A stretch of DNA of 64,000 nt from the NCBI GenBank assembly GCA_035764005.1, contig DASTZZ010000111.1, forward strand, positions 1 to 64,000, written 5' to 3'. The notes under the pieces were generated by a model. The model saw nothing but the letters and a program-made list of their open reading frames with translations. It was not told the origin of the DNA and made no database searches. Of this stretch, positions 1 to 64,000 are shown piece by piece (the stretch's first letter is position 1; each line of letters begins with the position of its first letter). A program made the translations under genes and the position numbers. The stretch is from Terriglobales bacterium. GTDB lineage: Bacteria > Acidobacteriota > Terriglobia > Terriglobales > Acidobacteriaceae.

Positions 1-96
1 AATGCGGCAGCCACTTCCGCAACGGTGCAGAGTTCCCAATGGCCCGCAGCGTAGCTTAGCGGGGATTCTGAAACGCGGGAGTTTGTTACAATTGCT

Positions 97-143
97 CTGG
101 AGCAGGGACAGATGCTCCAGGTCGCGAAACTCCTGTGCGACCT
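97..143. repeat. Two overlapping hairpins upstream of tRNA-Asp
   Basis: An 8-bp perfect inverted repeat (CTGGAGCA at 97-104, TGCTCCAG at 113-120, 8-nt loop) overlaps a second 7-bp one (AGGTCGC at 119-125, GCGACCT at 137-143). The two stems share bases and cannot form fully together. Neither is followed by a T-run, so they are not ordinary terminators. They lie just upstream of the tRNA and may be the 3' end of an upstream transcription unit or a processing signal. No gene is recognisable in positions 1-96. Confidence 0.4.
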
Positions 144-177
144 CAAGTCGAGGGTACCTCAACCCCGACACAAAGCT

Positions 178-254
178 GGGGACGTAGTTCAGTTGGTTAG
201 AACGCTGCCCTGTCACGGCAGAGGCCGCGGGTTCGAGTCCCGTCGTCCCCGCCA
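178..254 (+). tRNA. tRNA-Asp (anticodon GTC), CCA encoded
   Basis: The 7-bp acceptor stem is perfect: GGGGACG at 178-184 pairs with CGTCCCC at 244-250. The discriminator is G251 and CCA is encoded at 252-254. The anticodon arm CTGCC-CTGTCAC-GGCAG carries GTC, which reads Asp codons. The T-arm contains GGTTCGAGTCC. All arms are intact, so this is the functional copy. Its 3' part from the anticodon loop onward is repeated at 13768-13811 and 57498-57542. That marks it as the likely insertion target of two genomic islands, with this copy the one restored by the last integration. Confidence 0.98.
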
Positions 255-492
255 CTTCCCTTCTTTATCTAACAAATTACTGCGACTCTTGCAGCATTCC
301 TTATCTCCTGGTCGGACATCAGGTGCTCTGGTTTTTCGCTTCGCTGAGGCTTTTTGCATCCAATAGAAAAAGTTCGAGAAGATGGGGTCTTCACCTTCAA
401 GGTCTGACCGGAAAGCAGAATCGAGGAGAACGCGTCGGGCAACGATGTGAAATTGCTCGGAGGAAAAATAGGCTATTGGGCGTATTTGTGTG

Positions 493-2547
493 TCACGCTT
501 TTAGGAAGCTACGTTGCCCTGAGCTACGGCTGTGCAGAAAGGCGCTGATCGAGTCTGAATCGGCCGGTCGAGAGAAAAGGTATCCCTGGGCCTTCTCGCA
601 GCCGAACGAGCGCAGCTGTTCCAGTTGCGCCACGGTCTCGACCCCCTCTGCCACCACCGACAGACCCAGATTGTGCGCCAGCATAATAATGATGCGCACG
701 ATTTCCGAGCTCTCCGCATCCTCGCAGATTTTGGAGATGAATGCGCGGTCGATTTTTATCGTATCCACGGGAAAGCCCTGCAATCTGCTCAAAGAGGAGT
801 AGCCCGTGCCGAAATCATCGATGCTTAAGTGAACTCCGAGAGCTTTGAGTTCGCCCAGCAGCCGCGCCGATCTTTCCGCATCCCCCATGGCGATGGTTTC
901 CGTGATCTCCACGTCGACATCCTGGGGTGCGATTCCGGTTTCCTTGAGCACTTGCGCGATCTGGGCGGTCAGATCGGGCTGGGCAAACTGTTTGGGGGTG
1001 ATGTTGACACTGATCCGCAGTGCGGGCTCGGAGGCGAAATCGGCGTGCCACCTTCGTATCTGCTGGCACGCGTCGCGCAGCAGCGCGCGGTTCAGCGGGA
1101 GGATGATGCCCGTCTCGTCCGCAACCGGGATAAATTCCGCTGGGGGCACTAGACCCCCGGGACGCTGCCAGCGGCTCAGAGCTTCAAATCCCACCACGCT
1201 CTCATTTTGCAAAGAAACGATCGGCTGATAATGAACCCGGAACTCTCCTAACTCCAGTGCCTGGCGCAACTCCGTTTCCAGGCGCAGCCGGCGCATCGCC
1301 GACTCATGCATGCCCTGATCAAAAACCCGCGACTGAGCTTTTCCCTCGCGCTTGGCCCGATACATGGCGATCTCGGCATCGCGAATCAGCTCCTCTGCTG
1401 CCGTGTTCGAGGGAGCACCGAAGGCGATGCCGATGCTCGCGCTGGTGATCACCTCGTGTGCGTTCACCTCGAAGGGCAGTGCCAACCTCTCCTGGATCCG
1501 CTCCGCAACGCGTATGGCATCGCTAGAGTCGCGAATGTCTTCGAGCAGCACGGTAAACTCATCGCCGCCCAGCCTGGCCAGGCCGGCCTCGCTCAAGGTC
1601 TCACCTTCTTCCGGCAACCCGGAGCGGGAGATGGTGTCGCTGCCGCGCAGAGATGCGCTCAACCGTTTCCCGATCTGGATCAACAGCTCGTCGCCCGCGC
1701 TGTGCCCCAGGCTGTCGTTTAAGAGTTTGAACTGATCGATGTCGATGAACAGCACGGCAAACATGTAGCGGGCATGACGCTGCGATAGAGTGAGGCTGTG
1801 CTGCACGCGATCGAGAAACAGTGCGCGATTGGGAAGATTGGTAAGAGCGTCATGCAACGCGTTGTGGGCGAGCCGATTCTCCGCCCATTTGCGCTCACTG
1901 ATATCGCGATTGACTACGACCAGGCTCTGCACCTTTCCCGACGCCTCTTGAATTACACTCGCGGTCGATTCCAGAATTCGCCAGCTTCCGTCCTTGTGGC
2001 GGATGCGGTACTCGAGGCGCTCTCCGCGGCCGGTGACCTGCGCTTTTGCAGCGGCTTCGATGACGCGGGGACGATCTTCGGGGTGGACCTGTTCAATCGA
2101 AGGAGTCGACTTCAGCTCTTCCTGGGAGTAACCCAGAACCTTTTCGTAAGCCGGGCTGTTGTAGATGCGCCGGCCCTCAGAGTCGATGACCGCAATCATG
2201 TCGGCGGCGTTCTCGGTAATCACCTGAAAAAGCTGATCGCGCTCAGCCAGGCGCCGGCGTATTCGGTGCAGCAGCAGCTGTTGGTAGACGGTGTAGATGT
2301 CGAACAGGAGAACCAGAGCGGCCAGCGCCCTTACCCATTCCTTGAGATCCGTCCAATAGTTTTCCGAATCGGGACGGAAGCCGGTAAAGGTCAGCGAGAC
2401 GATACCCGCGGTCAGCACCAGGGTCACGGTGACTGCAAAGGCCCACAGCCACCACTCCCGGCCCTCGAGCTTTCGCAAAAGCGCCAGCGGTCCGCTCGCC
2501 GTTGCTTCGTGTGTCGATTGCTCTCTCAAAGTTGCGTTCCCGGTCAT
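493..2547 (-). CDS. Membrane PAS-GGDEF-EAL cyclic-di-GMP enzyme
   Basis: The 684-residue protein should make and/or degrade cyclic di-GMP at the inner membrane. Two membrane segments (about 33-54 and 72-93) are followed by a PAS domain (about 103-218), a GGDEF domain with intact GGDEF at 327-331, and an EAL domain with EAL at 455-457. The further EAL-family residues are present: SVNI, EITE, IDDFGTG, IKID, AEGVET and QGYLFSRP. Phosphodiesterase activity is therefore likely. The RGSD inhibitory-site motif (301-304) is separated from GGDEF by a longer insert than usual, so feedback inhibition may differ. It starts 3 bp after the stop of the upstream PilZ gene, so the two are probably co-transcribed. 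Which activity dominates cannot be read from the sequence. Confidence 0.93.
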   Translation of the reverse strand: MTGNATLREQSTHEATASGPLALLRKLEGREWWLWAFAVTVTLVLTAGIVSLTFTGFRPDSENYWTDLKEWVRALAALVLLFDIYTVYQQLLLHRIRRRLAERDQLFQVITENAADMIAVIDSEGRRIYNSPAYEKVLGYSQEELKSTPSIEQVHPEDRPRVIEAAAKAQVTGRGERLEYRIRHKDGSWRILESTASVIQEASGKVQSLVVVNRDISERKWAENRLAHNALHDALTNLPNRALFLDRVQHSLTLSQRHARYMFAVLFIDIDQFKLLNDSLGHSAGDELLIQIGKRLSASLRGSDTISRSGLPEEGETLSEAGLARLGGDEFTVLLEDIRDSSDAIRVAERIQERLALPFEVNAHEVITSASIGIAFGAPSNTAAEELIRDAEIAMYRAKREGKAQSRVFDQGMHESAMRRLRLETELRQALELGEFRVHYQPIVSLQNESVVGFEALSRWQRPGGLVPPAEFIPVADETGIILPLNRALLRDACQQIRRWHADFASEPALRISVNITPKQFAQPDLTAQIAQVLKETGIAPQDVDVEITETIAMGDAERSARLLGELKALGVHLSIDDFGTGYSSLSRLQGFPVDTIKIDRAFISKICEDAESSEIVRIIIMLAHNLGLSVVAEGVETVAQLEQLRSFGCEKAQGYLFSRPADSDSISAFLHSRSSGQRSFLKA

Positions 2548-2550
2548 GAT

Positions 2551-3291
2551 TTATGCCAAACCTAAGAATGAATCGATCCATCGCTTCACCAATAGCCGCG
2601 CTGGATCGGTGTCTTCAAACTGAAATCCAAATAGGGAATCGCTCTTCCAACAGACGGCCGCTGCAATCGTCAATGCGGACCCGCCCGGCAGAGCAAACGA
2701 GAGCCGCAACCGCGAGCCGTTGTTCGCCAGCGTCCCGGAAAACTGCACCGACATTCCTCCGCCGCTGATTTCGCGGCTGGAACCGCGCAAGCTGCCATCC
2801 CCGCTCTGAATGCCGACTTCGGTCACCAAAGGGACACGGACATACCGCCGCAGCTCCTGCAGCAGGAGGGCGCAGGTCGCACGCGCCGTTCTCGATACCG
2901 CAGCTCGGTCGAGGGGAAGATCGAGGACGGCGTTGATGCCGAAGCTGGAGAAAGGTCGCATCTCCAGATCTTTGTCGGCCATTCCGTAGACAATCATCCT
3001 GCGATTGGAAGGCGATGAACGAATCGCTTCCAGAACGGGAATGGCGCTCTCGTTGAGCTGGAGGACACCTCCCTCGAATTTCTCCTGGCGGACACGGCGG
3101 GAAAACTCTTCGCCCACCCGCACTGCGCCGATCCCGCACTGCGCAAAAGCTCGTTCAACCGTGTCGCTGCTGGATGCATCCAGGTTAACGAGTGCCAGAA
3201 CGGGAGAGTTCTGTGTGCTGCGCTGAGGCAAAATCGCCGAGGCTGCGGCGCTGTAAGCAGGCAAAGATGACTTCATGCTCATGGCTCGCAC
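2551..3291 (-). CDS. PilZ-domain protein with degenerate receiver-like N-terminus
   Basis: A 246-residue probable c-di-GMP receptor. The C-terminal PilZ domain (from about residue 145) shows both binding motifs: an RxxxR-type RRYVR, and SREISGGG in place of (D/N)xSxxG. The N-terminal half folds like a response-regulator receiver by pattern, but the strand that should carry the phospho-acceptor Asp reads EGGVLQLNES, so it is unlikely to be phosphorylated. The start could also be the Met at 3276. The gene is directly upstream of the GGDEF-EAL gene (3-bp gap), which pairs a c-di-GMP reader with a c-di-GMP enzyme. It is a paralogue of the gene at 3592-4329. Confidence 0.82.
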   Translation of the reverse strand: MRAMSMKSSLPAYSAAASAILPQRSTQNSPVLALVNLDASSSDTVERAFAQCGIGAVRVGEEFSRRVRQEKFEGGVLQLNESAIPVLEAIRSSPSNRRMIVYGMADKDLEMRPFSSFGINAVLDLPLDRAAVSRTARATCALLLQELRRYVRVPLVTEVGIQSGDGSLRGSSREISGGGMSVQFSGTLANNGSRLRLSFALPGGSALTIAAAVCWKSDSLFGFQFEDTDPARLLVKRWIDSFLGLA

Positions 3292-3591
3292 CGCAGTCCT
3301 CGAAAGCCGGCGCTCGTTTGCTCGCAGGTCGCTTCTCCTCCAAAATGGGAAAACTCCAGCACTCGGGAACCCATGCGCGCCGACGCCGCTCTGCAGCGGC
3401 TGTGTCCATTCACCACAACCTCAGGTCTAGCGGGAATCATCGCGATCGCGCGATCGATCTTCGCCGCGTACCCTGGCTTTCGCACGGTGCGGCGTGTGCA
3501 AGTCGACGTCTCGAGTTTTAGCGGAGAAGGTGGCCGCCTGCGCGTCCGGTTCAGTTGCTCCGCGCTTGGCGAGGGAGGCTGCAAGGGCTCT

Positions 3592-4329
3592 TCACCGCGC
3601 TGCATGGGTAAACCTCTCGGCAACCGTTTCCGGGATCAGAGCATGCCATTGACGAAGGAACTCGCCGTCAATCCATTCGCTGAGTCGTTCCCGATCCGGC
3701 AAACTCATTCCGGTAAAGGTCAGGCCGACTTTTGCGTTCGTAGCCGTCCAGATAACCTGTGCTCCGAAGTTCGAGATCTGCCGGCAGTGCGGCAGCCGGA
3801 GGCGCACCGTTATCTTCTCTCCCGCCACCAGTGGGGCGGCGCATTCGAGCGCCAGTCCGGTTTGGCTGATGTTGGTTGTGGCCGCGAGAAATTGCCGCGA
3901 GGTCGAATCTTGAACAATGGCCCGGCAAGCTAAAGCGTAGCGCGTGTATCGCCGGCGCTCTTTCAACATGATTCCATAGGCTGCGCGCAGGGCGCGAGTC
4001 ACGTGTTCCTGAACCAGAGGCTTGTCAATCACAAAGTCCGCTCCCCCAAAGGCGAGTGAGCTGGTCCTGGACCGATGTGCCAGAGCGAAAATCACGGCCG
4101 TCCGGCTGGACGAAGAGGTGCGCACGTGCTGGATCAGCGCCAGTTCCGGATCGCTGTCCTGGTCGACGAAAAAGACATCGATTTTGCAGGTTGCAAGCGC
4201 GTCGATAAGCGACGAGGGCTGGTGAACGCTGGCGTGTATGCCAAGTTCGCCCAGGCACACGGGCATGGTCTCGAGCACGGAAGCATCGTTGGAAACGATG
4301 ACCGCTTGTAGCGCACTGGACGCATTCAT
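3592..4329 (-). CDS. PilZ-domain protein with receiver-like N-terminus
   Basis: A 245-residue protein of the same layout as its neighbour. A receiver-like first half contains VFFVDQDSD at the usual phospho-acceptor strand. A PilZ domain follows with RRYTR and TNISQTG as the c-di-GMP motifs. I chose ATG 4329 (MNASS...) because GGAG stands 8 nt upstream, and because an upstream in-frame extension to 4383 would overlap the preceding gene. The 300 nt between this gene and the next PilZ gene (3292-3591) contain no other supported gene. Function is inferred: c-di-GMP-responsive control of motility or polysaccharide. The partner is not visible. Confidence 0.8.
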   Translation of the reverse strand: MNASSALQAVIVSNDASVLETMPVCLGELGIHASVHQPSSLIDALATCKIDVFFVDQDSDPELALIQHVRTSSSSRTAVIFALAHRSRTSSLAFGGADFVIDKPLVQEHVTRALRAAYGIMLKERRRYTRYALACRAIVQDSTSRQFLAATTNISQTGLALECAAPLVAGEKITVRLRLPHCRQISNFGAQVIWTATNAKVGLTFTGMSLPDRERLSEWIDGEFLRQWHALIPETVAERFTHAAR

Positions 4330-4366
4330 GTCTTTTTCTCCGGGCAAATTTGTGCTGCGGAATCGC

Positions 4367-4774
4367 TCAGCGCGGGACCACAACCAGGGTCTTCAGGATC
4401 GCCGGCGCTGCTTTCTTTCCCTTCTGCGCCTCTGGGGGAAGCATGCGAATCTCGTAGTTCTCAGACATGGCAGGCGATTTGAGGTTGTAAGTAATCCCAT
4501 CCGACTCCTGGGTTGCGGGAGCCGGCGCCGCAACTATCGTATGAACCACCGGCATCACCACCACTGTTATGTGCAAGGCCGCTGAGGCGGGGTGCCCGCG
4601 TCGCGGCGATGATTGCGCGTGGGCCATTCCCGGCCATGCGCACGCCAGAAAAGCGAGAACCGGGATCGCCCGACGCGCTTTTGTTCTCCCGGAAGATTCC
4701 CAAAATGAAACCACACGTCCGCCCCGCAACGCGAATTCGGCTGCTCCCTGGTTTTTGCAATCCGGCGGCCACAA
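4367..4774 (-). CDS. Small secreted protein of unknown function
   Basis: I do not recognise this protein. The reading frame (up to 135 residues) has a convincing export signal: RRAIPVLAFLACAWPGMAHAQ with an AHA-Q signal-peptidase site. A short mature part of about 80 residues, rich in Val, Ala and Pro, follows. The start is uncertain. GTG codons about 20 residues into the frame would give a more typical signal peptide than the first codon. It stands just upstream of, and on the same strand as, the PilZ genes, so it may be the first gene of that unit. Confidence 0.5.
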   Translation of the reverse strand: MWPPDCKNQGAAEFALRGGRVVSFWESSGRTKARRAIPVLAFLACAWPGMAHAQSSPRRGHPASAALHITVVVMPVVHTIVAAPAPATQESDGITYNLKSPAMSENYEIRMLPPEAQKGKKAAPAILKTLVVVPR

Positions 4775-5081
4775 GCTGCCGGGAAAGCCTAAACCTTTTG
4801 CTGATAAAGGCTTATTTCACGGTGGATGGCGCGGCGCGCGGCCGGCGAGGGTGTTTGAATTCTGGAACTGTGTACGATCTTCGGACACTCGCTGGGGTTT
4901 CTGCGCCTGGTCGCTTCCTTTTTGCGGCCTGCCCCAGCCACCACAGGTAGGCAATCCTGGCGATTTTCACCCGGCAAAGCGCGATGCGAGCTGGAAAATC
5001 CGATTGCTTCGCTTCCTGCCACCCCGGCGCCTAAGGCGAAGCGCTCGGGTGCCGTAAGCATTTACCCGGGTCGCCAGGGAA

Positions 5082-5098
5082 TGGCACAAAAGTTGCAC
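5082..5098 (+). promoter_or_regulatory. Sigma-54 (-24/-12) promoter
   Basis: TGGCACAAAAGTTGCAC fits the RpoN consensus TGGCAC-N5-TTGCA. GG is at 5083-5084 and GC at 5095-5096, with exactly 10 nt between them. The predicted start near 5108 leaves a short leader with GGAGG at 5113-5117 before ATG 5123. The second gene of the downstream unit encodes a sigma-54 activator, so autoregulation is plausible. The rest of 4775-5122 holds no supported gene. Confidence 0.85.
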
Positions 5099-5122
5099 TA
5101 TGACTGCAACACGGAGGCAGGC

Positions 5123-5566
5123 ATGGCGCGAAAAACGAGTGCTGCAGATCTGCGGATATTGCGGCAGGGTCTCAGAGAACATCTCCATCGTTCTCTACTT
5201 GCCGCCGTCGCCGAGCTGATCTGCGCCCTCCAGCAGCGCGATCTGCCGGAGGCGCGACGAATCGCCGCCCAGCTGGCCCGAGATCTCCGCCTGTGCGACA
5301 GTCCTCCGGCGCAGTACTTCACCTCCCGCATCGTCTCGCTTTTGGCCCACGAGAACGTTTTCGATCGATGCGACCAGCTCTCGGCCTGGCTGCTTTTCCT
5401 AGAACGGGAAATCGAATCCGTCGCCGAGCGCACCCTGGCCGATCGAGTCGATCTCGCGCTCGACTCGCACTGCCGGGAACTCGACGTCGCCTCTCCAGAA
5501 CCGCGCCTGGGATGCGATCCAGCGCGCTCGCTGCGCCCCGGCCGCCTAGGCAAGGAGGGCATCTGA
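5123..5566 (+). CDS. Unknown helical protein, first gene of sigma-54 operon
   Basis: A 147-residue protein I do not recognise. It is Leu/Ala/Arg-rich and predicted mostly helical, without membrane segment or signal peptide. The start ATG 5123 is preceded by GGAGG at a 5-nt spacing and sits about 15 nt after the predicted sigma-54 start site. The longer in-frame extension to 4922 would run across the promoter and is rejected. The stop lies immediately before the NtrC-type regulator, suggesting translational coupling. Being first in the operon it may be a partner of that regulator, but this is a guess from position alone. Confidence 0.6.
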   Translation: MARKTSAADLRILRQGLREHLHRSLLAAVAELICALQQRDLPEARRIAAQLARDLRLCDSPPAQYFTSRIVSLLAHENVFDRCDQLSAWLLFLEREIESVAERTLADRVDLALDSHCRELDVASPEPRLGCDPARSLRPGRLGKEGI

Positions 5567-5589
5567 GCTGCGAGATCCAAAGTCGAGCC

Positions 5590-6954
5590 TTGGTGGTTGT
5601 CGTCGATGATGAGGCCATGGTGCTTGAGGTGGTCGTAGAGGGGTTACACGATCTCGAAGTGGAGACCGCGACGTTTACCGATCCTCATGCGGCTTTAGAA
5701 AGCATCAAATCCCGCCGTCCCGCGATCGTGCTGGCCGATCTCCACATGCCGAAGATGAATGGGATCGAGCTGCTCGAAGCCTTAGTTAACTTTGACGCCG
5801 GCATCGAGGTATTTCTCCTGACCGGCGATTACTCGACTGCGGCGGCGGTGGAGGCGATCAAGAAGGGCGCTGCCGATTACCTGACCAAACCGATCTCGAT
5901 GTCGGCGCTGCGCGATCGAGTGACCCGATCGCTCGAGGAGATGCAGATCAAGCGAAGCACGCACGATCTCGATAAAAAGCTCGCCTTGTCGTTTCAATTT
6001 CACGGCATGGTCGCACGCAGCCCCAAGATGCTGGAAATCTTCTCCAGCATGCGCCGCATCGCTCCGCATTTTCGCAGCGTTCTCCTCACCGGACGCTCGG
6101 GCACCGGCAAGGAGCTGGTGGCCAGGGCGCTGCATCAGATGTCGCCCGCGCAGGCGGGACCCTTCGTCGTCTGCAACTGCGCCGGTGTTCCCGAGACCCT
6201 CGCCGAGAGCGAGTGGTTCGGATACGTCCGGGGGGCGTTCACCGGGGCGAACCACGACCGCAGCGGACTGTTTGAGCACGCCAACGACGGAGTCGTGTTC
6301 CTGGACGAGATCGGGGAAATGCCGCTCTCTCTTCAGGCGAAGCTGCTGCGGGTTCTGCAGAGCCACGAGATACAGAAGGTCGGGTGCGCCATTGCCCACA
6401 AGCTGAACCTGCGTGTCATCGCCGCCACCAACCGCGACCTCCGGCAAGAAGTGCTCAAGGGCCGCTTCCGCGAGGACCTGTTCTACCGCTTGAGCGCCGC
6501 CACCATCTCTCTCCCTCCGCTCAGCGAACGCAGAGAAGATCTGCCCTTGCTGCAGCAGTACTTCGTCGAGAAGTTCGCCGCTGAGTATTGCAAGAGTATC
6601 CGCGGCATCAGCCGCCGGGCGCAGAATGTGCTTTCGGCTTATCACTGGCCCGGCAACATCCGCGAGCTTGAAAACGTCATCGGAAATGCCTGCATGATGG
6701 CCGATGGACCGGTGATCGACATCGCCCATCTTCCCGCGGGCATGCGGCTCAACGATGATAGCGGCAGCAGGCTCTCTTTTCCCCTTTCCATGTCGCTGGC
6801 GGAAATTCAAAGACAGCATGCACAGCGCGTGCTGGAGACAGTTGGCGGCAACAAGCTTCGCGCCGCCGAGATTCTGGGCATTAGCCGATCGACTCTGTAC
6901 AGCCTCCTGCAGCCAGTCGCAGCTCCAGGGCCGGCGCTGGTAAGCAAGAGCTGA
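5590..6954 (+). CDS. NtrC-type sigma-54 response regulator (copy 1)
   Basis: A sigma-54 activator of about 454 residues. The receiver domain has acidic residues VVDDE and phospho-acceptor Asp about 50 (VLADLHMP). The AAA+ domain has Walker A GRSGTGKE, an intact GAFTGA loop for sigma-54 contact, and Walker [10 protein letters not shown]. The Fis-type helix-turn-helix is near [19 protein letters not shown]. The start is ambiguous. A strong AAGGAGG (5552-5558) stands just before an in-frame CTG at 5563, while TTG 5590 and GTG 5593 sit at the first receiver strand. I give TTG 5590. It probably activates the sigma-54 promoter at 5082 and thus its own operon. The paralogue at 12075 lies on the other side of the polysaccharide genes. 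Confidence 0.9.
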
Positions 6955-6971
6955 GGCTTCTCAATTTCATC

Positions 6972-7925
6972 ATGCGCATACTGCTGGTAGAGGATTCAAA
7001 GCTGGAGCGCCGTCAGGTCACCGAATACCTGAAGGCTTGGCACCTGGAGTTCAGCTCGGTAGGCGACGGCGCCGAAGCCTGGACGTTGCTTCAGGATCCA
7101 CAGCCTCCCGATTTGGTACTGCTCGACTGGATGCTGCCGGGAATGGATGGTCTAGAACTTTGCCGCAAGCTGCGCACCCTAGGAGGAAACGGCAGCTACA
7201 TCTACACCGTGATGCTCACGGCGAAGCAAAAGAAGGCGGACCTGCTGACTGCCATGGCAGCCGGCGCCGATGATTACTTGACGAAGCCGGTCGAGCCCTC
7301 GGAATTGCGAGCCAAGATCATGGTCGGCAAGAGGATCATCGAGCTGCAGCAGTCGCTCAGGTTCGCCGCCACGCACGATTTTCTTACCAAGCTCTTTAAT
7401 CGCGCGGAGGTCATGGCGGCACTCAAGCGCGAGCTGTCGCGCGGCGAACGCGAAAACAAGCCGGTCTCGATCCTGCTTGCCGACATCGATCACTTCAAAA
7501 AAATCAATGACTCGCTCGGCCACGCAGCCGGTGACATCGTCCTGCAGGAAGTAGCTCGCCGCCTCCAATGCGATCTCAGGGCCTACGACCTGGCCGGCCG
7601 CTATGGCGGCGAAGAGTTTCTGCTTGTGCTGCCGGGATGCAGTTCCGCGGTGGCTGCGCGCCGCGCCGACGAGATCCGCGGCCTCGTCTCCCGCGAGGCC
7701 GTCACCACTACATTCGCCAAGGTGCCGGTCACGCTCAGCATGGGAGTTGCCGCCACCGATACCGTTCGCTGCACCGGTGTGGAAGAGCTGTTGCAGCATG
7801 CTGACGAGGCCCTCTATCGCGCCAAGGGAAAAGGACGAAACCGGGTAGAAGCGGTCCGCCCCGCGAGCGTACTGCCACCGCAAAGAGCAGGTCTGCAGGT
7901 GAGACGCGTCAGCGCCCGGGATTGA
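6972..7925 (+). CDS. PleD-like response regulator diguanylate cyclase
   Basis: A 317-residue soluble protein. The receiver domain (1-120) has phospho-acceptor Asp52 (LVLLDWMLP) and conserved KP at about 105. A GGDEF domain follows with GGEEF at 212-216. The product inhibition site RAYD (203-206) lies exactly five residues before GGEEF, as in feedback-inhibited cyclases. It should make c-di-GMP when phosphorylated. It lies 17 bp after the NtrC-type gene and before the outer-membrane, HEAT and glycosyltransferase genes, so it most likely supplies the c-di-GMP that switches on that polysaccharide machinery. No cognate kinase is in the window. Confidence 0.93.
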   Translation: MRILLVEDSKLERRQVTEYLKAWHLEFSSVGDGAEAWTLLQDPQPPDLVLLDWMLPGMDGLELCRKLRTLGGNGSYIYTVMLTAKQKKADLLTAMAAGADDYLTKPVEPSELRAKIMVGKRIIELQQSLRFAATHDFLTKLFNRAEVMAALKRELSRGERENKPVSILLADIDHFKKINDSLGHAAGDIVLQEVARRLQCDLRAYDLAGRYGGEEFLLVLPGCSSAVAARRADEIRGLVSREAVTTTFAKVPVTLSMGVAATDTVRCTGVEELLQHADEALYRAKGKGRNRVEAVRPASVLPPQRAGLQVRRVSARD

Positions 7926-8051
7926 AATCTCCGCCGCTGTCAATTGACGGCAGAGTGTAGTGACCGCATTTTGGAAATGCTGAAAAACGAGGAGGTAGTA
8001 AAGAATCTTTGTTCTCGCTTCTGCTCCCGAGGTGTTTGGTAAGGGAGCGGC

Positions 8052-9305
8052 GTGAAGATGAAAACCATGCCAGTGATTAGCTCAGAACCGGGTAGCACCA
8101 GAGCCGTGCTTCATGGCGCCTGTTGGGCAGCGTTATGGCTCAGTCTATGTTTGCCCGGGCATCTTCAAGCTGCCGATGATTCTGACTGGCTGGTCAGAGT
8201 TCGCGAGCAGGTCGCGGCACATGATCTCTCCGCCGCCGCCGCGACCGTGAGCGCCAGGCTCGCGGTTCAGCCGGCGGACCTGGAGGCGAGCACGTGGCGG
8301 GCACGCATCCTGTCATGGACCGGGCATCTGGTTGAGGCGGAGGCCCTGTATCGCCAGGTGGAGCTGCAGGCGCCGGACGACGCCGACGTCGCGATCGGTC
8401 TGTCCGATGTTCTGTTTTGGGAAGGAAAGGTAAACGAATCCTCCGCCGTGCTGGAGCGCGCGCAGCGGCTGCGGCCGGCCAGTCTCGAGATCGAACAACG
8501 CCGCCGGCGCAACCAGCAGGCGATCCACGATCAGGATTCTTCCAGAGACTCGGTCCCTGCCGCGGGGGCAGCAGCCAAGTCCGATCTCTACCGCTACTCA
8601 CTTCGGCTCGGCAGCGAAACTGATTTGTTTAGTTATTCCTCGGCTGCGCAGACCCAGGTCGTTGAATTCGGGGTAAGGTGGAATTCCCGCTGGAGCTCTC
8701 GGCTGCTGGCGACCTCGTACCGGCGACTCTCGGAATCCTCCGGACAATGGGGGACGGCTGTAAGCTACCGCATCTCCGCCGACCAGTCGCTGGCTGCGTC
8801 TTTTGCTGCTGCCAATCAGCAGCAGATCGCTCCTGTTCGCCAGTTCGCTTTCGACTATGACCATGGGACGCGTTTTCATGCCGGCGCTCTGAAAGGCATG
8901 GAGTTCGTGGCCCACTCCGCCTCCATCTGGTTCGACAGCGCGGAGGTCATGGTGCTGGGTGGAAGCGCGATTGGGTATCTGTCCCGAGACTGGATGTGCA
9001 CAGTTTCCGGCAACGCTGCGCGAACCAGATTCGCGAACGCCGGGGCGAGCTGGGTGCCCGCTTTGTTTCTCAAGCTCTCGCTTCCTGCGCTCTCTCGACT
9101 ACGCCTCGACATCGGCGCAGGGACCGGAGCCGAGAATTATTCCAACCAGGATCAGATCGGGCAGATCTCCGCACGTACTTATGCCGGTGGAGTGCATTAT
9201 TCGTTGAGCAGGGCACAGGAGTTCTCAGCCTCCGCCGCTTATCAGCAGCGCTCCCATGGAGCAATCGAAATCGATACCAGTGTGGGATATGAGCTCCGCT
9301 TCTAG
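8052..9305 (+). CDS. TPR outer-membrane beta-barrel protein (YaiO-like)
   Basis: A 417-residue exported protein. An N-terminal signal region (about 17-40, ending LQAADD) is followed by TPR-like helices (about 45-155, with pairs such as VEAEALYRQVELQAPDD). A beta-rich C-terminal barrel ends in Phe, as outer-membrane proteins do. This plan matches YaiO and, more loosely, the TPR-barrel exporters PgaA/BcsC. In the operon it is the candidate outer-membrane exit for the polymer made by the glycosyltransferase at 10487. The GTG start at 8052 has GGGAG upstream, and ATG 8058 is an alternative. Its 3' end overlaps the next gene by 17 bp. Confidence 0.8.
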   Translation: MKMKTMPVISSEPGSTRAVLHGACWAALWLSLCLPGHLQAADDSDWLVRVREQVAAHDLSAAAATVSARLAVQPADLEASTWRARILSWTGHLVEAEALYRQVELQAPDDADVAIGLSDVLFWEGKVNESSAVLERAQRLRPASLEIEQRRRRNQQAIHDQDSSRDSVPAAGAAAKSDLYRYSLRLGSETDLFSYSSAAQTQVVEFGVRWNSRWSSRLLATSYRRLSESSGQWGTAVSYRISADQSLAASFAAANQQQIAPVRQFAFDYDHGTRFHAGALKGMEFVAHSASIWFDSAEVMVLGGSAIGYLSRDWMCTVSGNAARTRFANAGASWVPALFLKLSLPALSRLRLDIGAGTGAENYSNQDQIGQISARTYAGGVHYSLSRAQEFSASAAYQQRSHGAIEIDTSVGYELRF

Positions 9306-10494
9306 CCCCCTGGCGACCTTTGCCTTTCGCGCGGCGCTTATCTGCGTGGGAAGCATTCTGTCGCTGCTGGTCTTCATTGGCATGCGGCGGCTCTATCGCG
9401 ATTTCTATTTTCGCCGGCTGGACGCGTTGGCATTCGCCTTCCGCCGTGATTGGAAGAAATTATTGAGCGCCGACATCGCCGTGGACGCTTGGCGGCGAAA
9501 CCGATTCAAACGTGCGGTTGTCGAGCGCCTGGTGTTGGACCGAATTGGGAATTGCTCGGAACCGCACGGCCATGAAATCCAGGAGTTCATCCGCCGCTCC
9601 GGGCTGCTGGAGAAACGCATCTGGCAGGCATCGTCCGGCGCTCGACATCAGAGACGGGAGGCGCTCCTGGTGTTGGGCCGCAGCCGACTCCCTGAAGTCC
9701 TTGACCTGCTGGCCGACGCCGCCGAATCCCAGGATCGAATGATCCAGGATGCCGGGATTCGCGCGCTCGGCTACATGGGAACGGCGGAAGCCGCGGTCGT
9801 CATCCTTCAGTGCCTGGCATCGGGAACGCTGAAGGTATCGCAGGTCTCGATCAAAGATGCACTGCTGCGCTGCTGCCGTGCCCGACCCGACTTGCTCGTT
9901 CCTTATCTGCATCTGGAAAGCAACACGCATCTGTTTCTGGCGCGAATTCTCGGAGAAGTCGCTAATCCGGAGGTCGCCCATGATCTCGCCATATTGGCAA
10001 AGGATGCGGACGCGGAGATTCGCGCTTCATCGGCGCGCGGTTTGGCACATGCCGAGCCCCTGGTGGGGATTGCGGCTCTCTCCGAGCTGGCCATGGACGA
10101 AATCTGGTTTGTGCGGCTAAGGGCGGTCGTTTCCCTCGCCGCATTTCGTCATCCCGCCAGCCTGCCGGCATTGTTGTCGACCATTTGCGATATCAATCGC
10201 ACGGTGCGGCACCGGTCCGCCTCGGCTCTCGCCCAGTTGCCCAGGGATCTGCTTCCGGTGATCGTCGATCGAGTTGCAGCTACCGGCGACAAATACGCGT
10301 TGCATGCGTTGATCTCCGAGCTGGAGCGCATTGGCCAGTGCTCCGGGCTGATGTTGCAGCTCAGCGACAAGCAGGCCCTGATCTCCGATAGCGGACGAAA
10401 CCTGCTCCGCGCCGTCGAGGAGGCGCGTCGTCAGATCGAGCAACAGCGCAACGCGCGACAAGGTGCAAACGAGGTGATGGCGGGCAATGCTTGA
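9289..10494 (+). CDS. Membrane-anchored HEAT-repeat protein
   Basis: A protein of about 401 residues. One N-terminal membrane helix (FAFRAALICVGSILSLLVFI) precedes a long helical solenoid. Recurrent HEAT-like units include EALLVLGRSRLPEVLDLLADAA, EIRASSARGLAHAEPLVGIAAL and VRLRAVVSLAAFRHPASLPALL. Solenoids of this type act as protein-binding scaffolds. ATG 9289 is chosen over 9256 because it lies in the short overlap with the preceding stop after GTGGGAT. Its stop overlaps the start of the glycosyltransferase gene, so the two are translationally coupled. A structural role in the polysaccharide machine is inferred from this coupling and membrane anchoring. Confidence 0.78.
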   Translation: MSSASSPLATFAFRAALICVGSILSLLVFIGMRRLYRDFYFRRLDALAFAFRRDWKKLLSADIAVDAWRRNRFKRAVVERLVLDRIGNCSEPHGHEIQEFIRRSGLLEKRIWQASSGARHQRREALLVLGRSRLPEVLDLLADAAESQDRMIQDAGIRALGYMGTAEAAVVILQCLASGTLKVSQVSIKDALLRCCRARPDLLVPYLHLESNTHLFLARILGEVANPEVAHDLAILAKDADAEIRASSARGLAHAEPLVGIAALSELAMDEIWFVRLRAVVSLAAFRHPASLPALLSTICDINRTVRHRSASALAQLPRDLLPVIVDRVAATGDKYALHALISELERIGQCSGLMLQLSDKQALISDSGRNLLRAVEEARRQIEQQRNARQGANEVMAGNA

Positions 10495-11929
10495 GATGCT
10501 GCTGTGGTTGAGCTACTTTTTTTTCGCTTATTATCTGCTCTCCAATGGCGTGTACCTCGTGTTGCTGATCGCTGCGCTGATCTCGACCTCCAGACACCGC
10601 GACCGGCTTTCGACGCGCGGCCTCGACCTGATCACCAGCTCCCCTTTTACTCCGCCGATTTCCGTTATTTGCCCGGCCCGCAACGAAGCGGCGAGCATCA
10701 TTGCCAGCGTCGAAGCTCTACTGAATCTTGATTATCCCCAGCTGGAAGTCGTGGTCGTGAACGATGGATCGACTGACCGGACGCTGCAGTTACTCCAGGA
10801 CACCTTTCAGCTCCGCCCGGCCAACATACTGTATTTCCAGGAGTGCCCCAGCGGGCCGGTACGGGCCATCTACGCCAGCAATACGCGTCCGGCGCTTCTC
10901 GTAGTCGATAAAGAAAACCGGCGCAGCAAAGCCGACGCCGTCAACTGCGGCCTCAACCTGGCGAGCGGACAGTATGTCTGTGTCATCGACGCCGATTCGC
11001 TGCTGGAAAACGATGCGCTGCTGCGCATCATGTCCGGCCTTCGTACCGCCTCCGACGCGCCCGTGGTCGCAATCGGCGGCATCGTCCGTATTTTGAACGG
11101 ATGCTCGGTCGAGGGTGCGCGCATCGCCCACGTTCACCTGCCGCCATCGCCGGTGGAGGTGCTGCAGATCATCGAGTACCTGCGCGCCTTTCTCATCGGG
11201 CGTGAGGGCTGGGCCATGTTCAAGATGCTGCCCCTCATCTCCGGCGCATTTGGCGTCTTCAAAACCGAGCTGGTGCGGCGCATCGGCGGATTTCGCACCA
11301 GCGCGATCGGAGAGGATCTCGACCTGGTGGTGAGAATGCACCGCAAGCTGCTGGAAGAAGGCACAAACTACTCGATCATGTTCGTGCCCGACCCTGCATG
11401 CTGGACTGAGGTACCCAACGATCTGCGCTCGCTGGCGCGCCAGCGGGCGCGTTGGCAGAAAGGTCTGCTCGACGTCTTGTGGCCCAATCGGGACATGCTG
11501 TTCAAGCGTCGATACGGGCGACTGGGGTCGATCATGCTTCCTTATCTGTGGGTCTATGAACTCTTTGAACCTGTGGTGGAGCTTCTGGGATATCTGTCGA
11601 TCACGGCAGCTTGGCTACTGCATGCGCTGCGCTTTAACGTTTTTTTTGAAATCATGTTTTACGGATATGCATTCGCCACGCTGATTTCCATCGGCGCGAT
11701 ACTTCTCGAGGAGATGACGTATCGCCGCTACAACCGCTGGCGTCATGTCGCCAAGCTCATCCTCTACTGTTTCATCGAACATTTTCCCTATCGGCAATTG
11801 AATATGTGGTGGCGTCTTCAGGGCATGTGGCAATACTTCAGGGGAGACATGGAATGGAAGGAGGCGAAGCGCATAGGCATTCCCTGCGCACCGGCGCAGC
11901 AAAAGGCGGCGGCTCATCACGTTGATTGA
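10487..11929 (+). CDS. Processive membrane glycosyltransferase, family 2
   Basis: A 480-residue inner-membrane enzyme that should polymerise a beta-linked polysaccharide from a nucleotide sugar. An N-terminal membrane segment (about 5-33) is followed by the GT-A catalytic domain, with ICPARNEA near 61-68, VNDGSTD near 91-97, DAD near 167-169, GEDLD near 275 and QRARW near 318 (the QxxRW motif of processive enzymes). Several C-terminal membrane helices follow. This is the layout of PgaC, hyaluronan and cellulose synthases. No C-terminal PilZ domain is present. The start ATG overlaps the upstream stop. No deacetylase, epimerase or PgaD-like gene is adjacent, so the polymer cannot be named. Confidence 0.92.
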   Translation: MLEMLLWLSYFFFAYYLLSNGVYLVLLIAALISTSRHRDRLSTRGLDLITSSPFTPPISVICPARNEAASIIASVEALLNLDYPQLEVVVVNDGSTDRTLQLLQDTFQLRPANILYFQECPSGPVRAIYASNTRPALLVVDKENRRSKADAVNCGLNLASGQYVCVIDADSLLENDALLRIMSGLRTASDAPVVAIGGIVRILNGCSVEGARIAHVHLPPSPVEVLQIIEYLRAFLIGREGWAMFKMLPLISGAFGVFKTELVRRIGGFRTSAIGEDLDLVVRMHRKLLEEGTNYSIMFVPDPACWTEVPNDLRSLARQRARWQKGLLDVLWPNRDMLFKRRYGRLGSIMLPYLWVYELFEPVVELLGYLSITAAWLLHALRFNVFFEIMFYGYAFATLISIGAILLEEMTYRRYNRWRHVAKLILYCFIEHFPYRQLNMWWRLQGMWQYFRGDMEWKEAKRIGIPCAPAQQKAAAHHVD

Positions 11930-11967
11930 GCAACGGCAAGAACAGCGTGAAGAACGAAACCGAATGC

Positions 11968-12015
11968 ACCACTTGAACGTAAAGCCTCGCGTACCACTTG
12001 AACTCAAAGCTTCGC
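11968..12015 (+). repeat. Tandem 23-nt direct repeat before the second NtrC-type gene
   Basis: ACCACTTGAAC-n2-AAAGC-n-TCGC occurs at 11968-11990 and again at 11993-12015, a 25-bp period with few mismatches. It lies 60-107 bp upstream of the ATG of the sigma-54 regulator at 12075. Two phased sites like this suit a dimeric activator or repressor. The bound protein is unknown. Confidence 0.6.
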
Positions 12016-12074
12016 AGGCCTGCACCACCGGATGATAGAGTTGCGTGTTCTAACTTGATGCCCATTTTTTTGCC

Positions 12075-13445
12075 ATGACCATTGCCCTTGAGCCGCCCCC
12101 GTCTTTCTCGATGTTGGTCATCGAGGATCGGGAGTACGTCGAGAAGCTGATGCCGGAGATCTTCGCCGACATGCCGATCACGGTGGCGGCGGCCCAGGAT
12201 GCAGAAACCGGTCTCCGCCTCTTTCAGCAACACCATCCCAGCCTTGTAATCCTCGGCCTCGATTTGATCGCCAGCAACGGCATGGACCTGTTGCAGCAGA
12301 TCTCGGCCCTCGATCCCGGGGTTGAGATCATCGTTCTTTCCGAAGAGTACTCGCCAACTCTCGCGCTCGAATCGATACAAAAAGGAGCGGCGGAACTTCT
12401 GCTGAAGCCGGTCGAGATCGAACAACTGCGCAATCGGGTTGCGCGCTCGCTAGGTGCGGCGAAGCAGAAGCGGCACACGCGGAAACTTGACGCCCAGCTG
12501 CTGTCTTCTTTCACCTTCCAGGGAATGGTGGGTCGAAGTCCGCGCATGCTCGACCTCTTCAACAAGATCAGCCGGATCGCGCCCCATTTTGGGACGGTGC
12601 TGGTGAGCGGTCCTTCGGGAACGGGAAAGGAACTGGTGGCTCGCGCCCTGCACCACCTTTCCCCGGTGCGCAAAGGGCCCTTCATCGTCTGCAACTGCGC
12701 GGCCCTGCCCGAATCCCTGGCCGAAAGCGAGCTCTTCGGCTTTCAAAAAGGAACTTTCACCGGCGCATTCCAGGACACGCCTGGACTCTTTGAGCGCGCC
12801 GATCAGGGAACGATATTTCTCGACGAAATCAGCGAAATGTCAATTGCCATGCAGGCCAAGCTGCTGCGCGTTCTGCAGAGTCACGAAATCCAGCGGCTCG
12901 GATCGGCGCGCCTGCGCAAGCTCAACTTCAGAGTCATCGCCGCCAGCAATCGCGATCTCTGCGCCGAGGTTGCAGAAGGCCGCTTTCGGGAAGATCTTTT
13001 CTACCGTCTCTCCGCGGCACAGGTGATCTTGCCTCCCCTTCGCCAGCGAATGGAGGACCTCCCGCTTCTTGAATTGCATTTCTTAGAAAAGTATTCCCGA
13101 CAGTATGGAAAGAAATTTTCCGGCATCAGCCGGCGAGCGCAGAAGGTGCTAGCGGAACACGCCTGGCCGGGCAACGTGCGTGAACTGGAAAACGTCATCG
13201 CCGGGGCCTGCATGATGTCTGAGGACGCGCTCGTCGACGTAGCGCATCTCAGAAACCTGCGCCCGCAACTCGACAGCGCTCAAGAATTCAAGCTCATGTC
13301 TTTGCGGGAAGCTCAGCGCAAGCACGTGAACGAGGTTTTGCAGGCGGTGCATGGAAATAAATTGAAAGCGGCAGAAATTTTACGAATCAGCAGATCCACT
13401 CTGTACAGCATTCTTTCAGGCGAGATTTGCGATGATGCAAGCTAA
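12075..13445 (+). CDS. NtrC-type sigma-54 regulator with non-phosphorylatable receiver (copy 2)
   Basis: A 456-residue paralogue of the regulator at 5590. The AAA+ domain has Walker A GPSGTGKE, Walker B TIFLDEISE and GTFTGA as sigma-54 contact loop (second residue Thr instead of Ala). A Fis-type helix-turn-helix ends the protein ([19 protein letters not shown]). The receiver-like domain is atypical. At the phospho-acceptor position the sequence reads LVILGLDLIAS, placing Gly61 where Asp should be, although an acidic ED pair and the conserved Lys (LLLKPVE) remain. It should therefore act without classical phosphorylation, perhaps constitutively or through heteromers with copy 1. It follows the glycosyltransferase after 145 bp with its own repeat-bearing upstream region. 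Confidence 0.9.
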   Translation: MTIALEPPPSFSMLVIEDREYVEKLMPEIFADMPITVAAAQDAETGLRLFQQHHPSLVILGLDLIASNGMDLLQQISALDPGVEIIVLSEEYSPTLALESIQKGAAELLLKPVEIEQLRNRVARSLGAAKQKRHTRKLDAQLLSSFTFQGMVGRSPRMLDLFNKISRIAPHFGTVLVSGPSGTGKELVARALHHLSPVRKGPFIVCNCAALPESLAESELFGFQKGTFTGAFQDTPGLFERADQGTIFLDEISEMSIAMQAKLLRVLQSHEIQRLGSARLRKLNFRVIAASNRDLCAEVAEGRFREDLFYRLSAAQVILPPLRQRMEDLPLLELHFLEKYSRQYGKKFSGISRRAQKVLAEHAWPGNVRELENVIAGACMMSEDALVDVAHLRNLRPQLDSAQEFKLMSLREAQRKHVNEVLQAVHGNKLKAAEILRISRSTLYSILSGEICDDAS

Positions 13446-14169
13446 AGCGGTGTTAGATCTCTGGCGCGACGCGCGTTTCCACACAGAATGCGAAGCCCCT
13501 CGCTTCGGCAACATTCACTTGGAACGTGCCAGGGCTCGTGTTCCACATCCTTAAGTCCCGCGAAGGTTTGCAGAAAAGCATCTTCACACAGGTTCCGAAT
13601 CGGGATGATTCAGGAGAACCCAGACCTGAGGGTCATAAAGGTTAACTTAGCCGAGCCCCACATCTGGGTACATTAAGGGGACCATAACAGTGACTGAGGA
13701 TTCATTTCGTTCCAAACTGTGCATGCCGACATCGTTTAATTTGAAGTGATTACATCACGTGGTTTCCCTGTCACGGCAGAGCCGCAGGTTCGAGCCCCGT
13801 CGTCCCCGCCATTGCCCTTCCCATCGCTAGGTCCTCTCACATCCAACACGCTAATGGGCGGTCAGGACGTCGGAAGCTCAATCGCTGCGCGGCTACCTAA
13901 ATTCGCGCAAGCGGCGACGATCTCTCTTGACTTGTGCCCTGAAACGGCCATGGGTGTCCACCTCCCCTCGGGGCGAGCTAAGAAAAGCGCAGTAAGAGAT
14001 CACAATATCTAGACGCGATGCTCATTCCTGCGCGGGAGTGGGAACTTTGTACGACGGGCATTCATCAATTTTCATGTTCCCTTAAGGTTTGGCGTGCTAA
14101 ATCTGCTCCGCGCATCCTCAGCCGGGTCAGCTTCAGCGGCAGCCGTGGTGCGCGTCCGAGGAGGCTTCC
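13446..14169. other. Intergenic junction region between the two islands
   Basis: No supported gene lies in these 724 nt. Apart from the tRNA-Asp fragment (listed separately) it contains GGGACCATAACAGTGA at 13678-13693, repeated exactly at 45214-45229. A GAGGAGG at 14158-14164 is the ribosome-binding site of the next gene. Short open frames here lack coding character. Confidence 0.5.
13768..13811 (+). other. 3' tRNA-Asp fragment, putative attachment site (copy 2)
   Basis: These 44 nt repeat the functional tRNA-Asp from the anticodon loop (CTGTCACGGCAG) to CCA, with one deleted G and two substitutions. The 5' half of a tRNA is absent, so this cannot be a working tRNA. A same-orientation copy of a tRNA 3' end away from the gene is the classical distal attachment site of an island integrated by a tyrosine recombinase. 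It would bound island 1 (255-13811). Confidence 0.75.
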
Positions 14170-17100
14170 GTGTGCATCAGCAAAAGGGATGCGGGAAGCC
14201 GATTACAGCCGGGGTCAGCGCGCGTCCTGCAGCGACTCGCAGCCAGCTCGCATTTTGTCACTTGCGTCTTGCTTGTGTCGACGCTCCCTTTATCTGCCCA
14301 AGATCGGGCCGCTCAGTTACAAGGAGCTGTTACGGGGGCCTCGGCTGGCCCAGTTTCCGATGCACTCGTGTGCGTGAAAAGCATCCCAAGTGATCGAACT
14401 ACCTGCTTGCGCACCGACAGCTCGGGCAGTTTCATTTTCACCGCCCTCGACCGTGGACAATATCTTCTGACGGTTTCAGCAAGAGGTTTCGTACCGCAGC
14501 AGACCGCGGTTTCGATAACGTCCGGCCGGCTGCTCCGAGACGTGGTGTTGCAACCGATCTCCGCTTCAGCCGATAAGACTGTAACTAACACGCCGTTGAA
14601 TGGGCGTGATTGGACGCAACTGGCAACACTCAAGGCCGGAGTCGCCGGCGTGGAAACAGCGAATAGCTCTTCGGGACATGTGGCACAGCGCGGGTTTGGC
14701 TCGGCCGTTAGCATCTCCGGAGGACGCCCAGAACAAAACACATATCTCGTGGATGGGATCTCGGTGAGCGATTATGCCAATGGCGCTCCGGGAAGTGTAC
14801 TTGGCGCAGCGCTGGGTATTGATGCGGTCAAGCAGGTACAAGTCTTCAGCAACAACTATCCGCCTGAATATGGCCGCACCTCGGGAGGAGTGATCTACGC
14901 TGTCACTCGATCAGGCGAGAGCAGCTTCCACGGTGGCGTCTACGAGTTCCTTCGCAACAGCGCGCTCGATGCCCGGAACTATTTCGATACACAGAAACCG
15001 CCTTTTCGTCGCAACCAGTTCGGCGTCTCCTTTGGCGGCCCCGCAGTGCGGAATCGCCTGTACTTCTTCGCCGACTACGAAGGACTGCGCCAGTCGCTCG
15101 GCATTACGCACGTCGACACCGTCCCGTCCGTTGCCGCTCGGGATGGGCAGCTCTCGACCGGTGTTATCAGTGTGGACCCAGCCGTTCAGCGATTTCTCAA
15201 TGCCTTCTATCCGCTCCCCAACGCGGGAGTGATCAGCCCTGGCGATCTCGGCTTTTTCATTTTTGCGGCCCAACAGGTCACCACCGAGAACTACTTGACG
15301 GCAAGAGTTGATACCAATCTGGGAAAGAGCGCGATTTTCGGCACGTACACGCGTGACTCATCGAGGATCGTACAGCCCGACTCGTTCGACGAGTCCCTCT
15401 CCGATGTTGTGGCGAACCGGCAGCTCGTTGCGTTGCAGATTTCACATCCTTTTAGTACTCAGTTCCTGAGTTCCGGCCGCTTTGGTTTCGTGCGTGCCGT
15501 CGCCGTGGATGGCGGCTTCCTGCGTGCCCTCAATCCCGCATTGGAAGACAAGTCTTTTGCATTTGTGCCATCGGAATTCGTCGGAGGAGTTGCAGGAGTT
15601 CCTGGCTTAACCGATTTCTCCGGCGGTCCTAACGCGGATCGGGCGGGTTTTTCGAGCCACAGCAAATCGTTCTGGTGGAATTCGTTCCAAACCTACCAGG
15701 ACAACACTCTGATTCGCGGCGTTCACACCATCCGCTTTGGAGCCAATGTCGAGCGCATGCAGGACAACGAGTTACTGCTGGCTTCAACGAACGGAGATTT
15801 CCAGTTCAGCTCGCTAGCTGCATTCTTAACCAACTCGCCGCAGAATTTTGAAGCGCAACTGCCGAACACGCAGAACACATTTGGCACACGGCAGACGCTC
15901 TTTGGGGCCTACATTGACGATACGGCGCATATTCGCGACACGCTGTCGGCCAATTTGGGCCTGCGCTACGAGATGGCGACCGTGCCCACGGAGGTGCATG
16001 GCTACATTTCGAATCTGCCGCAGCTAACGTCTGCGCAGCCGCGTCTTGGCAGCCCGTACTTTAGCAATCCAACGCTGAGAAACTTTGAACCGAGAGTCGG
16101 CCTGGCGTGGAGCCCGTTCGGCAACAGCGTCGTCGTTCATTCCGGCTTCGGCATCTTCGACGTTCTGCCGTTGCCTTACGAATTCTCGATCATTACTCCG
16201 TTTGCAACGCCGTTTAACGGAGCGCTCAACGACACGTTTCTCTCTCCGGGTTCGTTTCCGCAACTGGCGTATCAGGAGGCGTCAGGCTCGCCCGAAAACC
16301 TGCGCGCGACCTATGTGCAGCCGGACCCCGGCCGAAATTACGTGATGCAGTGGATGCTTGGCGCTTCGCTCGAAAACAATAGCCGCCTTGGCGGCAGCAT
16401 CGCATATGTGGGATCGCGGGGCCTTCATCAGCCCTTCCGTGTGGATGATTTCGACACCGTACTGCCGACACTAACTTCCGCCGGCTATATGTATCCGGAG
16501 AACGGCCAGCGCATCAATCCGGATTTCGGCAGGATCAGCGGCTTATTTTGGGGATCGTCGTCCACCTACAACGCTCTTCAATTGCAGGTCTCAAAGACGA
16601 TTCGTAGCAGACTGCAACTGCACTCTGCGTTTACCTGGGGCAAGAGCATCGATACCTCATCGGCGACCATAACCGCGGACCAATACGACAATTCCGTCGC
16701 TGGCCTGCTATGGTTCGCGCCGCGCGCAAATCGCGGTCGCTCTGACTTCGATATTTCAAAGGTGCTATCGGCCAATTTCATTTGGGATGTACCTGCACCG
16801 AGCACGGCAACAGGCATTGAAAAGAAGTTGGTCCAAGGCTGGCAGTTGAGCGGCGTGATTAAGGCCCAGTCCGGTGTACCGTTCACGCCGATCATCGGCG
16901 GTGATCCGTTGGGCACCAAAATGGCGATCGCGGGCACTGACGTTCCGAACGTAGTGGAAGCGCCGAGATGTCATACGTTAACCAATTCAGGAGATCCCAA
17001 CGCTTACATCAAGACCGGGTGTCTTGCGTTTCCGGCGCAGGCAAACGTGCGCGGAGATTTGGGCAGAAACATCTTGACTGGTCCAGGACTCTGGACCATC

Positions 17101-17328
17101 GATGCAGCCATTTTCAAAAACATTAACCTTGAGCCGCGCGGTAAAAAAGTTCAATTGCAATTCCGGCTGGAGTCTTTCAACGTGCTAAACCATGCGAACT
17201 TTGCACCGCCATTACAGCACTTGCAAGTGTTCGACCAGGGTGGCACTCCGGTGTCGGGCGCAGGATTGATCACAGCGACGCAGGTCGCAAACCGCGAAAT
17301 CCAGGTTGCGCTCAAACTGAACTGGTAA
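14170..17328 (+). CDS. Oar-like TonB-dependent receptor
   Basis: A 1052-residue outer-membrane receptor. A signal region ends near LPLSAQDRA. A carboxypeptidase-regulatory-like beta-sandwich (about 48-135) is followed by a plug domain (NGRDWTQLATLKAGV, PEYGRTSGGVIYAVTRSG) and a large barrel ending IQVALKLNW. Such receptors in Acidobacteriota import large or poorly soluble substrates; the ligand cannot be read here. The start is GTG 14170, preceded by GAGGAGG at a 5-nt spacing. It is the first gene after the copy-2 attachment site and the only gene on the plus strand before 40.5 kb. It resembles the receptor at 26389 closely. Confidence 0.93.
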   Translation: MCISKRDAGSRLQPGSARVLQRLAASSHFVTCVLLVSTLPLSAQDRAAQLQGAVTGASAGPVSDALVCVKSIPSDRTTCLRTDSSGSFIFTALDRGQYLLTVSARGFVPQQTAVSITSGRLLRDVVLQPISASADKTVTNTPLNGRDWTQLATLKAGVAGVETANSSSGHVAQRGFGSAVSISGGRPEQNTYLVDGISVSDYANGAPGSVLGAALGIDAVKQVQVFSNNYPPEYGRTSGGVIYAVTRSGESSFHGGVYEFLRNSALDARNYFDTQKPPFRRNQFGVSFGGPAVRNRLYFFADYEGLRQSLGITHVDTVPSVAARDGQLSTGVISVDPAVQRFLNAFYPLPNAGVISPGDLGFFIFAAQQVTTENYLTARVDTNLGKSAIFGTYTRDSSRIVQPDSFDESLSDVVANRQLVALQISHPFSTQFLSSGRFGFVRAVAVDGGFLRALNPALEDKSFAFVPSEFVGGVAGVPGLTDFSGGPNADRAGFSSHSKSFWWNSFQTYQDNTLIRGVHTIRFGANVERMQDNELLLASTNGDFQFSSLAAFLTNSPQNFEAQLPNTQNTFGTRQTLFGAYIDDTAHIRDTLSANLGLRYEMATVPTEVHGYISNLPQLTSAQPRLGSPYFSNPTLRNFEPRVGLAWSPFGNSVVVHSGFGIFDVLPLPYEFSIITPFATPFNGALNDTFLSPGSFPQLAYQEASGSPENLRATYVQPDPGRNYVMQWMLGASLENNSRLGGSIAYVGSRGLHQPFRVDDFDTVLPTLTSAGYMYPENGQRINPDFGRISGLFWGSSSTYNALQLQVSKTIRSRLQLHSAFTWGKSIDTSSATITADQYDNSVAGLLWFAPRANRGRSDFDISKVLSANFIWDVPAPSTATGIEKKLVQGWQLSGVIKAQSGVPFTPIIGGDPLGTKMAIAGTDVPNVVEAPRCHTLTNSGDPNAYIKTGCLAFPAQANVRGDLGRNILTGPGLWTIDAAIFKNINLEPRGKKVQLQFRLESFNVLNHANFAPPLQHLQVFDQGGTPVSGAGLITATQVANREIQVALKLNW

Positions 17329-17426
17329 CGCGCCCGCGCCTCATGAGTGCACCGCGTTTTGCCAGGTCTGCCGAAAGCCGGCTGTGCAGAAAGAGCCAGT
17401 CTCAAGCAATGTCCATTGGCTGATAT

Positions 17427-18182
17427 TCACGACCTGCCTGCGCAGTTCCACAATGGGGCTCGCGGTGCAATCAGACGATAGATGTGCGCACGAGAAGAAC
17501 GATTGCTGACGACGAGGTCCCCGCAATGCTCGCTCGGCATAGTGATGGCCGGATCCTTCAATAACATGATCCGCAGCCGGGGCCTAAACCTCTCAAATCG
17601 TGCGCAAATCTCTGACACTTGAGCGACATTGCTCCCAAGATCAATGGCAAGCAGGTCGTGAGCATGCCTTTCCAGGATCTGCTCCGCTTCCTCGGGGCGG
17701 CGTGTCCAGGTTGTAACGAAGCCGAGTTCATACCAGTCCATGAAAGTGAAGCGCGGAGGTCCCGATTTCAGCACCAGCACAAACTTTTTCGCCGAACCGG
17801 AAATGTGTTCGACGCGTTTTCCAAGATCGCCGGCGCCATCTATCTCCGAGTGTGAAGGACCGATCAACTTGATCAAGGATGTGGTCGAAAGCGGTTTGTG
17901 AATCACTGTGAAGTTCGCACAAGATTTTGGTGAAGACACATCGCCCGTCATCAGAAAGATCTTTGTTGTGGGCAAGAAGTCTGAAATCGTCACGCAGAAG
18001 TCTCTTCCGTTCATTCCGCTGAGATGAAGATCGCAAATTACCACTTCGGGAACATATCCTTCGAGCAGAGCGAAGGCCTCAGCAGCCGAACATGCGGATC
18101 GCACCCGGTATCCGGAACGCTCAAGGCAGAGTTGCAGCACCTCACGAACCGACGATTCATCATCTACGATCAAAATGTCCAT
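17427..18182 (-). CDS. Response-regulator protein with second receiver-like half, no output domain
   Basis: A 251-residue protein. The first 115 residues are a receiver domain with acidic pair VDDE, phospho-acceptor Asp (VVICDLHLSGMNG), Thr in LMTGD and Lys in IHKPL. The second half (about 130-235) has the alternation of a receiver (KFVLVLKSG, HDLLAIDLGSN, LRIMLLKDP) but lacks a normal active site. No DNA-binding, GGDEF or enzymatic output domain is visible. It may act as a phosphate sink or a protein-protein switch. It is separated from the two-component system at 19.0-21.2 kb only by the PepSY-type gene, on the same strand. Confidence 0.78.
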   Translation of the reverse strand: MDILIVDDESSVREVLQLCLERSGYRVRSACSAAEAFALLEGYVPEVVICDLHLSGMNGRDFCVTISDFLPTTKIFLMTGDVSSPKSCANFTVIHKPLSTTSLIKLIGPSHSEIDGAGDLGKRVEHISGSAKKFVLVLKSGPPRFTFMDWYELGFVTTWTRRPEEAEQILERHAHDLLAIDLGSNVAQVSEICARFERFRPRLRIMLLKDPAITMPSEHCGDLVVSNRSSRAHIYRLIAPRAPLWNCAGRS

Positions 18183-18386
18183 TGATGCGATGCGTCCTAA
18201 TACTCGGCTCGTCCCGCTCCATTAGCCTCGACTCCGTTGCTCACGAGCGATGGCGATTCGTCGCTGCGACGCTCACCGGATGAGCTTCGCAGGTGCGTCC
18301 CTCCTAACAAAAACTAAAACGAATTGCCGCCAGAATCGATCATTTGAAAGTTTCTGGTAAAGACCTGCGGAGCAGTGATCAGCGCC

Positions 18387-18791
18387 TCAAAACAGTGTTC
18401 CCCGGTTTGCACAGATCAATAGAACAAGAGGTATGGCGACACCAGCGACAAGGAGCCCGCAAACAAGCCGCTTGTCACGGTTGTACTTAAAGGCCATATA
18501 AATCCCGAGGAAGCCCGCGGCGATCAGTCCAGCGGACATAAGCACAGCAAAATATTTAAGGGCGAGAATTAAAGCGCCAGGATCGCGAGCTTCCGATGGC
18601 GTAGGTTTGCGGAACCGCTGGTTTTTGTGAATTTGCGAGAGCGAAGCGATCCATTCATGTGGCGGCTCCCCAGTACGCGGATTGGCTTCATGCAAACCAA
18701 GGGTCTGCAAAGCGCCAGTAAATGCAAAGAATATGATCACCGGCGCATAGAAGATACCGAGCCATAGATGAAATTGTCGAATGCGCTTCAT
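18387..18791 (-). CDS. PepSY-associated transmembrane protein
   Basis: A small inner-membrane protein of about 134 residues. It begins MKRIRQFHLWLGIFYAPVII, the first helix of PepSY-TM proteins, followed by a short periplasmic loop (PRTGEPPHEWI...) and two further helices (LALKYFAVLMSAGLIAAGFLGIY and LLVAGVAIPLVLLICA). It is much shorter than full PepSY-TM reductases, so it is a minimal version. The ATG at 18791 is preferred over the upstream TTG. A perfect ATTAAG-N5-CTTAAG element lies about 190 bp upstream, so it is probably controlled by the neighbouring regulator. Small PepSY genes commonly accompany sensor kinases, but the role here is unproven. Confidence 0.7.
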   Translation of the reverse strand: MKRIRQFHLWLGIFYAPVIIFFAFTGALQTLGLHEANPRTGEPPHEWIASLSQIHKNQRFRKPTPSEARDPGALILALKYFAVLMSAGLIAAGFLGIYMAFKYNRDKRLVCGLLVAGVAIPLVLLICANRGTLF

Positions 18792-18980
18792 AGGCGACAC
18801 CAACTTCGGATGATCGCCATTTCCTTCCGCTTTCAGGAAATACGGGGTCGCGCCGCAGTGGAAGGTAGGGCATTCCTAATTGCCCTGGGGCAATCGTCTC
18901 ATGCAGGCTTTCAGGCGCATCGGATGGTTGAGCTGATCCTCTCGCCGCAAGCTCTCGACGCAGAAGATACATATCGAAAC

Positions 18981-18997
18981 ATTAAGGCTTGCTTAAG
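18981..18997. promoter_or_regulatory. PmrA/QseB-type box 1
   Basis: ATTAAG-gcttg-CTTAAG; the reverse complement is CTTAAG-N5-CTTAAT, matching the known PmrA box (CTTAAT-N5-CTTAAT type). It lies between the end of the sensor-kinase gene and the PepSY-type gene and can serve the latter. Confidence 0.7.
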
Positions 18998-18999
18998 AG

Positions 19000-20481
19000 C
19001 TAAGAACTGGCCAATGGCACATCAATTTTTGATATAGAGGACTCCACTTTCGTTGACGACCCTGCAGCCAATGTAGGTACCTGAACGATGATCCGTGTCC
19101 CCATTCCAATCTTGCTCTCGGCGTAGATGGATCCCTTGTACGCTTGCACGATCGACTTAGCGATAGCGAGTCCCAGGCCAAATCCGCCTGTGGCGCGGGA
19201 ACGCGACGGGTCTCCGCGACGGAAGCGCTCGAAGATGTGCGTGAGCTCCGGTTCGGGGATACCAATGCCGCTGTCCGAAACGGAAACGGTCGCGGTGTCC
19301 TTGTCGGACTCAAGCACGACGATCACCTTCGATCCAGGTGCGCTGTATTTAACAGCATTTTCAAGCAAATTCAGCCAGACCAATTCAAGGTCACCTGCAT
19401 CGGCGCGCATGAAGACCATTTCTGACGATAGAAAGTCGATCTGGACATCGCGCTCAGCGGCGAAGCTGGCAAGGCGGGCAATTGCCATTTCGCAGGTCAA
19501 GGCAATATCGACAACCTCGAGCTCTCGGTGGATTCCGTCCGCTGCCCACTGTTCTACGCGAGCCAAACGGAGCATGCGGTTGAGAAGCTGTTCGAGGCGG
19601 TCACTATCTTCGCTGATTTGTTCCAGACCTTCTCTGTACTCCTGCGGATCGCGGGGACGATTCATGACCGACTGGAGCGTGGACTTCAAAATGGCCAGCG
19701 ACGTCTTGAGTTCATGAGCGGCATCGCCAAGAAATTCGCGCTGTTGAGTGAAAGCGCGCTGCAGGCCCGCAAGCACCGCTTCCATGGCGCCAATCAAAGG
19801 TTCGAGCTCTACTGCTGCTTTGGCTTCTTCCGTCGGCTTGAATTCCCAATTCTGAACGGAGATTTTCTTCGCCTGTTCGGCCAGATCATTCAACGGGACC
19901 AGCGTACGGCGAATATTGAAGATTGCGAGCAGAATCGTTGGCAGTACCAGGATCGCACTGCTAATGCCGATCGCCACAGCCAGGGCGGTGATACGTTGCC
20001 GGATGTCCATCGTCGGAGCGGCGTAGATAACCGTCAGTCTCGGAAGCGGCTGGGGCTCTCCTGGCTCTGTGTCCAAAATGGGAACATTCCGCAATATGAT
20101 TGCGCGATAAGGCTCTCCCTGATCCTCGAAGTTCCAGTACCGAGCGTCGGACGGAATCTGCTCCATAAATCCTGGCGGATAATTGTTCGAGTGCTGCTCG
20201 AAGTCTCCATGATCACTTCGCACCAGATACATGTCCTTATGAGTATGGTGGGAGGATGGAGGAATCTTGCTGCTGTCAAACAATAGTCCGGGCACGTGGT
20301 CATCCCGGTAATAGACCAGCGCCGCAACGCTCAGCGCGCGACCTTCGAGATTCACGTCAAAAGCGGAGCGCAGATGATATCTGGCATACCAACTTGCAAC
20401 CGCGACCAGAGCCAACGCGAGCAACACTTGCGATAGCACAACCGCGCCGACCAGACGCTTTTTAAGCGAGAAGCGCTTCAT
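19000..20481 (-). CDS. Sensor histidine kinase (QseC/PmrB type)
   Basis: A 493-residue inner-membrane kinase. Membrane helix 1 is about residues 11-30. The periplasmic sensor domain (about 31-165) has a His-rich stretch SSHHTHKD. Helix 2 is about 168-190, then comes a HAMP-like linker. The dimerisation domain has phospho-acceptor His in AAHELKTSLAI, followed by N-box LLENAVKYS, G1 DSGIGIP and G2 GGFGLGLAIAKS. The residue after the conserved Thr of the H-box is Ser instead of Pro. Its ATG overlaps the stop of the regulator gene by 4 bp (ATGA), so the pair is one transcript with regulator first. The His-rich sensor could see metal or acid, which is only a suggestion. Confidence 0.93.
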   Translation of the reverse strand: MKRFSLKKRLVGAVVLSQVLLALALVAVASWYARYHLRSAFDVNLEGRALSVAALVYYRDDHVPGLLFDSSKIPPSSHHTHKDMYLVRSDHGDFEQHSNNYPPGFMEQIPSDARYWNFEDQGEPYRAIILRNVPILDTEPGEPQPLPRLTVIYAAPTMDIRQRITALAVAIGISSAILVLPTILLAIFNIRRTLVPLNDLAEQAKKISVQNWEFKPTEEAKAAVELEPLIGAMEAVLAGLQRAFTQQREFLGDAAHELKTSLAILKSTLQSVMNRPRDPQEYREGLEQISEDSDRLEQLLNRMLRLARVEQWAADGIHRELEVVDIALTCEMAIARLASFAAERDVQIDFLSSEMVFMRADAGDLELVWLNLLENAVKYSAPGSKVIVVLESDKDTATVSVSDSGIGIPEPELTHIFERFRRGDPSRSRATGGFGLGLAIAKSIVQAYKGSIYAESKIGMGTRIIVQVPTLAAGSSTKVESSISKIDVPLASS

Positions 20482-21179
20482 TTGCGAACCTTTGCTCTAC
20501 CCGTGCGCTCATCGTGCAGGCTGTATCCTTGCCCACGTAAAGTGTGGATGAGCTTAACTTCACTCATTCCGTCGATCTTGCGGCGCAGGGCGGCGATGTA
20601 AACCTCGATCACGTTGCTGAATTTCTCCCAATTGTAGTCGTATAAGTGTTCGAGTAGCTCCGTCTTTGAAACGATAGCTCCGCGCTTATACGCAAGGTAT
20701 TCGAGAACCCGGTACTCCATCGGCGTCAAGGTGATAGGCTCACCTCCGCGAAAAACCCGGCGTGCTGTGCTGTTCAGCTCCAGATCGTCAATCTGAATGA
20801 CTGTCGAGTGTTCGCCCAGGCCACGGCGGATGAGTGCCTTGGCTCGAGCCACGAATTCGCCTAGATCGAAAGGCTTGGTAATGTAATCGTCGGCTCCGGC
20901 GTTCAGCAACGCGATCACCGACTCTTTCTCATCTTTCGCAGTCACGACAAGCACCGGAGTCTTGGCTCCATTTTTCCGAAACTTTCGCAGCAGCTCCAGG
21001 CCGTTCAGCTTCGGCAGCATCAAATCGAGCACGATGAGATCGTAAGGATTCGACTCAGCCAGGAACAGCCCTTCCTCGCCATCGAATGCCATATCGACGG
21101 CAGAAGAAGCATTCTCCTTCAGAATGCGAGCCACATTCTGTGCCAGCCGCTGCTCATCCTCGATCACCAGGACACGCAT
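20478..21179 (-). CDS. OmpR-family response regulator (QseB/PmrA type)
   Basis: A 233-residue regulator. The receiver has VIEDE, phospho-acceptor Asp51 (LIVLDLMLP), Thr in VVTAKD and Lys in ITKPFD. The winged-helix DNA-binding domain contains LTPMEYRVLEYLA and the recognition-helix region EHLYDYNWEKFSNVIEVYIAALRR split as EHLYDYNWEKF then SNVIEVYIAALRR, which resembles QseB and PmrA. That subfamily binds CTTAA-type direct repeats with 5-6 bp spacers. Five such elements of exactly that form occur in this island (18981, 24625, 30291, 36300, 45234), making this regulator the obvious candidate to bind them. No such box is visible before its own start. Confidence 0.93.
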   Translation of the reverse strand: MRVLVIEDEQRLAQNVARILKENASSAVDMAFDGEEGLFLAESNPYDLIVLDLMLPKLNGLELLRKFRKNGAKTPVLVVTAKDEKESVIALLNAGADDYITKPFDLGEFVARAKALIRRGLGEHSTVIQIDDLELNSTARRVFRGGEPITLTPMEYRVLEYLAYKRGAIVSKTELLEHLYDYNWEKFSNVIEVYIAALRRKIDGMSEVKLIHTLRGQGYSLHDERTGRAKVRK

Positions 21180-21266
21180 GGAACCTGTCTGCTCCTACTT
21201 CGCCGTGTAATTGACGAACTCGATCTTGAGTTATGACTCACGATAGTTATGCATACACCTGCTCAG

Positions 21267-22985
21267 TCATTGCAACGGTTCAATCTTTGCGAGCTTTCCG
21301 CGGTGCACCTCAGAAACCCAAATTGTTACCGGATTCGTCGAGTTGTCCGCGTCGATTCTGCGCAGATTTGCGCCGAGCGTAGGCAACAGGTAATACGTGA
21401 ACTCTCCGGTTGACGGATTCAGGCGATAAACGTAGTCGGTTGACATCCCGTCGGTCCAAACATCGCCATTGCGATCCAGTACTGTGGGATAACATCCCGA
21501 CCACGGCACCGGCGGTGTCCACTCTTTCATCTGGTTGGTCCGTGTATCAAACATGCCTATCTTGCTGGCATAGTTTTCACCGAACCAGTATCGATCCTGC
21601 GAATCCATGAAAGTGCGCCGTGGCCCCGAGTCGGGCGTGGGCGTAGGGAATAGAGTTACGTTCCCAGTGTAAACATCCACGCGACCGATATTGCCTCCGG
21701 CGATGTCGGCGAAATATCCATTTCCTTTGGAATCAGTCCCAATGCCATAGGTTCGATGCTCATGGGCGTTGTGAAAATCAGCCACAATGCCAGTGGCTCC
21801 TTTGTAAGAGGGGAACGAGTTGTAGCCGTCGATATGTCCAGTAGCGGTATTCAATTTGTACATTCTGCGGTTTTCGCTGTCGGAAAACCAAACGATATCG
21901 TCGGGCGCCCCGAGAGCAACGTGAGCGCAGCTGCTTCTTTCGTTGTTGTCCTTCGGGTCTACCGTCCAGCTTTTAAAGGTCTCAGACTTCGGATCGAAAA
22001 CGGTCAACGTACATCCCTGTTTGAATCGCGGCAGCCACGCTTTGCCGGTCTGATCCAGTTTGATCGTTAGCAAACCACCAGAATCTTCCGGCCTCAAAAT
22101 CGGCAGCTTCCATTCGTGCGTTTGGCCTGAAGCGGGATCTAGAACTCCGAAAATTGGCTTTTGAAAATCGTTGTACCAAACCTTGCCATCATGGGCTACC
22201 GCAGCGTCATGAGGGTAGCTGTTCGTGCGCGGCAGGTCGTATTCGGTAACGATCACGCGAGCGTTCTTGCCGGATGGACGCGCAAACGCATGCAACTCAA
22301 ATGGCCATTTGTCGCGACCGCTCAGGTTAATACTTGCTAAATACTTGCCGAACTCGACGGCATCCGCTGGACCCTTTTTGGGAGCAAATCTGTTTGGAAT
22401 TGGGGACTCCTGCGTACTTGGAGGGAGCCATCCCTGCATACGCTTCAGAACGGCAGGCCATTCAGCTGCGGTGTAGTGGCTGTGCACAATCGGCTGCAGC
22501 GTGTGGCACGATTCGCAACGGTACAGCTCGTTCTTCTGCTCTTTCGTTCCCGGCATACTCTCGAGCCACTCTGCGCTAGTAAGCTGCGAAGCCAGGTCCG
22601 ATGTTGGAGCAAGGACGATGTTGGTCTGCTCTTGCTGGGGTTTGACCTCCACCTCGCTGGGACTCTGCAGGTCGTATCCCGCTGCCCGGATTGACAGCTT
22701 GTACCGGCCCGGCTCCAACCTGCCTGCGGGGAAAACATACTTCCCATTTTTGTCGCTAACCACCGTCACCGTAATGGGACTATCCAGTCGGCGCGCACCG
22801 ACTAGCACTCCGGACATATTTCCCTCTTGTTGGGAAGAGACCTGCCCAGAAAGCGCGGCGCTATTTTGACTACGGTGGGAAGAGCAGGAAATTCCGACGC
22901 AGCAGACTACTAACAATGCAGCCCAAGTAAAGAATAAGACGGCATCGCTCTCGGGCAGTTTGTCAGAAAAAATGCGAGTAGCCAC
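21267..22985 (-). CDS. Lipoprotein with haem-c motif and Vgb-like beta-propeller
   Basis: An exported lipoprotein of about 572 residues with unusual composition. The lipobox is VGISC (Cys about 34). A carboxypeptidase-regulatory-like beta-sandwich (about 45-125) is followed by a single CxxCH motif (CESCH near 158-161) in a short helical segment. A propeller related to streptogramin lyase (Vgb) fills about 225-570, with repeats such as HDAAVAHDGKVWYNDF and RTFMDSQDRYWFGENYASK. GTG 22985 is preferred because AGGAGG stands 5 nt upstream; TTG 22988 is closer. It follows the MmgE/PrpD gene by 47 bp on the same strand. A periplasmic electron-transfer or lyase role is inferred. Confidence 0.82.
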   Translation of the reverse strand: MATRIFSDKLPESDAVLFFTWAALLVVCCVGISCSSHRSQNSAALSGQVSSQQEGNMSGVLVGARRLDSPITVTVVSDKNGKYVFPAGRLEPGRYKLSIRAAGYDLQSPSEVEVKPQQEQTNIVLAPTSDLASQLTSAEWLESMPGTKEQKNELYRCESCHTLQPIVHSHYTAAEWPAVLKRMQGWLPPSTQESPIPNRFAPKKGPADAVEFGKYLASINLSGRDKWPFELHAFARPSGKNARVIVTEYDLPRTNSYPHDAAVAHDGKVWYNDFQKPIFGVLDPASGQTHEWKLPILRPEDSGGLLTIKLDQTGKAWLPRFKQGCTLTVFDPKSETFKSWTVDPKDNNERSSCAHVALGAPDDIVWFSDSENRRMYKLNTATGHIDGYNSFPSYKGATGIVADFHNAHEHRTYGIGTDSKGNGYFADIAGGNIGRVDVYTGNVTLFPTPTPDSGPRRTFMDSQDRYWFGENYASKIGMFDTRTNQMKEWTPPVPWSGCYPTVLDRNGDVWTDGMSTDYVYRLNPSTGEFTYYLLPTLGANLRRIDADNSTNPVTIWVSEVHRGKLAKIEPLQ

Positions 22986-23032
22986 CAAATCCTCCTAATA
23001 GACTGCAAATCAAAGTCTCACCGACGCGCCCC

Positions 23033-24574
23033 TCAACTGCGCTGCAGCAGTGGGCGAAGCGTGCGTATATCTTTGTTGTCCTCGATGGCAAAGATCGCGT
23101 GAATCAGTCTCTCAGTCTGGGTTCCACCCAGGAATGGCTTCATGAGATCTCTCGCCTTGGCGATAATCTCGTCCCGCGTCATAGGATTGTCCGGCGTGCC
23201 ACGCACGGCTTCCACGCGCTTTGTGAACGTGCGGCCATCAGTGGTTTGCACTTCGACGACGCTCACTCTGTGCGGGTATAGCTTTTCTAAAGCTTCATCG
23301 GGAACCAATACGACTTTCTGCCGCTCACGCAGCACCTCGGGATCTTTCATGCGCTCTTTATCGTGTGCCGCCTGGAAGGTCGCAGTCTGGTCGATCAGCA
23401 TGATCGCGATCATGTGCTGCATGCTGATGTCTGGCATTTCGCGATTGTTGACCGTCTTGGCTTCACTGGTGGCGACATGAACGATCACCTTCTTGATGTG
23501 ATCCTTATCGAGCGAATGCTGCTGCATGATTTCCTGCAACGCATCGAGCGGCGCCTGAATGGGAGAGCCGACCGTCCACTTCTTGATGCTGGTGCGCGTG
23601 ACCTCGTAACGCGTGCCGAGCTGATCGATGAGCTTCTCCGGATCGGCATTGGGAGCAAAGGCCGCAAGAAAGTTATCTGGGCCGGAGAACACATCGTTCA
23701 CTCCGGTAGCTCCAAGTTGAATCAGCAGAGTTGAAGTAAGTCCATTACGCGCAGGCATGCCGCCGAACACCAGGGACTTCTCCACATGTTCGGTATCGCG
23801 CTGCCAGGAAGCGATTCCAGATGCCTGCTGCGCGGCGTAACTCAAGATCCAGCGCATTTGCTGGGCATTCAGACCTGCAGCAGATGCAGCTGCAGCCGAT
23901 GCTCCGAACGTGTTCGAGATGCTGTGTGCGCTATGGTGCGTCTGCATTTGAAACGGAAGACCGCCCAGCGTGAGCAGCACCCTGGGTCCTACGTCATATC
24001 CGAGCGTCACCGCTCGCAGGAAACGCGTTCCATCAATTCCAAACTGTTCACCCGCGGCAAGCGTGGCGGGCACGATTGCGCAGCCAGGATGGGAGTGCGA
24101 CGGCGCATGCGAATCGTCGGTCTCATCGGAATGAGCCAGCATGCCATTGCTGATCGCCGCCTCCAACGGCCCGCAGAGCAGCTTGGAGCCAACGATGGTG
24201 CAGGTCTTGTCTCCCGGATGAGCCTCGGCAAACTTTAACGCGATTCGCGCCGGAGGCAGATTAACTCCGGAGACCATCGCGGCGATGGTGTCAACGATGT
24301 GGTGCTTCGCCTTCTCGACGACTTCTTCCGGCAGTTGCCGCGAACCGGCGGCGCTCATGTATTCGCTGAGCGTCGCAATGATCGTGTCCGAGCCGGGAGA
24401 ATTCGCTTTTGTGTCCGCTGGCCCCTCTTGCGCCGTCGCCACTACGCGATGCGGAGCCATAGCTCCGAGTGCGAGACAACTGCTGTACTTGAGTACCGTC
24501 CGACGGCTCACGCCTTCTTCATTAACAGTCGCGACGTTCGGTGCAATTGCTTTTCTAAATGAGAACAAGGGCAC
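23033..24574 (-). CDS. Tat-exported MmgE/PrpD family protein (copy 1)
   Basis: A 513-residue member of the MmgE/PrpD family, which includes 2-methylcitrate dehydratase, cis-aconitate decarboxylase and iminodisuccinate epimerase. Family hallmarks are HHIVDTIAAMVSGV, the SDETDDSHAPSHSHPG region and CTIVGS near the N-terminal domain. Unlike the usual cytosolic members it begins with a twin-arginine signal (VSRRTVLKYSSCLALGAMA), so the enzyme should be exported folded. A PmrA/QseB-type box stands 51 bp upstream. It heads a probable unit with the haem-c/propeller lipoprotein. A second Tat-exported member lies at 37471. The substrate is not known; a di- or tricarboxylate is likely from the family. 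Confidence 0.88.
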   Translation of the reverse strand: MPLFSFRKAIAPNVATVNEEGVSRRTVLKYSSCLALGAMAPHRVVATAQEGPADTKANSPGSDTIIATLSEYMSAAGSRQLPEEVVEKAKHHIVDTIAAMVSGVNLPPARIALKFAEAHPGDKTCTIVGSKLLCGPLEAAISNGMLAHSDETDDSHAPSHSHPGCAIVPATLAAGEQFGIDGTRFLRAVTLGYDVGPRVLLTLGGLPFQMQTHHSAHSISNTFGASAAAASAAGLNAQQMRWILSYAAQQASGIASWQRDTEHVEKSLVFGGMPARNGLTSTLLIQLGATGVNDVFSGPDNFLAAFAPNADPEKLIDQLGTRYEVTRTSIKKWTVGSPIQAPLDALQEIMQQHSLDKDHIKKVIVHVATSEAKTVNNREMPDISMQHMIAIMLIDQTATFQAAHDKERMKDPEVLRERQKVVLVPDEALEKLYPHRVSVVEVQTTDGRTFTKRVEAVRGTPDNPMTRDEIIAKARDLMKPFLGGTQTERLIHAIFAIEDNKDIRTLRPLLQRS

Positions 24575-24624
24575 ACCCTCCGCTGCGCACGTTGACCGCT
24601 GCTCTAAGTCGTATCACCGCTTAA

Positions 24625-24641
24625 ATTAATGCAAGCTTAAG
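24625..24641. promoter_or_regulatory. PmrA/QseB-type box 2
   Basis: ATTAAT-gcaag-CTTAAG, with a further CTTAAA overlapping on its left (24620-24625). It ends 51 bp before the start of the MmgE/PrpD gene at 24574, a position suitable for activation. Confidence 0.72.
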
Positions 24642-24708
24642 TTTTTGAGGTTGCAGCAGGAAGGTAGATGCTGCATTGCGTCGGGTCGGGGCGGGACGAA
24701 AATGGGTG

Positions 24709-24741
24709 CGCCCGAGCACACCTTCTCAGCATGCTCGGGCG
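24709..24741 (-). terminator. Terminator-like hairpin after the phosphodiesterase gene
   Basis: A 10-bp perfect stem (CGCCCGAGCA at 24709-24718, TGCTCGGGCG at 24732-24741) with a 13-nt loop. On the minus strand it follows the stop at 24764 and is followed by a weak T-stretch (CCATTTTCG). It is probably a terminator, though the T-run is short. Confidence 0.5.
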
Positions 24742-24763
24742 GTTCCGTTTGCCGAACGGTTAT

Positions 24764-26281
24764 CTAAAACCCCGGCAAAGTCCTCGTCTTCTCTATCTCT
24801 ACCGCCTGAAGGGCAGCAGGATTCAATCCCAACAGCTTCAGGATGGTTGGAGCGATCTGCGTTGTTTGGACTCGTGTGTGGATCTCCTCCGCTGACAATC
24901 CAGGATTCGCCACCAGCAGGGGCACATTCAGATCCTCCTCGTTGAAGCCACCATGTTCCGCGATGGTGCCATTGGTCGGCTTGGCATAGATCACGCCGAA
25001 GTCGGGTAACACCACGATGTCAGGAGAGCGGGAATCCTGAAGTGGATCGCGGAACAAGAGCTTCAGACTCTCACCAGAAAGGATTCTACGAATGTGCGCC
25101 TCTTTACTGTGTGCATTGAGGGCAGTTACTACATCCGCCGTCTTACTCTGGTCCTTCAACCAAATCATGGAGATGTCATCACCAGTGATTTCAGCCGCGA
25201 GTCCTTTTTGTACTCCGTCAACGATGCCGGGGATGATACTCTCGTCCACAATTTCCTTCTTTGAAACATCCATCGGCGACTGCCCGTGTTTTGCGGTGAG
25301 AACAATAGCAGTGGATGACAGTAGGCCACGGCTATCCAATTCCTTGATAATTTTTCCGATCGAGTTATCCGTATACTCTATCGCGCTTTGCAGCGCCGGG
25401 CTGAATGTGCGGCCATCATCGGTATATCCCATTCCCGCCTTGAGCTTCTCCCCAACGGTGAAGGCCTGGAATGTCATCCCGAAAATTGCAGGCACAGGAG
25501 CATCGTGGGTCCCGGTGTGATCTTTACCATCGATTTCGTTCAGGATAGCTTTGAGCCTGAGATCGTCGAAAGCCTCGATTTTTTCTAAGCTCTTGGATGA
25601 GGCATTGTGATGCAGTTCGGGAGTGTAAAGATCGTCCACTCCATGCCCAGAAGGACCGTTCACGATTTCGTAAGCGGGCTGCTTGTCGCACCAGGCCGTC
25701 CTCATTCCCGCGGCCTTAATGACCTCAAAAATTGTATTCACGCGCAACAGATCGTGAGGATAAACAGGTGAGCACCCTTTGCTACTATCCTTTGGCAGCT
25801 TATCTGGATTGACGCCACCTCCACCCTCGATGCCATCCGGATCAATGTCTATAGTTTCATCCAGCGCGACTTCAGTTCCCTTCGAAGCACATTTGGAATC
25901 TGGCGGTGAAAGAGAGCGATCGTAGCTGATCTCGTAAAAAACGCCATCAGAGTAAGGCGAACCTCCAGTTGTTATTGCTAGTATCCCTGGGAATGAATCA
26001 GATGGTCTCGATGTAGACGCGCTCGTATACGTAAATCCCATGTTCTTTAACTTTGCGAGCGTCGACTGAGGGTTAGCGCGTACATAATTCTCAAGGTCGA
26101 CAGCATGCATGCCATCGATCCCGAGCAGCAAAACTCTTTTTACCTTTAAATTCGCGGATCCCGCAGCACTCTTTTTCGAGGCTTTGTCCTTCGCCGAGGC
26201 GAATGATCCAGCCACAAGAAACGAAAACATGACGAAAAGGACTGCGGCTTTGTTGTAAGAAAACAAACGTGAACTAATCAA
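24764..26281 (-). CDS. Exported alkaline-phosphatase-superfamily phosphodiesterase
   Basis: A protein of about 505 residues of the type I phosphodiesterase/nucleotide pyrophosphatase family. Metal-ligand strand LLLGIDGMHAVD, nucleophile region SRPSDSFPG, AKHGQS and AEHGG motifs mark the two-metal active site. A signal peptide (KAAVLFVMFSFLVAGSFASA) sends it to the periplasm or surface. I place the start at TTG 26281, with AAGGAG 6 nt upstream. The longer frame to 26329 would run into the terminator at 26322-26355 and lacks a better site. The gene is flanked by hairpins and so is probably monocistronic. The substrate is unknown. Confidence 0.87.
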   Translation of the reverse strand: MISSRLFSYNKAAVLFVMFSFLVAGSFASAKDKASKKSAAGSANLKVKRVLLLGIDGMHAVDLENYVRANPQSTLAKLKNMGFTYTSASTSRPSDSFPGILAITTGGSPYSDGVFYEISYDRSLSPPDSKCASKGTEVALDETIDIDPDGIEGGGGVNPDKLPKDSSKGCSPVYPHDLLRVNTIFEVIKAAGMRTAWCDKQPAYEIVNGPSGHGVDDLYTPELHHNASSKSLEKIEAFDDLRLKAILNEIDGKDHTGTHDAPVPAIFGMTFQAFTVGEKLKAGMGYTDDGRTFSPALQSAIEYTDNSIGKIIKELDSRGLLSSTAIVLTAKHGQSPMDVSKKEIVDESIIPGIVDGVQKGLAAEITGDDISMIWLKDQSKTADVVTALNAHSKEAHIRRILSGESLKLLFRDPLQDSRSPDIVVLPDFGVIYAKPTNGTIAEHGGFNEEDLNVPLLVANPGLSAEEIHTRVQTTQIAPTILKLLGLNPAALQAVEIEKTRTLPGF

Positions 26282-26321
26282 CGCGCTCTCCTTGTGCTTG
26301 AAGTAAGGAACAGAAGAAAAA

Positions 26322-26355
26322 GCAGTCACGAAGGTTGGTTAGCTTTCGTGACTGC
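26322..26355. terminator. Bidirectional rho-independent terminator
   Basis: GCAGTCACGAA (26322-26332) pairs perfectly with TTCGTGACTGC (26345-26355). The plus strand continues with CCTTTTTTCTT and the minus strand with TTTTTCTTCTG, so it can end transcription both ways. On the minus strand it ends the TonB-receptor gene whose stop is at 26389. Confidence 0.88.
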
Positions 26356-26388
26356 CCTTTTTTCTTAACCCGAACATCGCCTATAAAC

Positions 26389-29300
26389 TTACCAAATTAA
26401 CTTTAAGGCAAGCTGAATTTGGCGTTCCGGGGACGCAGTAGAATCTATCAAGCCGGCACTCCCAACAGGGTTGCCGCTTTGATCGAACAAAGTATTGTTG
26501 TCCACTGGGGCAGAGAAATTAGCGTGGTTGAGAATGTTAAAGACCTCTACCCTGAATTGCGCGTTGAACTGCTCTGAAATGCGCGGAATGCGATTGTTCT
26601 TGAAAAGCGAAAAATCCAAATTCGCTAGTCCGGGACCAACGAGGATGTTTCTGCCCGCATTGCCTCGCAAATTCAAGCACACTGGATCACTCGGTAGGGC
26701 CGTCGCCCCAGAGCCACCCTTGCAGTTTGCCTGGTAGAAGGCAAGATTAGGAGCAGTCGGCATCGCGAAGCAGTTGGTCTTGATGTACTGAACAGGGTTT
26801 CCAGGATTTACGAGTGAGCTGCAGCCTGGAGTGTTAAGCCGATTAGGTACATCGTATGCGTGGTCCGACCCTTGTCCCAGCGGGTCTCCATCGACCGCAA
26901 TGCTAAACGGAACTCCCGACGTGGCACGGAAGATTCCGCCCAATTCCCATCCACGCGCCGCCCATGCCATCGCTCCGCCTGCAGCGGGTGAGGGTAGCGT
27001 CCAAGTGTAGCTGGCGACCAGGTTATGCGAGACGTTTAGATCCGACAGCCCACGGTTCAACTTCATGTCGAACCACATCAGCCCGGGTATCGAATTGTTG
27101 AACGTATCGCCGGCGACGCCGGAAGTTCCCGTATCGATGTTCCGACTAAAGGTGTATGCGACCTGAGCCTGGAAGCCATGCTTCATCAGCTTCGATAGCT
27201 GGGTTTCAAGAGAGTCATAGTAGGAGTGCCCATCGTAAAACAAACCACGAATGACTCCCGCATTCGGATTAACCTTGACTCCGCCGCTCACAGGCCACAG
27301 ATATCCTTGGGGAGTCGCGGTCGGCAATACCATGTTGATGTCTTCAGATCGGAACGGCTGATGAATACCTCTCTGTCCCGCGTACGCCACAGTAGCTACC
27401 CATGTGGACATAAACTGCTGCTGAAGATTCAGGTTGTACTGCATCACATAGTTGCGCGGTGGATTCGAAGGTGAATAATTTTGTCGCAACGTCGACTTGT
27501 TCGCGGCAATTAACGGGAAAGCTCCAGTGGGATACGTTCCCTGGGGCAACGAGGAAACTTTTCCTTCCGTGAAGAAAGGAGCGGTAAACACATACTCGAA
27601 GTTGAATTGGTACGGTAACGGCAAAACATCAAAAATACCGTAGCCTCCCCGCAACGCTGTCTTGCCATTGCCCAGCACATCCCAAGCGAAACCAACTCTT
27701 GGTTCAAAATCTTTCGCGGTTGGATTGTCAAGAAAGAATGGCTCGCCAAGGTGAGGCTGAGGATCGGAAATGTTGCGCAAAATAGAGAGCTTTCCATTGT
27801 TCTCCGTCGGAAGCGTGAGTAGCTCGTAGCGCAAGCCCAGGTTGAGAGTCAAATTCTGGCGTATGTGCCAATCGTCCTGACCGTAGCCTCCAATTAACGT
27901 CTGACGGATACTCCGCCCGGTTACAGTAGAAGGAATCGCACCCTTAAAGGTTGTTGGCTTGTTTGTCAGGAAGTTCGCTAATGATCCAAAGCTAAAGACA
28001 CCGTTGTTATCGGTTTTAGCAGTTACGTTGTCCTGAATTCGCTCGACTGCAACTCCGAACTTAAGCGAGTGCTTGCCCTTAGTCACAAGCGCGTCGTCGT
28101 ACCCTTGGATAGAGTTATAATGAAAATTATAGTTTGAAGGCGCGCCCAATCCTCCTGTGAACTCTGTCACGCCAGATACAGCCACATCCGGGGCGTTACG
28201 GGTCGGAATCGCTCCGAATGATGCATCCTTTGCTGCGGGATTGATCGCGACATTGGTGGCTCCCACATTGGACGGAGTTCGTGCGAAGCCGAATCTGACG
28301 GAATTCAAGAATTGTGAGCTGAAGGTGTGCGTCTCCTCGGCAGTGAAAATCTTTCTTCCCACAATAAAACTTTGCAATTTGGTGTTGAATTCATCCGGGA
28401 TGGTGAGATTCGTATTGTCATAAACAAAGCTTCCGTGGAGGGCATCCTTACTGCTGAGGTTGTCGTCGAGACGAGTGGTAAAAAAGTTTTCTATATTCAG
28501 GCGCTGAATCGGAACCGTCAGTGTTCCCGTATCGCCTCCCGAGAGCAAGGTCCCGTTTGGCAGGGGATAAAACGCGTTCATGAACTTAGCGATAGCGGGA
28601 TCCACGGTCACGGTTCCCGTTGACAGTTGGCCATTGCGCGCGGCCTGGGAAGGGACTTTATCCAATTCAGTGCCTCCCTTCGATTCGCGTAAACCTTCGT
28701 AGTCGGCAAAGAAAAAGGCCTTGTCCTTCACCATGGGGCCACCTAAAGATCCACCAAACTGATTGCGATGGAAGGCAGGTCGCGTCACATCAAAGTAATT
28801 CTTTGCGTCTAAGGCATTGTTACGAAGAAACTCATAGGCATCACCGTGCAGTTTGTTCGTGCCTGACCGTGTAATTGCATTGATAACTCCGCCGGACGTG
28901 CGACCGTACTCCGCTGGATAGCTGCTGGTTAACACCGAGAATTCCTGAACGGCATCGACTCCGAGCGCTCCGCCTTCGACGTTACCTGGCCCGCCGTTGG
29001 AGTAGTCATTAACTGAAACCCCATCGAGTCGGTAATTGTTCTCCTGCGGACGACTTCCGGAGATGGCAATCTGATTTCCAAAGCCACGCTGTCCCCTGCC
29101 GCCATTAAATGGAGGCTGCTGCTGAGGATTGGCCACACCTGGCTGCAGCGTTGCCAAATCCGTCCATGACCTTCCATTGAGGGGCAGCTCGCGTACAGTC
29201 ACCGCGTCCACAACATCGCTGATTGATGAGGTAGCCAACTGTATGGATGGCGCGGCATCGGAGACCACGACCTCTTGCCGCACTTGGCCAACCTTCAAAG

Positions 29301-29646
29301 CCACGTTCACTATCTTTTGAGCCCCAACCGTGAGCGAAATGTTATTGAGCACCTGTTGCGAGAAGCCGCTGCTGGTGACGGTGACCTCGTAGTTGCCAGG
29401 CAACAGATTTGGAGCTGTGTATAGACCAGCGGCGTTAGTTGTAACCTTGGTCACAATTCCCGTGGCTATGTTGTGAATGGATACTTGTGCATTTGGTACT
29501 GTTGCTCCACTCTGATCGGTGACCGTTCCGACGAGCGTACCGCCGGTAAGCTGCGCATTCAATTGAACGCTCAAGAATAGAAAACTGAAGACGAATAAGA
29601 TCGTGCAAAGTCCTCGACCGACACTCACGCACAGTTGGTACTTCAT
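26389..29646 (-). CDS. Oar-like TonB-dependent receptor
   Basis: A 1085-residue outer-membrane receptor with a signal peptide (LCTILFVFSFLFLSVQLNAQ), a carboxypeptidase-regulatory-like domain (about 33-125: GTVTDQSGATVPNAQVS, ITNG-like turns), a plug (NGRSWTDLATLQPGV, SYPAEYGRTSGGVINAITRSG) and a large barrel ending RQIQLALKLIW. It is a close relative of the receptor at 14170 (shared stretches such as EFLRNNALDAKNYFD against EFLRNSALDARNYFD). The ATG at 29646 follows GGGGGCGAG. The ligand is unknown. The long upstream region holds a 9-bp inverted repeat and a PmrA/QseB-type box. Confidence 0.94.
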   Translation of the reverse strand: MKYQLCVSVGRGLCTILFVFSFLFLSVQLNAQLTGGTLVGTVTDQSGATVPNAQVSIHNIATGIVTKVTTNAAGLYTAPNLLPGNYEVTVTSSGFSQQVLNNISLTVGAQKIVNVALKVGQVRQEVVVSDAAPSIQLATSSISDVVDAVTVRELPLNGRSWTDLATLQPGVANPQQQPPFNGGRGQRGFGNQIAISGSRPQENNYRLDGVSVNDYSNGGPGNVEGGALGVDAVQEFSVLTSSYPAEYGRTSGGVINAITRSGTNKLHGDAYEFLRNNALDAKNYFDVTRPAFHRNQFGGSLGGPMVKDKAFFFADYEGLRESKGGTELDKVPSQAARNGQLSTGTVTVDPAIAKFMNAFYPLPNGTLLSGGDTGTLTVPIQRLNIENFFTTRLDDNLSSKDALHGSFVYDNTNLTIPDEFNTKLQSFIVGRKIFTAEETHTFSSQFLNSVRFGFARTPSNVGATNVAINPAAKDASFGAIPTRNAPDVAVSGVTEFTGGLGAPSNYNFHYNSIQGYDDALVTKGKHSLKFGVAVERIQDNVTAKTDNNGVFSFGSLANFLTNKPTTFKGAIPSTVTGRSIRQTLIGGYGQDDWHIRQNLTLNLGLRYELLTLPTENNGKLSILRNISDPQPHLGEPFFLDNPTAKDFEPRVGFAWDVLGNGKTALRGGYGIFDVLPLPYQFNFEYVFTAPFFTEGKVSSLPQGTYPTGAFPLIAANKSTLRQNYSPSNPPRNYVMQYNLNLQQQFMSTWVATVAYAGQRGIHQPFRSEDINMVLPTATPQGYLWPVSGGVKVNPNAGVIRGLFYDGHSYYDSLETQLSKLMKHGFQAQVAYTFSRNIDTGTSGVAGDTFNNSIPGLMWFDMKLNRGLSDLNVSHNLVASYTWTLPSPAAGGAMAWAARGWELGGIFRATSGVPFSIAVDGDPLGQGSDHAYDVPNRLNTPGCSSLVNPGNPVQYIKTNCFAMPTAPNLAFYQANCKGGSGATALPSDPVCLNLRGNAGRNILVGPGLANLDFSLFKNNRIPRISEQFNAQFRVEVFNILNHANFSAPVDNNTLFDQSGNPVGSAGLIDSTASPERQIQLALKLIW

Positions 29647-30382
29647 GTTCTCGCCCCCTTTTTAACCGAAGCTACTTCCTTGCGAAAGCTGAGCAGTGAT
29701 CCGCTACTTGAGACAGCGGTGAACGTTCGCCAACTTACAGCCGTTTCATGCCCGCTGTTAAAGCAATTCGTCGCTATGACAAAGTTTTGCGGCAGCACTG
29801 TGACCCCGAGTCTTGGACAAAGTCAAGGAAAATGCGCAGACACTGCATGTTTTTCTTTGCCAACAATAACTTTTAAGAGAAACCTGAAGCTTGTCTTCAG
29901 GTTCGCTTCAGCTTTCCTTAATGAGAGTCCTGATGGAGGCAAATACCATGCGCTGCGTGCAGGCGCAGATTGGGCGCACGTAGGCTCAGAACTTGCGAAC
30001 CTATACCTGCGGGTTATCGAAAAGCGCGACTTTGGCGACCTTCCGGCGCTGGGAAGGATATCCGACAGGCACGTCTGAACGAGCTTCAGGAAGCACCTCC
30101 AATTCGCGACGAGGTAACTCGATATCTAAGCCGTCAAAATGCCTCGGTCGAACGTATTTGCTGCTTATGAGTTTTCGACCAGACTTGACCACGTTCTACC
30201 TTCGCAGTCATTTTGCAGTGCCTAGCTTGGAGATTTAGTACATGGATGAATGCTGTCTTCTTTGGCGCTTGCTGTAATAACGCAGCACACATTAAGAGAA
30301 CCTTAATGTCGAATATCCATTAGCAAAATGCGCGAAGATATCTGATCAAAGGCACTAGACAGTTTCAGACGAACGACTGAAA
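29647..30382. other. Long intergenic region with inverted repeat and no clear gene
   Basis: These 736 nt contain no convincing coding sequence; a 63-residue minus frame at 30001-30192 lacks recognisable features. AACCTGAAG (29881-29889) and CTTCAGGTT (29895-29903) form a 9-bp perfect inverted repeat with a 5-nt centre, about 240 bp upstream of the receptor start. A PmrA/QseB-type box lies at 30291-30307 without an adjacent gene start, so an unannotated small RNA or small gene reading leftward is possible. Confidence 0.45.
30291..30307. promoter_or_regulatory. PmrA/QseB-type box 3 (orphan)
   Basis: ATTAAG-agaac-CTTAAT, a perfectly symmetrical version of the element. It is about 645 bp from the TonB receptor start and beyond the 3' end of the RND gene, so its target is unclear. 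Confidence 0.6.
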
Positions 30383-33300
30383 TCAAAACGTCTGCAAATC
30401 GAGCGACTGTGTCCGTTTTCGTGTTAGATAGAAATAGACCGCCGGAGTGACCAGCAGAGACAGCACCATGGAGATCAGAATGCCGCCAATCACGGCGATG
30501 GCGAGCGGCTGCAGCATCTCCGAGCCGGCACCCAAAGCAAAGGCCAACGGCAGCATGCCAGCAACGGCCGCGATGGCCGTCATTGCGATCGGGCGCAAAC
30601 GTCGACGTCCGGCGCGCATCATGGCTTCTTCAGGTGGGAAGCCGGCACGGCGGAATTCGTGCTCAGCGTCGAGCAATAGAATTCCGTTCTTGGCCACGAT
30701 GCCGATGACCATGATGACTCCCATGAACGACGAGACACTAAAGTCCGTTCCCGTTATAAGAAGCGCGAGGAACACGCCGGCAGTCGAGAGCAGCGCCGAG
30801 GAGAGGATCGCCGCAGGCGCCGAGAAGCTGCGAAACTCAAACAGCAGCACAACAAAGACGAAAACAAAGGCCATCACGAAGACAAAGACAAAGTCACTGA
30901 AAGTCTGCTGCTGATCGGCATACTGGCCGCCATACTCTACGCGAATTGAAGATGGCAGATTCAGCTTGGCAATCGCATCTTTCACTTTTGCCATTCCGCT
31001 GCCAAGATCCAATCCTTCGAAGCGCGCAGTGACCTCCAGATCACGCTGCAGGTTTTCGCGACGGATTTCGGTCTGCCCTGGAATTTGAGTGACCGTTGCC
31101 AGCGTTCCCAAAGTGGCAGTGTGCCCCGTGGAGCTCACCAACAGCGTATTGTTCATCGCGTCGATGCTGGCGCGGTTGGCTGCTGGGAAGCGCACCCGAA
31201 CGGTATAGGCGCGATCGTTTACCACAACGGGAGTAGAGGCCGGTTCTCCTTCGAGGATGGCCGAAGCGTCGATCGCAACTTCATCGGGCGAAAAGCCCGC
31301 GCGCACCGTGGTCGCTGGATCGATCTGATAGTTCACGGCGGGCCCACTGGTGGTGTCCTCGATCCCATCTTGGATATCGACCACCCCGTGGATCTTGCCA
31401 ATCGCGTTCGCCACCTGAGGGCCGACTTTAGCCAGCAAGGCTTCGTCAGGCGAGAACAATTTGATCACCGCCGGTTCGGGGGCGCTAGTCAGATCGCCAA
31501 TCATATCCTGCAGCAGTTCGGGAAATTCTGTATCGAGTTCGGGCTCCGCCTGCTTAATTTTGTTGCGAAGGTCGGCGATTACCTCTTCCGATGACTTCTC
31601 GTGATCCGCTTTCAGTTTTACAGAAATGTCCCCGGTATTGGCTTCGGTTACGGCGGCAAGTCCAAGTTGCAAGCCGGTGCGCCGCGATGTGCTCTCGACG
31701 TCGGGTTCAGAACGGATAATCTGCTCCACGTGAGTAATCACGCGATTCGTCTCGGCGAGCGAACTCCCTGGAGGCATGATGTAGTCGACGATGAATCCGC
31801 CTTCATCCATCGCGGGAAGTAAATCCGAACCGAGGGCGCGGTAGGACAGATAGGCAGCGACGATCAGCACCACGCTTAAGCCGGCAAGAAACAGCGGCCG
31901 CTCCAGCGCGCGACGTAGCCAGCGTTCATAAAAATTTACGACGGCGTGGAAGCGCTTTCCGTAGGAAGCCTCTTCGGCCTCGATCATGTGCTCAAGACGC
32001 TCGCGCTCACTCCACTGCGCGCTGACTTCTTCGTTCAACTCGTGCGTGGCCTTCCGCTTGACGAAGTACTGGCTGAGGTTCGGAGTCCAGGTGAGCGCCA
32101 GCGCGAGAGACGTGAACAGCGCAACTCCCATAGTCACCGCCAGCGCCCGGAAGAAGGTTCCGTAGACTCCGTGAACCACGACCAGCGGCAGGAAGACGAC
32201 GATCGGCGTGATCGTCGATCCAATCAGCGGCGCAGTGACTTCTTTCAGTGCGTGATAGATCGCCTGCAGTCTGCTTTGTCCAAGGTCCCGGTGCAGCGCG
32301 ATGTTTTCAATCACGACAATGGCATCGTCGATGACGAGACCCACGGCGGCGGCTAGTCCGCCGAGCGTCATCAAATTGAAGCTCTCTCCCATGAACTTCA
32401 AGACGATGAAAGTGATGACGATCGTGATAGGTATGACCAGGCCCGCGACGGCGGAGCTGCCCCAGTCGCGCAGGAAGATGACGATGACAATCGATGCGAG
32501 CACCAGGCCAATGAGGATTGCGTCGCGCACGCTGCTAATGGAATCGCGAATCAAGCCGGACTGGTCATAGTAAGGAACGAGCTTGATGCTGGGCGGCAGC
32601 GCCTTGCGCAATTCGGCGACTTTGGCATTGACTTCATCGGCGACCACTACCGTATTGCTGTCCGGCTGCCGGTTAATGGAAAGCAGTACAGCCGGCTTGC
32701 CGTTGGCGGTGACGATTGTGTACTTCGGCTTCACACCGTTGGTGACGGTCGCGACGTCGGCAATGTGCACGGGCACGCCTGCCTGGTTTGCCTTGATCAC
32801 GATCTGCCCGAGTTGGTCCGGACTGCGTACCTGTCCATTCACCAGGCCGAGCACGAGCTGATGATTCGATTCAATCAAGCCGGGCGAATCGACGAGATTG
32901 GTCTTGCCAACCGCATTGAGAATGTCTTGAACGGTGACTTGCGCACTCAACAGCTTCGACGGATCGGGCGTAATCAGGTATTCGGGCTCGTCACCTCCCT
33001 GGACTACGACTGTCGCCACGCCATTCAAGCGGTTGATTTGCGGCTTGAGTTCATAGGTGGCAAGTTCCCAAAGCTTGCTTTGCGGAACCGTGTCTGAAGT
33101 AAGGCTGTAGCCCAAAATGGGAAAGCTGGCGAAGGTGAGGCGATGAGTGTCGATTCTTGCCGTGTTCGGCAGTTCAGTCTGGACCTGCGCGACCGCCGAG
33201 TTTACGAGCTGTAGCGTGGTGACCATGTCCACGTTCCAATCGAAAAAAAGATCGATTTCCGCCGAGCCGCGGCTGGTGATCGAGTTCACGCGTCGCAATC

Positions 33301-33574
33301 CGGGAACGCTGTTTACAGCATCTTCGAGAGGACGGGTGATGGTGACCATCATCTGGTCGATCGGCATTACGCCGTTATCGATGCCGATGATGATGCGTGG
33401 GAAGTTCACTTCCGGGAAAACCGCAACCGGAATGGTGAAGGCCACATACGCGCCGATAATCGCCAGCGCAATGATGAGGAAGATCAGCGGCTTGGAAAGC
33501 CGCGAAAACCAGTAGTCTCCTGACGGCGGAGGAGCCAGGCGAGGTTCATCAATGGCTGTGATCTTTGTGGCCAT
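30383..33574 (-). CDS. RND efflux transporter, inner-membrane permease
   Basis: A permease of about 1063 residues of the AcrB/MdtB/CzcA superfamily. Membrane helix 1 (KPLIFLIIALAIIGAYVAFTI) is followed by FPEVNFP, two large periplasmic loops, and two blocks of six helices. The helix-4 region GGLAAAVGLVIDDAIVVIEN has the acidic pair used in proton transfer. ATG 33574 (MATKIT...) is used, but TTG 33586 overlapping the upstream stop is possible. With the adaptor at 33583 and the outer-membrane channel at 34885 it forms a complete tripartite pump operon. The double-Asp in helix 4 fits drug/biocide or metal export; the substrate is not determined. Confidence 0.95.
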   Translation of the reverse strand: MATKITAIDEPRLAPPPSGDYWFSRLSKPLIFLIIALAIIGAYVAFTIPVAVFPEVNFPRIIIGIDNGVMPIDQMMVTITRPLEDAVNSVPGLRRVNSITSRGSAEIDLFFDWNVDMVTTLQLVNSAVAQVQTELPNTARIDTHRLTFASFPILGYSLTSDTVPQSKLWELATYELKPQINRLNGVATVVVQGGDEPEYLITPDPSKLLSAQVTVQDILNAVGKTNLVDSPGLIESNHQLVLGLVNGQVRSPDQLGQIVIKANQAGVPVHIADVATVTNGVKPKYTIVTANGKPAVLLSINRQPDSNTVVVADEVNAKVAELRKALPPSIKLVPYYDQSGLIRDSISSVRDAILIGLVLASIVIVIFLRDWGSSAVAGLVIPITIVITFIVLKFMGESFNLMTLGGLAAAVGLVIDDAIVVIENIALHRDLGQSRLQAIYHALKEVTAPLIGSTITPIVVFLPLVVVHGVYGTFFRALAVTMGVALFTSLALALTWTPNLSQYFVKRKATHELNEEVSAQWSERERLEHMIEAEEASYGKRFHAVVNFYERWLRRALERPLFLAGLSVVLIVAAYLSYRALGSDLLPAMDEGGFIVDYIMPPGSSLAETNRVITHVEQIIRSEPDVESTSRRTGLQLGLAAVTEANTGDISVKLKADHEKSSEEVIADLRNKIKQAEPELDTEFPELLQDMIGDLTSAPEPAVIKLFSPDEALLAKVGPQVANAIGKIHGVVDIQDGIEDTTSGPAVNYQIDPATTVRAGFSPDEVAIDASAILEGEPASTPVVVNDRAYTVRVRFPAANRASIDAMNNTLLVSSTGHTATLGTLATVTQIPGQTEIRRENLQRDLEVTARFEGLDLGSGMAKVKDAIAKLNLPSSIRVEYGGQYADQQQTFSDFVFVFVMAFVFVFVVLLFEFRSFSAPAAILSSALLSTAGVFLALLITGTDFSVSSFMGVIMVIGIVAKNGILLLDAEHEFRRAGFPPEEAMMRAGRRRLRPIAMTAIAAVAGMLPLAFALGAGSEMLQPLAIAVIGGILISMVLSLLVTPAVYFYLTRKRTQSLDLQTF

Positions 33575-33582
33575 GTCTTGCT

Positions 33583-34881
33583 TCAATTTCCGCCCTCGTC
33601 TCCCTTGTCTTTTTCGTCATCACCTTCTTTACCCGGAACCGGCGGAGCTTCGACCTTGACCTTGGTGTTGTCGGGCAGGCCGTAGGCACCCACGCTTACC
33701 AGCTGCTCGCCTGCCTTCACGCCGTTCGTGATCTGCACCGCGTCGGAGCTTTGGATACCTGTTTGCACATCGCACTTATGCGCCAGGCTGTCGCTGCCGA
33801 TCACCATCACGGATTTCTTTCCGTCATCATCTGTGACTACCGCGTCCGCGGGAACGATTAGAGCGTTGGGCACGGTCTTCGCTGTCATCGACAACGTCGC
33901 TGAGGCGCCCGCCTTCATCTCCCCCTTGGCGTTCGGAGCCTGTACCCAGACCTCGACCGTCGTGCTTCCCGGATCGAGCGCCGGACTAATCAGCGTGACT
34001 TTTCCCTTTATGGGCTCCTCGGCGCCGGGCACGGTGATCAGCGCTGTGTCGCCCTTTTTCAGTAGCGAGGCCTGGTTCTGCGGAATGTGCGCTTTGGCGA
34101 CCATCTGCGACAGGTTCATCACCGTAACCAGCGGCGCGCCTTGTTGGGGCATCATTCCTGGATACCAGGGGCCATCGGTCACCACGCCATCAATCGGACT
34201 GCGAATTTCCGAATACCCAAGCTGAGCATCGGCGCTTTTGGATGCACCCTCTGCAGCACTGAGCTGGCCATGTGCCGAAGCAAGGTTCTGCTGCGTGCCT
34301 ACGGACTGAAGTCCCGCGAGATGCTTTTGTGCCTGCTCATATTGCGCTTTGGCCTGGACTAGCGCGACCGCCGCAGCATCGAAATCCTTACGTGCAATGG
34401 CTCCCTGCCCGAGCAGCGACTTTCGGCTGTTATAGAGTGACTGCTGCGCGTCCAGGTTTTCCTTGGCAGCCTCGGCGTCACCCTCAGCCTTCTGTACCTC
34501 TTCGGGAACGGCGTTCTTCGTGGCGATTTCGTACTGCGCCTGTTGCTGTTCCAAGTTGCCACGCTGTTGTTCGGCCGCCGCGGCTAAATCTTTGTTTTCC
34601 AGAGTTAAAAGCAACTGCCCTTTATGCACCTTCTCGCCACGTTTTACATGCGCCTCAAGAACCGGCGCGCTGACCTTTGGAACGATAGGCGCCTGGTCAA
34701 TGGGAAAGAGAACGGCGTCGACCGTAATCACCTGCGAGATGCTGCCCTGTTTCACCGGGGCCGCCTGCACAGAAACTAACGGCTGGGGCTCAGCTTCCTG
34801 TTTCGAGCAGCCGGTGAGCGACATGGCGGCCACCAATGCCACAGCGGCACCTGTGCGGACCAAAGTTGGGCGAATGGTCAT
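33583..34881 (-). CDS. RND efflux adaptor (HlyD/AcrA family) lipoprotein
   Basis: A 432-residue periplasmic adaptor. The signal ends in a lipobox (MSLTGC). Barrel-sandwich halves are HVKRGEKVHKGQLLLTLEN and SEIRSPIDGVVTDGPWYPG. A long Gln/Ala-rich coiled coil (about 95-210) contacts the outer-membrane channel. A beta-barrel and membrane-proximal domain follow, and the tail is charged (GKEGDDEKDKGDEGGN). The spacing to the channel gene is 3 bp, and its stop overlaps the possible TTG start of the permease, so the three genes are translated from one message. Confidence 0.94.
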   Translation of the reverse strand: MTIRPTLVRTGAAVALVAAMSLTGCSKQEAEPQPLVSVQAAPVKQGSISQVITVDAVLFPIDQAPIVPKVSAPVLEAHVKRGEKVHKGQLLLTLENKDLAAAAEQQRGNLEQQQAQYEIATKNAVPEEVQKAEGDAEAAKENLDAQQSLYNSRKSLLGQGAIARKDFDAAAVALVQAKAQYEQAQKHLAGLQSVGTQQNLASAHGQLSAAEGASKSADAQLGYSEIRSPIDGVVTDGPWYPGMMPQQGAPLVTVMNLSQMVAKAHIPQNQASLLKKGDTALITVPGAEEPIKGKVTLISPALDPGSTTVEVWVQAPNAKGEMKAGASATLSMTAKTVPNALIVPADAVVTDDDGKKSVMVIGSDSLAHKCDVQTGIQSSDAVQITNGVKAGEQLVSVGAYGLPDNTKVKVEAPPVPGKEGDDEKDKGDEGGN

Positions 34882-34884
34882 GAT

Positions 34885-36267
34885 CTAAAAGACCCCGGTC
34901 AAAGTCTGGAGATTAGCGATTGCCAGCCGGTAGCGGGCTTCGCCATCGTCGTAATTGTTGCGTGCGGCGACGAGAGAATTTTGCGCGTCAACAACTTCGA
35001 GCGCGGTGGCCTCACCCGCCTGATAACGTAAGGTCGTAAGCCGCACGCTATCCCCAGCCAGATCGGCCGACTGCGCCAGGACGTCGAGTTCGATCCGCGC
35101 ACCCTCGGCCTCGGCGTAGAAGCTCTTCAACTCGGCGATCAGCCTACGCTGCGCGGCGGATAACTCGATCTGAGCCTGTTCCCGTTGGAGCTCGCTTTGC
35201 CGCACCTTGCTCTGCGTCGCACCCCAGTTCCAGATTGGAATATTCAGAGTCGCACTGGCCGAATAACCGAGGTTACGGATACGGCCGTCAGGCGTGTTGC
35301 TGTACACCGCAAACTGGTTGGAATCGATTCCGTAGAAATAATCGAGCGTGAGCGACGGGAGATACGCAGCTTTAGCACTCAGTACAGCCAAACCCGCAGC
35401 CCGTGCATTCTGCATGGCGGCGTATAGCTCGGGATTTTTGCTCCTTGCCTGCTGTTCAACTTCCTGCATCGGCGGCAACGGCGGCGGAAGCCGCAGGTCG
35501 TCGACTGTGGAAAAATCCTGATTGAAGTTTGGAAAAATGAGCACCGCTAAATCGAGGTGACTGCTATCCATTGCCAGGCGCGCATCCTGAAGCGCACGCT
35601 GCGCGTCGTTGGCCGAGAGCTGGGCTTTGATCACATCGGCGTGCGCCACTTCTCCGCCCTGCTCTAGCTTCTGTGTGAGATCAAAGAATCGCTTCGCCTC
35701 GTCGGCCGCAAGCTGCGCGTTGGCGTACTTGCGCCGATTCACCACCTCGGCGTAGTAGGTCTTAACTACCGTCGCGACCAGCCCTCGAGCCGCTACCTCG
35801 GCGTTGGCGCGCGCAGCTGCGGCAGCCGCTGAGGTACGGCTGTAGTCCGCGAATTGAGCTCCGCTAATTACCTCGTGCGCGTTACCTTGGCCTACGTATT
35901 CGTGGACAGCATTGTTTGCGATGTACCGCGGAGTGGGAGATCCCGTTCCTTCGGTGTACAGATATTCTGTGTTCGCGCTCACACCCGGCAGTAGCGCTGC
36001 CCGCGCTTGCACATGGTCTTCATGCGCGATGCCGGCGGCGGTCAGGGCCGTGCGATAGGTGGGGTCCAGCTGCCGCGCGCGCTTCAGCGCGTCCTGCAGC
36101 GTGATCACCTGCGGTGCGTTCTGCGAAGCCTGCGCGCTGGCCTGCGCTTGTGTATGCTCGGCGGAGACTACGCTCTGGGCTAAAGCCGGGAAGCTCGCCG
36201 CGGCGAGCATTGTCGCCAGCAGTGTTAGTTTTCCGGGAGTCCGGCGCAGGTAGTCTTTCACATTCAT
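34885..36267 (-). CDS. TolC-family outer-membrane efflux protein
   Basis: A 460-residue outer-membrane channel with a signal peptide (TLLATMLAAASFPALAQ) and two repeated OEP domains. The first contains ITLQDALKRARQLDPTYRTA. The second is marked by conserved tail VRLTTLRYQAGEATALEVVDAQNSL and ends in AIANLQTLTGVF. It is the first gene of the pump operon. A PmrA/QseB-type box ends 32 bp before the ATG, which makes pump expression a likely output of the local two-component system. Confidence 0.94.
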   Translation of the reverse strand: MNVKDYLRRTPGKLTLLATMLAAASFPALAQSVVSAEHTQAQASAQASQNAPQVITLQDALKRARQLDPTYRTALTAAGIAHEDHVQARAALLPGVSANTEYLYTEGTGSPTPRYIANNAVHEYVGQGNAHEVISGAQFADYSRTSAAAAAARANAEVAARGLVATVVKTYYAEVVNRRKYANAQLAADEAKRFFDLTQKLEQGGEVAHADVIKAQLSANDAQRALQDARLAMDSSHLDLAVLIFPNFNQDFSTVDDLRLPPPLPPMQEVEQQARSKNPELYAAMQNARAAGLAVLSAKAAYLPSLTLDYFYGIDSNQFAVYSNTPDGRIRNLGYSASATLNIPIWNWGATQSKVRQSELQREQAQIELSAAQRRLIAELKSFYAEAEGARIELDVLAQSADLAGDSVRLTTLRYQAGEATALEVVDAQNSLVAARNNYDDGEARYRLAIANLQTLTGVF

Positions 36268-36299
36268 TGGAATGTCGACATAGATCTATCAATGTCAGC

Positions 36300-36316
36300 A
36301 TTAAGGAAAGCTTAAG
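36300..36316. promoter_or_regulatory. PmrA/QseB-type box 4
   Basis: ATTAAG-gaaag-CTTAAG, starting 33 bp upstream of the TolC-family gene. The same half-sites and spacing as boxes 1, 2, 3 and 5. Confidence 0.75.
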
Positions 36317-36346
36317 AGCTATAGGGAAAAGACCGGCGGGATTTGG

Positions 36347-37429
36347 TCAATTCTTTTTCGCGCCTACACCTACCTGAATCTGTGCGGCGATAGCCTCTCC
36401 TAAGTCGCTGGTACGCGCATTTCCTCCGATGTCGGGAGTCCGCACCTCGCCGCTTGCCAGTACATCGACAATGGCTTTTTCAATCGCGTCAGCCGCGGCG
36501 GATTGTCCCAAATGACTAAGCATCATCGCCCCTGACCAAATCTGCGCCACAGGATTGGCAATCTGCTTGCCCGCAATGTCAGGAGCCGATCCGTGCACCG
36601 GTTCGAACATAGATGGAAACTCGTGTTCCGGATTGAGATTCGCGGACGGCGCGAGCCCCATTGAGCCAACGACACCAGCGCCCAGATCGGACAAAATATC
36701 GCCGAACAGGTTCGATGCAACCACAACATCAAACCAATCCGGGTGACGTACGAAATGTGCGCTCAAGATGTCCATCAGATACTGATCGGCTTTTACCTCT
36801 GGGTACTCCCGTGACATGGCAACAAAGCGCTCGTCCCAAAATGGCATACTGAACACAAGGCCATTTGACTTAGTGGCTGACGTAACGTGCTTTTTGCGCT
36901 TCTGCGCAAGTTCGAACGCGAAACGCATTACGCGGTCGCAGCCTCTGCGGGTAAACACGCTTTCCTGGATCACTATCTCTTCGGCTGTATTGCGAAACAT
37001 ACGGCCGCCCGCTTCAGAGTACTCGCCCTCGTTGTTTTCCCGGACAATGCAGAAATCGATCTGTCCTGGCAGAAAATCTTTCAGCGGGGTATCAATTCCG
37101 GGCAAGAGTCTGCAAGGCCGTAGATTCACGTATTGTTGAAAATTTCGTCGGATGGGAATCAACAAACCCCATAAGGAAATGTGATCGGGTACGCGGGGGC
37201 TGCCAATTGCGCCAAGATATATCGCGTCATAACGCTTCAATTGTTCGAAACCGTCAGCGGGCATCATCTGGCCGCTTTTGAGAAAACGGTCGCAGCTCCA
37301 ATCGAAGTGTTGCCAGGAGAAGCCTATGTCGAAGAGACGGCCGGCGGTTTCCAGGACGCGCATACCTTCAGGAACTACCTCCCGCCCAATACCGTCACCC
37401 TCAATTACCGCAATCTTGTACTGTTTCAA
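36347..37429 (-). CDS. D-malate/tartrate/isopropylmalate-type dehydrogenase
   Basis: A 360-residue cytosolic NAD-dependent beta-decarboxylating dehydrogenase. Landmarks are AVIEGDGIGREVVPEG, YVNLRPCRLLPG, the substrate/metal loop VRENNEGEYSEAGGR, ATKSNGL, VVASNLFGDILSDLGAG and FEPVHGSAPDIAGK. These match DmlA and TtuC (D-malate and tartrate dehydrogenases) more closely than LeuB. No leuC/leuD neighbours are present, which also argues for catabolism. It is 41 bp downstream of the second MmgE/PrpD gene on the same strand. It would oxidise a 2-hydroxy dicarboxylate to a keto acid and CO2. Confidence 0.9.
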   Translation of the reverse strand: MKQYKIAVIEGDGIGREVVPEGMRVLETAGRLFDIGFSWQHFDWSCDRFLKSGQMMPADGFEQLKRYDAIYLGAIGSPRVPDHISLWGLLIPIRRNFQQYVNLRPCRLLPGIDTPLKDFLPGQIDFCIVRENNEGEYSEAGGRMFRNTAEEIVIQESVFTRRGCDRVMRFAFELAQKRKKHVTSATKSNGLVFSMPFWDERFVAMSREYPEVKADQYLMDILSAHFVRHPDWFDVVVASNLFGDILSDLGAGVVGSMGLAPSANLNPEHEFPSMFEPVHGSAPDIAGKQIANPVAQIWSGAMMLSHLGQSAAADAIEKAIVDVLASGEVRTPDIGGNARTSDLGEAIAAQIQVGVGAKKN

Positions 37430-37440
37430 GGATGCCCCTC

Positions 37441-37457
37441 ATTAAGTCAAAATGAAG
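37441..37457. promoter_or_regulatory. Degenerate PmrA/QseB-type box 7
   Basis: ATTAAG-tcaaa-ATGAAG, immediately upstream of the dehydrogenase start (37429). One half-site deviates, and the position is close for an activator. It is kept because other degenerate copies show the same TGAAG variant. Confidence 0.4.
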
Positions 37458-37470
37458 TAGTCAAATGAAG

Positions 37471-38985
37471 CTAGCTGCTACATAAATCTGCAAGGCGGCG
37501 CATGTCTGGCTGTGATTCCAGTGTGCGCACCAGTTCGACAATTTGCTTAGCCTTTGATTGAGGCCAGTGCGCGAACTCCGCGCAACCGTAGAATTTCTCC
37601 GCGACTTCCCTATAAGTCATCGGATTTGCCGGGCTCCCCTTAGCAAAGTCGATTCGCCCACTAATGACGCGTCCATCTTTGAGATGGATCTTAATCAGCG
37701 TAGTCATTTTGTCGAAGCCTGCTGCTTCGGCCTGTGGATCTACATAGAAGCGGATTCGGCGGATCATCGCCTGCACATCAGGTCGATTGACCACCGCGTC
37801 TGTAAACTGCGGCAGTCCGGCCTTTCCTTCGAGGAGCAGGATTGCGACACAAAATTCCATACTGAATTTCGCCTGGAGCGCATTCTTTGGATCGTGGTGA
37901 ATCAGTGCGTTGGGCAGGTTGTGGTTGGTACCAACTTCGACCTGTTCCACGTCCGCGGCATTGATGTGTTCCGTGCGGATCAGGTGCAACATCTCAGTCA
38001 TAGCCGGATGAGTAAGTGAACCGGATGGAAACGGCTTGATAGAAATGCCGGGCGATGCAAACGTCCAAGGCTTTCCCAGCTTGTCCATGATTGCGCTGGG
38101 ATCGTAGGTGCCCCCAAACGCATGAAAGAAGCCTCGAGGTGCCTCGAGGATGCTATCAGCGCTGGTCCAACCCAAATCGGTTAATTCGGCAGAAAAGACG
38201 CCGATTTCTGCAGCATGGCCAGCATGGAATGGCTTCATCATCGTGCCGAAGTTCTCACGTAGACCGCTGGCTTGACTCGCGGCGATCCCAAACGCGCGCT
38301 CAATGTTGCTAGGATCGAAGCCGCGCAACTTTGCGCAAGCGGCGATGCTGCCAAATACTCCGCAAGTCCCGGTCGAGTGAAACCCATCTTCGTAGTGACG
38401 CGGGGCGATCGCTTCGGCGATCTTGGTTTCTACCTCGACACCAAGATGATAGGCGAGCATCAAATCTCGGCCGCTCTTATTCCCGATTTGCGCGATCGCA
38501 AATGCCGCAGGGAGTACCGGCACCGTAGGATGCGTGAGCAGGCCGTAAACCCGGTCCTTGGCCGCCGATAGTTGCGTGTCGTCAAAGTCCTCGACGTGAA
38601 TGGCTACTCCATTCACAAAGGCGGCAAACCTTGGAGGGAGCTTGTTCGCTTTGCCCATCACGGTCGCAGCGCTGTTGCCGAATTCTAGCGACTGCATGTA
38701 GCGGTGCAAAATGTCGGCGGTCTGCAGCATCGAACCGGCAAGCGCAAGGCCGATACCGTCGAGTAAGGACTTCTTTCCCAGATCAATAACTTCGGAAGGG
38801 ATATCCGCGAGTTGCGTACGGAATACAAAATCAGCTACATACCTGGTTAGACCAGTGACTTGCGGAAATGGCGGCGGACAAGGTGAGGTTGTGGACTCCT
38901 CAGCTGATCCAGTCACCGCATTGGCGCATAGTGAAAGTCCCGCTCCGGCGTTGAGCGTAGTCCGCACAAAAGTCCGTCTGTTCAT
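37471..38985 (-). CDS. Tat-exported MmgE/PrpD family protein (copy 2)
   Basis: A 504-residue MmgE/PrpD protein. It begins MNRRTFVRTTLNAGAGLSLCANAV, a twin-arginine signal, so it too should be exported. Family features include KKSLLDGIGLALAGS, HVEDFDD, LTHPTVPVLPAAFAIA and FHSTGTCGVFGSIAA. It is only distantly similar to copy 1 (23033), so this is not a recent duplication. It is co-directional with, and close to, the dehydrogenase gene, which suggests successive steps on a carboxylate, though one would be periplasmic and the other cytosolic. Reaction not known. Confidence 0.88.
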   Translation of the reverse strand: MNRRTFVRTTLNAGAGLSLCANAVTGSAEESTTSPCPPPFPQVTGLTRYVADFVFRTQLADIPSEVIDLGKKSLLDGIGLALAGSMLQTADILHRYMQSLEFGNSAATVMGKANKLPPRFAAFVNGVAIHVEDFDDTQLSAAKDRVYGLLTHPTVPVLPAAFAIAQIGNKSGRDLMLAYHLGVEVETKIAEAIAPRHYEDGFHSTGTCGVFGSIAACAKLRGFDPSNIERAFGIAASQASGLRENFGTMMKPFHAGHAAEIGVFSAELTDLGWTSADSILEAPRGFFHAFGGTYDPSAIMDKLGKPWTFASPGISIKPFPSGSLTHPAMTEMLHLIRTEHINAADVEQVEVGTNHNLPNALIHHDPKNALQAKFSMEFCVAILLLEGKAGLPQFTDAVVNRPDVQAMIRRIRFYVDPQAEAAGFDKMTTLIKIHLKDGRVISGRIDFAKGSPANPMTYREVAEKFYGCAEFAHWPQSKAKQIVELVRTLESQPDMRRLADLCSS

Positions 38986-39287
38986 GTATCTCCCGGCACT
39001 CTAACTGCAGCAGCAGCTTAGCGATACTCTGGACCTGTTCCTACGAAGCATCAGTGCTCCGAATCGCCGTATTACCTATAAGGCAAACTTCCCCTGCCGC
39101 AGACGGAGCCTGGGTCGCGGTAATAGGATCGGCTCATTGATATTGTAGAGGACACGCTATTGGCGCTGAGTTGCTCTGATTGTATTCGGCGCCGCTTACT
39201 ACGGTGTGCAGCAGCACGGATACGCTTTGGCCCCTCATAAGCGATATAACTCGTCGCGGTGCTTAACAGCGTGCGGATCAATAAAGG
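38986..39287. other. Intergenic region, nothing recognised
   Basis: These 302 nt separate two minus-strand genes. I see no gene, no clear hairpin terminator and no ATTAAK-N5-CTTAAK element. Confidence 0.4.
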
Positions 39288-40298
39288 CTACTCGACTGTT
39301 TCATACACCCGCACTTGCGCAGATTCGTTCGCATGATGAGGAACGGCCACATAGTATCGGTGCAATTCAGGAATCAGAATCGCAGTCTTGGCGCGAAAGG
39401 CTGTAGGAACTTTGCCAATCTGCTGATAATGATCGGCATCCTGCTGCTGAAAAACATCGACGAATTCACTTCCTGCGAAGTAAATCCGCTTTTGCGCGGC
39501 GTCGTACACCATGTCATCCGTCATCGAGGCTGCGGGCAAGTTGGCTACAACTTTACCCGAATCAGTGTCGAGAACGATGAACTTCCCCGGCTCGCGAGTG
39601 CCGACAAATAATCTATGGTCCACCTCGTCGAGAGCCATGCTGGTGGGCTTTTTGGCAACATCGGCAATCGACCAAGTGGCCATCAAGGCGTGCGTTTTGC
39701 GGTCGTAGACCTGCACCTCAGCTTTGCCGCGTATGTTCACAAGCAGCCGCGGGCTCGACCTCTCCAATCTCACCGCCTCCACATCGTCGCTGTTGATGTC
39801 GATGTCTCCGACCTGTTTTGCCGACGTGGTATCCACAATGGCAATGTGAGAATCTGGCAAGTGAGCGTCTTTCCCGGTCTCGACGATATACAAATACTTT
39901 GTCTCTGGGTCGTAGGTGCTCGAATCCGCTCCTTCTTTTACCTTGATCGTGCCTACCGGCTGATAGGACTCGGCATTGTATATCTTCACTTCTCCTAAAT
40001 CGCCGTCTATTACGAAGAGCTTGTTCAAGTCCGACCTGTAGACCATCGAATGTGGGGCCTTCAGTCCATCAATGGTATGAATTAACTTATTCGTATTTAG
40101 ATCAAATACCAGTACCTTCTCGTTTTCCTCGGCGGTAGAGAAGAGACGATGATCTTTCAAGTCCACCGCGAAATGGTCGAAATCACCGTCGTGCAACTGT
40201 GGGAGCGGGATGGTGTGCACCAACTTGAGGGGACTCTTCTTGCCCGGCAGAGATATCAACGATGCTGAAAGTAAGAGTGCAAATATAGCTGTCTTCAT
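39288..40298 (-). CDS. Exported YncE-like (YVTN) beta-propeller protein
   Basis: A 336-residue exported propeller. A short signal (MKTAIFALLLSASLISLPG) precedes about seven blades with recurring patterns such as VFDLNTNKLIHTIDGLKAPHSMV, VKIYNAESYQPVGTIKVK and IVDTTSAKQVGDIDIN. Proteins of this type are ligand or protein-binding scaffolds without a known catalytic site. It diverges from the MFS gene at 40526 across a degenerate box. Two similar propellers occur nearby (42059 and 44146). Confidence 0.87.
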   Translation of the reverse strand: MKTAIFALLLSASLISLPGKKSPLKLVHTIPLPQLHDGDFDHFAVDLKDHRLFSTAEENEKVLVFDLNTNKLIHTIDGLKAPHSMVYRSDLNKLFVIDGDLGEVKIYNAESYQPVGTIKVKEGADSSTYDPETKYLYIVETGKDAHLPDSHIAIVDTTSAKQVGDIDINSDDVEAVRLERSSPRLLVNIRGKAEVQVYDRKTHALMATWSIADVAKKPTSMALDEVDHRLFVGTREPGKFIVLDTDSGKVVANLPAASMTDDMVYDAAQKRIYFAGSEFVDVFQQQDADHYQQIGKVPTAFRAKTAILIPELHRYYVAVPHHANESAQVRVYETVE

Positions 40299-40373
40299 GG
40301 TTCACCTCTTAGTCTTGGTTAAAGAGAAGCAACATGCGGCAAACGTAGGTGCTGGATATCATCAACACTCAAC

Positions 40374-40390
40374 CTGAAGACAACCTTAAA
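40374..40390. promoter_or_regulatory. Degenerate PmrA/QseB-type box 6
   Basis: CTGAAG-acaac-CTTAAA between the divergent propeller (40298) and MFS (40526) genes. Spacing matches the perfect boxes but both half-sites deviate at one position. Confidence 0.4.
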
Positions 40391-40525
40391 ACAGCATTCA
40401 CAGATATCAAGCGTGCAGCCCTCATTTGGCTGGCGCTCTTCAAGTGGCTGGATTATAACGTTGCTTGCAAAAAGGCCTGGTGGCGCAAAGGCTCGTTCAT
40501 CTGCGTCTGGATAGAGGTACCCCAC

Positions 40526-41917
40526 ATGTACGAAGAGAGTCCGAACGAAAAGCGCCCGACGCATATCCGATGGTGGATTTGGGCATGCGTTGTGATGATA
40601 ACGATCCTCACTTATTTGGACCGGCTCAACCTCGGAATTGCCGGCAAATACATCCAGGATGAGCTTTCGTTGAGCACGCACATGATGGGTTGGGTGCTCA
40701 GTGCATTTTTACTCGGGTATTCCATCTTCCAAGTACCCGGCGGCTGGGCGAGTGACCGCTTTGGGGCTAAGAACGTTCTCACAGTTGCCGTCGTACTCTG
40801 GTCCGTTTTTACTGCTCTTACTGGTCTTGCTCCGCGGCTTCCGATAAGCGCATGGATTGGCGCCGCCGGATCGTTGATGCTGGTCCGTTTTCTTGTCGGT
40901 GTGGGCGAGGCAGCGACCGCGCCCAGCAGCAACAAATTAATCTCCAACTGGATCGGTTCGCATCAGCATGGAATCGGCAGCAGCGCCTTCGTGATGGGAA
41001 TCGGCGTAGGCGGCGCCCTCACACCGCCATTCATCGCCTGGGCGATGCAGCGATGGGGCTGGCGCTCGACTTTCTACCTTTCTGGAATTCTGGGGCTCGT
41101 GATCGCGCTGATTTGGCACTGGTACGTAACCGACTCCCCCGAGACAAATCGTCGCGTCAACGCGGAGGAGCTCGCGATGATCCGCAGAACGCGCCACCGC
41201 GATTCCGCCACAAAGCCGGGATCTCGCGCTCCTTGGCGTCAGATGTTGTCGAAGTGGTCAGTTTGGGGAGTGCTGCTGGGTTACATGTGTCAAGGATTCC
41301 CGATCTACTTCTTCCATACGTGGTTCTTCATCTATCTGGTACGAGTGCGGCACTTGAGTCTGACGCAGGGAGGTTTGTGGGGCTCGACGCCATATCTCGC
41401 GATTGCCGTGCTTGCTCCAGCAGGCGGCTGGTTTTCTGATCGGGCGGTTAAGAAAATCGGAAAACGAATGGGACGCCGGCTAGCAGTTTTTATCGGCATG
41501 TTTGGATCTTCAATCCTGATGTGGGCAGGAGCAGCCGCTTCCAGCAGCAGGCTTGCCATCTCCCTGCTCGCTCTCGGGGCTGGCCTCAATATCTTCGCGG
41601 CAACGACCTACTGGGCGACCTGCATAGATTTGACCGAGCAATACACCGGCTCACTTTCAGGACTTATGAACACGTTCGGCAACTTCGGAGGTTGGCTCTC
41701 TCCCATTGTCACTGCATATGTCGCTACTCGGTTTGGATGGAATCGTGCCATTGACTGCGCGGCCATTGTTTCCATGGCGTCGGCGTTCTGCTTCCTGCTA
41801 GTCCGGGCCGATGAAAAGGTCGACATAGTGTCAGCTCAGGTTGCCGCAGCCAAATCATCGATGGTTGAGGCAGTCGTATCTAGCCAGATCTCCGACGTTG
41901 CCGCTCGCAAGCCATGA
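40526..41917 (+). CDS. MFS transporter, anion:cation symporter (ACS)-like
   Basis: A transporter of about 463 residues with 12 predicted helices. TYLDRLNLGIAGKYI near the N-terminus, the loop GGWASDRFGAKN and GVGEAATAPSSNKLI are typical of the ACS family that carries tartrate, glucarate, galactonate and phthalate. I use ATG 40526 with GAGG 8 nt upstream. The frame is open back to 40349, but that part reads through the intergenic region and box 6. In context it would import the carboxylate handled by the MmgE/PrpD and dehydrogenase enzymes. Confidence 0.9.
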   Translation: MYEESPNEKRPTHIRWWIWACVVMITILTYLDRLNLGIAGKYIQDELSLSTHMMGWVLSAFLLGYSIFQVPGGWASDRFGAKNVLTVAVVLWSVFTALTGLAPRLPISAWIGAAGSLMLVRFLVGVGEAATAPSSNKLISNWIGSHQHGIGSSAFVMGIGVGGALTPPFIAWAMQRWGWRSTFYLSGILGLVIALIWHWYVTDSPETNRRVNAEELAMIRRTRHRDSATKPGSRAPWRQMLSKWSVWGVLLGYMCQGFPIYFFHTWFFIYLVRVRHLSLTQGGLWGSTPYLAIAVLAPAGGWFSDRAVKKIGKRMGRRLAVFIGMFGSSILMWAGAAASSSRLAISLLALGAGLNIFAATTYWATCIDLTEQYTGSLSGLMNTFGNFGGWLSPIVTAYVATRFGWNRAIDCAAIVSMASAFCFLLVRADEKVDIVSAQVAAAKSSMVEAVVSSQISDVAARKP

Positions 41918-42058
41918 AGGATTATCTTGAGCATCGACACGTCCACGTGGCTGAACAGATTTCGGCAGCAACTTCACCATGCCTAAATGCCGGATGGCAA
42001 AAATCAGAAATGCACCTCGCTCAGTCCGACTTTTCAGGGGACGACAAAGGCCACAACG

Positions 42059-43233
42059 ATGCGACTACGACTCCTTTCAACATCTCTAGTTTTCGCTGCC
42101 GGCATTCGGCTCTGGACCGGCGTGGCTGTTGCTCAAGACAATCTGCGGCTATACGTCGGCAGCAGCCGAGGCGACGATGTCGACGTCATCGACATGGGCT
42201 CTCTGAAGGTAATTGGCGATATTAAAGCGGAGAGCGTGTCCACGGAGTTTGTGTGGAACCGACCGGCCACTGGCTCTTCCTGACCGTCGAATCAGATCAC
42301 ACTTTGAGAATCGTGAATGCCGCAACCTTGAAGACAGCGGCAGTGGTGAAACTCAGCGGAAAGCCTAACGAATGTGCAGTTACTCCAAACGGTAAGTATG
42401 TAGTAGTGCCAATCCGGGACGGGGATTCGGTCCAAATCGTCGATGCTCCAGCGCGTAACGTCGTGGCATCTCTTCCGATCAAGGAGCCTCACAATGCGTT
42501 GAATACCGGAAGCAACCGCTACACCTACGTGAGTTCCATGGGTTCAGATGAGATCGACGTGATCGATCTAGAACAAATGCAATTCTCAGAACATATTCCG
42601 GTCGGCGGTAGGCCCCGACCCTATGTAGTTTCACGGGATGGGCGAAAAATGTATGTGGCGTTGTCAGACCTGCAAGGCTTCAGCATCCTCGACCTCCCTT
42701 CCAAAACCGTTGTTGGGAAGGTGACGATACCCTCCATGCATCACAAGCTACATCCCTGGAAATTTGAGACTCAGGATACCTTGACTCATGGCCTTGCTCT
42801 GACTCCAGACGGAGAAGAGCTCTGGGTTACGAGCTTGCTTGATAACAGTGTCTATATTTATGACCTTCGCAGCAATAAAGTAGTCGGCAAGGTGCGAACC
42901 GGAATAGGTCCAAACTGGGTCGTCATTACGCCGGACGGAAAGTACGTCTGCGTCAGCAGCACTGACACGGATACGGTTTCCATTATCGACACCGCAGCTC
43001 GCCGTGAAGTCGCCCGTATCAAGGTTGGAGAGGTTCCGAAGAGACTAGCATTAGCGCCTGCTTTCTTCGAAAGCCAAGGCCGATTCAACCAGCCACAAAG
43101 CCAGTTTAGAACGCTCGAACGCAGCTCGAAGCTGAATTTATCTCTCGGTAGGATCATCAACCGCGAGTCGATAATCGAGTACGCGCCATACATCAGCGAT
43201 GATCTTTCACTTCTATTTCGATTGCTTCGATAG
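42059..43233 (+). pseudogene. Frameshifted YVTN beta-propeller protein
   Basis: Two frames make one gene. The first (from ATG 42059: signal RLRLLSTSLVFAAGIRLW, then LRLYVGSSRGDDVDVIDMG) ends at 42283. The second continues the propeller with RVHGVCVEPTGHWLFLTVES and runs to 43233. Restoring one base at about 42227-42232 joins GDIKA to ERVHGV perfectly, so a single-base deletion is the cause, either genuine or a sequencing error. The second frame has an internal GTG at 42253. The last 57 codons do not look like propeller and overlap the convergent cupin gene by 41 bp, so the 3' end may also be altered. It follows the MFS gene by 141 bp. Confidence 0.8.
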
Positions 43234-43546
43234 GTTCATCGGCCAGATTTTCGAGAATGTGTTGTCGAGCCGGAGCCCACACTACATCTCCCCCCTTGTG
43301 GAACACCTCCTTTGCAGTTCCATCGGGCGAAATGCTGCGTTCGTGCACATCAGTTAAATAAACGACCACGCCTCTACGATGGGAATGCATTGGCGTCCTG
43401 GAATGAGGTGGATGGATGTAGCGTCGGACGATGACTTGATCGTTATCTATTTCAGTCTTGCTTTGCTGTTGCGACGGCTGATTGTTCTGTGCGGCAGCAC
43501 CAAACGCCAGAATGCACAACCCTACGAGAGCTATCAGCTTCTTCAT
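43193..43546 (-). CDS. Exported small cupin-domain protein
   Basis: A 117-residue protein. A signal peptide (MKKLIALVGLCILAFGAAAQ) is followed by one cupin barrel with metal-type motif HPPHSRTPMHSHRRGVVVYLTD and second motif HKGGDVVWAPARQHILENL. The start ATG 43546 is preceded by GAGGAG. The upstream part of the frame (to 43597) is not supported. Small cupins of this type bind a metal and may act as sensors or enzymes; nothing identifies the ligand. It is co-directional with the cytochrome c gene after 90 bp. Confidence 0.82.
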   Translation of the reverse strand: MKKLIALVGLCILAFGAAAQNNQPSQQQSKTEIDNDQVIVRRYIHPPHSRTPMHSHRRGVVVYLTDVHERSISPDGTAKEVFHKGGDVVWAPARQHILENLADEPIEAIEIEVKDHR

Positions 43547-43636
43547 GGCAACTCCTCTTTCCTGGATTGAGTGGCAGACGGAACGCATTCTCGTCACTTC
43601 CGCTCGGGAATACGTTTCGTTTCGGATTGTTCCGAT

Positions 43637-44047
43637 TTATCGCTTACCACTGCGCTCCCGAAAAGGCGCAATACTATGGGCCGTTCGATTGCTTCGCAAG
43701 CTACGGACATACACAACTAACGAATTGATTTCGTCATCGCTCATCACGTACTTAAAAGGAGGCATGTTGCTCTTGCCTCCCTTAATTACAGATGCAAGCT
43801 CTTTATCGGAGTGTCTTTGCACAGCAGCTGACCGGAGATTCTTTACCTTTAGGCTCTTTCCCGCCTCGGTATCGCCCCTGCCATCCTCGCCGTGACATTT
43901 GGAGCAGCGCTGTTTGAAAACCGTTTGCGCGGGTTCTGACGCTTCATTCGGCGCAGCTCTTGCACCGACGGTATTTGCCAGCAGCAAAATTGCCAACCAA
44001 GTGATTGTGGCGATTCTCATTGCGCCGTTTACTACTCTTCTCCGCAA
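43637..44047 (-). CDS. Periplasmic mono-haem cytochrome c
   Basis: A 136-residue class I cytochrome c. A signal peptide (about 10-31, TITWLAILLLANTVGARA) is followed by haem motif CSKCH (about 48-52) and an axial Met candidate in KSNMPPFKY. TTG 44047 is used because GAGGAGG stands about 5 nt upstream; ATG 44020 is the alternative. It would carry electrons for a periplasmic oxidation, consistent with the Tat-exported enzymes in the island. Confidence 0.88.
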   Translation of the reverse strand: MRRRVVNGAMRIATITWLAILLLANTVGARAAPNEASEPAQTVFKQRCSKCHGEDGRGDTEAGKSLKVKNLRSAAVQRHSDKELASVIKGGKSNMPPFKYVMSDDEINSLVVYVRSLRSNRTAHSIAPFRERSGKR

Positions 44048-44145
44048 TTCGCCTCCTCTTCACCCCCGGAGGAGCGTAACAACGTTACGCTCCCAGGAGC
44101 CACAGTAAAAGAAGATCTACTCACTTTCGCCGGACACGAATAGGG

Positions 44146-45186
44146 TTATTTCCCATGCTTACTCGCTGCAATCACCAGCATGGAAGCCGAACCGGGAACC
44201 ACCGAGGGCCGAGGATGCGCTGTAGGGTCGCCATTGAACTTCGCCGCGGGCAGAAAAATCTGGTGCTTTCCTGGATCCAGCGCCATAGTCTTGGAACCTG
44301 CGGGCGACGACAGATTCTGAACGACCAAGTACTTTCCGCCGACTCCTTTGCGTATCACCGTTAGCTTGCCCTCGCCGGCGGAGGCAAATACGTAACCGGT
44401 TTCAGGATCGTAGGCCACCGCATCGCAATCGTCGCCGATGGGAAGTGTTTGGGTGACTTTGCCGGAATCGGCGTTCACCACTGCGAGCACCTTGTTGTCG
44501 CAGGCTGCAAACAGAGTTCGACTCTTGCGGTCGATGGCAAGACCGCTCGGCTCTTCACAGCCGGTGAGCTTCCAGGTGTCCTTTACCTGCTTGCTGGCGG
44601 CATCGACATGGACAATAGAACTCTTGTCTTCAATATTGATGTACATGCTGCCTTTACCGTCATACACCGCGAATTCCGGCTTTCCCGGCATGGGAATCGT
44701 AGCGACCACCTGCCGGCTTGAGGCGTCGATCACCGTAGACGAGCTGCTCTTTCCATTTTGAACAAACACCAGTTTGTCGTCGGGATCGTAAACGATGGAA
44801 TCCGGATTGCCTCCGGTATCGATTTTTTGCTGGGCCTTGAGTGTCTGAAGATCAAAAACGGTGACCTTGTTCTCGCCGCCGTCACTCACAAAGCCGACGC
44901 CGAGCTCCGGAGCCAGCGCGATCCCATGCACGCCGGGAGTATCGGCGACCTCGCCTATCGATTGACCTGAGTCCGCATTCAGAACAGCAACATGGCTGGT
45001 TCGAGACAAAAACAGCCGACGGCTCTGGTTATCAACGATCAGGTAATCCCACCGGCCTTCTCCGGCCAACGGAAACTTATTCACCACTTTGAATGGGCTG
45101 GCTCCGTGTACGTCAGCGGCGCTGATCGACAAGGCGGTCAACATCGAGCAAATCACGACTAACAACATTTTGGGAATTCGTGGCAT
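44146..45186 (-). CDS. Exported YncE-like (YVTN) beta-propeller protein
   Basis: A 346-residue exported propeller. A signal peptide (MLLVVICSMLTALSISAADV) precedes blades such as HVAVLNADSGQSIGEVADTPGV, VTVFDLQTLKAQQKIDTGG and VIDASSRQVVATIPMPGKPE. It is a clear relative of the protein at 39288. A perfect PmrA/QseB-type box ends 48 bp upstream of the ATG. Role unknown; probably a periplasmic binding or quality-control scaffold, by analogy with YncE. Confidence 0.88.
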   Translation of the reverse strand: MPRIPKMLLVVICSMLTALSISAADVHGASPFKVVNKFPLAGEGRWDYLIVDNQSRRLFLSRTSHVAVLNADSGQSIGEVADTPGVHGIALAPELGVGFVSDGGENKVTVFDLQTLKAQQKIDTGGNPDSIVYDPDDKLVFVQNGKSSSSTVIDASSRQVVATIPMPGKPEFAVYDGKGSMYINIEDKSSIVHVDAASKQVKDTWKLTGCEEPSGLAIDRKSRTLFAACDNKVLAVVNADSGKVTQTLPIGDDCDAVAYDPETGYVFASAGEGKLTVIRKGVGGKYLVVQNLSSPAGSKTMALDPGKHQIFLPAAKFNGDPTAHPRPSVVPGSASMLVIAASKHGK

Positions 45187-45213
45187 GGTCTCCTCGTTTA
45201 TCTATCTGCGTAC

Positions 45214-45229
45214 GGGACCATAACAGTGA
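45214..45229. repeat. 16-bp repeat shared with 13678-13693
   Basis: GGGACCATAACAGTGA occurs here, right beside box 5, and exactly again in the junction region at 13678-13693, where an ATTAAG directly precedes it. It may be part of a promoter or a chance match. Confidence 0.35.
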
Positions 45230-45233
45230 AAAG

Positions 45234-45250
45234 ATTAAGAAATGCTTAAG
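45234..45250. promoter_or_regulatory. PmrA/QseB-type box 5
   Basis: ATTAAG-aaatg-CTTAAG, 48 bp upstream of the propeller gene starting at 45186. The half-sites are identical to boxes 1 and 4. Confidence 0.75.
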
Positions 45251-45342
45251 GCCGACGTGTATCCTTCATCCAAGCTATGGCGCGGAGATGACCGTTAGCG
45301 TATACGTCGCTGCGAAACGCAGTCTGCGCAAAACCGCGACTT

Positions 45343-45359
45343 CTTAAGCTCCGCTTCAT
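45343..45359. promoter_or_regulatory. Degenerate PmrA/QseB-type box 8
   Basis: CTTAAG-ctccg-CTTCAT; its complement is ATGAAG-N5-CTTAAG, the same variant as box 7. It ends 36 bp before the start of the MFS gene at 45395. Confidence 0.42.
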
Positions 45360-45394
45360 GTAGCGATGAATACCGTTCGAGGAGTTGGCCTCAA

Positions 45395-46696
45395 TTGAAT
45401 GACGAATCCAGGCATGGAGAATTCCGAGGCGAATTCAGGCACGAACATGCCGCAACTACACACGTGCTAACTCAAGATGCACACGCCCAGGCTGTAAAAG
45501 AAGACGTCTCAGGATGGCAGTTCGCGGTGTCTGCCGGCATCCTCGGCTGGGTGCTCGATGCCTTCGACTTCTTTCTGATCATCTTTCTCGTCGACACTCT
45601 GGCTAACAATTTTCACGTTGAAAAGAAAGAAATAGTCTTCACGATCACGCTCACGCTTGCCATGCGGCCCGTGGGCGCGCTGCTGTTTGGTTCTCTCGCC
45701 GACCGATATGGCCGCAAGCTCCCGCTGATCGCATGCGTCCTCTATTTTTCGACGATCACCGCCTGTAGCGCCTACGCGCCCGCTTTCTGGATCTTCGTCC
45801 TGCTGCGCGCATTGTACGGCGTGGGAATGGGAGGTTATTGGGGTATCGGCGCATCAATGGCGATGGAGAGCGCTCCGAGGCGGTGGCGCGGCGTGCTGTC
45901 GGGCCTGATGCAAAGCGGATATCCAATGGGATATTTGTTCGCGGCTGTCGCCATTGAAGCGGTGCTTCCGCGTGTGGGGTGGAAACCAACTTTTCTCTGC
46001 GGCTTCGTTCTCGCCTTAATAATCACCGCACTCACTATCAAAGCGCCAGAGCCCGCCGCATGGGTGCAGCATCGCGTTCAGACCTTCAAAGGCCTTTTTC
46101 GCGCTCTGCTGGAGCACAAAGGCAGCTTTGCCTATCTGCTCGTGGTCATGATGCTGATGAACAGCCTCTCTCACGGAACGCAGGATCTGTATCCCGACTT
46201 TCTGAAATCTGTACACCACTTATCGCAGACTACAGTTGCGCACTTGGCAATCCTGTACAACCTGGGAGCCATTAGTGCCGCCCTGATCATTGGTCACCTT
46301 TCAGAGCGCATCGGCCGTCGCTATAGTGTCATGATCGCTCTGGCCATCTGTGTTGTTGCCATTCCGGGATGGGCCTTTGGCGCAAGTGTCACGGCACTGA
46401 TGGTTGGTTCGATCGTTATGCAAGCCGGAGTTCAGGGAGCCTGGGGTGTGATCCCGGCGCACCTGGTCGAACTCTCGCCCGACTCGGTGCGAAGTCTGTT
46501 TCCCGGTCTGGTCTACCAGCTGGGAGTGCTGCTGGCATCGCCTGCGGTAAGCATCGAGTATCTGCTGCGTGATCGCCTTGGATATCGGGGCGCTCTCTGC
46601 GCCTTCGAAGGAGCAGTGATCCTGGCTCTGTTCTTCGCCTTTGCGTTTGGTAAGGAGCGGCGCGGAAAAGATTTTCGGGCTGCAACTCCGGTTTGA
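45395..46696 (+). CDS. MFS transporter, carboxylate/sialate:H+ symporter-like
   Basis: A 433-residue 12-helix transporter. The opening GWVLDAFDFFLIIFLVDTLA, the loop GSLADRYGRK and GGYWGIGASMAMESAPRRWRG are characteristic of the NanT/lactate-type SHS and related metabolite:H+ symporters. A hydrophilic His-rich leader of about 40 residues precedes helix 1, so an internal start is possible. The annotated TTG has GGAG about 11 nt upstream. It diverges from the propeller gene at 45186, with boxes 5 and 8 in the shared promoter region. The substrate is probably a monocarboxylate or sugar acid. Confidence 0.88.
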   Translation: MNDESRHGEFRGEFRHEHAATTHVLTQDAHAQAVKEDVSGWQFAVSAGILGWVLDAFDFFLIIFLVDTLANNFHVEKKEIVFTITLTLAMRPVGALLFGSLADRYGRKLPLIACVLYFSTITACSAYAPAFWIFVLLRALYGVGMGGYWGIGASMAMESAPRRWRGVLSGLMQSGYPMGYLFAAVAIEAVLPRVGWKPTFLCGFVLALIITALTIKAPEPAAWVQHRVQTFKGLFRALLEHKGSFAYLLVVMMLMNSLSHGTQDLYPDFLKSVHHLSQTTVAHLAILYNLGAISAALIIGHLSERIGRRYSVMIALAICVVAIPGWAFGASVTALMVGSIVMQAGVQGAWGVIPAHLVELSPDSVRSLFPGLVYQLGVLLASPAVSIEYLLRDRLGYRGALCAFEGAVILALFFAFAFGKERRGKDFRAATPV

Positions 46697-46797
46697 ACGC
46701 TAAGGGATAGCGCCTTCGACGCTTATCAGGCCCAGTGAGCTGCGCGAACCCAACCTCACTTAAACCCGATTCCTATAGTTACGGCACTTACCTTGAA

Positions 46798-47595
46798 ATG
46801 CTTCCAAAAATGCTGAACTTAGTACGGGTATTAACGGTTGCGATGAGTTTGCTAATCCTGTCGACAACGAGCATTGCGCAAACCGACGAAATCCAGGTCT
46901 ACGATGCCGAAATTGCTGAACCGGGCGTCTTCAACCTGATGATCCACACGAACTTCACTCCCATCGGGCGGGAAGATCCAACTTTCCCGAACGCAATTAT
47001 TCCTGACAATTCGGTCAACGGCGCCGCCGAATGGGCCTACGGAGTGAAACCCTGGTTTGAACAGGGACTCTATCTTCCGGTGTACAGCTTCAACTCAACC
47101 GGCCGCGGTGCAAGCATAAATGGTTTCAAAATTCGCGAGCTTTTCGTCCGTCCGCATGCACACGATCATAAGTTCTTCTACGGGATGAACTTTGAATTCA
47201 GCGTCAACGCTCTCTATTGGGAATCACGAAGAATCACTTCTGAAGTTCGCCCCATCCTCGGCGTGCACCTTCACCGTTGGGACCTCATCTACAACCCAAT
47301 TGTGGATACGACGTACCTCGGGGGCATAAAAGGAATGGAATACAATCCGGCAGGCCGCGTAGCCTACAATCTCTCGAATAGATGGGCTGTCGCTGCGGAG
47401 CAGTATGACAGCTTTGGTCAGCTGCGTAGCTTCGTTGCATTCGATCAGCAATTCCATGAAACCTGGGGAGTAGTTGATCGCAATGGCGGCTTTCTAAACA
47501 TCGAAACTGGAATCGGCGTGGGCTGGAGCGGGGGTGCTGACCGCGTAACTCTAAAACTAATGTTGTCCCGCGACTTGAATTCCCACTCTTACTAA
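46798..47595 (+). CDS. Exported beta-barrel-like protein of unknown function
   Basis: A 265-residue protein I cannot assign to a named family. A signal peptide (MLNLVRVLTVAMSLLILSTTSIAQ) is followed by alternating aromatic strands (GLYLPVYSFNST, FFYGMNFEFSVNALYW, WDLIYNPIVDTTYLGG, FLNIETGIGVGWSG), suggesting a small outer-membrane barrel. ATG 46798 is chosen because it begins the signal peptide. It follows the MFS gene by about 100 bp on the same strand and may be an outer-membrane partner for uptake. Confidence 0.7.
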   Translation: MLPKMLNLVRVLTVAMSLLILSTTSIAQTDEIQVYDAEIAEPGVFNLMIHTNFTPIGREDPTFPNAIIPDNSVNGAAEWAYGVKPWFEQGLYLPVYSFNSTGRGASINGFKIRELFVRPHAHDHKFFYGMNFEFSVNALYWESRRITSEVRPILGVHLHRWDLIYNPIVDTTYLGGIKGMEYNPAGRVAYNLSNRWAVAAEQYDSFGQLRSFVAFDQQFHETWGVVDRNGGFLNIETGIGVGWSGGADRVTLKLMLSRDLNSHSY

Positions 47596-47870
47596 ACTCG
47601 GCCTAATTTAACCTCCTTAGCACTACACTCGGTAACTTTCGGCGGATTATTCACAGGTCTTTGGAGCCCGAGATAAAGTCGAATACCTCACCTTCATATA
47701 CAGCTATCGCGCGGTGCACCTGCGGACAACTGAGGTTGAGAAAGAGTGTTGTTTTGATCCTAAGCTGATCAAATGAAGCACTTGGGTTTCATCTTTTTAT
47801 TTGCGACCGGCCCCATTCATCAAAGATGTTGACAGTTAGGATTTTGGACCGGCGCTCGAGCGCCGATATG

Positions 47871-48430
47871 CTATGCATTTCGTTCAGGCACATCTGCTGG
47901 TGTCGTCCGTTTCAACATCATCACAACGGTTGCAAATAGAACCGCCGGAACCCAAATCCACACCAGTTCACTTCGGAGCACGAGATATCCTCGATGAGTA
48001 AAGAAGCGCGTAGCCGATACTGGCGAAATGCGAATCGGTCTCCACGGCAGGAAATAACGGGAGTTATTGAATGGGGAGACGAACGCGACTCCAAGCCCTC
48101 CGTTCGTCATACCGTCGAGTACGCCATGACTCGCAGTGGTCAAAAACAAATAGGCGAATAGGGCAAAGTCGCTCATTGCGGTCATACCGCGCCGGACGAG
48201 TAAGGCTGCGGCTATTCCCGAGACCATGCCGGCAAAAAGCAGCGAGTGCGTGAACCCGCGATGGCCCCAGAAATCTCCGTAGTGAATACCAAAACGAAAC
48301 TCATCACATCGATATCCGGCAAAATCGAGCACAGCGCGCCGGTGACCCAAATGCGCTTAGGCATCTGCGGTCTGTAGAAGCAGCTTCCGAGGCTTAAGGC
48401 CGCAATCGCATGTGAAAATGCAGATGCCAT
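47871..48430 (-). pseudogene. Frameshifted YdjM-type membrane metal-dependent hydrolase
   Basis: The N-terminus is in one frame (MASAFSHAIAALSLGSCFY... CSILPDIDVMSF, from 48430). It continues in another with RFGIHYGDFWGHRGFTHSLLFAG to 47871. Joining them needs one extra T in a T-run at about 48297-48299, so a one-base deletion split the gene. The joined protein is the LexA-regulated inner-membrane YdjM family with its HxxxD/H-rich motifs (FSH, PDID, GHRGFTHS). An upstream in-frame ATG in the second half is not a natural start. Confidence 0.8.
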
Positions 48431-48490
48431 TGTCCCTACAGTATTTATGGCGACGTACAGTTAGGACTTATATTGGTTCGCAAAAAACTT

Positions 48491-48520
48491 CACCGACCCA
48501 GCGGAAATGCTGGGCCGGTG
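48491..48520 (-). terminator. Rho-independent terminator
   Basis: CACCGACCCAGC (48491-48502) pairs with GCTGGGCCGGTG (48509-48520) with one mismatch and a 6-nt loop. On the minus strand it is followed by AAGTTTTTTGCG. It ends the VWA/TROVE remnant whose stop is at 48545. Confidence 0.8.
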
Positions 48521-48544
48521 AGTTCAGTTCTCCCATTTCGTCTG

Positions 48545-49287
48545 CTACAGCGCACGAATGTACTCGATGACGGAATCGCTCCAGCCATCGATATTCATCC
48601 ACTTGCCGTAGCCGACACCGCTTTTGTAGCTGGCCACATTGATCATGTAAGCCTGCTTGGTTAGCGGCGCGGGCGCGACGGTTTGCGGATCGCCCTCACC
48701 ATAGCCTCGCACGCTGGTGGTGTCCGAGAAGTGCCACTGGCCATCGGTGATGACGATGATTCGGTCATAGCCGTCGCGATTGGCCGCGGCGACGGCGAGA
48801 CCGCCACGACTCCAGTTGTTCTTGGTCGCTGCCAGCGCATCGCGCAGCGCGAACCCATGTCGCGGAGGAGCTTCGTATGCTTCTCATTGAATGCGTAGAC
48901 GTTCGCCCGCTCGGCAGTCTCGCGGAGCAAAATCGCAAGCCCCGCCGCAGCCTCGAAGCGATCCATGTCGCTATTTCGGGTGAGCCGCGCCATCCACATT
49001 GAAGGACTAGTGTCCACCACCAGCGCTGTCGTTCCAAGCAGAGGAGGCTGGTTCTTCAGCGTGCGAAACATTGCCTGTTCAAGTTCGGCCTCGTGCTTGG
49101 GATCGTAGCGCGCGGCTGCAATAAAGCGAAACGGCACCACGCGATCCGTCTTCATTTCTCCCAGAGCATTAACGACCAGCTTGTCGCTGACTCCGGCCTC
49201 GCGCATATTCCGCAGGTTACGGAGCAGCGCCAGTGCGCCCAGCTTCTGCTCACGCAGTAGTCGCTCCCATGCTTCCCTTAAGGAGGG
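48545..49287 (-). pseudogene. Truncated, frameshifted TROVE/VWA (Ro60-like) protein
   Basis: The 3' part of a Ro60-type RNA-binding protein gene. The frame from 49287 reads WERLLREQKLGALALLRNL, then ALVVDTSPSMW (VWA metal site) and VYAFNEKHTKLL. A one-base loss at about 48863-48866 shifts the rest, which reads RHGFALRDALAATKNNW, IIVITDGQWHFS and ends SDSVIEYIRAL at 48545. The whole N-terminal TROVE ring is missing, and an in-frame stop precedes 49287. Both lesions together mark a pseudogene. The truncation point coincides with the break of the next plus-strand fragment. Confidence 0.8.
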
Positions 49288-49542
49288 CTAGGAGCGTCGG
49301 TAGGACGCAGCATTTCGGTCGGACCGCTTACTCATGGTGTTGTTAAGGGTGCTTCCGGTCCGTATCCCAACGGAGCGGATAATGTTCTAAGCGGTGGCTC
49401 AGTTTCCGGCGGTTGGAATACACCAGCTGGTGTTGAGGGACAGTTTGTTTTCAATGAGTCTGGAGGAGCCGTGGGTCCGAGTTTTGGCTCTCCTGGAGGA
49501 TCGATTTCATCAACGTTCTCTACATGCGGAAAGCTATTCTGA
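49282..49542 (+). pseudogene. Gly/Ser-rich 3' gene fragment without start
   Basis: An 86-codon open frame without a usable start codon. It reads like coding sequence: GPLTHGVVKGASGPYPNG, then LSGGSVSGGWNTPAGVEG and FGSPGGSISSTFSTCGKLF before TGA 49542. It looks like the C-terminus of a larger secreted or Rhs-like protein, but I do not recognise it. Its 5' end is lost at the same point (about 49282-49287) where the oppositely oriented TROVE remnant begins. Confidence 0.45.
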
Positions 49543-49557
49543 AATGATGGAGGTTCC

Positions 49558-49851
49558 GTGCCGTTGGTTGTGACGCTCGCTGTTTTGACTGCCATAGTGC
49601 TCCTTTGGCAAGGCATTTATGTCTTCAGGACCGGCACTCTCGCGCCCTTCTTTATGGATTACCGAGATATGCATCCTGGCGTTTTAGTCGGCTTCCGCCG
49701 CTGGTTAGATGGCGGGGCATATATGGTCGCGGCAGCTTGTGTAGTTTTCCTCTTGGCCTTTGCTGCAGAAAAAAGGGGATTGAGATCACTGCTTGGATGG
49801 GTAGAGAGCAACGCCGGTATGTTATTTGGCTGCTACTATTCGGCGTTGTAG
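49558..49851 (+). CDS. Small two-helix membrane protein, unknown
   Basis: A 97-residue frame. Two hydrophobic segments (VTLAVLTAIVLLWQGIYVF and GAYMVAAACVVFLLAFAA) flank a polar loop. GTG 49558 has TGGAGG 4 nt upstream. It begins 15 bp after the stop of the Gly/Ser-rich fragment on the same strand, so the two were probably co-expressed. An immunity-type partner of a lost toxin is one possibility. It lies in a decayed region and may itself be damaged at the 3' end. Confidence 0.4.
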   Translation: MPLVVTLAVLTAIVLLWQGIYVFRTGTLAPFFMDYRDMHPGVLVGFRRWLDGGAYMVAAACVVFLLAFAAEKRGLRSLLGWVESNAGMLFGCYYSAL

Positions 49852-49882
49852 GCTTACTCTATTAGCTCGACCAACTGAAATG

Positions 49883-49899
49883 CTAAATTGGTCACTGTC
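49883..49899 (+). repeat. 17-bp copy of the sequence at attachment copy 3
   Basis: CTAAATTGGTCACTGTC is identical to 57486-57502, which spans the left edge of the third tRNA-Asp fragment and the first five bases of its core. It brackets a 7.6-kb segment (TetR unit to the Aas fusion). It may mark an older or secondary integration boundary. Confidence 0.45.
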
Positions 49900-50082
49900 G
49901 GGGAGAGGACTTAATCCACCATATGACAAATGGATGCTAAACCTAGCGCGATTTGTAGGGGCTGCGTTTCTGGTTGCAATGTTGGCTTTTATGGCACGAA
50001 TATAGAAAAAGGTCGGTGGCGGGTGGCGCCGCCGAGTGCTCCTCGATAGGAACGAAGGTCTTGTCACGATACAGGACACCTG

Positions 50083-50445
50083 TTGCGTGCCAAAGGCCGG
50101 GTGGCACCAGGCACATCCTGGCTCATTTTTCCGTTTTGCTATACCCAAGCTGGGTTGCCGCGCTCTCCACCGCAGCAACCGCAACGGGGGCGCTTGCTGG
50201 GGACCGCCATTGCACGCGGGTTTCGCGGGGTGCCGATCGATGAGGCCTTGCAGCAGCCTCTAATGCTGCGCGTCTTTGGGCTCTCGCGCAGTCTTCTGCG
50301 CCGGTACTATGGGCAGCGAAACCTCCATCCCATCACGATCAGTTGTAATCGACGCAAGCCCCTTGTCGGAACGGCTCGTTCCCGTGACGTCTTCCTGCAA
50401 TCACTCGAAGAGTATCGGTTCGAGGTGATTCCCGCAGCGACATAG
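50083..50445 (+). other. Unrecognised open frame in decayed intergenic stretch
   Basis: The 678 nt from 49852 to 50529 hold no gene I can name. The best candidate is this frame, of which only the last 85 codons look protein-like (GTAIARGFRGVPIDEALQQP, RSLLRRYYGQRNLHPITIS, DVFLQSLEEYRFEVIP). The N-terminal part is low-complexity and probably not coding. It may be the 3' remnant of a small gene. Confidence 0.3.
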
Positions 50446-50524
50446 CTCTCGAACAGCGGCAGTCGCCCCTCTCTCCGTCTCCAATCTCCTTGTTTGCCTA
50501 TGTTTGCGTCCTCACATTTATTTC

Positions 50525-50561
50525 TTGACTGTAACACGCGTTACATGTAACATCTGTTACA
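50525..50561 (+). promoter_or_regulatory. TetR promoter with two abutting operators
   Basis: -35 TTGACT (50525-50530) and -10 TAACAT (50548-50553) are 17 bp apart. Two 16-bp palindromes, TGTAACACGCGTTACA (50530-50545) and TGTAACATCTGTTACA (50546-50561), lie end to end across them and stop 2 nt before the ATG. The expected transcription start is within a few bases of the ATG at 50564, so the mRNA should be leaderless or nearly so. Autorepression by the encoded TetR protein is the natural reading. Confidence 0.85.
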
Positions 50562-50563
50562 TT

Positions 50564-51142
50564 ATGCCGAGCCCTAAATCGGAGCGTCGCGCCGATCTGC
50601 TCAATGCTTCGATCGAATATCTCCTGGAAAACGGCGTCGCCGACCTTTCTCTTCGTCCGCTTGCGGCCGAAGTCGGGAGCAAGGCGAGACTGCTCGTTTA
50701 TCACTTCGGTTCCAAGGATGCCCTGCTCACGGAAGCGATGTTGGTCATTCGCGAACGACTTCAAAAGAATTTTGCCGAATCGGTAGGCAGTGACCGCGAT
50801 TGGAAGCCATCACGAGTGGTCGAGGCTTTTTGGGAGTGGGCTACTTCCAAGCAGAATCAACGCTACCTGCGGCTGTTCTTCGAGGTGCATGGGCTCGCTC
50901 TTCAAAACCCGAAGCAGTATGGCCCGTATCTCGAAGGGGCATTTACGAGTTGGGTCGAACTAATGGGGGGCGTGTTGCCGGAATCGCTGTCGCGACCAGC
51001 CCGTAGGGCACTGGCAAGCCTGGCTGTCGGAACCGTGGTGGGACTAATGCTGGATTACCTCTCGAGTGGAGATAAGAAGCGTACTTCCGAGGCCCTTGCT
51101 GAATTTGCCAGAGGCTTTGATGCACTGCTGTCAGGTGCATGA
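50564..51142 (+). CDS. TetR-family repressor
   Basis: A 192-residue repressor. The N-terminal helix-turn-helix is SIEYLLENGVADLSLRPLAAEVGSKARLLVYHFGSKDALL split over SIEYLLENGVADLSLRPL and AAEVGSKARLLVYHFGSKD, with the family's YHFGSKDAL signature; the helical ligand domain follows. ATG 50564 is used because the upstream frame would place coding sequence over the promoter and both operators. There is no Shine-Dalgarno, consistent with a leaderless message. Its stop overlaps a possible start of the oxidase gene (ATGA), so repressor and oxidase form one autoregulated unit. Confidence 0.9.
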   Translation: MPSPKSERRADLLNASIEYLLENGVADLSLRPLAAEVGSKARLLVYHFGSKDALLTEAMLVIRERLQKNFAESVGSDRDWKPSRVVEAFWEWATSKQNQRYLRLFFEVHGLALQNPKQYGPYLEGAFTSWVELMGGVLPESLSRPARRALASLAVGTVVGLMLDYLSSGDKKRTSEALAEFARGFDALLSGA

Positions 51143-51189
51143 ACCAATTTGGGAAAGAGTTGTTGTTTACCGAAAGTGAGGTTGCAGCA

Positions 51190-52665
51190 ATGATCACACG
51201 TCGTCAGTTTCTTACAGGATCGGCAGCGCTTTACCTTGGCTCGCGTGTCGCGCGCAATGCAGACGATCCCCTGGTCGTAAACGATATCCATTCACAGCTG
51301 AACAGAACGCGAGTCGATCGCGTTGTCACGCCTAAGAGCTTGAGAGAGGTTCAGGCTGCGGTTCGAGAAGCGAAGTCTCTTCGCAAATCGTTATGCATAG
51401 CCGGCGGTCGCCACGCCATGGGCGGACAGCAGTTTGGCACCGGCACTGTTCTGGTGGACATGCGGCAACTGAATCGAGTGCTTGATTTCAACCTGGAAAA
51501 GGGGACGATGGAGGTTCAGGCAGGCGCCTTCTGGCCGGGACTGATCACCGAATATCTGCGCCAGCAGGAAGGCCGAGGAGAGCAATGGGGGATCGCTCAG
51601 AAACAAACAGGTGCGGACACTCTAAGCATCGGCGGTACATTGGCGGCCAACGCTCACGGACGAGGCCTGACCATGGCGCCATTCATCAGCAACGTCGAAT
51701 CTTTCACGCTGGTGAATGCGGATGGCGAGTTAGTTATCTGCAGCCGCCGTCAGAACCCTGAGCTCTTCCGCCTCGCGATCGGAGGTTACGGCCTGTTTGG
51801 CATCGTTTGCTCAGTCACCCTGCGCCTGATTCCTCGACAGAAAATCGAACGCATCGTGGAAGTGCGTGACGTTGACGGCCTCATGAGCGCATTCGATGAT
51901 CGCATTCGCAGCGGTTTTCTGTACGGAGATTTTCAATTCGCAATCGATCCGGCGTCAGACGACTTCCTGCGCAAGGGAGTGTTCTCCTGCTACCAACCTG
52001 TCGATCCGGCAACGCCTATGCCGCAACACGTGAAGGAGCTCTCCGATGAAAGTTGGAGGATGCTGCTTTATCTTGCGCACGCAGACAAGAGCGAAGCATT
52101 TCGCCGTTATTCGGACTATTACCTTTCCACAAACGGCCAGCTCTACTGGTCAGATACTCACCAGCTCAGCTTTTATCCCGAAAACTACCACAGGGCTATC
52201 GATCAGAAGACCAACACCCGGCACGCAGCTTCGGAGATGATCACAGAGATCAATGTTCCTCGTGAGCACTTGAACAGTTTTCTCGATGAGGCACGCGACG
52301 ACTTTCGCACGAACAAGGTTGATTTGATTTACGGAACGATTCGACTCATTGAGAGAGATGATGAAAGCTTCCTGCCATGGGCAAGACAAGCGTATGCATG
52401 CACTATTTTCAATCTGCATACTGATCACACGCCGGAAGGAATAGAGCACTCCGCCGCGGCATTCCGCCGGCTGATGGACATGGCCGTGCGCCGCAATGGC
52501 ACCTACTACCTCACTTACCACCGCTATGCACGACGCGAGCAAGTGCTGGCGTGCTACCCGCAATTCCCGGAATTCCTCAAGCTCAAAAAGAAGTACGACC
52601 CAGTGGAACGGTTCCAGAGTGATTGGTATCGCCATTACACGACGATGTTTAAGGAGACAATATGA
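51190..52665 (+). CDS. Tat-exported FAD-binding oxidoreductase (VAO/aldonolactone oxidase type)
   Basis: A 491-residue flavoprotein beginning MITRRQFLTGSAALYLGSRVA, a twin-arginine signal. The FAD-binding PCMH domain shows VTPKSLREVQAAVREA, CIAGGRHAMGGQQFG (the His could hold FAD covalently, as in this superfamily) and GGTLAANAHGRG. The C-terminal part resembles aldonolactone/alditol oxidases. ATG 51190 gives the canonical Tat signal; ATG 51139, overlapping the TetR stop, is possible and would add 17 residues. It would oxidise a sugar lactone or alcohol outside the cytoplasm. The following gene overlaps it by 4 bp. Confidence 0.86.
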   Translation: MITRRQFLTGSAALYLGSRVARNADDPLVVNDIHSQLNRTRVDRVVTPKSLREVQAAVREAKSLRKSLCIAGGRHAMGGQQFGTGTVLVDMRQLNRVLDFNLEKGTMEVQAGAFWPGLITEYLRQQEGRGEQWGIAQKQTGADTLSIGGTLAANAHGRGLTMAPFISNVESFTLVNADGELVICSRRQNPELFRLAIGGYGLFGIVCSVTLRLIPRQKIERIVEVRDVDGLMSAFDDRIRSGFLYGDFQFAIDPASDDFLRKGVFSCYQPVDPATPMPQHVKELSDESWRMLLYLAHADKSEAFRRYSDYYLSTNGQLYWSDTHQLSFYPENYHRAIDQKTNTRHAASEMITEINVPREHLNSFLDEARDDFRTNKVDLIYGTIRLIERDDESFLPWARQAYACTIFNLHTDHTPEGIEHSAAAFRRLMDMAVRRNGTYYLTYHRYARREQVLACYPQFPEFLKLKKKYDPVERFQSDWYRHYTTMFKETI

Positions 52666-53648
52666 GCAATGAACGAGCTTACTCTTCGATACCGAAACGG
52701 TACTTCTGGATTCTGACGACGCTCTTCTCCTTGTTTTGTCTTCGGGTGCTTGGCCAGGTCCTGGTTGCGTTCTTCGGAGTGAAATTTCTGCCTCCAATGG
52801 AGGAATGGTTCTCGGGATTGCTGCCCTATCCCGAACTTCTGGCCAGTCAGATTTTGATCATTCTGCTTTATGGGAAAAGCTGCCTCGACTTTGCCCGAGG
52901 CTACGGATACTTTGTAACGCCGCGGAGACGACTAGGACTCAACCTGCTGAAGTTCGGATGGCTTTATCTGGCGGTAATGATCACTCGTTATGTCATTCGC
53001 ATGGCGCTCTATCCTCATGAGCGATGGACCGGCGGATCGATCCCAATCTTCTTCCATTGGGTCTTGGCATCATTTCTGCTTGTTCTAGGAAATTATCATT
53101 GGCAATCGACTGCGCAGGAACCGAAGTTGGACTCGCAGCACGGCGCCTTAGCAGCGCGTCTTCTTCTCTGGAGTCAGATTGCTATCGTGGGGCTCGGAGT
53201 TGCGATCTGGGTGTCTTATCAGCTTGCGCCATCGCTGCTGGCGCACGAGATGGGATTGCGACGTTCTCAGTTCGCCGTTCGCGTCCAAAAGCACGTCATC
53301 ATGGCAACGACGGATGGAACCCCAGTCCCAACGGAAATCTTCCATCCTCAGCATAGTGATCGAACAGCCACGATGCTTGTTCGCATTCCACTTTCCAAGT
53401 CGTTGAAGAACTCTCTTTTCACCAACGTAGTCGGCCGAATGTGGGCCGAACGCGGTTACACGGCCGTAGTCCAGGAGACGCGTCGAACAGACGAATCCGA
53501 TCGCGATCTCTATCCACTTTATGGCAAGCGTCATGACGGCATGGAAACGCTTTCGTGGATCTCAGAACAAAAATGGTTCAATGGCCAGATTGCGACTTCG
53601 GAAGCCGACACATTTCGGAGACACCAGTGGGCAATTTCCGATGAATAG
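52662..53648 (+). pseudogene. Ruined CocE/NonD-type hydrolase with N-terminal membrane domain
   Basis: The 328-codon frame has an N-terminal membrane domain with several helices (FWILTTLFSLFCLRVLG, LLASQILIILLYG, YLAVMITRYVIRMALY and others). It continues as the start of a CocE-type alpha/beta hydrolase (VQKHVIMATTDGTPVPTEIF, WAERGYTAVVQETRR, DGMETLSWISEQKWFNGQI). At the nucleophile elbow, where GxSYxG is expected, the sequence is scrambled (ATSEADTFRRHQWAISDE) and stops. Fragments of the expected continuation lie in neighbouring frames (HFGDT; AANRSISAQIEHVAS just after the stop). The catalytic Ser, Asp and His part is lost, so the product should be inactive. It is the third gene of the TetR unit. 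Confidence 0.75.
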
Positions 53649-53782
53649 GCGGCGAATAGATCGATAAGCGCGCAAATTGAGCACGTAGCAAGTTACTAAC
53701 GAGATTTGCTCCCTTAATTCATCGTGCGATCTCAGTTGGGTAGTGCCAAAATGCCAAAGATTTCCCAAAGAGGATTGAGACA

Positions 53783-56700
53783 ATGACTAACGCCGCCACT
53801 TCGGCGTCACAGGAAATGTTGCGCACGGACCAGGATCATCATCCTTCACATCCCGCAGGGCGGCGTGGCTTCTGGGCGCTGATCATCACGCAATTCCAAG
53901 GCGCTTATAGCAGCAACGTGCTCCAGTACTTGCTTCTGGGAATGATTCTGGGATTGGGGCTGGGCAAAGCCGAGCGCGACCGTCTTGTACCAATGGTTAT
54001 GGGACTCTTCTCCGCGCCATTCATTCTTTTCAGCATGGCGGGTGGATTCCTCGCAGATCGTTTCAGCAAGCGACAGGTGACGCTGGCGACGAAATTTCTC
54101 GAGCTGAGTGCAATGGGATTGGCGACCTTCGGTTTAGCCATTCATTCCATTCCGATTCAGTTAAGTGCGTTGTTTCTGGTCGGCACGCAGGCGGCTCTGT
54201 TTGGGCCCTCGAAATATGGAATGCTGCCCGAACTCTTGCAGCACGAGCGCCTCTCCTGGGGAAATGGCGTTCTCGAATTGGGAACATTTCTTGCAATCAT
54301 TTCGGGCACGGTAACCGGCGGAGTTCTTTCCGAGCGACTTCAGGGTACGGAGTATTACGCTGGCGGCTTGCTCATGGTTCTCGCTGTCGTTGGATTCTGC
54401 AGCAGTTTAGGTATCGCCAAGCTCGAACCGGCGGCTCCGGCGAAAAAGTTCCAGCCCAATTTCCTTGCCGATCTGTGGGGAAACATCGTTCGCATGAGGC
54501 ACGACCGCGCACTTCTGCTCGCGGTGATCGGAAACACATATTTCTGGTTCTTGGGTTCTCTGCTGATTTCGACCATTCTGGTCTATGGCAGCGACATTCT
54601 GCATATCGGACCACAACGGACGGCTTACCTCAACACGGCGCTTTCGATCGGAATCGGAGTGGGTAGTCTTGCTGCCGGATATTTATCGGCGGGAAAAATC
54701 GAGTACGGATTAATTCCTCTCGGCGCCGTTGGCATGACGGTCGCCGGCGTGGCGCTCGGCCTGTCACATGGATCGTTTGCGGCGATTGCGGCGCTGCTCG
54801 CTGTTCTCGGCTTCTTCGCCGGTTTCTTTGCTGTGCCGGTGAATGCGCTGATCCAGCATCGTCCGAATGCGGATGAGAAGGGCGGAATCATCGCCGCCGC
54901 GAATCTGCTTTCCTTCGTGGGCATCGCACTCTCCGCCGGTGCTTATTACGTGCTCACACGCATAGGTGGTTTGGATCCGCACGGCGTTTTCCTCGCGGCC
55001 GCAGCGATTACCTTGATTGGCACGATCTATGTGCTGACGCTTCTGCCCGAATGGTTTCTGCGTCTGGTGCTTTGGTTTATCACCCGGACTGTCTATCGCG
55101 TAACGGTTCTAGGCAGAGAGAAGTTTCCCGAAAAGGGAGGAGCGCTGCTAGTCTCGAATCACATGTCGTTCGTAGATGCTCTCCTGCTGGTGGCGGCAAC
55201 GGACCGTCCGATCCGCTTTCTCATCTTCCAGGATATCTACGACATGCCTCTGGTGAAGCCATGGGCCAAAATGGGCGGCGCGATTCCCATTTCGCCGGAT
55301 TTGCGTCCGCGAGACATGATTCGTTCGTTGCGAACAGCCAGCGATGCGGTTCGCAATGGCGAGATCGTGTGTATCTTCGCCGAAGGACAGATCACGCGTA
55401 CCGGACAGCTACTGCCTTTCCGGCGTGGCTTTGAGCGGATCATGAAAGGCGTCGAGGCGCCGATTATTCCGGTGAATCTCGCTGGAGTCTGGGGAAGCAT
55501 CTTCAGCTTCGAACGCGGACGCTTCCTGTGGAAGATGCCACGGCGAATTCCGTATCCAGTTACCGTCAGCTTCGGCGATGCATTGCCGGGCACTGCAACG
55601 GCTCCGGAAGTTCGAAATGCGGTGCAACAGCTGCAGACTGCAGCGTTCGAGCAGAGTCGCAAGCACACTTGTACCCTCGATGGAGCATTTGTAAGCAGTG
55701 CACATCGGCACCCGCTGCGCTTCATGATGGCCGATGGCCAGACTCCCAAAGTCCGATTCTTGAAAGCTCTGTCAGGCTCCATTTTGCTGGCAAGAAAGTT
55801 GAAACAGCGTTGGGCTGATCAGGAGATGGTCGGGATTCTGCTGCCACCGTCAGTTGGTGGAGCGCTGGTGAACTATTCCGCGTCGTTGCTCGGGCGCGTG
55901 CCGGTGAACCTGAACTACACCGCCAATAATGAGGTCATAGCTTCCTGCGCGAAACAATGCAATCTGAAGACGGTCGTGACGGCGAAAGCCTTTCTCGAAC
56001 GTCTTCCCAAAATGGAAGTTCCGGGCAAGACGATTCTGCTCGAGGACCTGACCGGCACTATCGGAGTTATAGACAAGTTCGTCGCGATCTTCTTCGCGCT
56101 GCTCCCATACGCTCTATTGAAGATGGGCTTAGGCGCAGGGAAGACGAACCTCGACGATCTCGCGACCGTCATCTTCTCCAGTGGTTCAACCGGCGATCCC
56201 AAGGGCGTTATGCTTACGCACTACAACATTGCGAGCAACATCAACCAGGTCTCGCAAGTCTTCCCGCTCGGACGTAAGGACAAGGTGTTAGGCATTCTGC
56301 CGTTCTTTCACTCGTTTGGATTTACTGCGACGCTGTGGCTGCCCGCGGTGAATGGCATTGGTGTCGTTTTCCACCCAAATCCGCTGGACGCCAGAGCGAT
56401 CAGCATGCTGGTCGGTCGTTATCGCGTCACTTTCCTGATCGCAACGCCGACTTTTTTGCAAGCGTACATCCGACGCTGCTCGCCGGAGCACTTCGGGAGC
56501 CTCCAATACGTGCTCGCAGGCGCAGAAAAACTGCCGGAGCGCGTCGCGCTCGCATTCGAAGACACCTTCGGCATTCGTCCGCTCGAAGGATATGGCTGCA
56601 CCGAATGCGCGCCGGTTGTGACGGTAAACGGACCTGATTTTCGAGCGGCAGGTTTTCGTCAAGTCGCTGCGCGCCGCGGCACGATTGGCCATCCGCTGCC

Positions 56701-57250
56701 GGGAGTCACAGTGCGAATCGTCGATCTTGAATCCGGAGAAGCAGTCGCGAACGGCCAATCAGGATTGCTGATGGTGAAGGGTCCGAACGTTATGAGAGGC
56801 TACCTTGGCCTTCCCGAGAAGACCACGGAGGTGCTGCGCGATGGCTGGTATACAACAGGCGATGTCGCCAGCATGGGCGAGGACGGCTTCATCACGATCA
56901 CCGATCGCCTTTCTCGCTTCAGCAAAATCGGCGGCGAGATGGTTCCACACGTGAAGATTGAAGAGAAGCTCCAGGAACTAGCGAGTGTAACCGAGCAAGT
57001 GTTTGCCGTGACATCAGTACCGGACGAGAGGAAAGGCGAACGCATCGCGGTGCTGCACACGCTGCGGGAAGATCACCTCAATTCTGTGTTGGAGCAGCTG
57101 AGCCAAGCTGATCTGCCGCCGTTGTGGAAGCCGAAGCCCACCCAGTTCTTCTTCATCGAGGCATTACCGTATCTCGGCACAGGAAAGCTCGACCTGCGTG
57201 CGTTGAAGACTTTGGCGGAAAGAGAGCAGTCCGTCGGAATTGCGCGTTGA
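53783..57250 (+). CDS. aas: LplT-PlsC-Aas fusion: lysophospholipid transport and acylation
   Basis: A 1155-residue three-part protein. An MFS domain of LplT type (about 25-420) flips lysophospholipid inward. A PlsC acyltransferase (about 430-630) has NHMSFVD near 458 and [10 protein letters not shown]. An AMP-binding acyl-ACP synthetase domain (about 650-1150) has [11 protein letters not shown] near 797, YGCTEC and [13 protein letters not shown]. Together they import, activate fatty acid and re-acylate 2-lysophospholipids. E. coli uses two proteins (LplT and Aas) for this; the three-part fusion is known in other bacteria. GAGGATTG precedes the ATG. All catalytic motifs are intact, in contrast to the decayed genes just upstream. 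Confidence 0.93.
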
Positions 57251-57497
57251 ACTCGTGACAGAGTTGGCAAAACCCGCTTGCCCGGTGCCCCGCTCTCGCG
57301 TTCTTCGCGAGGAGAGGATTCGTGAACTGGACAACCGCGACATTCTAACTGGTGAATTGCTGCAGTATTGACGACCTGTGCCGTGGGAAAGCACACCATA
57401 TTTTATGGTCCACTAACTCTTACTCACTACTCCAAAGCCGACTGTAGGAGCCATCCGCGTCCCGCCGGATTTCAATCAGTTACAACTAAATTGGTCA

Positions 57498-57542
57498 CTG
57501 TCACGGCAGAGGCTGCGGGTTCGAGTCCCGTCGTCCCCGCCA
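57498..57542 (+). other. 3' tRNA-Asp fragment, putative attachment site (copy 3)
   Basis: These 45 nt match the tRNA-Asp from CTGTCACGGCAG to CCA with a single C-to-T change. The 5' half of the tRNA is absent; the sequence to the left (CTAAATTGGTCA) is unrelated to a tRNA and recurs at 49883. This would be the distal end of island 2 (13812-57542). It is better preserved than copy 2, suggesting a different age or selection. Confidence 0.8.
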
Positions 57543-57797
57543 TTCTTTTCATTGGCGCAGTGCCCGCACTCCTGCTTTCATCTACGATGCTCTGATCGGT
57601 TTTCTGCTTTCCTTCCGCTTTGGAGTCTGAATCGAACTATGCCGAAGCGGCAAGGTCAGAGGCGCCTAGATATTAATCAAATTGCTGCGCTCGAACGTCA
57701 ATTGCGATCCCAGAAGATCTACTCAGGCGGATTTAGATGTTCCGGACGGACGAAGAAATCGCTCGTCTTCGCGACTATACCTGAGACCGCAATCAAC

Positions 57798-57826
57798 CGG
57801 AGAGCCGGCGTTGAGCCGGCTCTCCG
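57798..57826 (-). terminator. Strong hairpin after the TonB receptor gene
   Basis: CGGAGAGCCGGC and GCCGGCTCTCCG form a 12-bp perfect stem with a 5-nt loop, starting 19 bp after the minus-strand stop at 57845. The T-stretch after it is poor (TTGATTG), so termination may be only partial. Confidence 0.6.
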
Positions 57827-57844
57827 CCGATAATAAGGAGGATT

Positions 57845-60800
57845 CTAGAAGTACAGCTTCAGCGCCAATTGGATTTCGCGAGGGTCTCCTGGTCCTCCTG
57901 AACCCGTTCCCAGAATGGGATTCAGCGTATTTGAAACTTTGCCAAACGAGCCGTTAGCACCGATATTCGCAGCTGTAAAGCTCGCATTTGGATTCGCGAA
58001 GTTCGGATGATTAAAAGCGTTGAAAAATTCGGCCCGGAACTGCCATTGGAACCGCTCCGTCATTCGGAACATCTTGAACAAACTGAGGTCCGTCATTTGA
58101 ATTCCAGGTCCATGGAATGCCCGCGGTCTGCACGTTCCGAATGTCCCCCGCGTCGGGAAAGCGAACGCCGCAGGATTGATGAAGAAACCTGTAGTCGTAT
58201 AGCTGGCAGGATCTCCGGTCGCGCCCGCGAACGGATCACCCACGCAATTGGGATAGGAAGCGTGGTTTGAGCCAGTGAAGCTGAGATCCGGCGTCGTCAC
58301 CGTGAAAGGAGTGCCAGTCTGCAGCGTGACAATGCCATTGAATTGCCATCCGCCGATTATGTTACTCGCCAAGTTGTCACCTGAAAGAAATCGTCTCCCC
58401 TTGCCGATCGGAAGATCCCAGGTGAAGTTGCTGACAAATCGATGGCGAATGTCGAAGGGCGAGTTGCTCATTTCCGCGCCATAGTTGTATGCATTGGCAG
58501 GAGTGGAGCCTCCAGTGAGATTGTCCTGGAAATTCGCTAATCCATGGCTGTAGGTGTAATTGACGGCGTACGCGATCCCACTCGATATCCGCTTACGGAG
58601 CGACAGTTCTAATCCGTTGTAGTCCGTGTTGCCATCGTTCGTTGCCAATTCGAGGAAGCCATGCTGGCCGGTTAAGCCGCAGTTCGGGCCTGCCGCGCGC
58701 GTATCAATGCTAGAAACGGTGTTCAGGTTCGCATATGGGAACTGCACGATTGGGCACCCATTGTCGGTGCCAGTGATCAGCCCCTGGTTGGCGTTTCTGA
58801 GCCGGTTCATCTTTCGGCCCCAGTTGCCAACATAGGTTGCGGAGAGGACGGTGTTCTGGAATATCTCGTATTCAGGACCAAAGCTTGCCTGCTCCACATA
58901 GCCCGAGCGCTGATTGGGATCCTGAGCACGCAGTTGGAGTTTGGTAAGGTCAAGCGCTGTTCCGGTAATCGTGCTCAATGGGAAGCCATTCTTGAGCAGG
59001 AAGATTGGAGTTGAACTCCCGACACCCTGGTTCAGTTGTATGTCCTGTAAAAAAGGCGGATTCAATTCCAGCAAGCTCTCGGATCCGATCCGATTGTAGT
59101 GCTGATAGAAGACTCCGTAACCGCCACGGAAAACCGTTTTCCTTGTCAATTGGTAGGCGAATCCAACGCGCGGAGCAAAGTCATTCTTATCTGGATTAAT
59201 TAACGCCCTGTTTGCCCAACCCGATGCATTGGCCGCCGCGGTTGTAATGCCTCCACCGTTTGCCGGAGTGAAGTTTGAAACCATGTCGTCGCGGCTCATG
59301 ATGGGCGCGAACAGTTCGTAACGCACTCCATAAGTGAGGTTCAGCTTCGAAGTGGCTCGCCAGGTGTCCATGGCAAAGAAAGAGTGCCCGGGCTGGAAGT
59401 AGTGGACAACCAGAGGAGTAGTGAAGTGCGTCGCGTCGACGTCGCCCAACAGAAAGTCGGGCAAGCCGAAGGAGCCGCCAGCAGTATAGATTCCGTTGAT
59501 TTGCGGTTCACCCTGCGGAGCTCGGATATCGAGGAAGTTGTCGCCGCGCTTGAGATACTCGTAGCCAAATTTGAAGCTATGACTTCCCTTCAACCAGCTA
59601 AGGTTCTCGAGGATGTCCCAACCCTGCGAAATCTGGTACTGCGGACGCCACGGTGAGGTTCCCAGTCGCTGAAGTCCGTTGATCTCGATCGGCGGCAAGC
59701 CCGCAGTGTTGGGCGTATCAGGAATGCCATTCAGGCCAAAAGTAGGTGCCAATGACTTACCAAGCGTCAGACCGATTGGATCGCTGTGAGCATAGTCACG
59801 ATTGAAGCCGATCCGCGCATCGCTGAGAAAGGTGTTGGAGAGGTTGTGCGTCCAATCCAGCGACAACAGCTGAGTGTGCGTGCGATATTGCGTGGCGAAG
59901 TTGCCATTTCCCGCAACGGGATCACTGGTCCAAGCGGGATCCTGGCGGCTCACGTGGTAGTAGCTGTAGCTACCGGAAATGTGGTTCGTCTGATTCAACG
60001 TGTGATCGACACGGCCGTCGAGAGACCACGTGTCATTGGGGACGACCGTAGAAAAGATGTAGTTTGGAGCCCCCGTCCAACTACCGGGTGTTCCGAACGC
60101 AGGTCCAAAATTAGGATCGGGGAACAGAGCCGCGATTTTGGATCCGACAGGATCAATGCACGTCGCTTGAATAATGTTTCCCACTACGCAGCCGGCTTGG
60201 CCAGCAACAGGAGAATCGCTGAGCGTGTTTTTCAGTTCGGTGAAGTTGCCCTGCTTCATCAGCGGAGTCGGCACGGTGCTCTGAACGGTTGTAGAGCGCC
60301 GGCTCGAGAACCGCTGCATGTCAAAAAAGAAAAATGTCTTGTCCTTGATTACCGGACCACCGAAAGTTCCTCCATATTGATTCTGAGAAAAACGGCCCTT
60401 CGGTTTGATTTTGTCTGGCGTTGCGTGTTTGTTGACCCACGAGTTGGCGTCAAAGATGCTGTTGCGGACAAACTCAAACAGATCGCCGTGATAGTTGTTG
60501 GTGCCGGACTTCAGCGTGGCGTTGATCACAGCTCCGGCGGAGTTTCCGAACTCTGAGGAGTAGGTTCGCGTCTGCACACGAAATTCCTGGATGGCGTCGG
60601 GCGGCGGCTGTACTACCTGTACTGAGAATTCCTGAAGATTCTCTGACCAGGAGTTGTTGTCGATGCCGTTAAGGCGGAAGTTATTCTGCAGCTCCAAGTT
60701 TCCGTTGACGCTGAAACGATCCGGAGCCGGATTCGCGGCGCCATAAAACTTTTGCACTCCAGGCTCCAGCAGCGCGAGGTCCGCATAGCGGCGCCCGTTC

Positions 60801-61264
60801 AACGGCAGGTCGTTGACTCGCTGCGTATCGACGACATTTCCAACATCTGCAGTTTCCGTTTGCAGCAGGGGCTCAGCGCCGGTGACTACGATTTCCTGAC
60901 TCACCGAACCAACCTTCAAACTTACTTCGACCGACAGGCGATCCTGCACGTGCAGAGCGATGTTGTCGCGCAGAACGCTATCAAATCCCTGCGAACTCAC
61001 GCGCACCGAATACGTTCCGGGAATGAGTGCCAGAACCTGATACTCTCCGGATTCATTTGTGCTGGTTGTGACCGCTACGCCCGTGTCCTTGTTGGTAACG
61101 ACGACCGTGGCCTTCGGCACGATCGCGCCGGACGCATCGGTTACCCGTCCAACGATTGCGCCGCGATCGATTTGGGCGATTGCGGGAAGAGCGCAAAAAG
61201 CTAAAAAGCAGAGCGCCAAAGCTCTGCTGAAGACGGCTTTCGTGAATCCGGGGCGAGAGTTCAT
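57845..61264 (-). CDS. Oar-like TonB-dependent receptor
   Basis: An outer-membrane receptor of about 1139 residues with a signal peptide (ALALCFLAFCALPAIAQ) and a carboxypeptidase-regulatory-like domain (GRVTDASGAIVPKATVVV, SGEYQVLALIPGTYSVRV). The plug has NGRRYADLALLEPGV and SSEFGNSAGAVINATLKSG; the barrel ends PREIQLALKLYF. ATG 61264 is chosen because AGGAGG stands 5 nt upstream. The frame is open to 61303. It belongs to a different subgroup from the two receptors in island 2 and lies outside it. It diverges from the PIG-L gene. Confidence 0.94.
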   Translation of the reverse strand: MNSRPGFTKAVFSRALALCFLAFCALPAIAQIDRGAIVGRVTDASGAIVPKATVVVTNKDTGVAVTTSTNESGEYQVLALIPGTYSVRVSSQGFDSVLRDNIALHVQDRLSVEVSLKVGSVSQEIVVTGAEPLLQTETADVGNVVDTQRVNDLPLNGRRYADLALLEPGVQKFYGAANPAPDRFSVNGNLELQNNFRLNGIDNNSWSENLQEFSVQVVQPPPDAIQEFRVQTRTYSSEFGNSAGAVINATLKSGTNNYHGDLFEFVRNSIFDANSWVNKHATPDKIKPKGRFSQNQYGGTFGGPVIKDKTFFFFDMQRFSSRRSTTVQSTVPTPLMKQGNFTELKNTLSDSPVAGQAGCVVGNIIQATCIDPVGSKIAALFPDPNFGPAFGTPGSWTGAPNYIFSTVVPNDTWSLDGRVDHTLNQTNHISGSYSYYHVSRQDPAWTSDPVAGNGNFATQYRTHTQLLSLDWTHNLSNTFLSDARIGFNRDYAHSDPIGLTLGKSLAPTFGLNGIPDTPNTAGLPPIEINGLQRLGTSPWRPQYQISQGWDILENLSWLKGSHSFKFGYEYLKRGDNFLDIRAPQGEPQINGIYTAGGSFGLPDFLLGDVDATHFTTPLVVHYFQPGHSFFAMDTWRATSKLNLTYGVRYELFAPIMSRDDMVSNFTPANGGGITTAAANASGWANRALINPDKNDFAPRVGFAYQLTRKTVFRGGYGVFYQHYNRIGSESLLELNPPFLQDIQLNQGVGSSTPIFLLKNGFPLSTITGTALDLTKLQLRAQDPNQRSGYVEQASFGPEYEIFQNTVLSATYVGNWGRKMNRLRNANQGLITGTDNGCPIVQFPYANLNTVSSIDTRAAGPNCGLTGQHGFLELATNDGNTDYNGLELSLRKRISSGIAYAVNYTYSHGLANFQDNLTGGSTPANAYNYGAEMSNSPFDIRHRFVSNFTWDLPIGKGRRFLSGDNLASNIIGGWQFNGIVTLQTGTPFTVTTPDLSFTGSNHASYPNCVGDPFAGATGDPASYTTTGFFINPAAFAFPTRGTFGTCRPRAFHGPGIQMTDLSLFKMFRMTERFQWQFRAEFFNAFNHPNFANPNASFTAANIGANGSFGKVSNTLNPILGTGSGGPGDPREIQLALKLYF

Positions 61265-61616
61265 TGCAGCCTCCTGCTGTTGCATTCGACTCTTGTCTTC
61301 CATCTATCGCGACCGACTCATAGTCCACCAGGAGCCCTGCGATGGTAGGCTCGCGCTCCCGGCATGAAACTGTCGAAACGATTCGGTCAGATGGGTTCAC
61401 ATCTAACAACGGCTAAATTCCCACTGTCAAGACTTTTCCCTGATGCGCTGGATAGACGTGATCGCCCGCCAATCGTTATCGCAAATGAATTGCGAATACC
61501 AAAACGTTTTGGCATCTGTTGACCTGCGCCGTACAATTCCGTTGCTTTTGTTGAATCAATTCTGGCGAGCACTTTAGCCGTCAAGTCCAGCCGAACATGT
61601 GAGGTAAGGAGCCTTC
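61265..61616. other. Divergent promoter region, nothing specific recognised
   Basis: These 352 nt separate the receptor and PIG-L genes and should contain both promoters. I see no striking repeat and no PmrA/QseB-type box. Confidence 0.4.
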
Positions 61617-64000
61617 ATGAGATTACGATGGCAGCATATTTCCGTATTCTTCATCGCTATTTTCGCAATTGCCCTCGTTTCATCCCTGTTTATCGGCGGA
61701 GCGAATGCGCAGTCTCCCACCCGGGCGACGTCTGCTCCCGAGACGAGTGCGCAACCGAGCGAGTTCGACCGCGGAGCCGCAGCGCTGTGGCAGAGCCTGC
61801 AAAAACTCCACACACGCGCCAGCCTGCTGATGGTCACTGCCCATCCGGACGATGAAGACGGAGGCATGCTCACCTACGAGTCGCGCGGCCAGGGAGCGCG
61901 GGTTGCGCTGCTGACCTTGAATCGCGGCGAAGGCGGCGCCAACGTCATGTCTTCCGACTACTTCGACGCGCTCGGTCTCGTCCGAACCGAAGAGTTGCTT
62001 GCCGCCGACCAGTACTACGGCACACAGCAGTACTGGACGCGGGTGATCGACTACGGCTTTTCGAAAACTAAAGACGAAAGTCTGCAGAACTGGGGGCATG
62101 ATCGCGTGCTTGCAGACGTTGTGCGCGTCGTGCGCATGACGCGGCCGCTGGTCATCACGTCCGTTTTTGTGGGCGGCCGCACCGATGGGCACGGAAATCA
62201 CCAAACCGCGGGGCAGATGGCGCAGGAAGCCTTCAAAGCTGCGGGCGATCCCTCGATGTTTCCTGAGCAACTGAAAGAAGGACTTAAACCTTGGAAACCC
62301 ATCAAAGACTATGCCCGCGTGCCCTTCGCGCGCATTACCGAAAAGGGAATCTACGACTACGCTGACGGAAAGTATTATCCAGCGGAATTCAACAACTACA
62401 CGAACGGCACCGTCGAAAAGGGCCAGTTATCGACAGCCGTCGAAATACCCGAAGGTGACTACAATCCGCTGCTTGGTCTTACTTACGAGCAGGTCTCGCG
62501 GCTTGGCCTTGGCCATCAGCGATCGCAAAACGGCGGGACCGGCATGCCTCCGGCAGAAGAGCAGATGAGTCCGTACCATCGCTTCGCCTCGCTCGTCTCT
62601 GTTCCCGAGAAGGAATCGACCTTTTTCGACGGCGTCGATGTGTCGCTGGCCGGCATCGCAACTCTCGCGCAGGGCGGGGATGCATCGTTCCTCAATTCTG
62701 GCCTCGCGCAAATCAACGTGTCGGTCGAGAAGGCGCTTCATGAGTTCTCAGCGCAGCATCCTGAAGCTATCGCCGACACGTTGGCGGAAGGACTTAAAGC
62801 CACGAACGAGCTCTTGGATAAAGTGAACTCGAGCAGCTTGAATGATGATTCCAAGTACGACATCAGTCATGAGCTGAAAGTGAAGCAGGTCCAATTCGAG
62901 AACGCGCTCGCCGAGTCGCTGGGAATTTCCGTGCTCGCTACGCTCGCTCCCGAGAAGGAACCGACGGGTCCATTTGCGCGATTCTTCCGTAATCCGGAGA
63001 CGTTCCAGGTGGCGATTCCAGGCCAGCAGTTTTGGGTGAAGGTCCACACCACCAATCCGACCAATCTGCCGGTCGAGATCGAGAGCGTTTCACTCGAAAC
63101 TCCTCAAGGCGACCAGTGGAACGTTACACCGGAGGGTCAGACTCGAGGCACCCTGAAATCCAATCAGTCGATAGATGTGCGCTTCACCGTGAATGTTCCC
63201 CAGAACGCCGGCTATACGCGTCCTTACTTCAGCCGTCCTGATATCGAGCAGCCTTACTACAACATCGATCAGCCGCAGTACCTCAACTTGCCGCTTGCGC
63301 CATACCCGCTAGCCGCAAAGGTGAAATTCAGTTACGAGGGAACGCCTTTTGAGCTCTCGCAGGTGGTGCAGTCGGTAAAACGAGTGACCGGACCTGGAAC
63401 CGTGCTGGAGCCGCTGATTGTAGCTCCTGCAATTTCGGTCGCGCTCTCGCCTACCGCGGGCATCGTGCCGCTGAGCTCAAAGGCCTTCGATCTGACCGTA
63501 ACTATCCACAGCAACGTTAAGGGCCCTGCAAAGGGCACCGTTAAGGTCGACCTTCCTGCCGGATGGAACGCGGCTCAGCAGGAATTCTCGACGGCAAAAG
63601 ATGGTGATGACCAGAATCTGAAATTCCACGTTGTACCGGGACGCATCGAACAGAAGCCATACACGCTCACCGCCGTCGCTACATACAACGGGCGCGACTA
63701 CAAGGAGGGCTACCACACCACGGGATACCCGGGACTGCGCCCCTACAATCTTTATCGCCCTTCTGCTTACCGAACCACCGGCGTGGACGTGAAGGTGGCT
63801 CCGGGCCTCAACGTGGGCTACATCGTCGGTGCGGGGGACGAGGTACCGCAGTCGCTGACCAATTTGGGAATCAACGTGCACTTCCTATCGTCAGGAGACC
63901 TGGCGAGCGGTGATCTATCGCGATTCAATACCATCATCCTCGGCGTACGCGCATATGCCGTGCGCGAAGATCTCAAGACCTACAACACACGCCTTCTCGA
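61617..64000 (+). CDS. Exported PIG-L family deacetylase (partial, runs off the window)
   Basis: At least 794 residues; the 3' end is beyond the window. ATG 61617 has AAGGAG 5 nt upstream. A signal peptide (FFIAIFAIALVSSLFIGGANAQ) precedes a PIG-L/LmbE zinc deacetylase domain with metal motif AHPDDE and second motif HGNHQTAG. A long extension follows, with beta-sandwich modules (for example FTVNVPQNAGYTRPYFSRPD and GTVKVDLPAGWNAA) typical of large acidobacterial and Bacteroidota PIG-L proteins. It probably removes acetyl groups from an N-acetyl sugar outside the cytoplasm. Its glycan substrate is unknown. Confidence 0.92.
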   Translation, partial: MRLRWQHISVFFIAIFAIALVSSLFIGGANAQSPTRATSAPETSAQPSEFDRGAAALWQSLQKLHTRASLLMVTAHPDDEDGGMLTYESRGQGARVALLTLNRGEGGANVMSSDYFDALGLVRTEELLAADQYYGTQQYWTRVIDYGFSKTKDESLQNWGHDRVLADVVRVVRMTRPLVITSVFVGGRTDGHGNHQTAGQMAQEAFKAAGDPSMFPEQLKEGLKPWKPIKDYARVPFARITEKGIYDYADGKYYPAEFNNYTNGTVEKGQLSTAVEIPEGDYNPLLGLTYEQVSRLGLGHQRSQNGGTGMPPAEEQMSPYHRFASLVSVPEKESTFFDGVDVSLAGIATLAQGGDASFLNSGLAQINVSVEKALHEFSAQHPEAIADTLAEGLKATNELLDKVNSSSLNDDSKYDISHELKVKQVQFENALAESLGISVLATLAPEKEPTGPFARFFRNPETFQVAIPGQQFWVKVHTTNPTNLPVEIESVSLETPQGDQWNVTPEGQTRGTLKSNQSIDVRFTVNVPQNAGYTRPYFSRPDIEQPYYNIDQPQYLNLPLAPYPLAAKVKFSYEGTPFELSQVVQSVKRVTGPGTVLEPLIVAPAISVALSPTAGIVPLSSKAFDLTVTIHSNVKGPAKGTVKVDLPAGWNAAQQEFSTAKDGDDQNLKFHVVPGRIEQKPYTLTAVATYNGRDYKEGYHTTGYPGLRPYNLYRPSAYRTTGVDVKVAPGLNVGYIVGAGDEVPQSLTNLGINVHFLSSGDLASGDLSRFNTIILGVRAYAVREDLKTYNTRLL

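Follow-up and report, generated by a model that had tools for sequence, protein, structure and literature searches.

A widespread family of exported proteins that apparently pairs a predicted haem c domain with a distinct branch of the Vgb propeller fold

Results

Organization of the locus

The window, a 64,000-nucleotide stretch of DNA from a Terriglobales bacterium, carries on its minus strand, in this order, genes for a TonB receptor, a phosphodiesterase, an MmgE/PrpD protein, the protein under study, a response regulator and a kinase. The gene under study lies in an open frame at 21267..22988; a GTG start at 22985 and a stop at 21267 yield 572 residues, and AGGAGG is visible by eye 5 nt ahead of the GTG. 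Its features and those of its surroundings are listed here, with residues numbered in the 572-residue protein.

19000..20481, minus strand: sensor histidine kinase (NCBIfam histidine-kinase models, none over cut-off; kept in the relatives L034, L035 and L054)
20478..21179, minus strand: response regulator (PF00072, PF00486; 77-78% identity in L034, L035 and L054)
21267..22985, minus strand: predicted exported cytochrome-propeller protein, 572 aa (open reading frame, Shine-Dalgarno sequence with GTG, full-length homologues)
21270..22268, minus strand: Vgb-fold seven-bladed propeller with a pocket, approximately residues 240-572 (Z 38-39 to Vgb structures; conservation)
22278..22595, minus strand: predicted haem domain, approximately residues 131-236 (helices in both models; PF09098 matches)
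22437..22439, minus strand: M183, candidate axial Met ligand (110/110 relatives)
22503..22517, minus strand: CESCH, putative haem-attachment motif, residues 157-161 (C157, C160 and H161 in 110/110)
22623..22853, minus strand: CarboxypepD_reg beta-sandwich, residues 45-121 (PF13620; 77/77 members)
22896..22952, minus strand: hydrophobic N-terminal helix, residues 12-30, a putative signal peptide or lipoprotein signal with a weak lipobox, GISC, after it (model helix, lipobox patterns)
23033..24574, minus strand: Tat-type MmgE/PrpD protein, 48 bp upstream (PF03972, E 1.4e-48; Tat-like motif SRRTVLK)
24764..26329, minus strand: type I phosphodiesterase / nucleotide pyrophosphatase-like protein with an N-terminal hydrophobic stretch (PF01663, E 1.3e-23; also in L034, L035 and L036)
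26389..29646, minus strand: Oar-like TonB-dependent receptor (PF25183, E 2.8e-173)
36347..37429, minus strand: tartrate dehydrogenase of the wider cluster (TIGR02089, 540.9 bits against a cut-off of 470.4)
37471..38985, minus strand: second MmgE/PrpD homologue, Tat-like N terminus MNRRTFV (PF03972)
45395..46696, plus strand: SHS-type (sialate/carboxylate) MFS transporter (TIGR00891, 2.2e-94, below cut-off; 53% identity to the L034 protein)

The tartrate dehydrogenase gene adjoins that of the second Tat-like MmgE/PrpD protein (36347-38985), and an Iso_dh and MmgE/PrpD pair recurs in L036. Elsewhere in the window lie other propellers of the YncE type (39288-40298 and 44146-45186), a YVTN-type propeller (42253-43233, plus strand) whose similarity to models of hydrazine synthase beta and of PQQ-associated propellers falls far short of their cut-offs, and a 251-residue response regulator (17427-18182, minus strand) whose receiver domain is followed by a C-terminal part that matched no NCBIfam model.

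A shared domain architecture in a large family

Relatives were gathered by whole-protein BLAST in 61 genomes, the source genome included, and by searching a species-genome collection with a propeller peptide pattern, from which 80 of 177 relatives were kept. The 126 BLAST rows were reduced to 116 by a full-length filter and to 110 by removal of duplicates and short duplicate loci; these 110 full-length relatives include the query, and 6 partial or split rows stand outside the alignment. A further alignment, A2, combines 76 of the 85 listed relatives with the window protein.

In the window protein, Pfam recognized CarboxypepD_reg at residues 45-121 (E 9.6e-12) and Vgb_lyase (PF24684) at residues 409-568 (E 4.1e-22, over cut-off), and NCBIfam returned Vgb(A)/(B) models alone, far below cut-off. 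An AlphaFold model built with 77 sequences (mean pLDDT 91.5, pTM 0.89) consists, in order, of an N-terminal hydrophobic helix, the beta-sandwich, the helical haem domain and a full propeller. Pfam, the alignment and the model thus confirm the combination reported in the first-pass annotation, namely a beta-sandwich, a CESCH motif and a full Vgb-type propeller in one 572-residue protein. The same architecture recurs elsewhere: CarboxypepD_reg and Vgb_lyase are paired in all 77 members scanned (Pfam, E<=0.01), indicating a widespread family and not a singular fusion. We therefore rejected a one-off fusion or gene-model artefact, given these end domains and a haem motif present in 110/110 relatives. 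The annotation had also described the protein as fitting no standard family, which holds in so far as the family has no described function; its two end domains are both standard Pfam domains.

Most carriers are genomes from soil and groundwater, with the labels Acidobacteria, Alpha-, Beta- and Deltaproteobacteria, Rokubacteria and Gemmatimonadetes, and the nearest named record, L054 (60% identity), is labelled Candidatus Angelobacter. Paracraurococcus sp. LOR1-02 (L122) is an example of a carrier in culture. A phylum-wide search found a match at E<=1e-60 in at least 14 of 297 genomes, a lower bound because 4 candidates were scored per genome. The source genome has a single family copy. At least 22 full-length copies, every one with the haem motif, are encoded in genome G056; this expansion of paralogues (L037-L053) is unusual, and some of them stand in tandem (L041, L046, L051).

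The hydrophobic helix at residues 12-30 supports the export of the protein proposed earlier. Its designation as a lipoprotein is less well supported. The window sequence V-G-I-S-C satisfies a loose PROSITE-type lipobox pattern and fails the strict one, and among the 110 members a lipobox precedes the first domain in 4 by the strict pattern and in 9 by the loose one, some of them away from the end of the signal peptide. The strict pattern occurs in L034, L054 and L056, and the plausible lipoboxes lie in the closest clade. A lipoprotein assignment may fit that clade alone, and we reject it as a trait of the whole family.

An invariant CxxCH motif followed by a candidate axial methionine

We next consider the helical domain between the beta-sandwich and the propeller. 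C157, C160, H161 and M183 are invariant in the 110 full-length relatives, with CX2CH spacing in 107 and CX3CH in 3, and the methionine lies 22 residues past the histidine in 98 of them. All 6 partial or split rows likewise contain CX2-3CH and then a Met. CX3CH replaces CX2CH in four members (L038:3558-6029, L084:6081-8165, L040:4018-5814 and L100:15898-17565). The motif was not a selection criterion, since the relatives had been found through a propeller peptide or by whole-protein BLAST, and a protein of such composition would contain a CxxCH by chance with a probability of about 0.003. The positions between the two cysteines vary across the family, and the median identity of the haem domain to the query is 38%. 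The first-pass annotation had staked its haem reading on conservation of CxxCH and on the presence of an axial ligand, and the persistence of both the motif and M183 throughout the alignment favours it. Judged from this conservation, haem c is very likely to be attached at CESCH, and the family very likely carries haem c with His/Met ligation by H161 and M183.

Similarity searches point to a distant relative of this domain. PF09098, the haem domain of the quinohaemoprotein amine dehydrogenase alpha subunit, has matches at E<=0.1 in the haem domains of 8 of 77 members (best 1e-8), the window member not among them. A haem-domain profile matched 1jmx and 1jju weakly (E 0.05-0.07), with the family Met aligned to their R-M. 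At this level of comparison, the haem domain of the family shows a distant resemblance to the one in quinohaemoprotein amine dehydrogenase. Counting against a haem, Pfam gave no cytochrome match for the window member. The haem-domain model alone gave weak structural matches: Foldseek returned none at E<=0.001, and VIA placed cytochrome c551 at Z 2.5, which is chance level. Quinohaemoprotein amine dehydrogenase chains did not appear among the rows, an absence that excludes nothing. For cytochrome c assembly, the source genome has 3 PF01578 matches over cut-off.

The window protein has one CxxCH, and more than one is found in 2 of the 110 relatives, L050 and L098 having a second. Another paralogue, L038, has an extra N-terminal Cytochrome_CBB3 domain (Pfam, 1.5e-8). 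Zinc sites, too, can contain short CxxCH motifs, and the motif here could in principle form a metal site or a disulphide in a protein devoid of haem. The invariant Met at near-fixed spacing, the unconserved positions between the cysteines, export, the similarity to PF09098 and the extra cytochrome domains in paralogues all argue against such a site, and we regard it as extremely unlikely.

A Vgb fold in which the catalytic positions are replaced

The propeller adopts the complete fold of virginiamycin B lyase in the AlphaFold model. Residues 242-572 cover 295 of the 295 residues of Vgb chain 2z2o_D (Z 38.5, rmsd 2.0 Å), and the top solved structures are all Vgb lyases (2qc5, Z 39.2; 2z2o_D, 38.5; 2z2n, 38.1; rmsd 1.9-2.0 Å), after which the rows drop to Z of about 32. 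Identity to Vgb is 20-22%. The structural register is linear, with model residues 242-572 on chain residues 1-295, and agrees with the residue alignment.

Together with the Pfam Vgb_lyase match, this resemblance could mean that the protein is a Vgb-type lyase performing elimination chemistry with an accessory haem domain. The residues at the active site speak otherwise. We take His270, His228 and Glu268 to be the catalytic residues of Vgb, in that numbering. In the sequence alignment with 2z2n, H228, H270 and E268 fall opposite Y499 (Tyr in 110/110), R542 (Arg in 106/110) and N540; for Vgb Y18 the alignment gave no counterpart. The title of 2z2p describes a "catalytically inactive H270A", so replacement at the H270 position should abolish Vgb chemistry. 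PMC8916777 assigns the catalytic residues of Vgb to blades 6-7. Because these positions are replaced by Tyr, Arg and Asn, we rejected a Vgb-type lyase as the main reading and hold it to be highly improbable. The lyase function assigned by the first-pass annotation is not sustained, and the label should be dropped for this propeller branch.

The propeller has instead a pocket of its own, whose residues sit at blade positions matching the Vgb sites: across the 110 relatives, Y413 and Y499 are conserved in all, R457 in 107, R542 in 106, R456 in 103 and H259 in 101. We compared 8 propellers that lack the beta-sandwich. All six residues are present in L009, L011, L012 and L013, and L014 keeps all but H259; L010, with Y413 alone, L015 and L022 do not have the full set. 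The haem motif is absent from the standalone acidobacterial propellers L009, L011, L012 and L014, and L013 has a CxxCH of its own. Since propellers without the haem motif have the pocket in common with the family, its role needs neither haem nor fusion. On the aligned sequences, the propeller forms a separate branch within the Vgb fold, marked by a conserved pocket that differs from the Vgb site, and the wealth of Arg and Tyr in that pocket suggests an anionic ligand.

Could the propeller itself be a redox enzyme? Its pocket would then oxidise a carboxylate or hold an anionic cofactor, and the haem would serve as the electron outlet, as in quinohaemoproteins. The pocket is conserved more strongly than the fold should require (101-110 of 110), and every full-length member has the haem motif, both as such an enzyme would have it. 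Set against these points, standalone propellers that lack the haem motif have the same pocket, and no known cofactor motif was recognised in the propeller. PQQ is an unlikely candidate and was rejected, as pqqE is over cut-off in 1 of 11 carrier genomes and the source genome is not that one; the sub-threshold score for pqqE (TIGR02109) there covers PQQ synthesis, and PQQ might instead be taken up. We consider a redox-active propeller unlikely.

Gene company in the window and in relatives

The neighbours of the gene recur in its relatives. L034, L035 and L036 (63, 58 and 49% identical) have all the gene types of the window in rearranged order, plus an SHS-type MFS transporter, of which the window transporter at 45395..46696 is a homologue. 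L054 combines a response regulator, a kinase, the family gene and the transporter, and L056 the family gene and the transporter. That these genes stay together although their order changes speaks for a functional link among them.

In genomes G000, G003, G028 and G037, every one of the 6 MmgE/PrpD genes is found within 15 kb of a family gene. That the adjoining MmgE/PrpD protein of the window is exported, as noted earlier, is supported by its Tat-like motif, SRRTVLK; the adjoining or nearest MmgE/PrpD proteins in the window, L034 and L035 have S/T-RR Tat-like motifs, and that of L036 has MERRKFL. In the proteobacterial loci L069, L070 and L108, MmgE/PrpD genes without a Tat-like start point away from the family gene, at a distance of 111-321 bp.

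Further neighbours were counted in 100 loci, many of which end at contig ends. Two-component genes adjoin the family gene in the window, L054 and L035 and stand one gene away in L034, an arrangement that would be expected if the haem domain were a redox or gas sensor and the protein a binding protein that feeds the neighbouring system. Across the 100 loci, however, response regulators are found in 8 and histidine kinases in 7, while the haem motif is invariant. His/Met-ligated haem is, moreover, typical of electron transfer and not of gas sensing, and we judge a sensory role very unlikely.

Some distant members have a molybdenum hydroxylase gene close by: in 8 of the 100 loci (e.g. L042, L083 and L110) the two genes are no more than 1.2 kb apart. 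By chance about 0.4 such loci would be expected, given a density of at most 80 matches per 44 Mb in different carrier genomes; 3 of the 8 (L095, L100 and L107) are homologous and so not independent. In L083 a 2Fe-2S gene follows 12 bp downstream, and in L110 the hydroxylase gene is 10 bp upstream. The L095 hydroxylase has a weak Tat match. An apparent operon at L042:2-6068 contains, together with a family member, genes for a 2Fe-2S subunit, a molybdenum hydroxylase and an FAD subunit. In the window, a BLAST search with three MoCoBD proteins found no MoCoBD gene. There, no redox enzyme gene stands directly beside the family gene, and the MmgE/PrpD protein and the phosphodiesterase are non-redox, which counts against a redox role.

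Discussion

We think it probable that the protein joins a monohaem cytochrome c and a Vgb-fold propeller in one exported chain and acts as an electron-transfer component, or as an electron-accepting component of a dehydrogenase, in a catabolic pathway outside the inner membrane. The cytochrome c assembly system would attach the haem, with H161 and M183 as ligands. The pocket of the propeller, formed by two Tyr, three or four Arg and one His, may bind either a partner protein or an anionic ligand, namely a carboxylate, and electrons would pass to the haem and from there to the respiratory chain. The partner would differ between pathways; here it may be a route that runs through exported MmgE/PrpD proteins and handles a (hydroxy)carboxylic acid or an ester of such an acid. 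The TonB receptor, the phosphodiesterase, the Tat-type MmgE/PrpD proteins, the carboxylate-type MFS transporter and the tartrate dehydrogenase of the locus argue that the substrate is likely of this class. The best reading of the family is thus a role in the breakdown of carboxylates or aromatic compounds beyond the inner membrane.

A bolder proposal, and an improbable one on our assessment, is that the family constitutes a new class of haem-linked oxidoreductase with the Vgb propeller as its scaffold. The H259/Y413/R456-R457/Y499/R542 pocket would be an active site that, outside the inner membrane, oxidises carboxylates (or an aromatic acid) and delivers electrons straight to the fused His/Met haem. 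If so, soil Acidobacteria and Proteobacteria would have spread this protein into many pathways.

These assignments bear on how soil genomes are annotated. Genes of this family are likely labelled antibiotic lyases on account of the propeller, which scores over the Vgb_lyase cut-off here; the evidence for the family points to respiration-linked catabolism and not to an antibiotic lyase. A large family of uncultured Acidobacteria and Proteobacteria emerges, encoded beside molybdenum hydroxylases or MmgE/PrpD enzymes, and a locus with an exported MmgE/PrpD protein is now tied to a predicted redox protein. We found no description of a cytochrome/Vgb-propeller fusion in the open-licence papers searched. 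Each part is of a known kind; the fusion and the pocket are apparently undescribed.

Comparison with known systems

The protein shares with virginiamycin B lyase (2z2n, 2z2o and 2qc5; PF24684) a full-length seven-bladed propeller, and differs from it in the replacement of the catalytic His and Glu, in its other pocket, in two extra N-terminal domains and in being exported. For exported molybdenum hydroxylases of the isoquinoline, nicotinate or aldehyde oxidoreductase type, the known partners are plain mono- or multihaem cytochromes. Family members near MoCoBD genes (8 of 100 loci) resemble these cytochrome subunits in gene position, whereas the window gene has no adjacent hydroxylase. Quinohaemoproteins carry a PQQ propeller and a cytochrome c on a single exported chain. 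The present protein similarly appears to unite propeller and cytochrome c in one exported chain, but its propeller belongs to another family and pqqE is below cut-off in 10 of 11 genomes. CylK likewise joins a Vgb-like propeller, with the Vgb sites replaced, to a different domain (PMC8916777). Unlike the present family, CylK and BrtB have a calcium-binding N-terminal domain, alkylation chemistry and no haem. The haem domain of the quinohaemoprotein amine dehydrogenase alpha subunit (PF09098; 1jmx, 1jju) has, like that of the family, a CxxCH followed by an R-M motif; the window protein differs in having one haem motif in place of two and in joining it, on a single chain, to a Vgb-type propeller.
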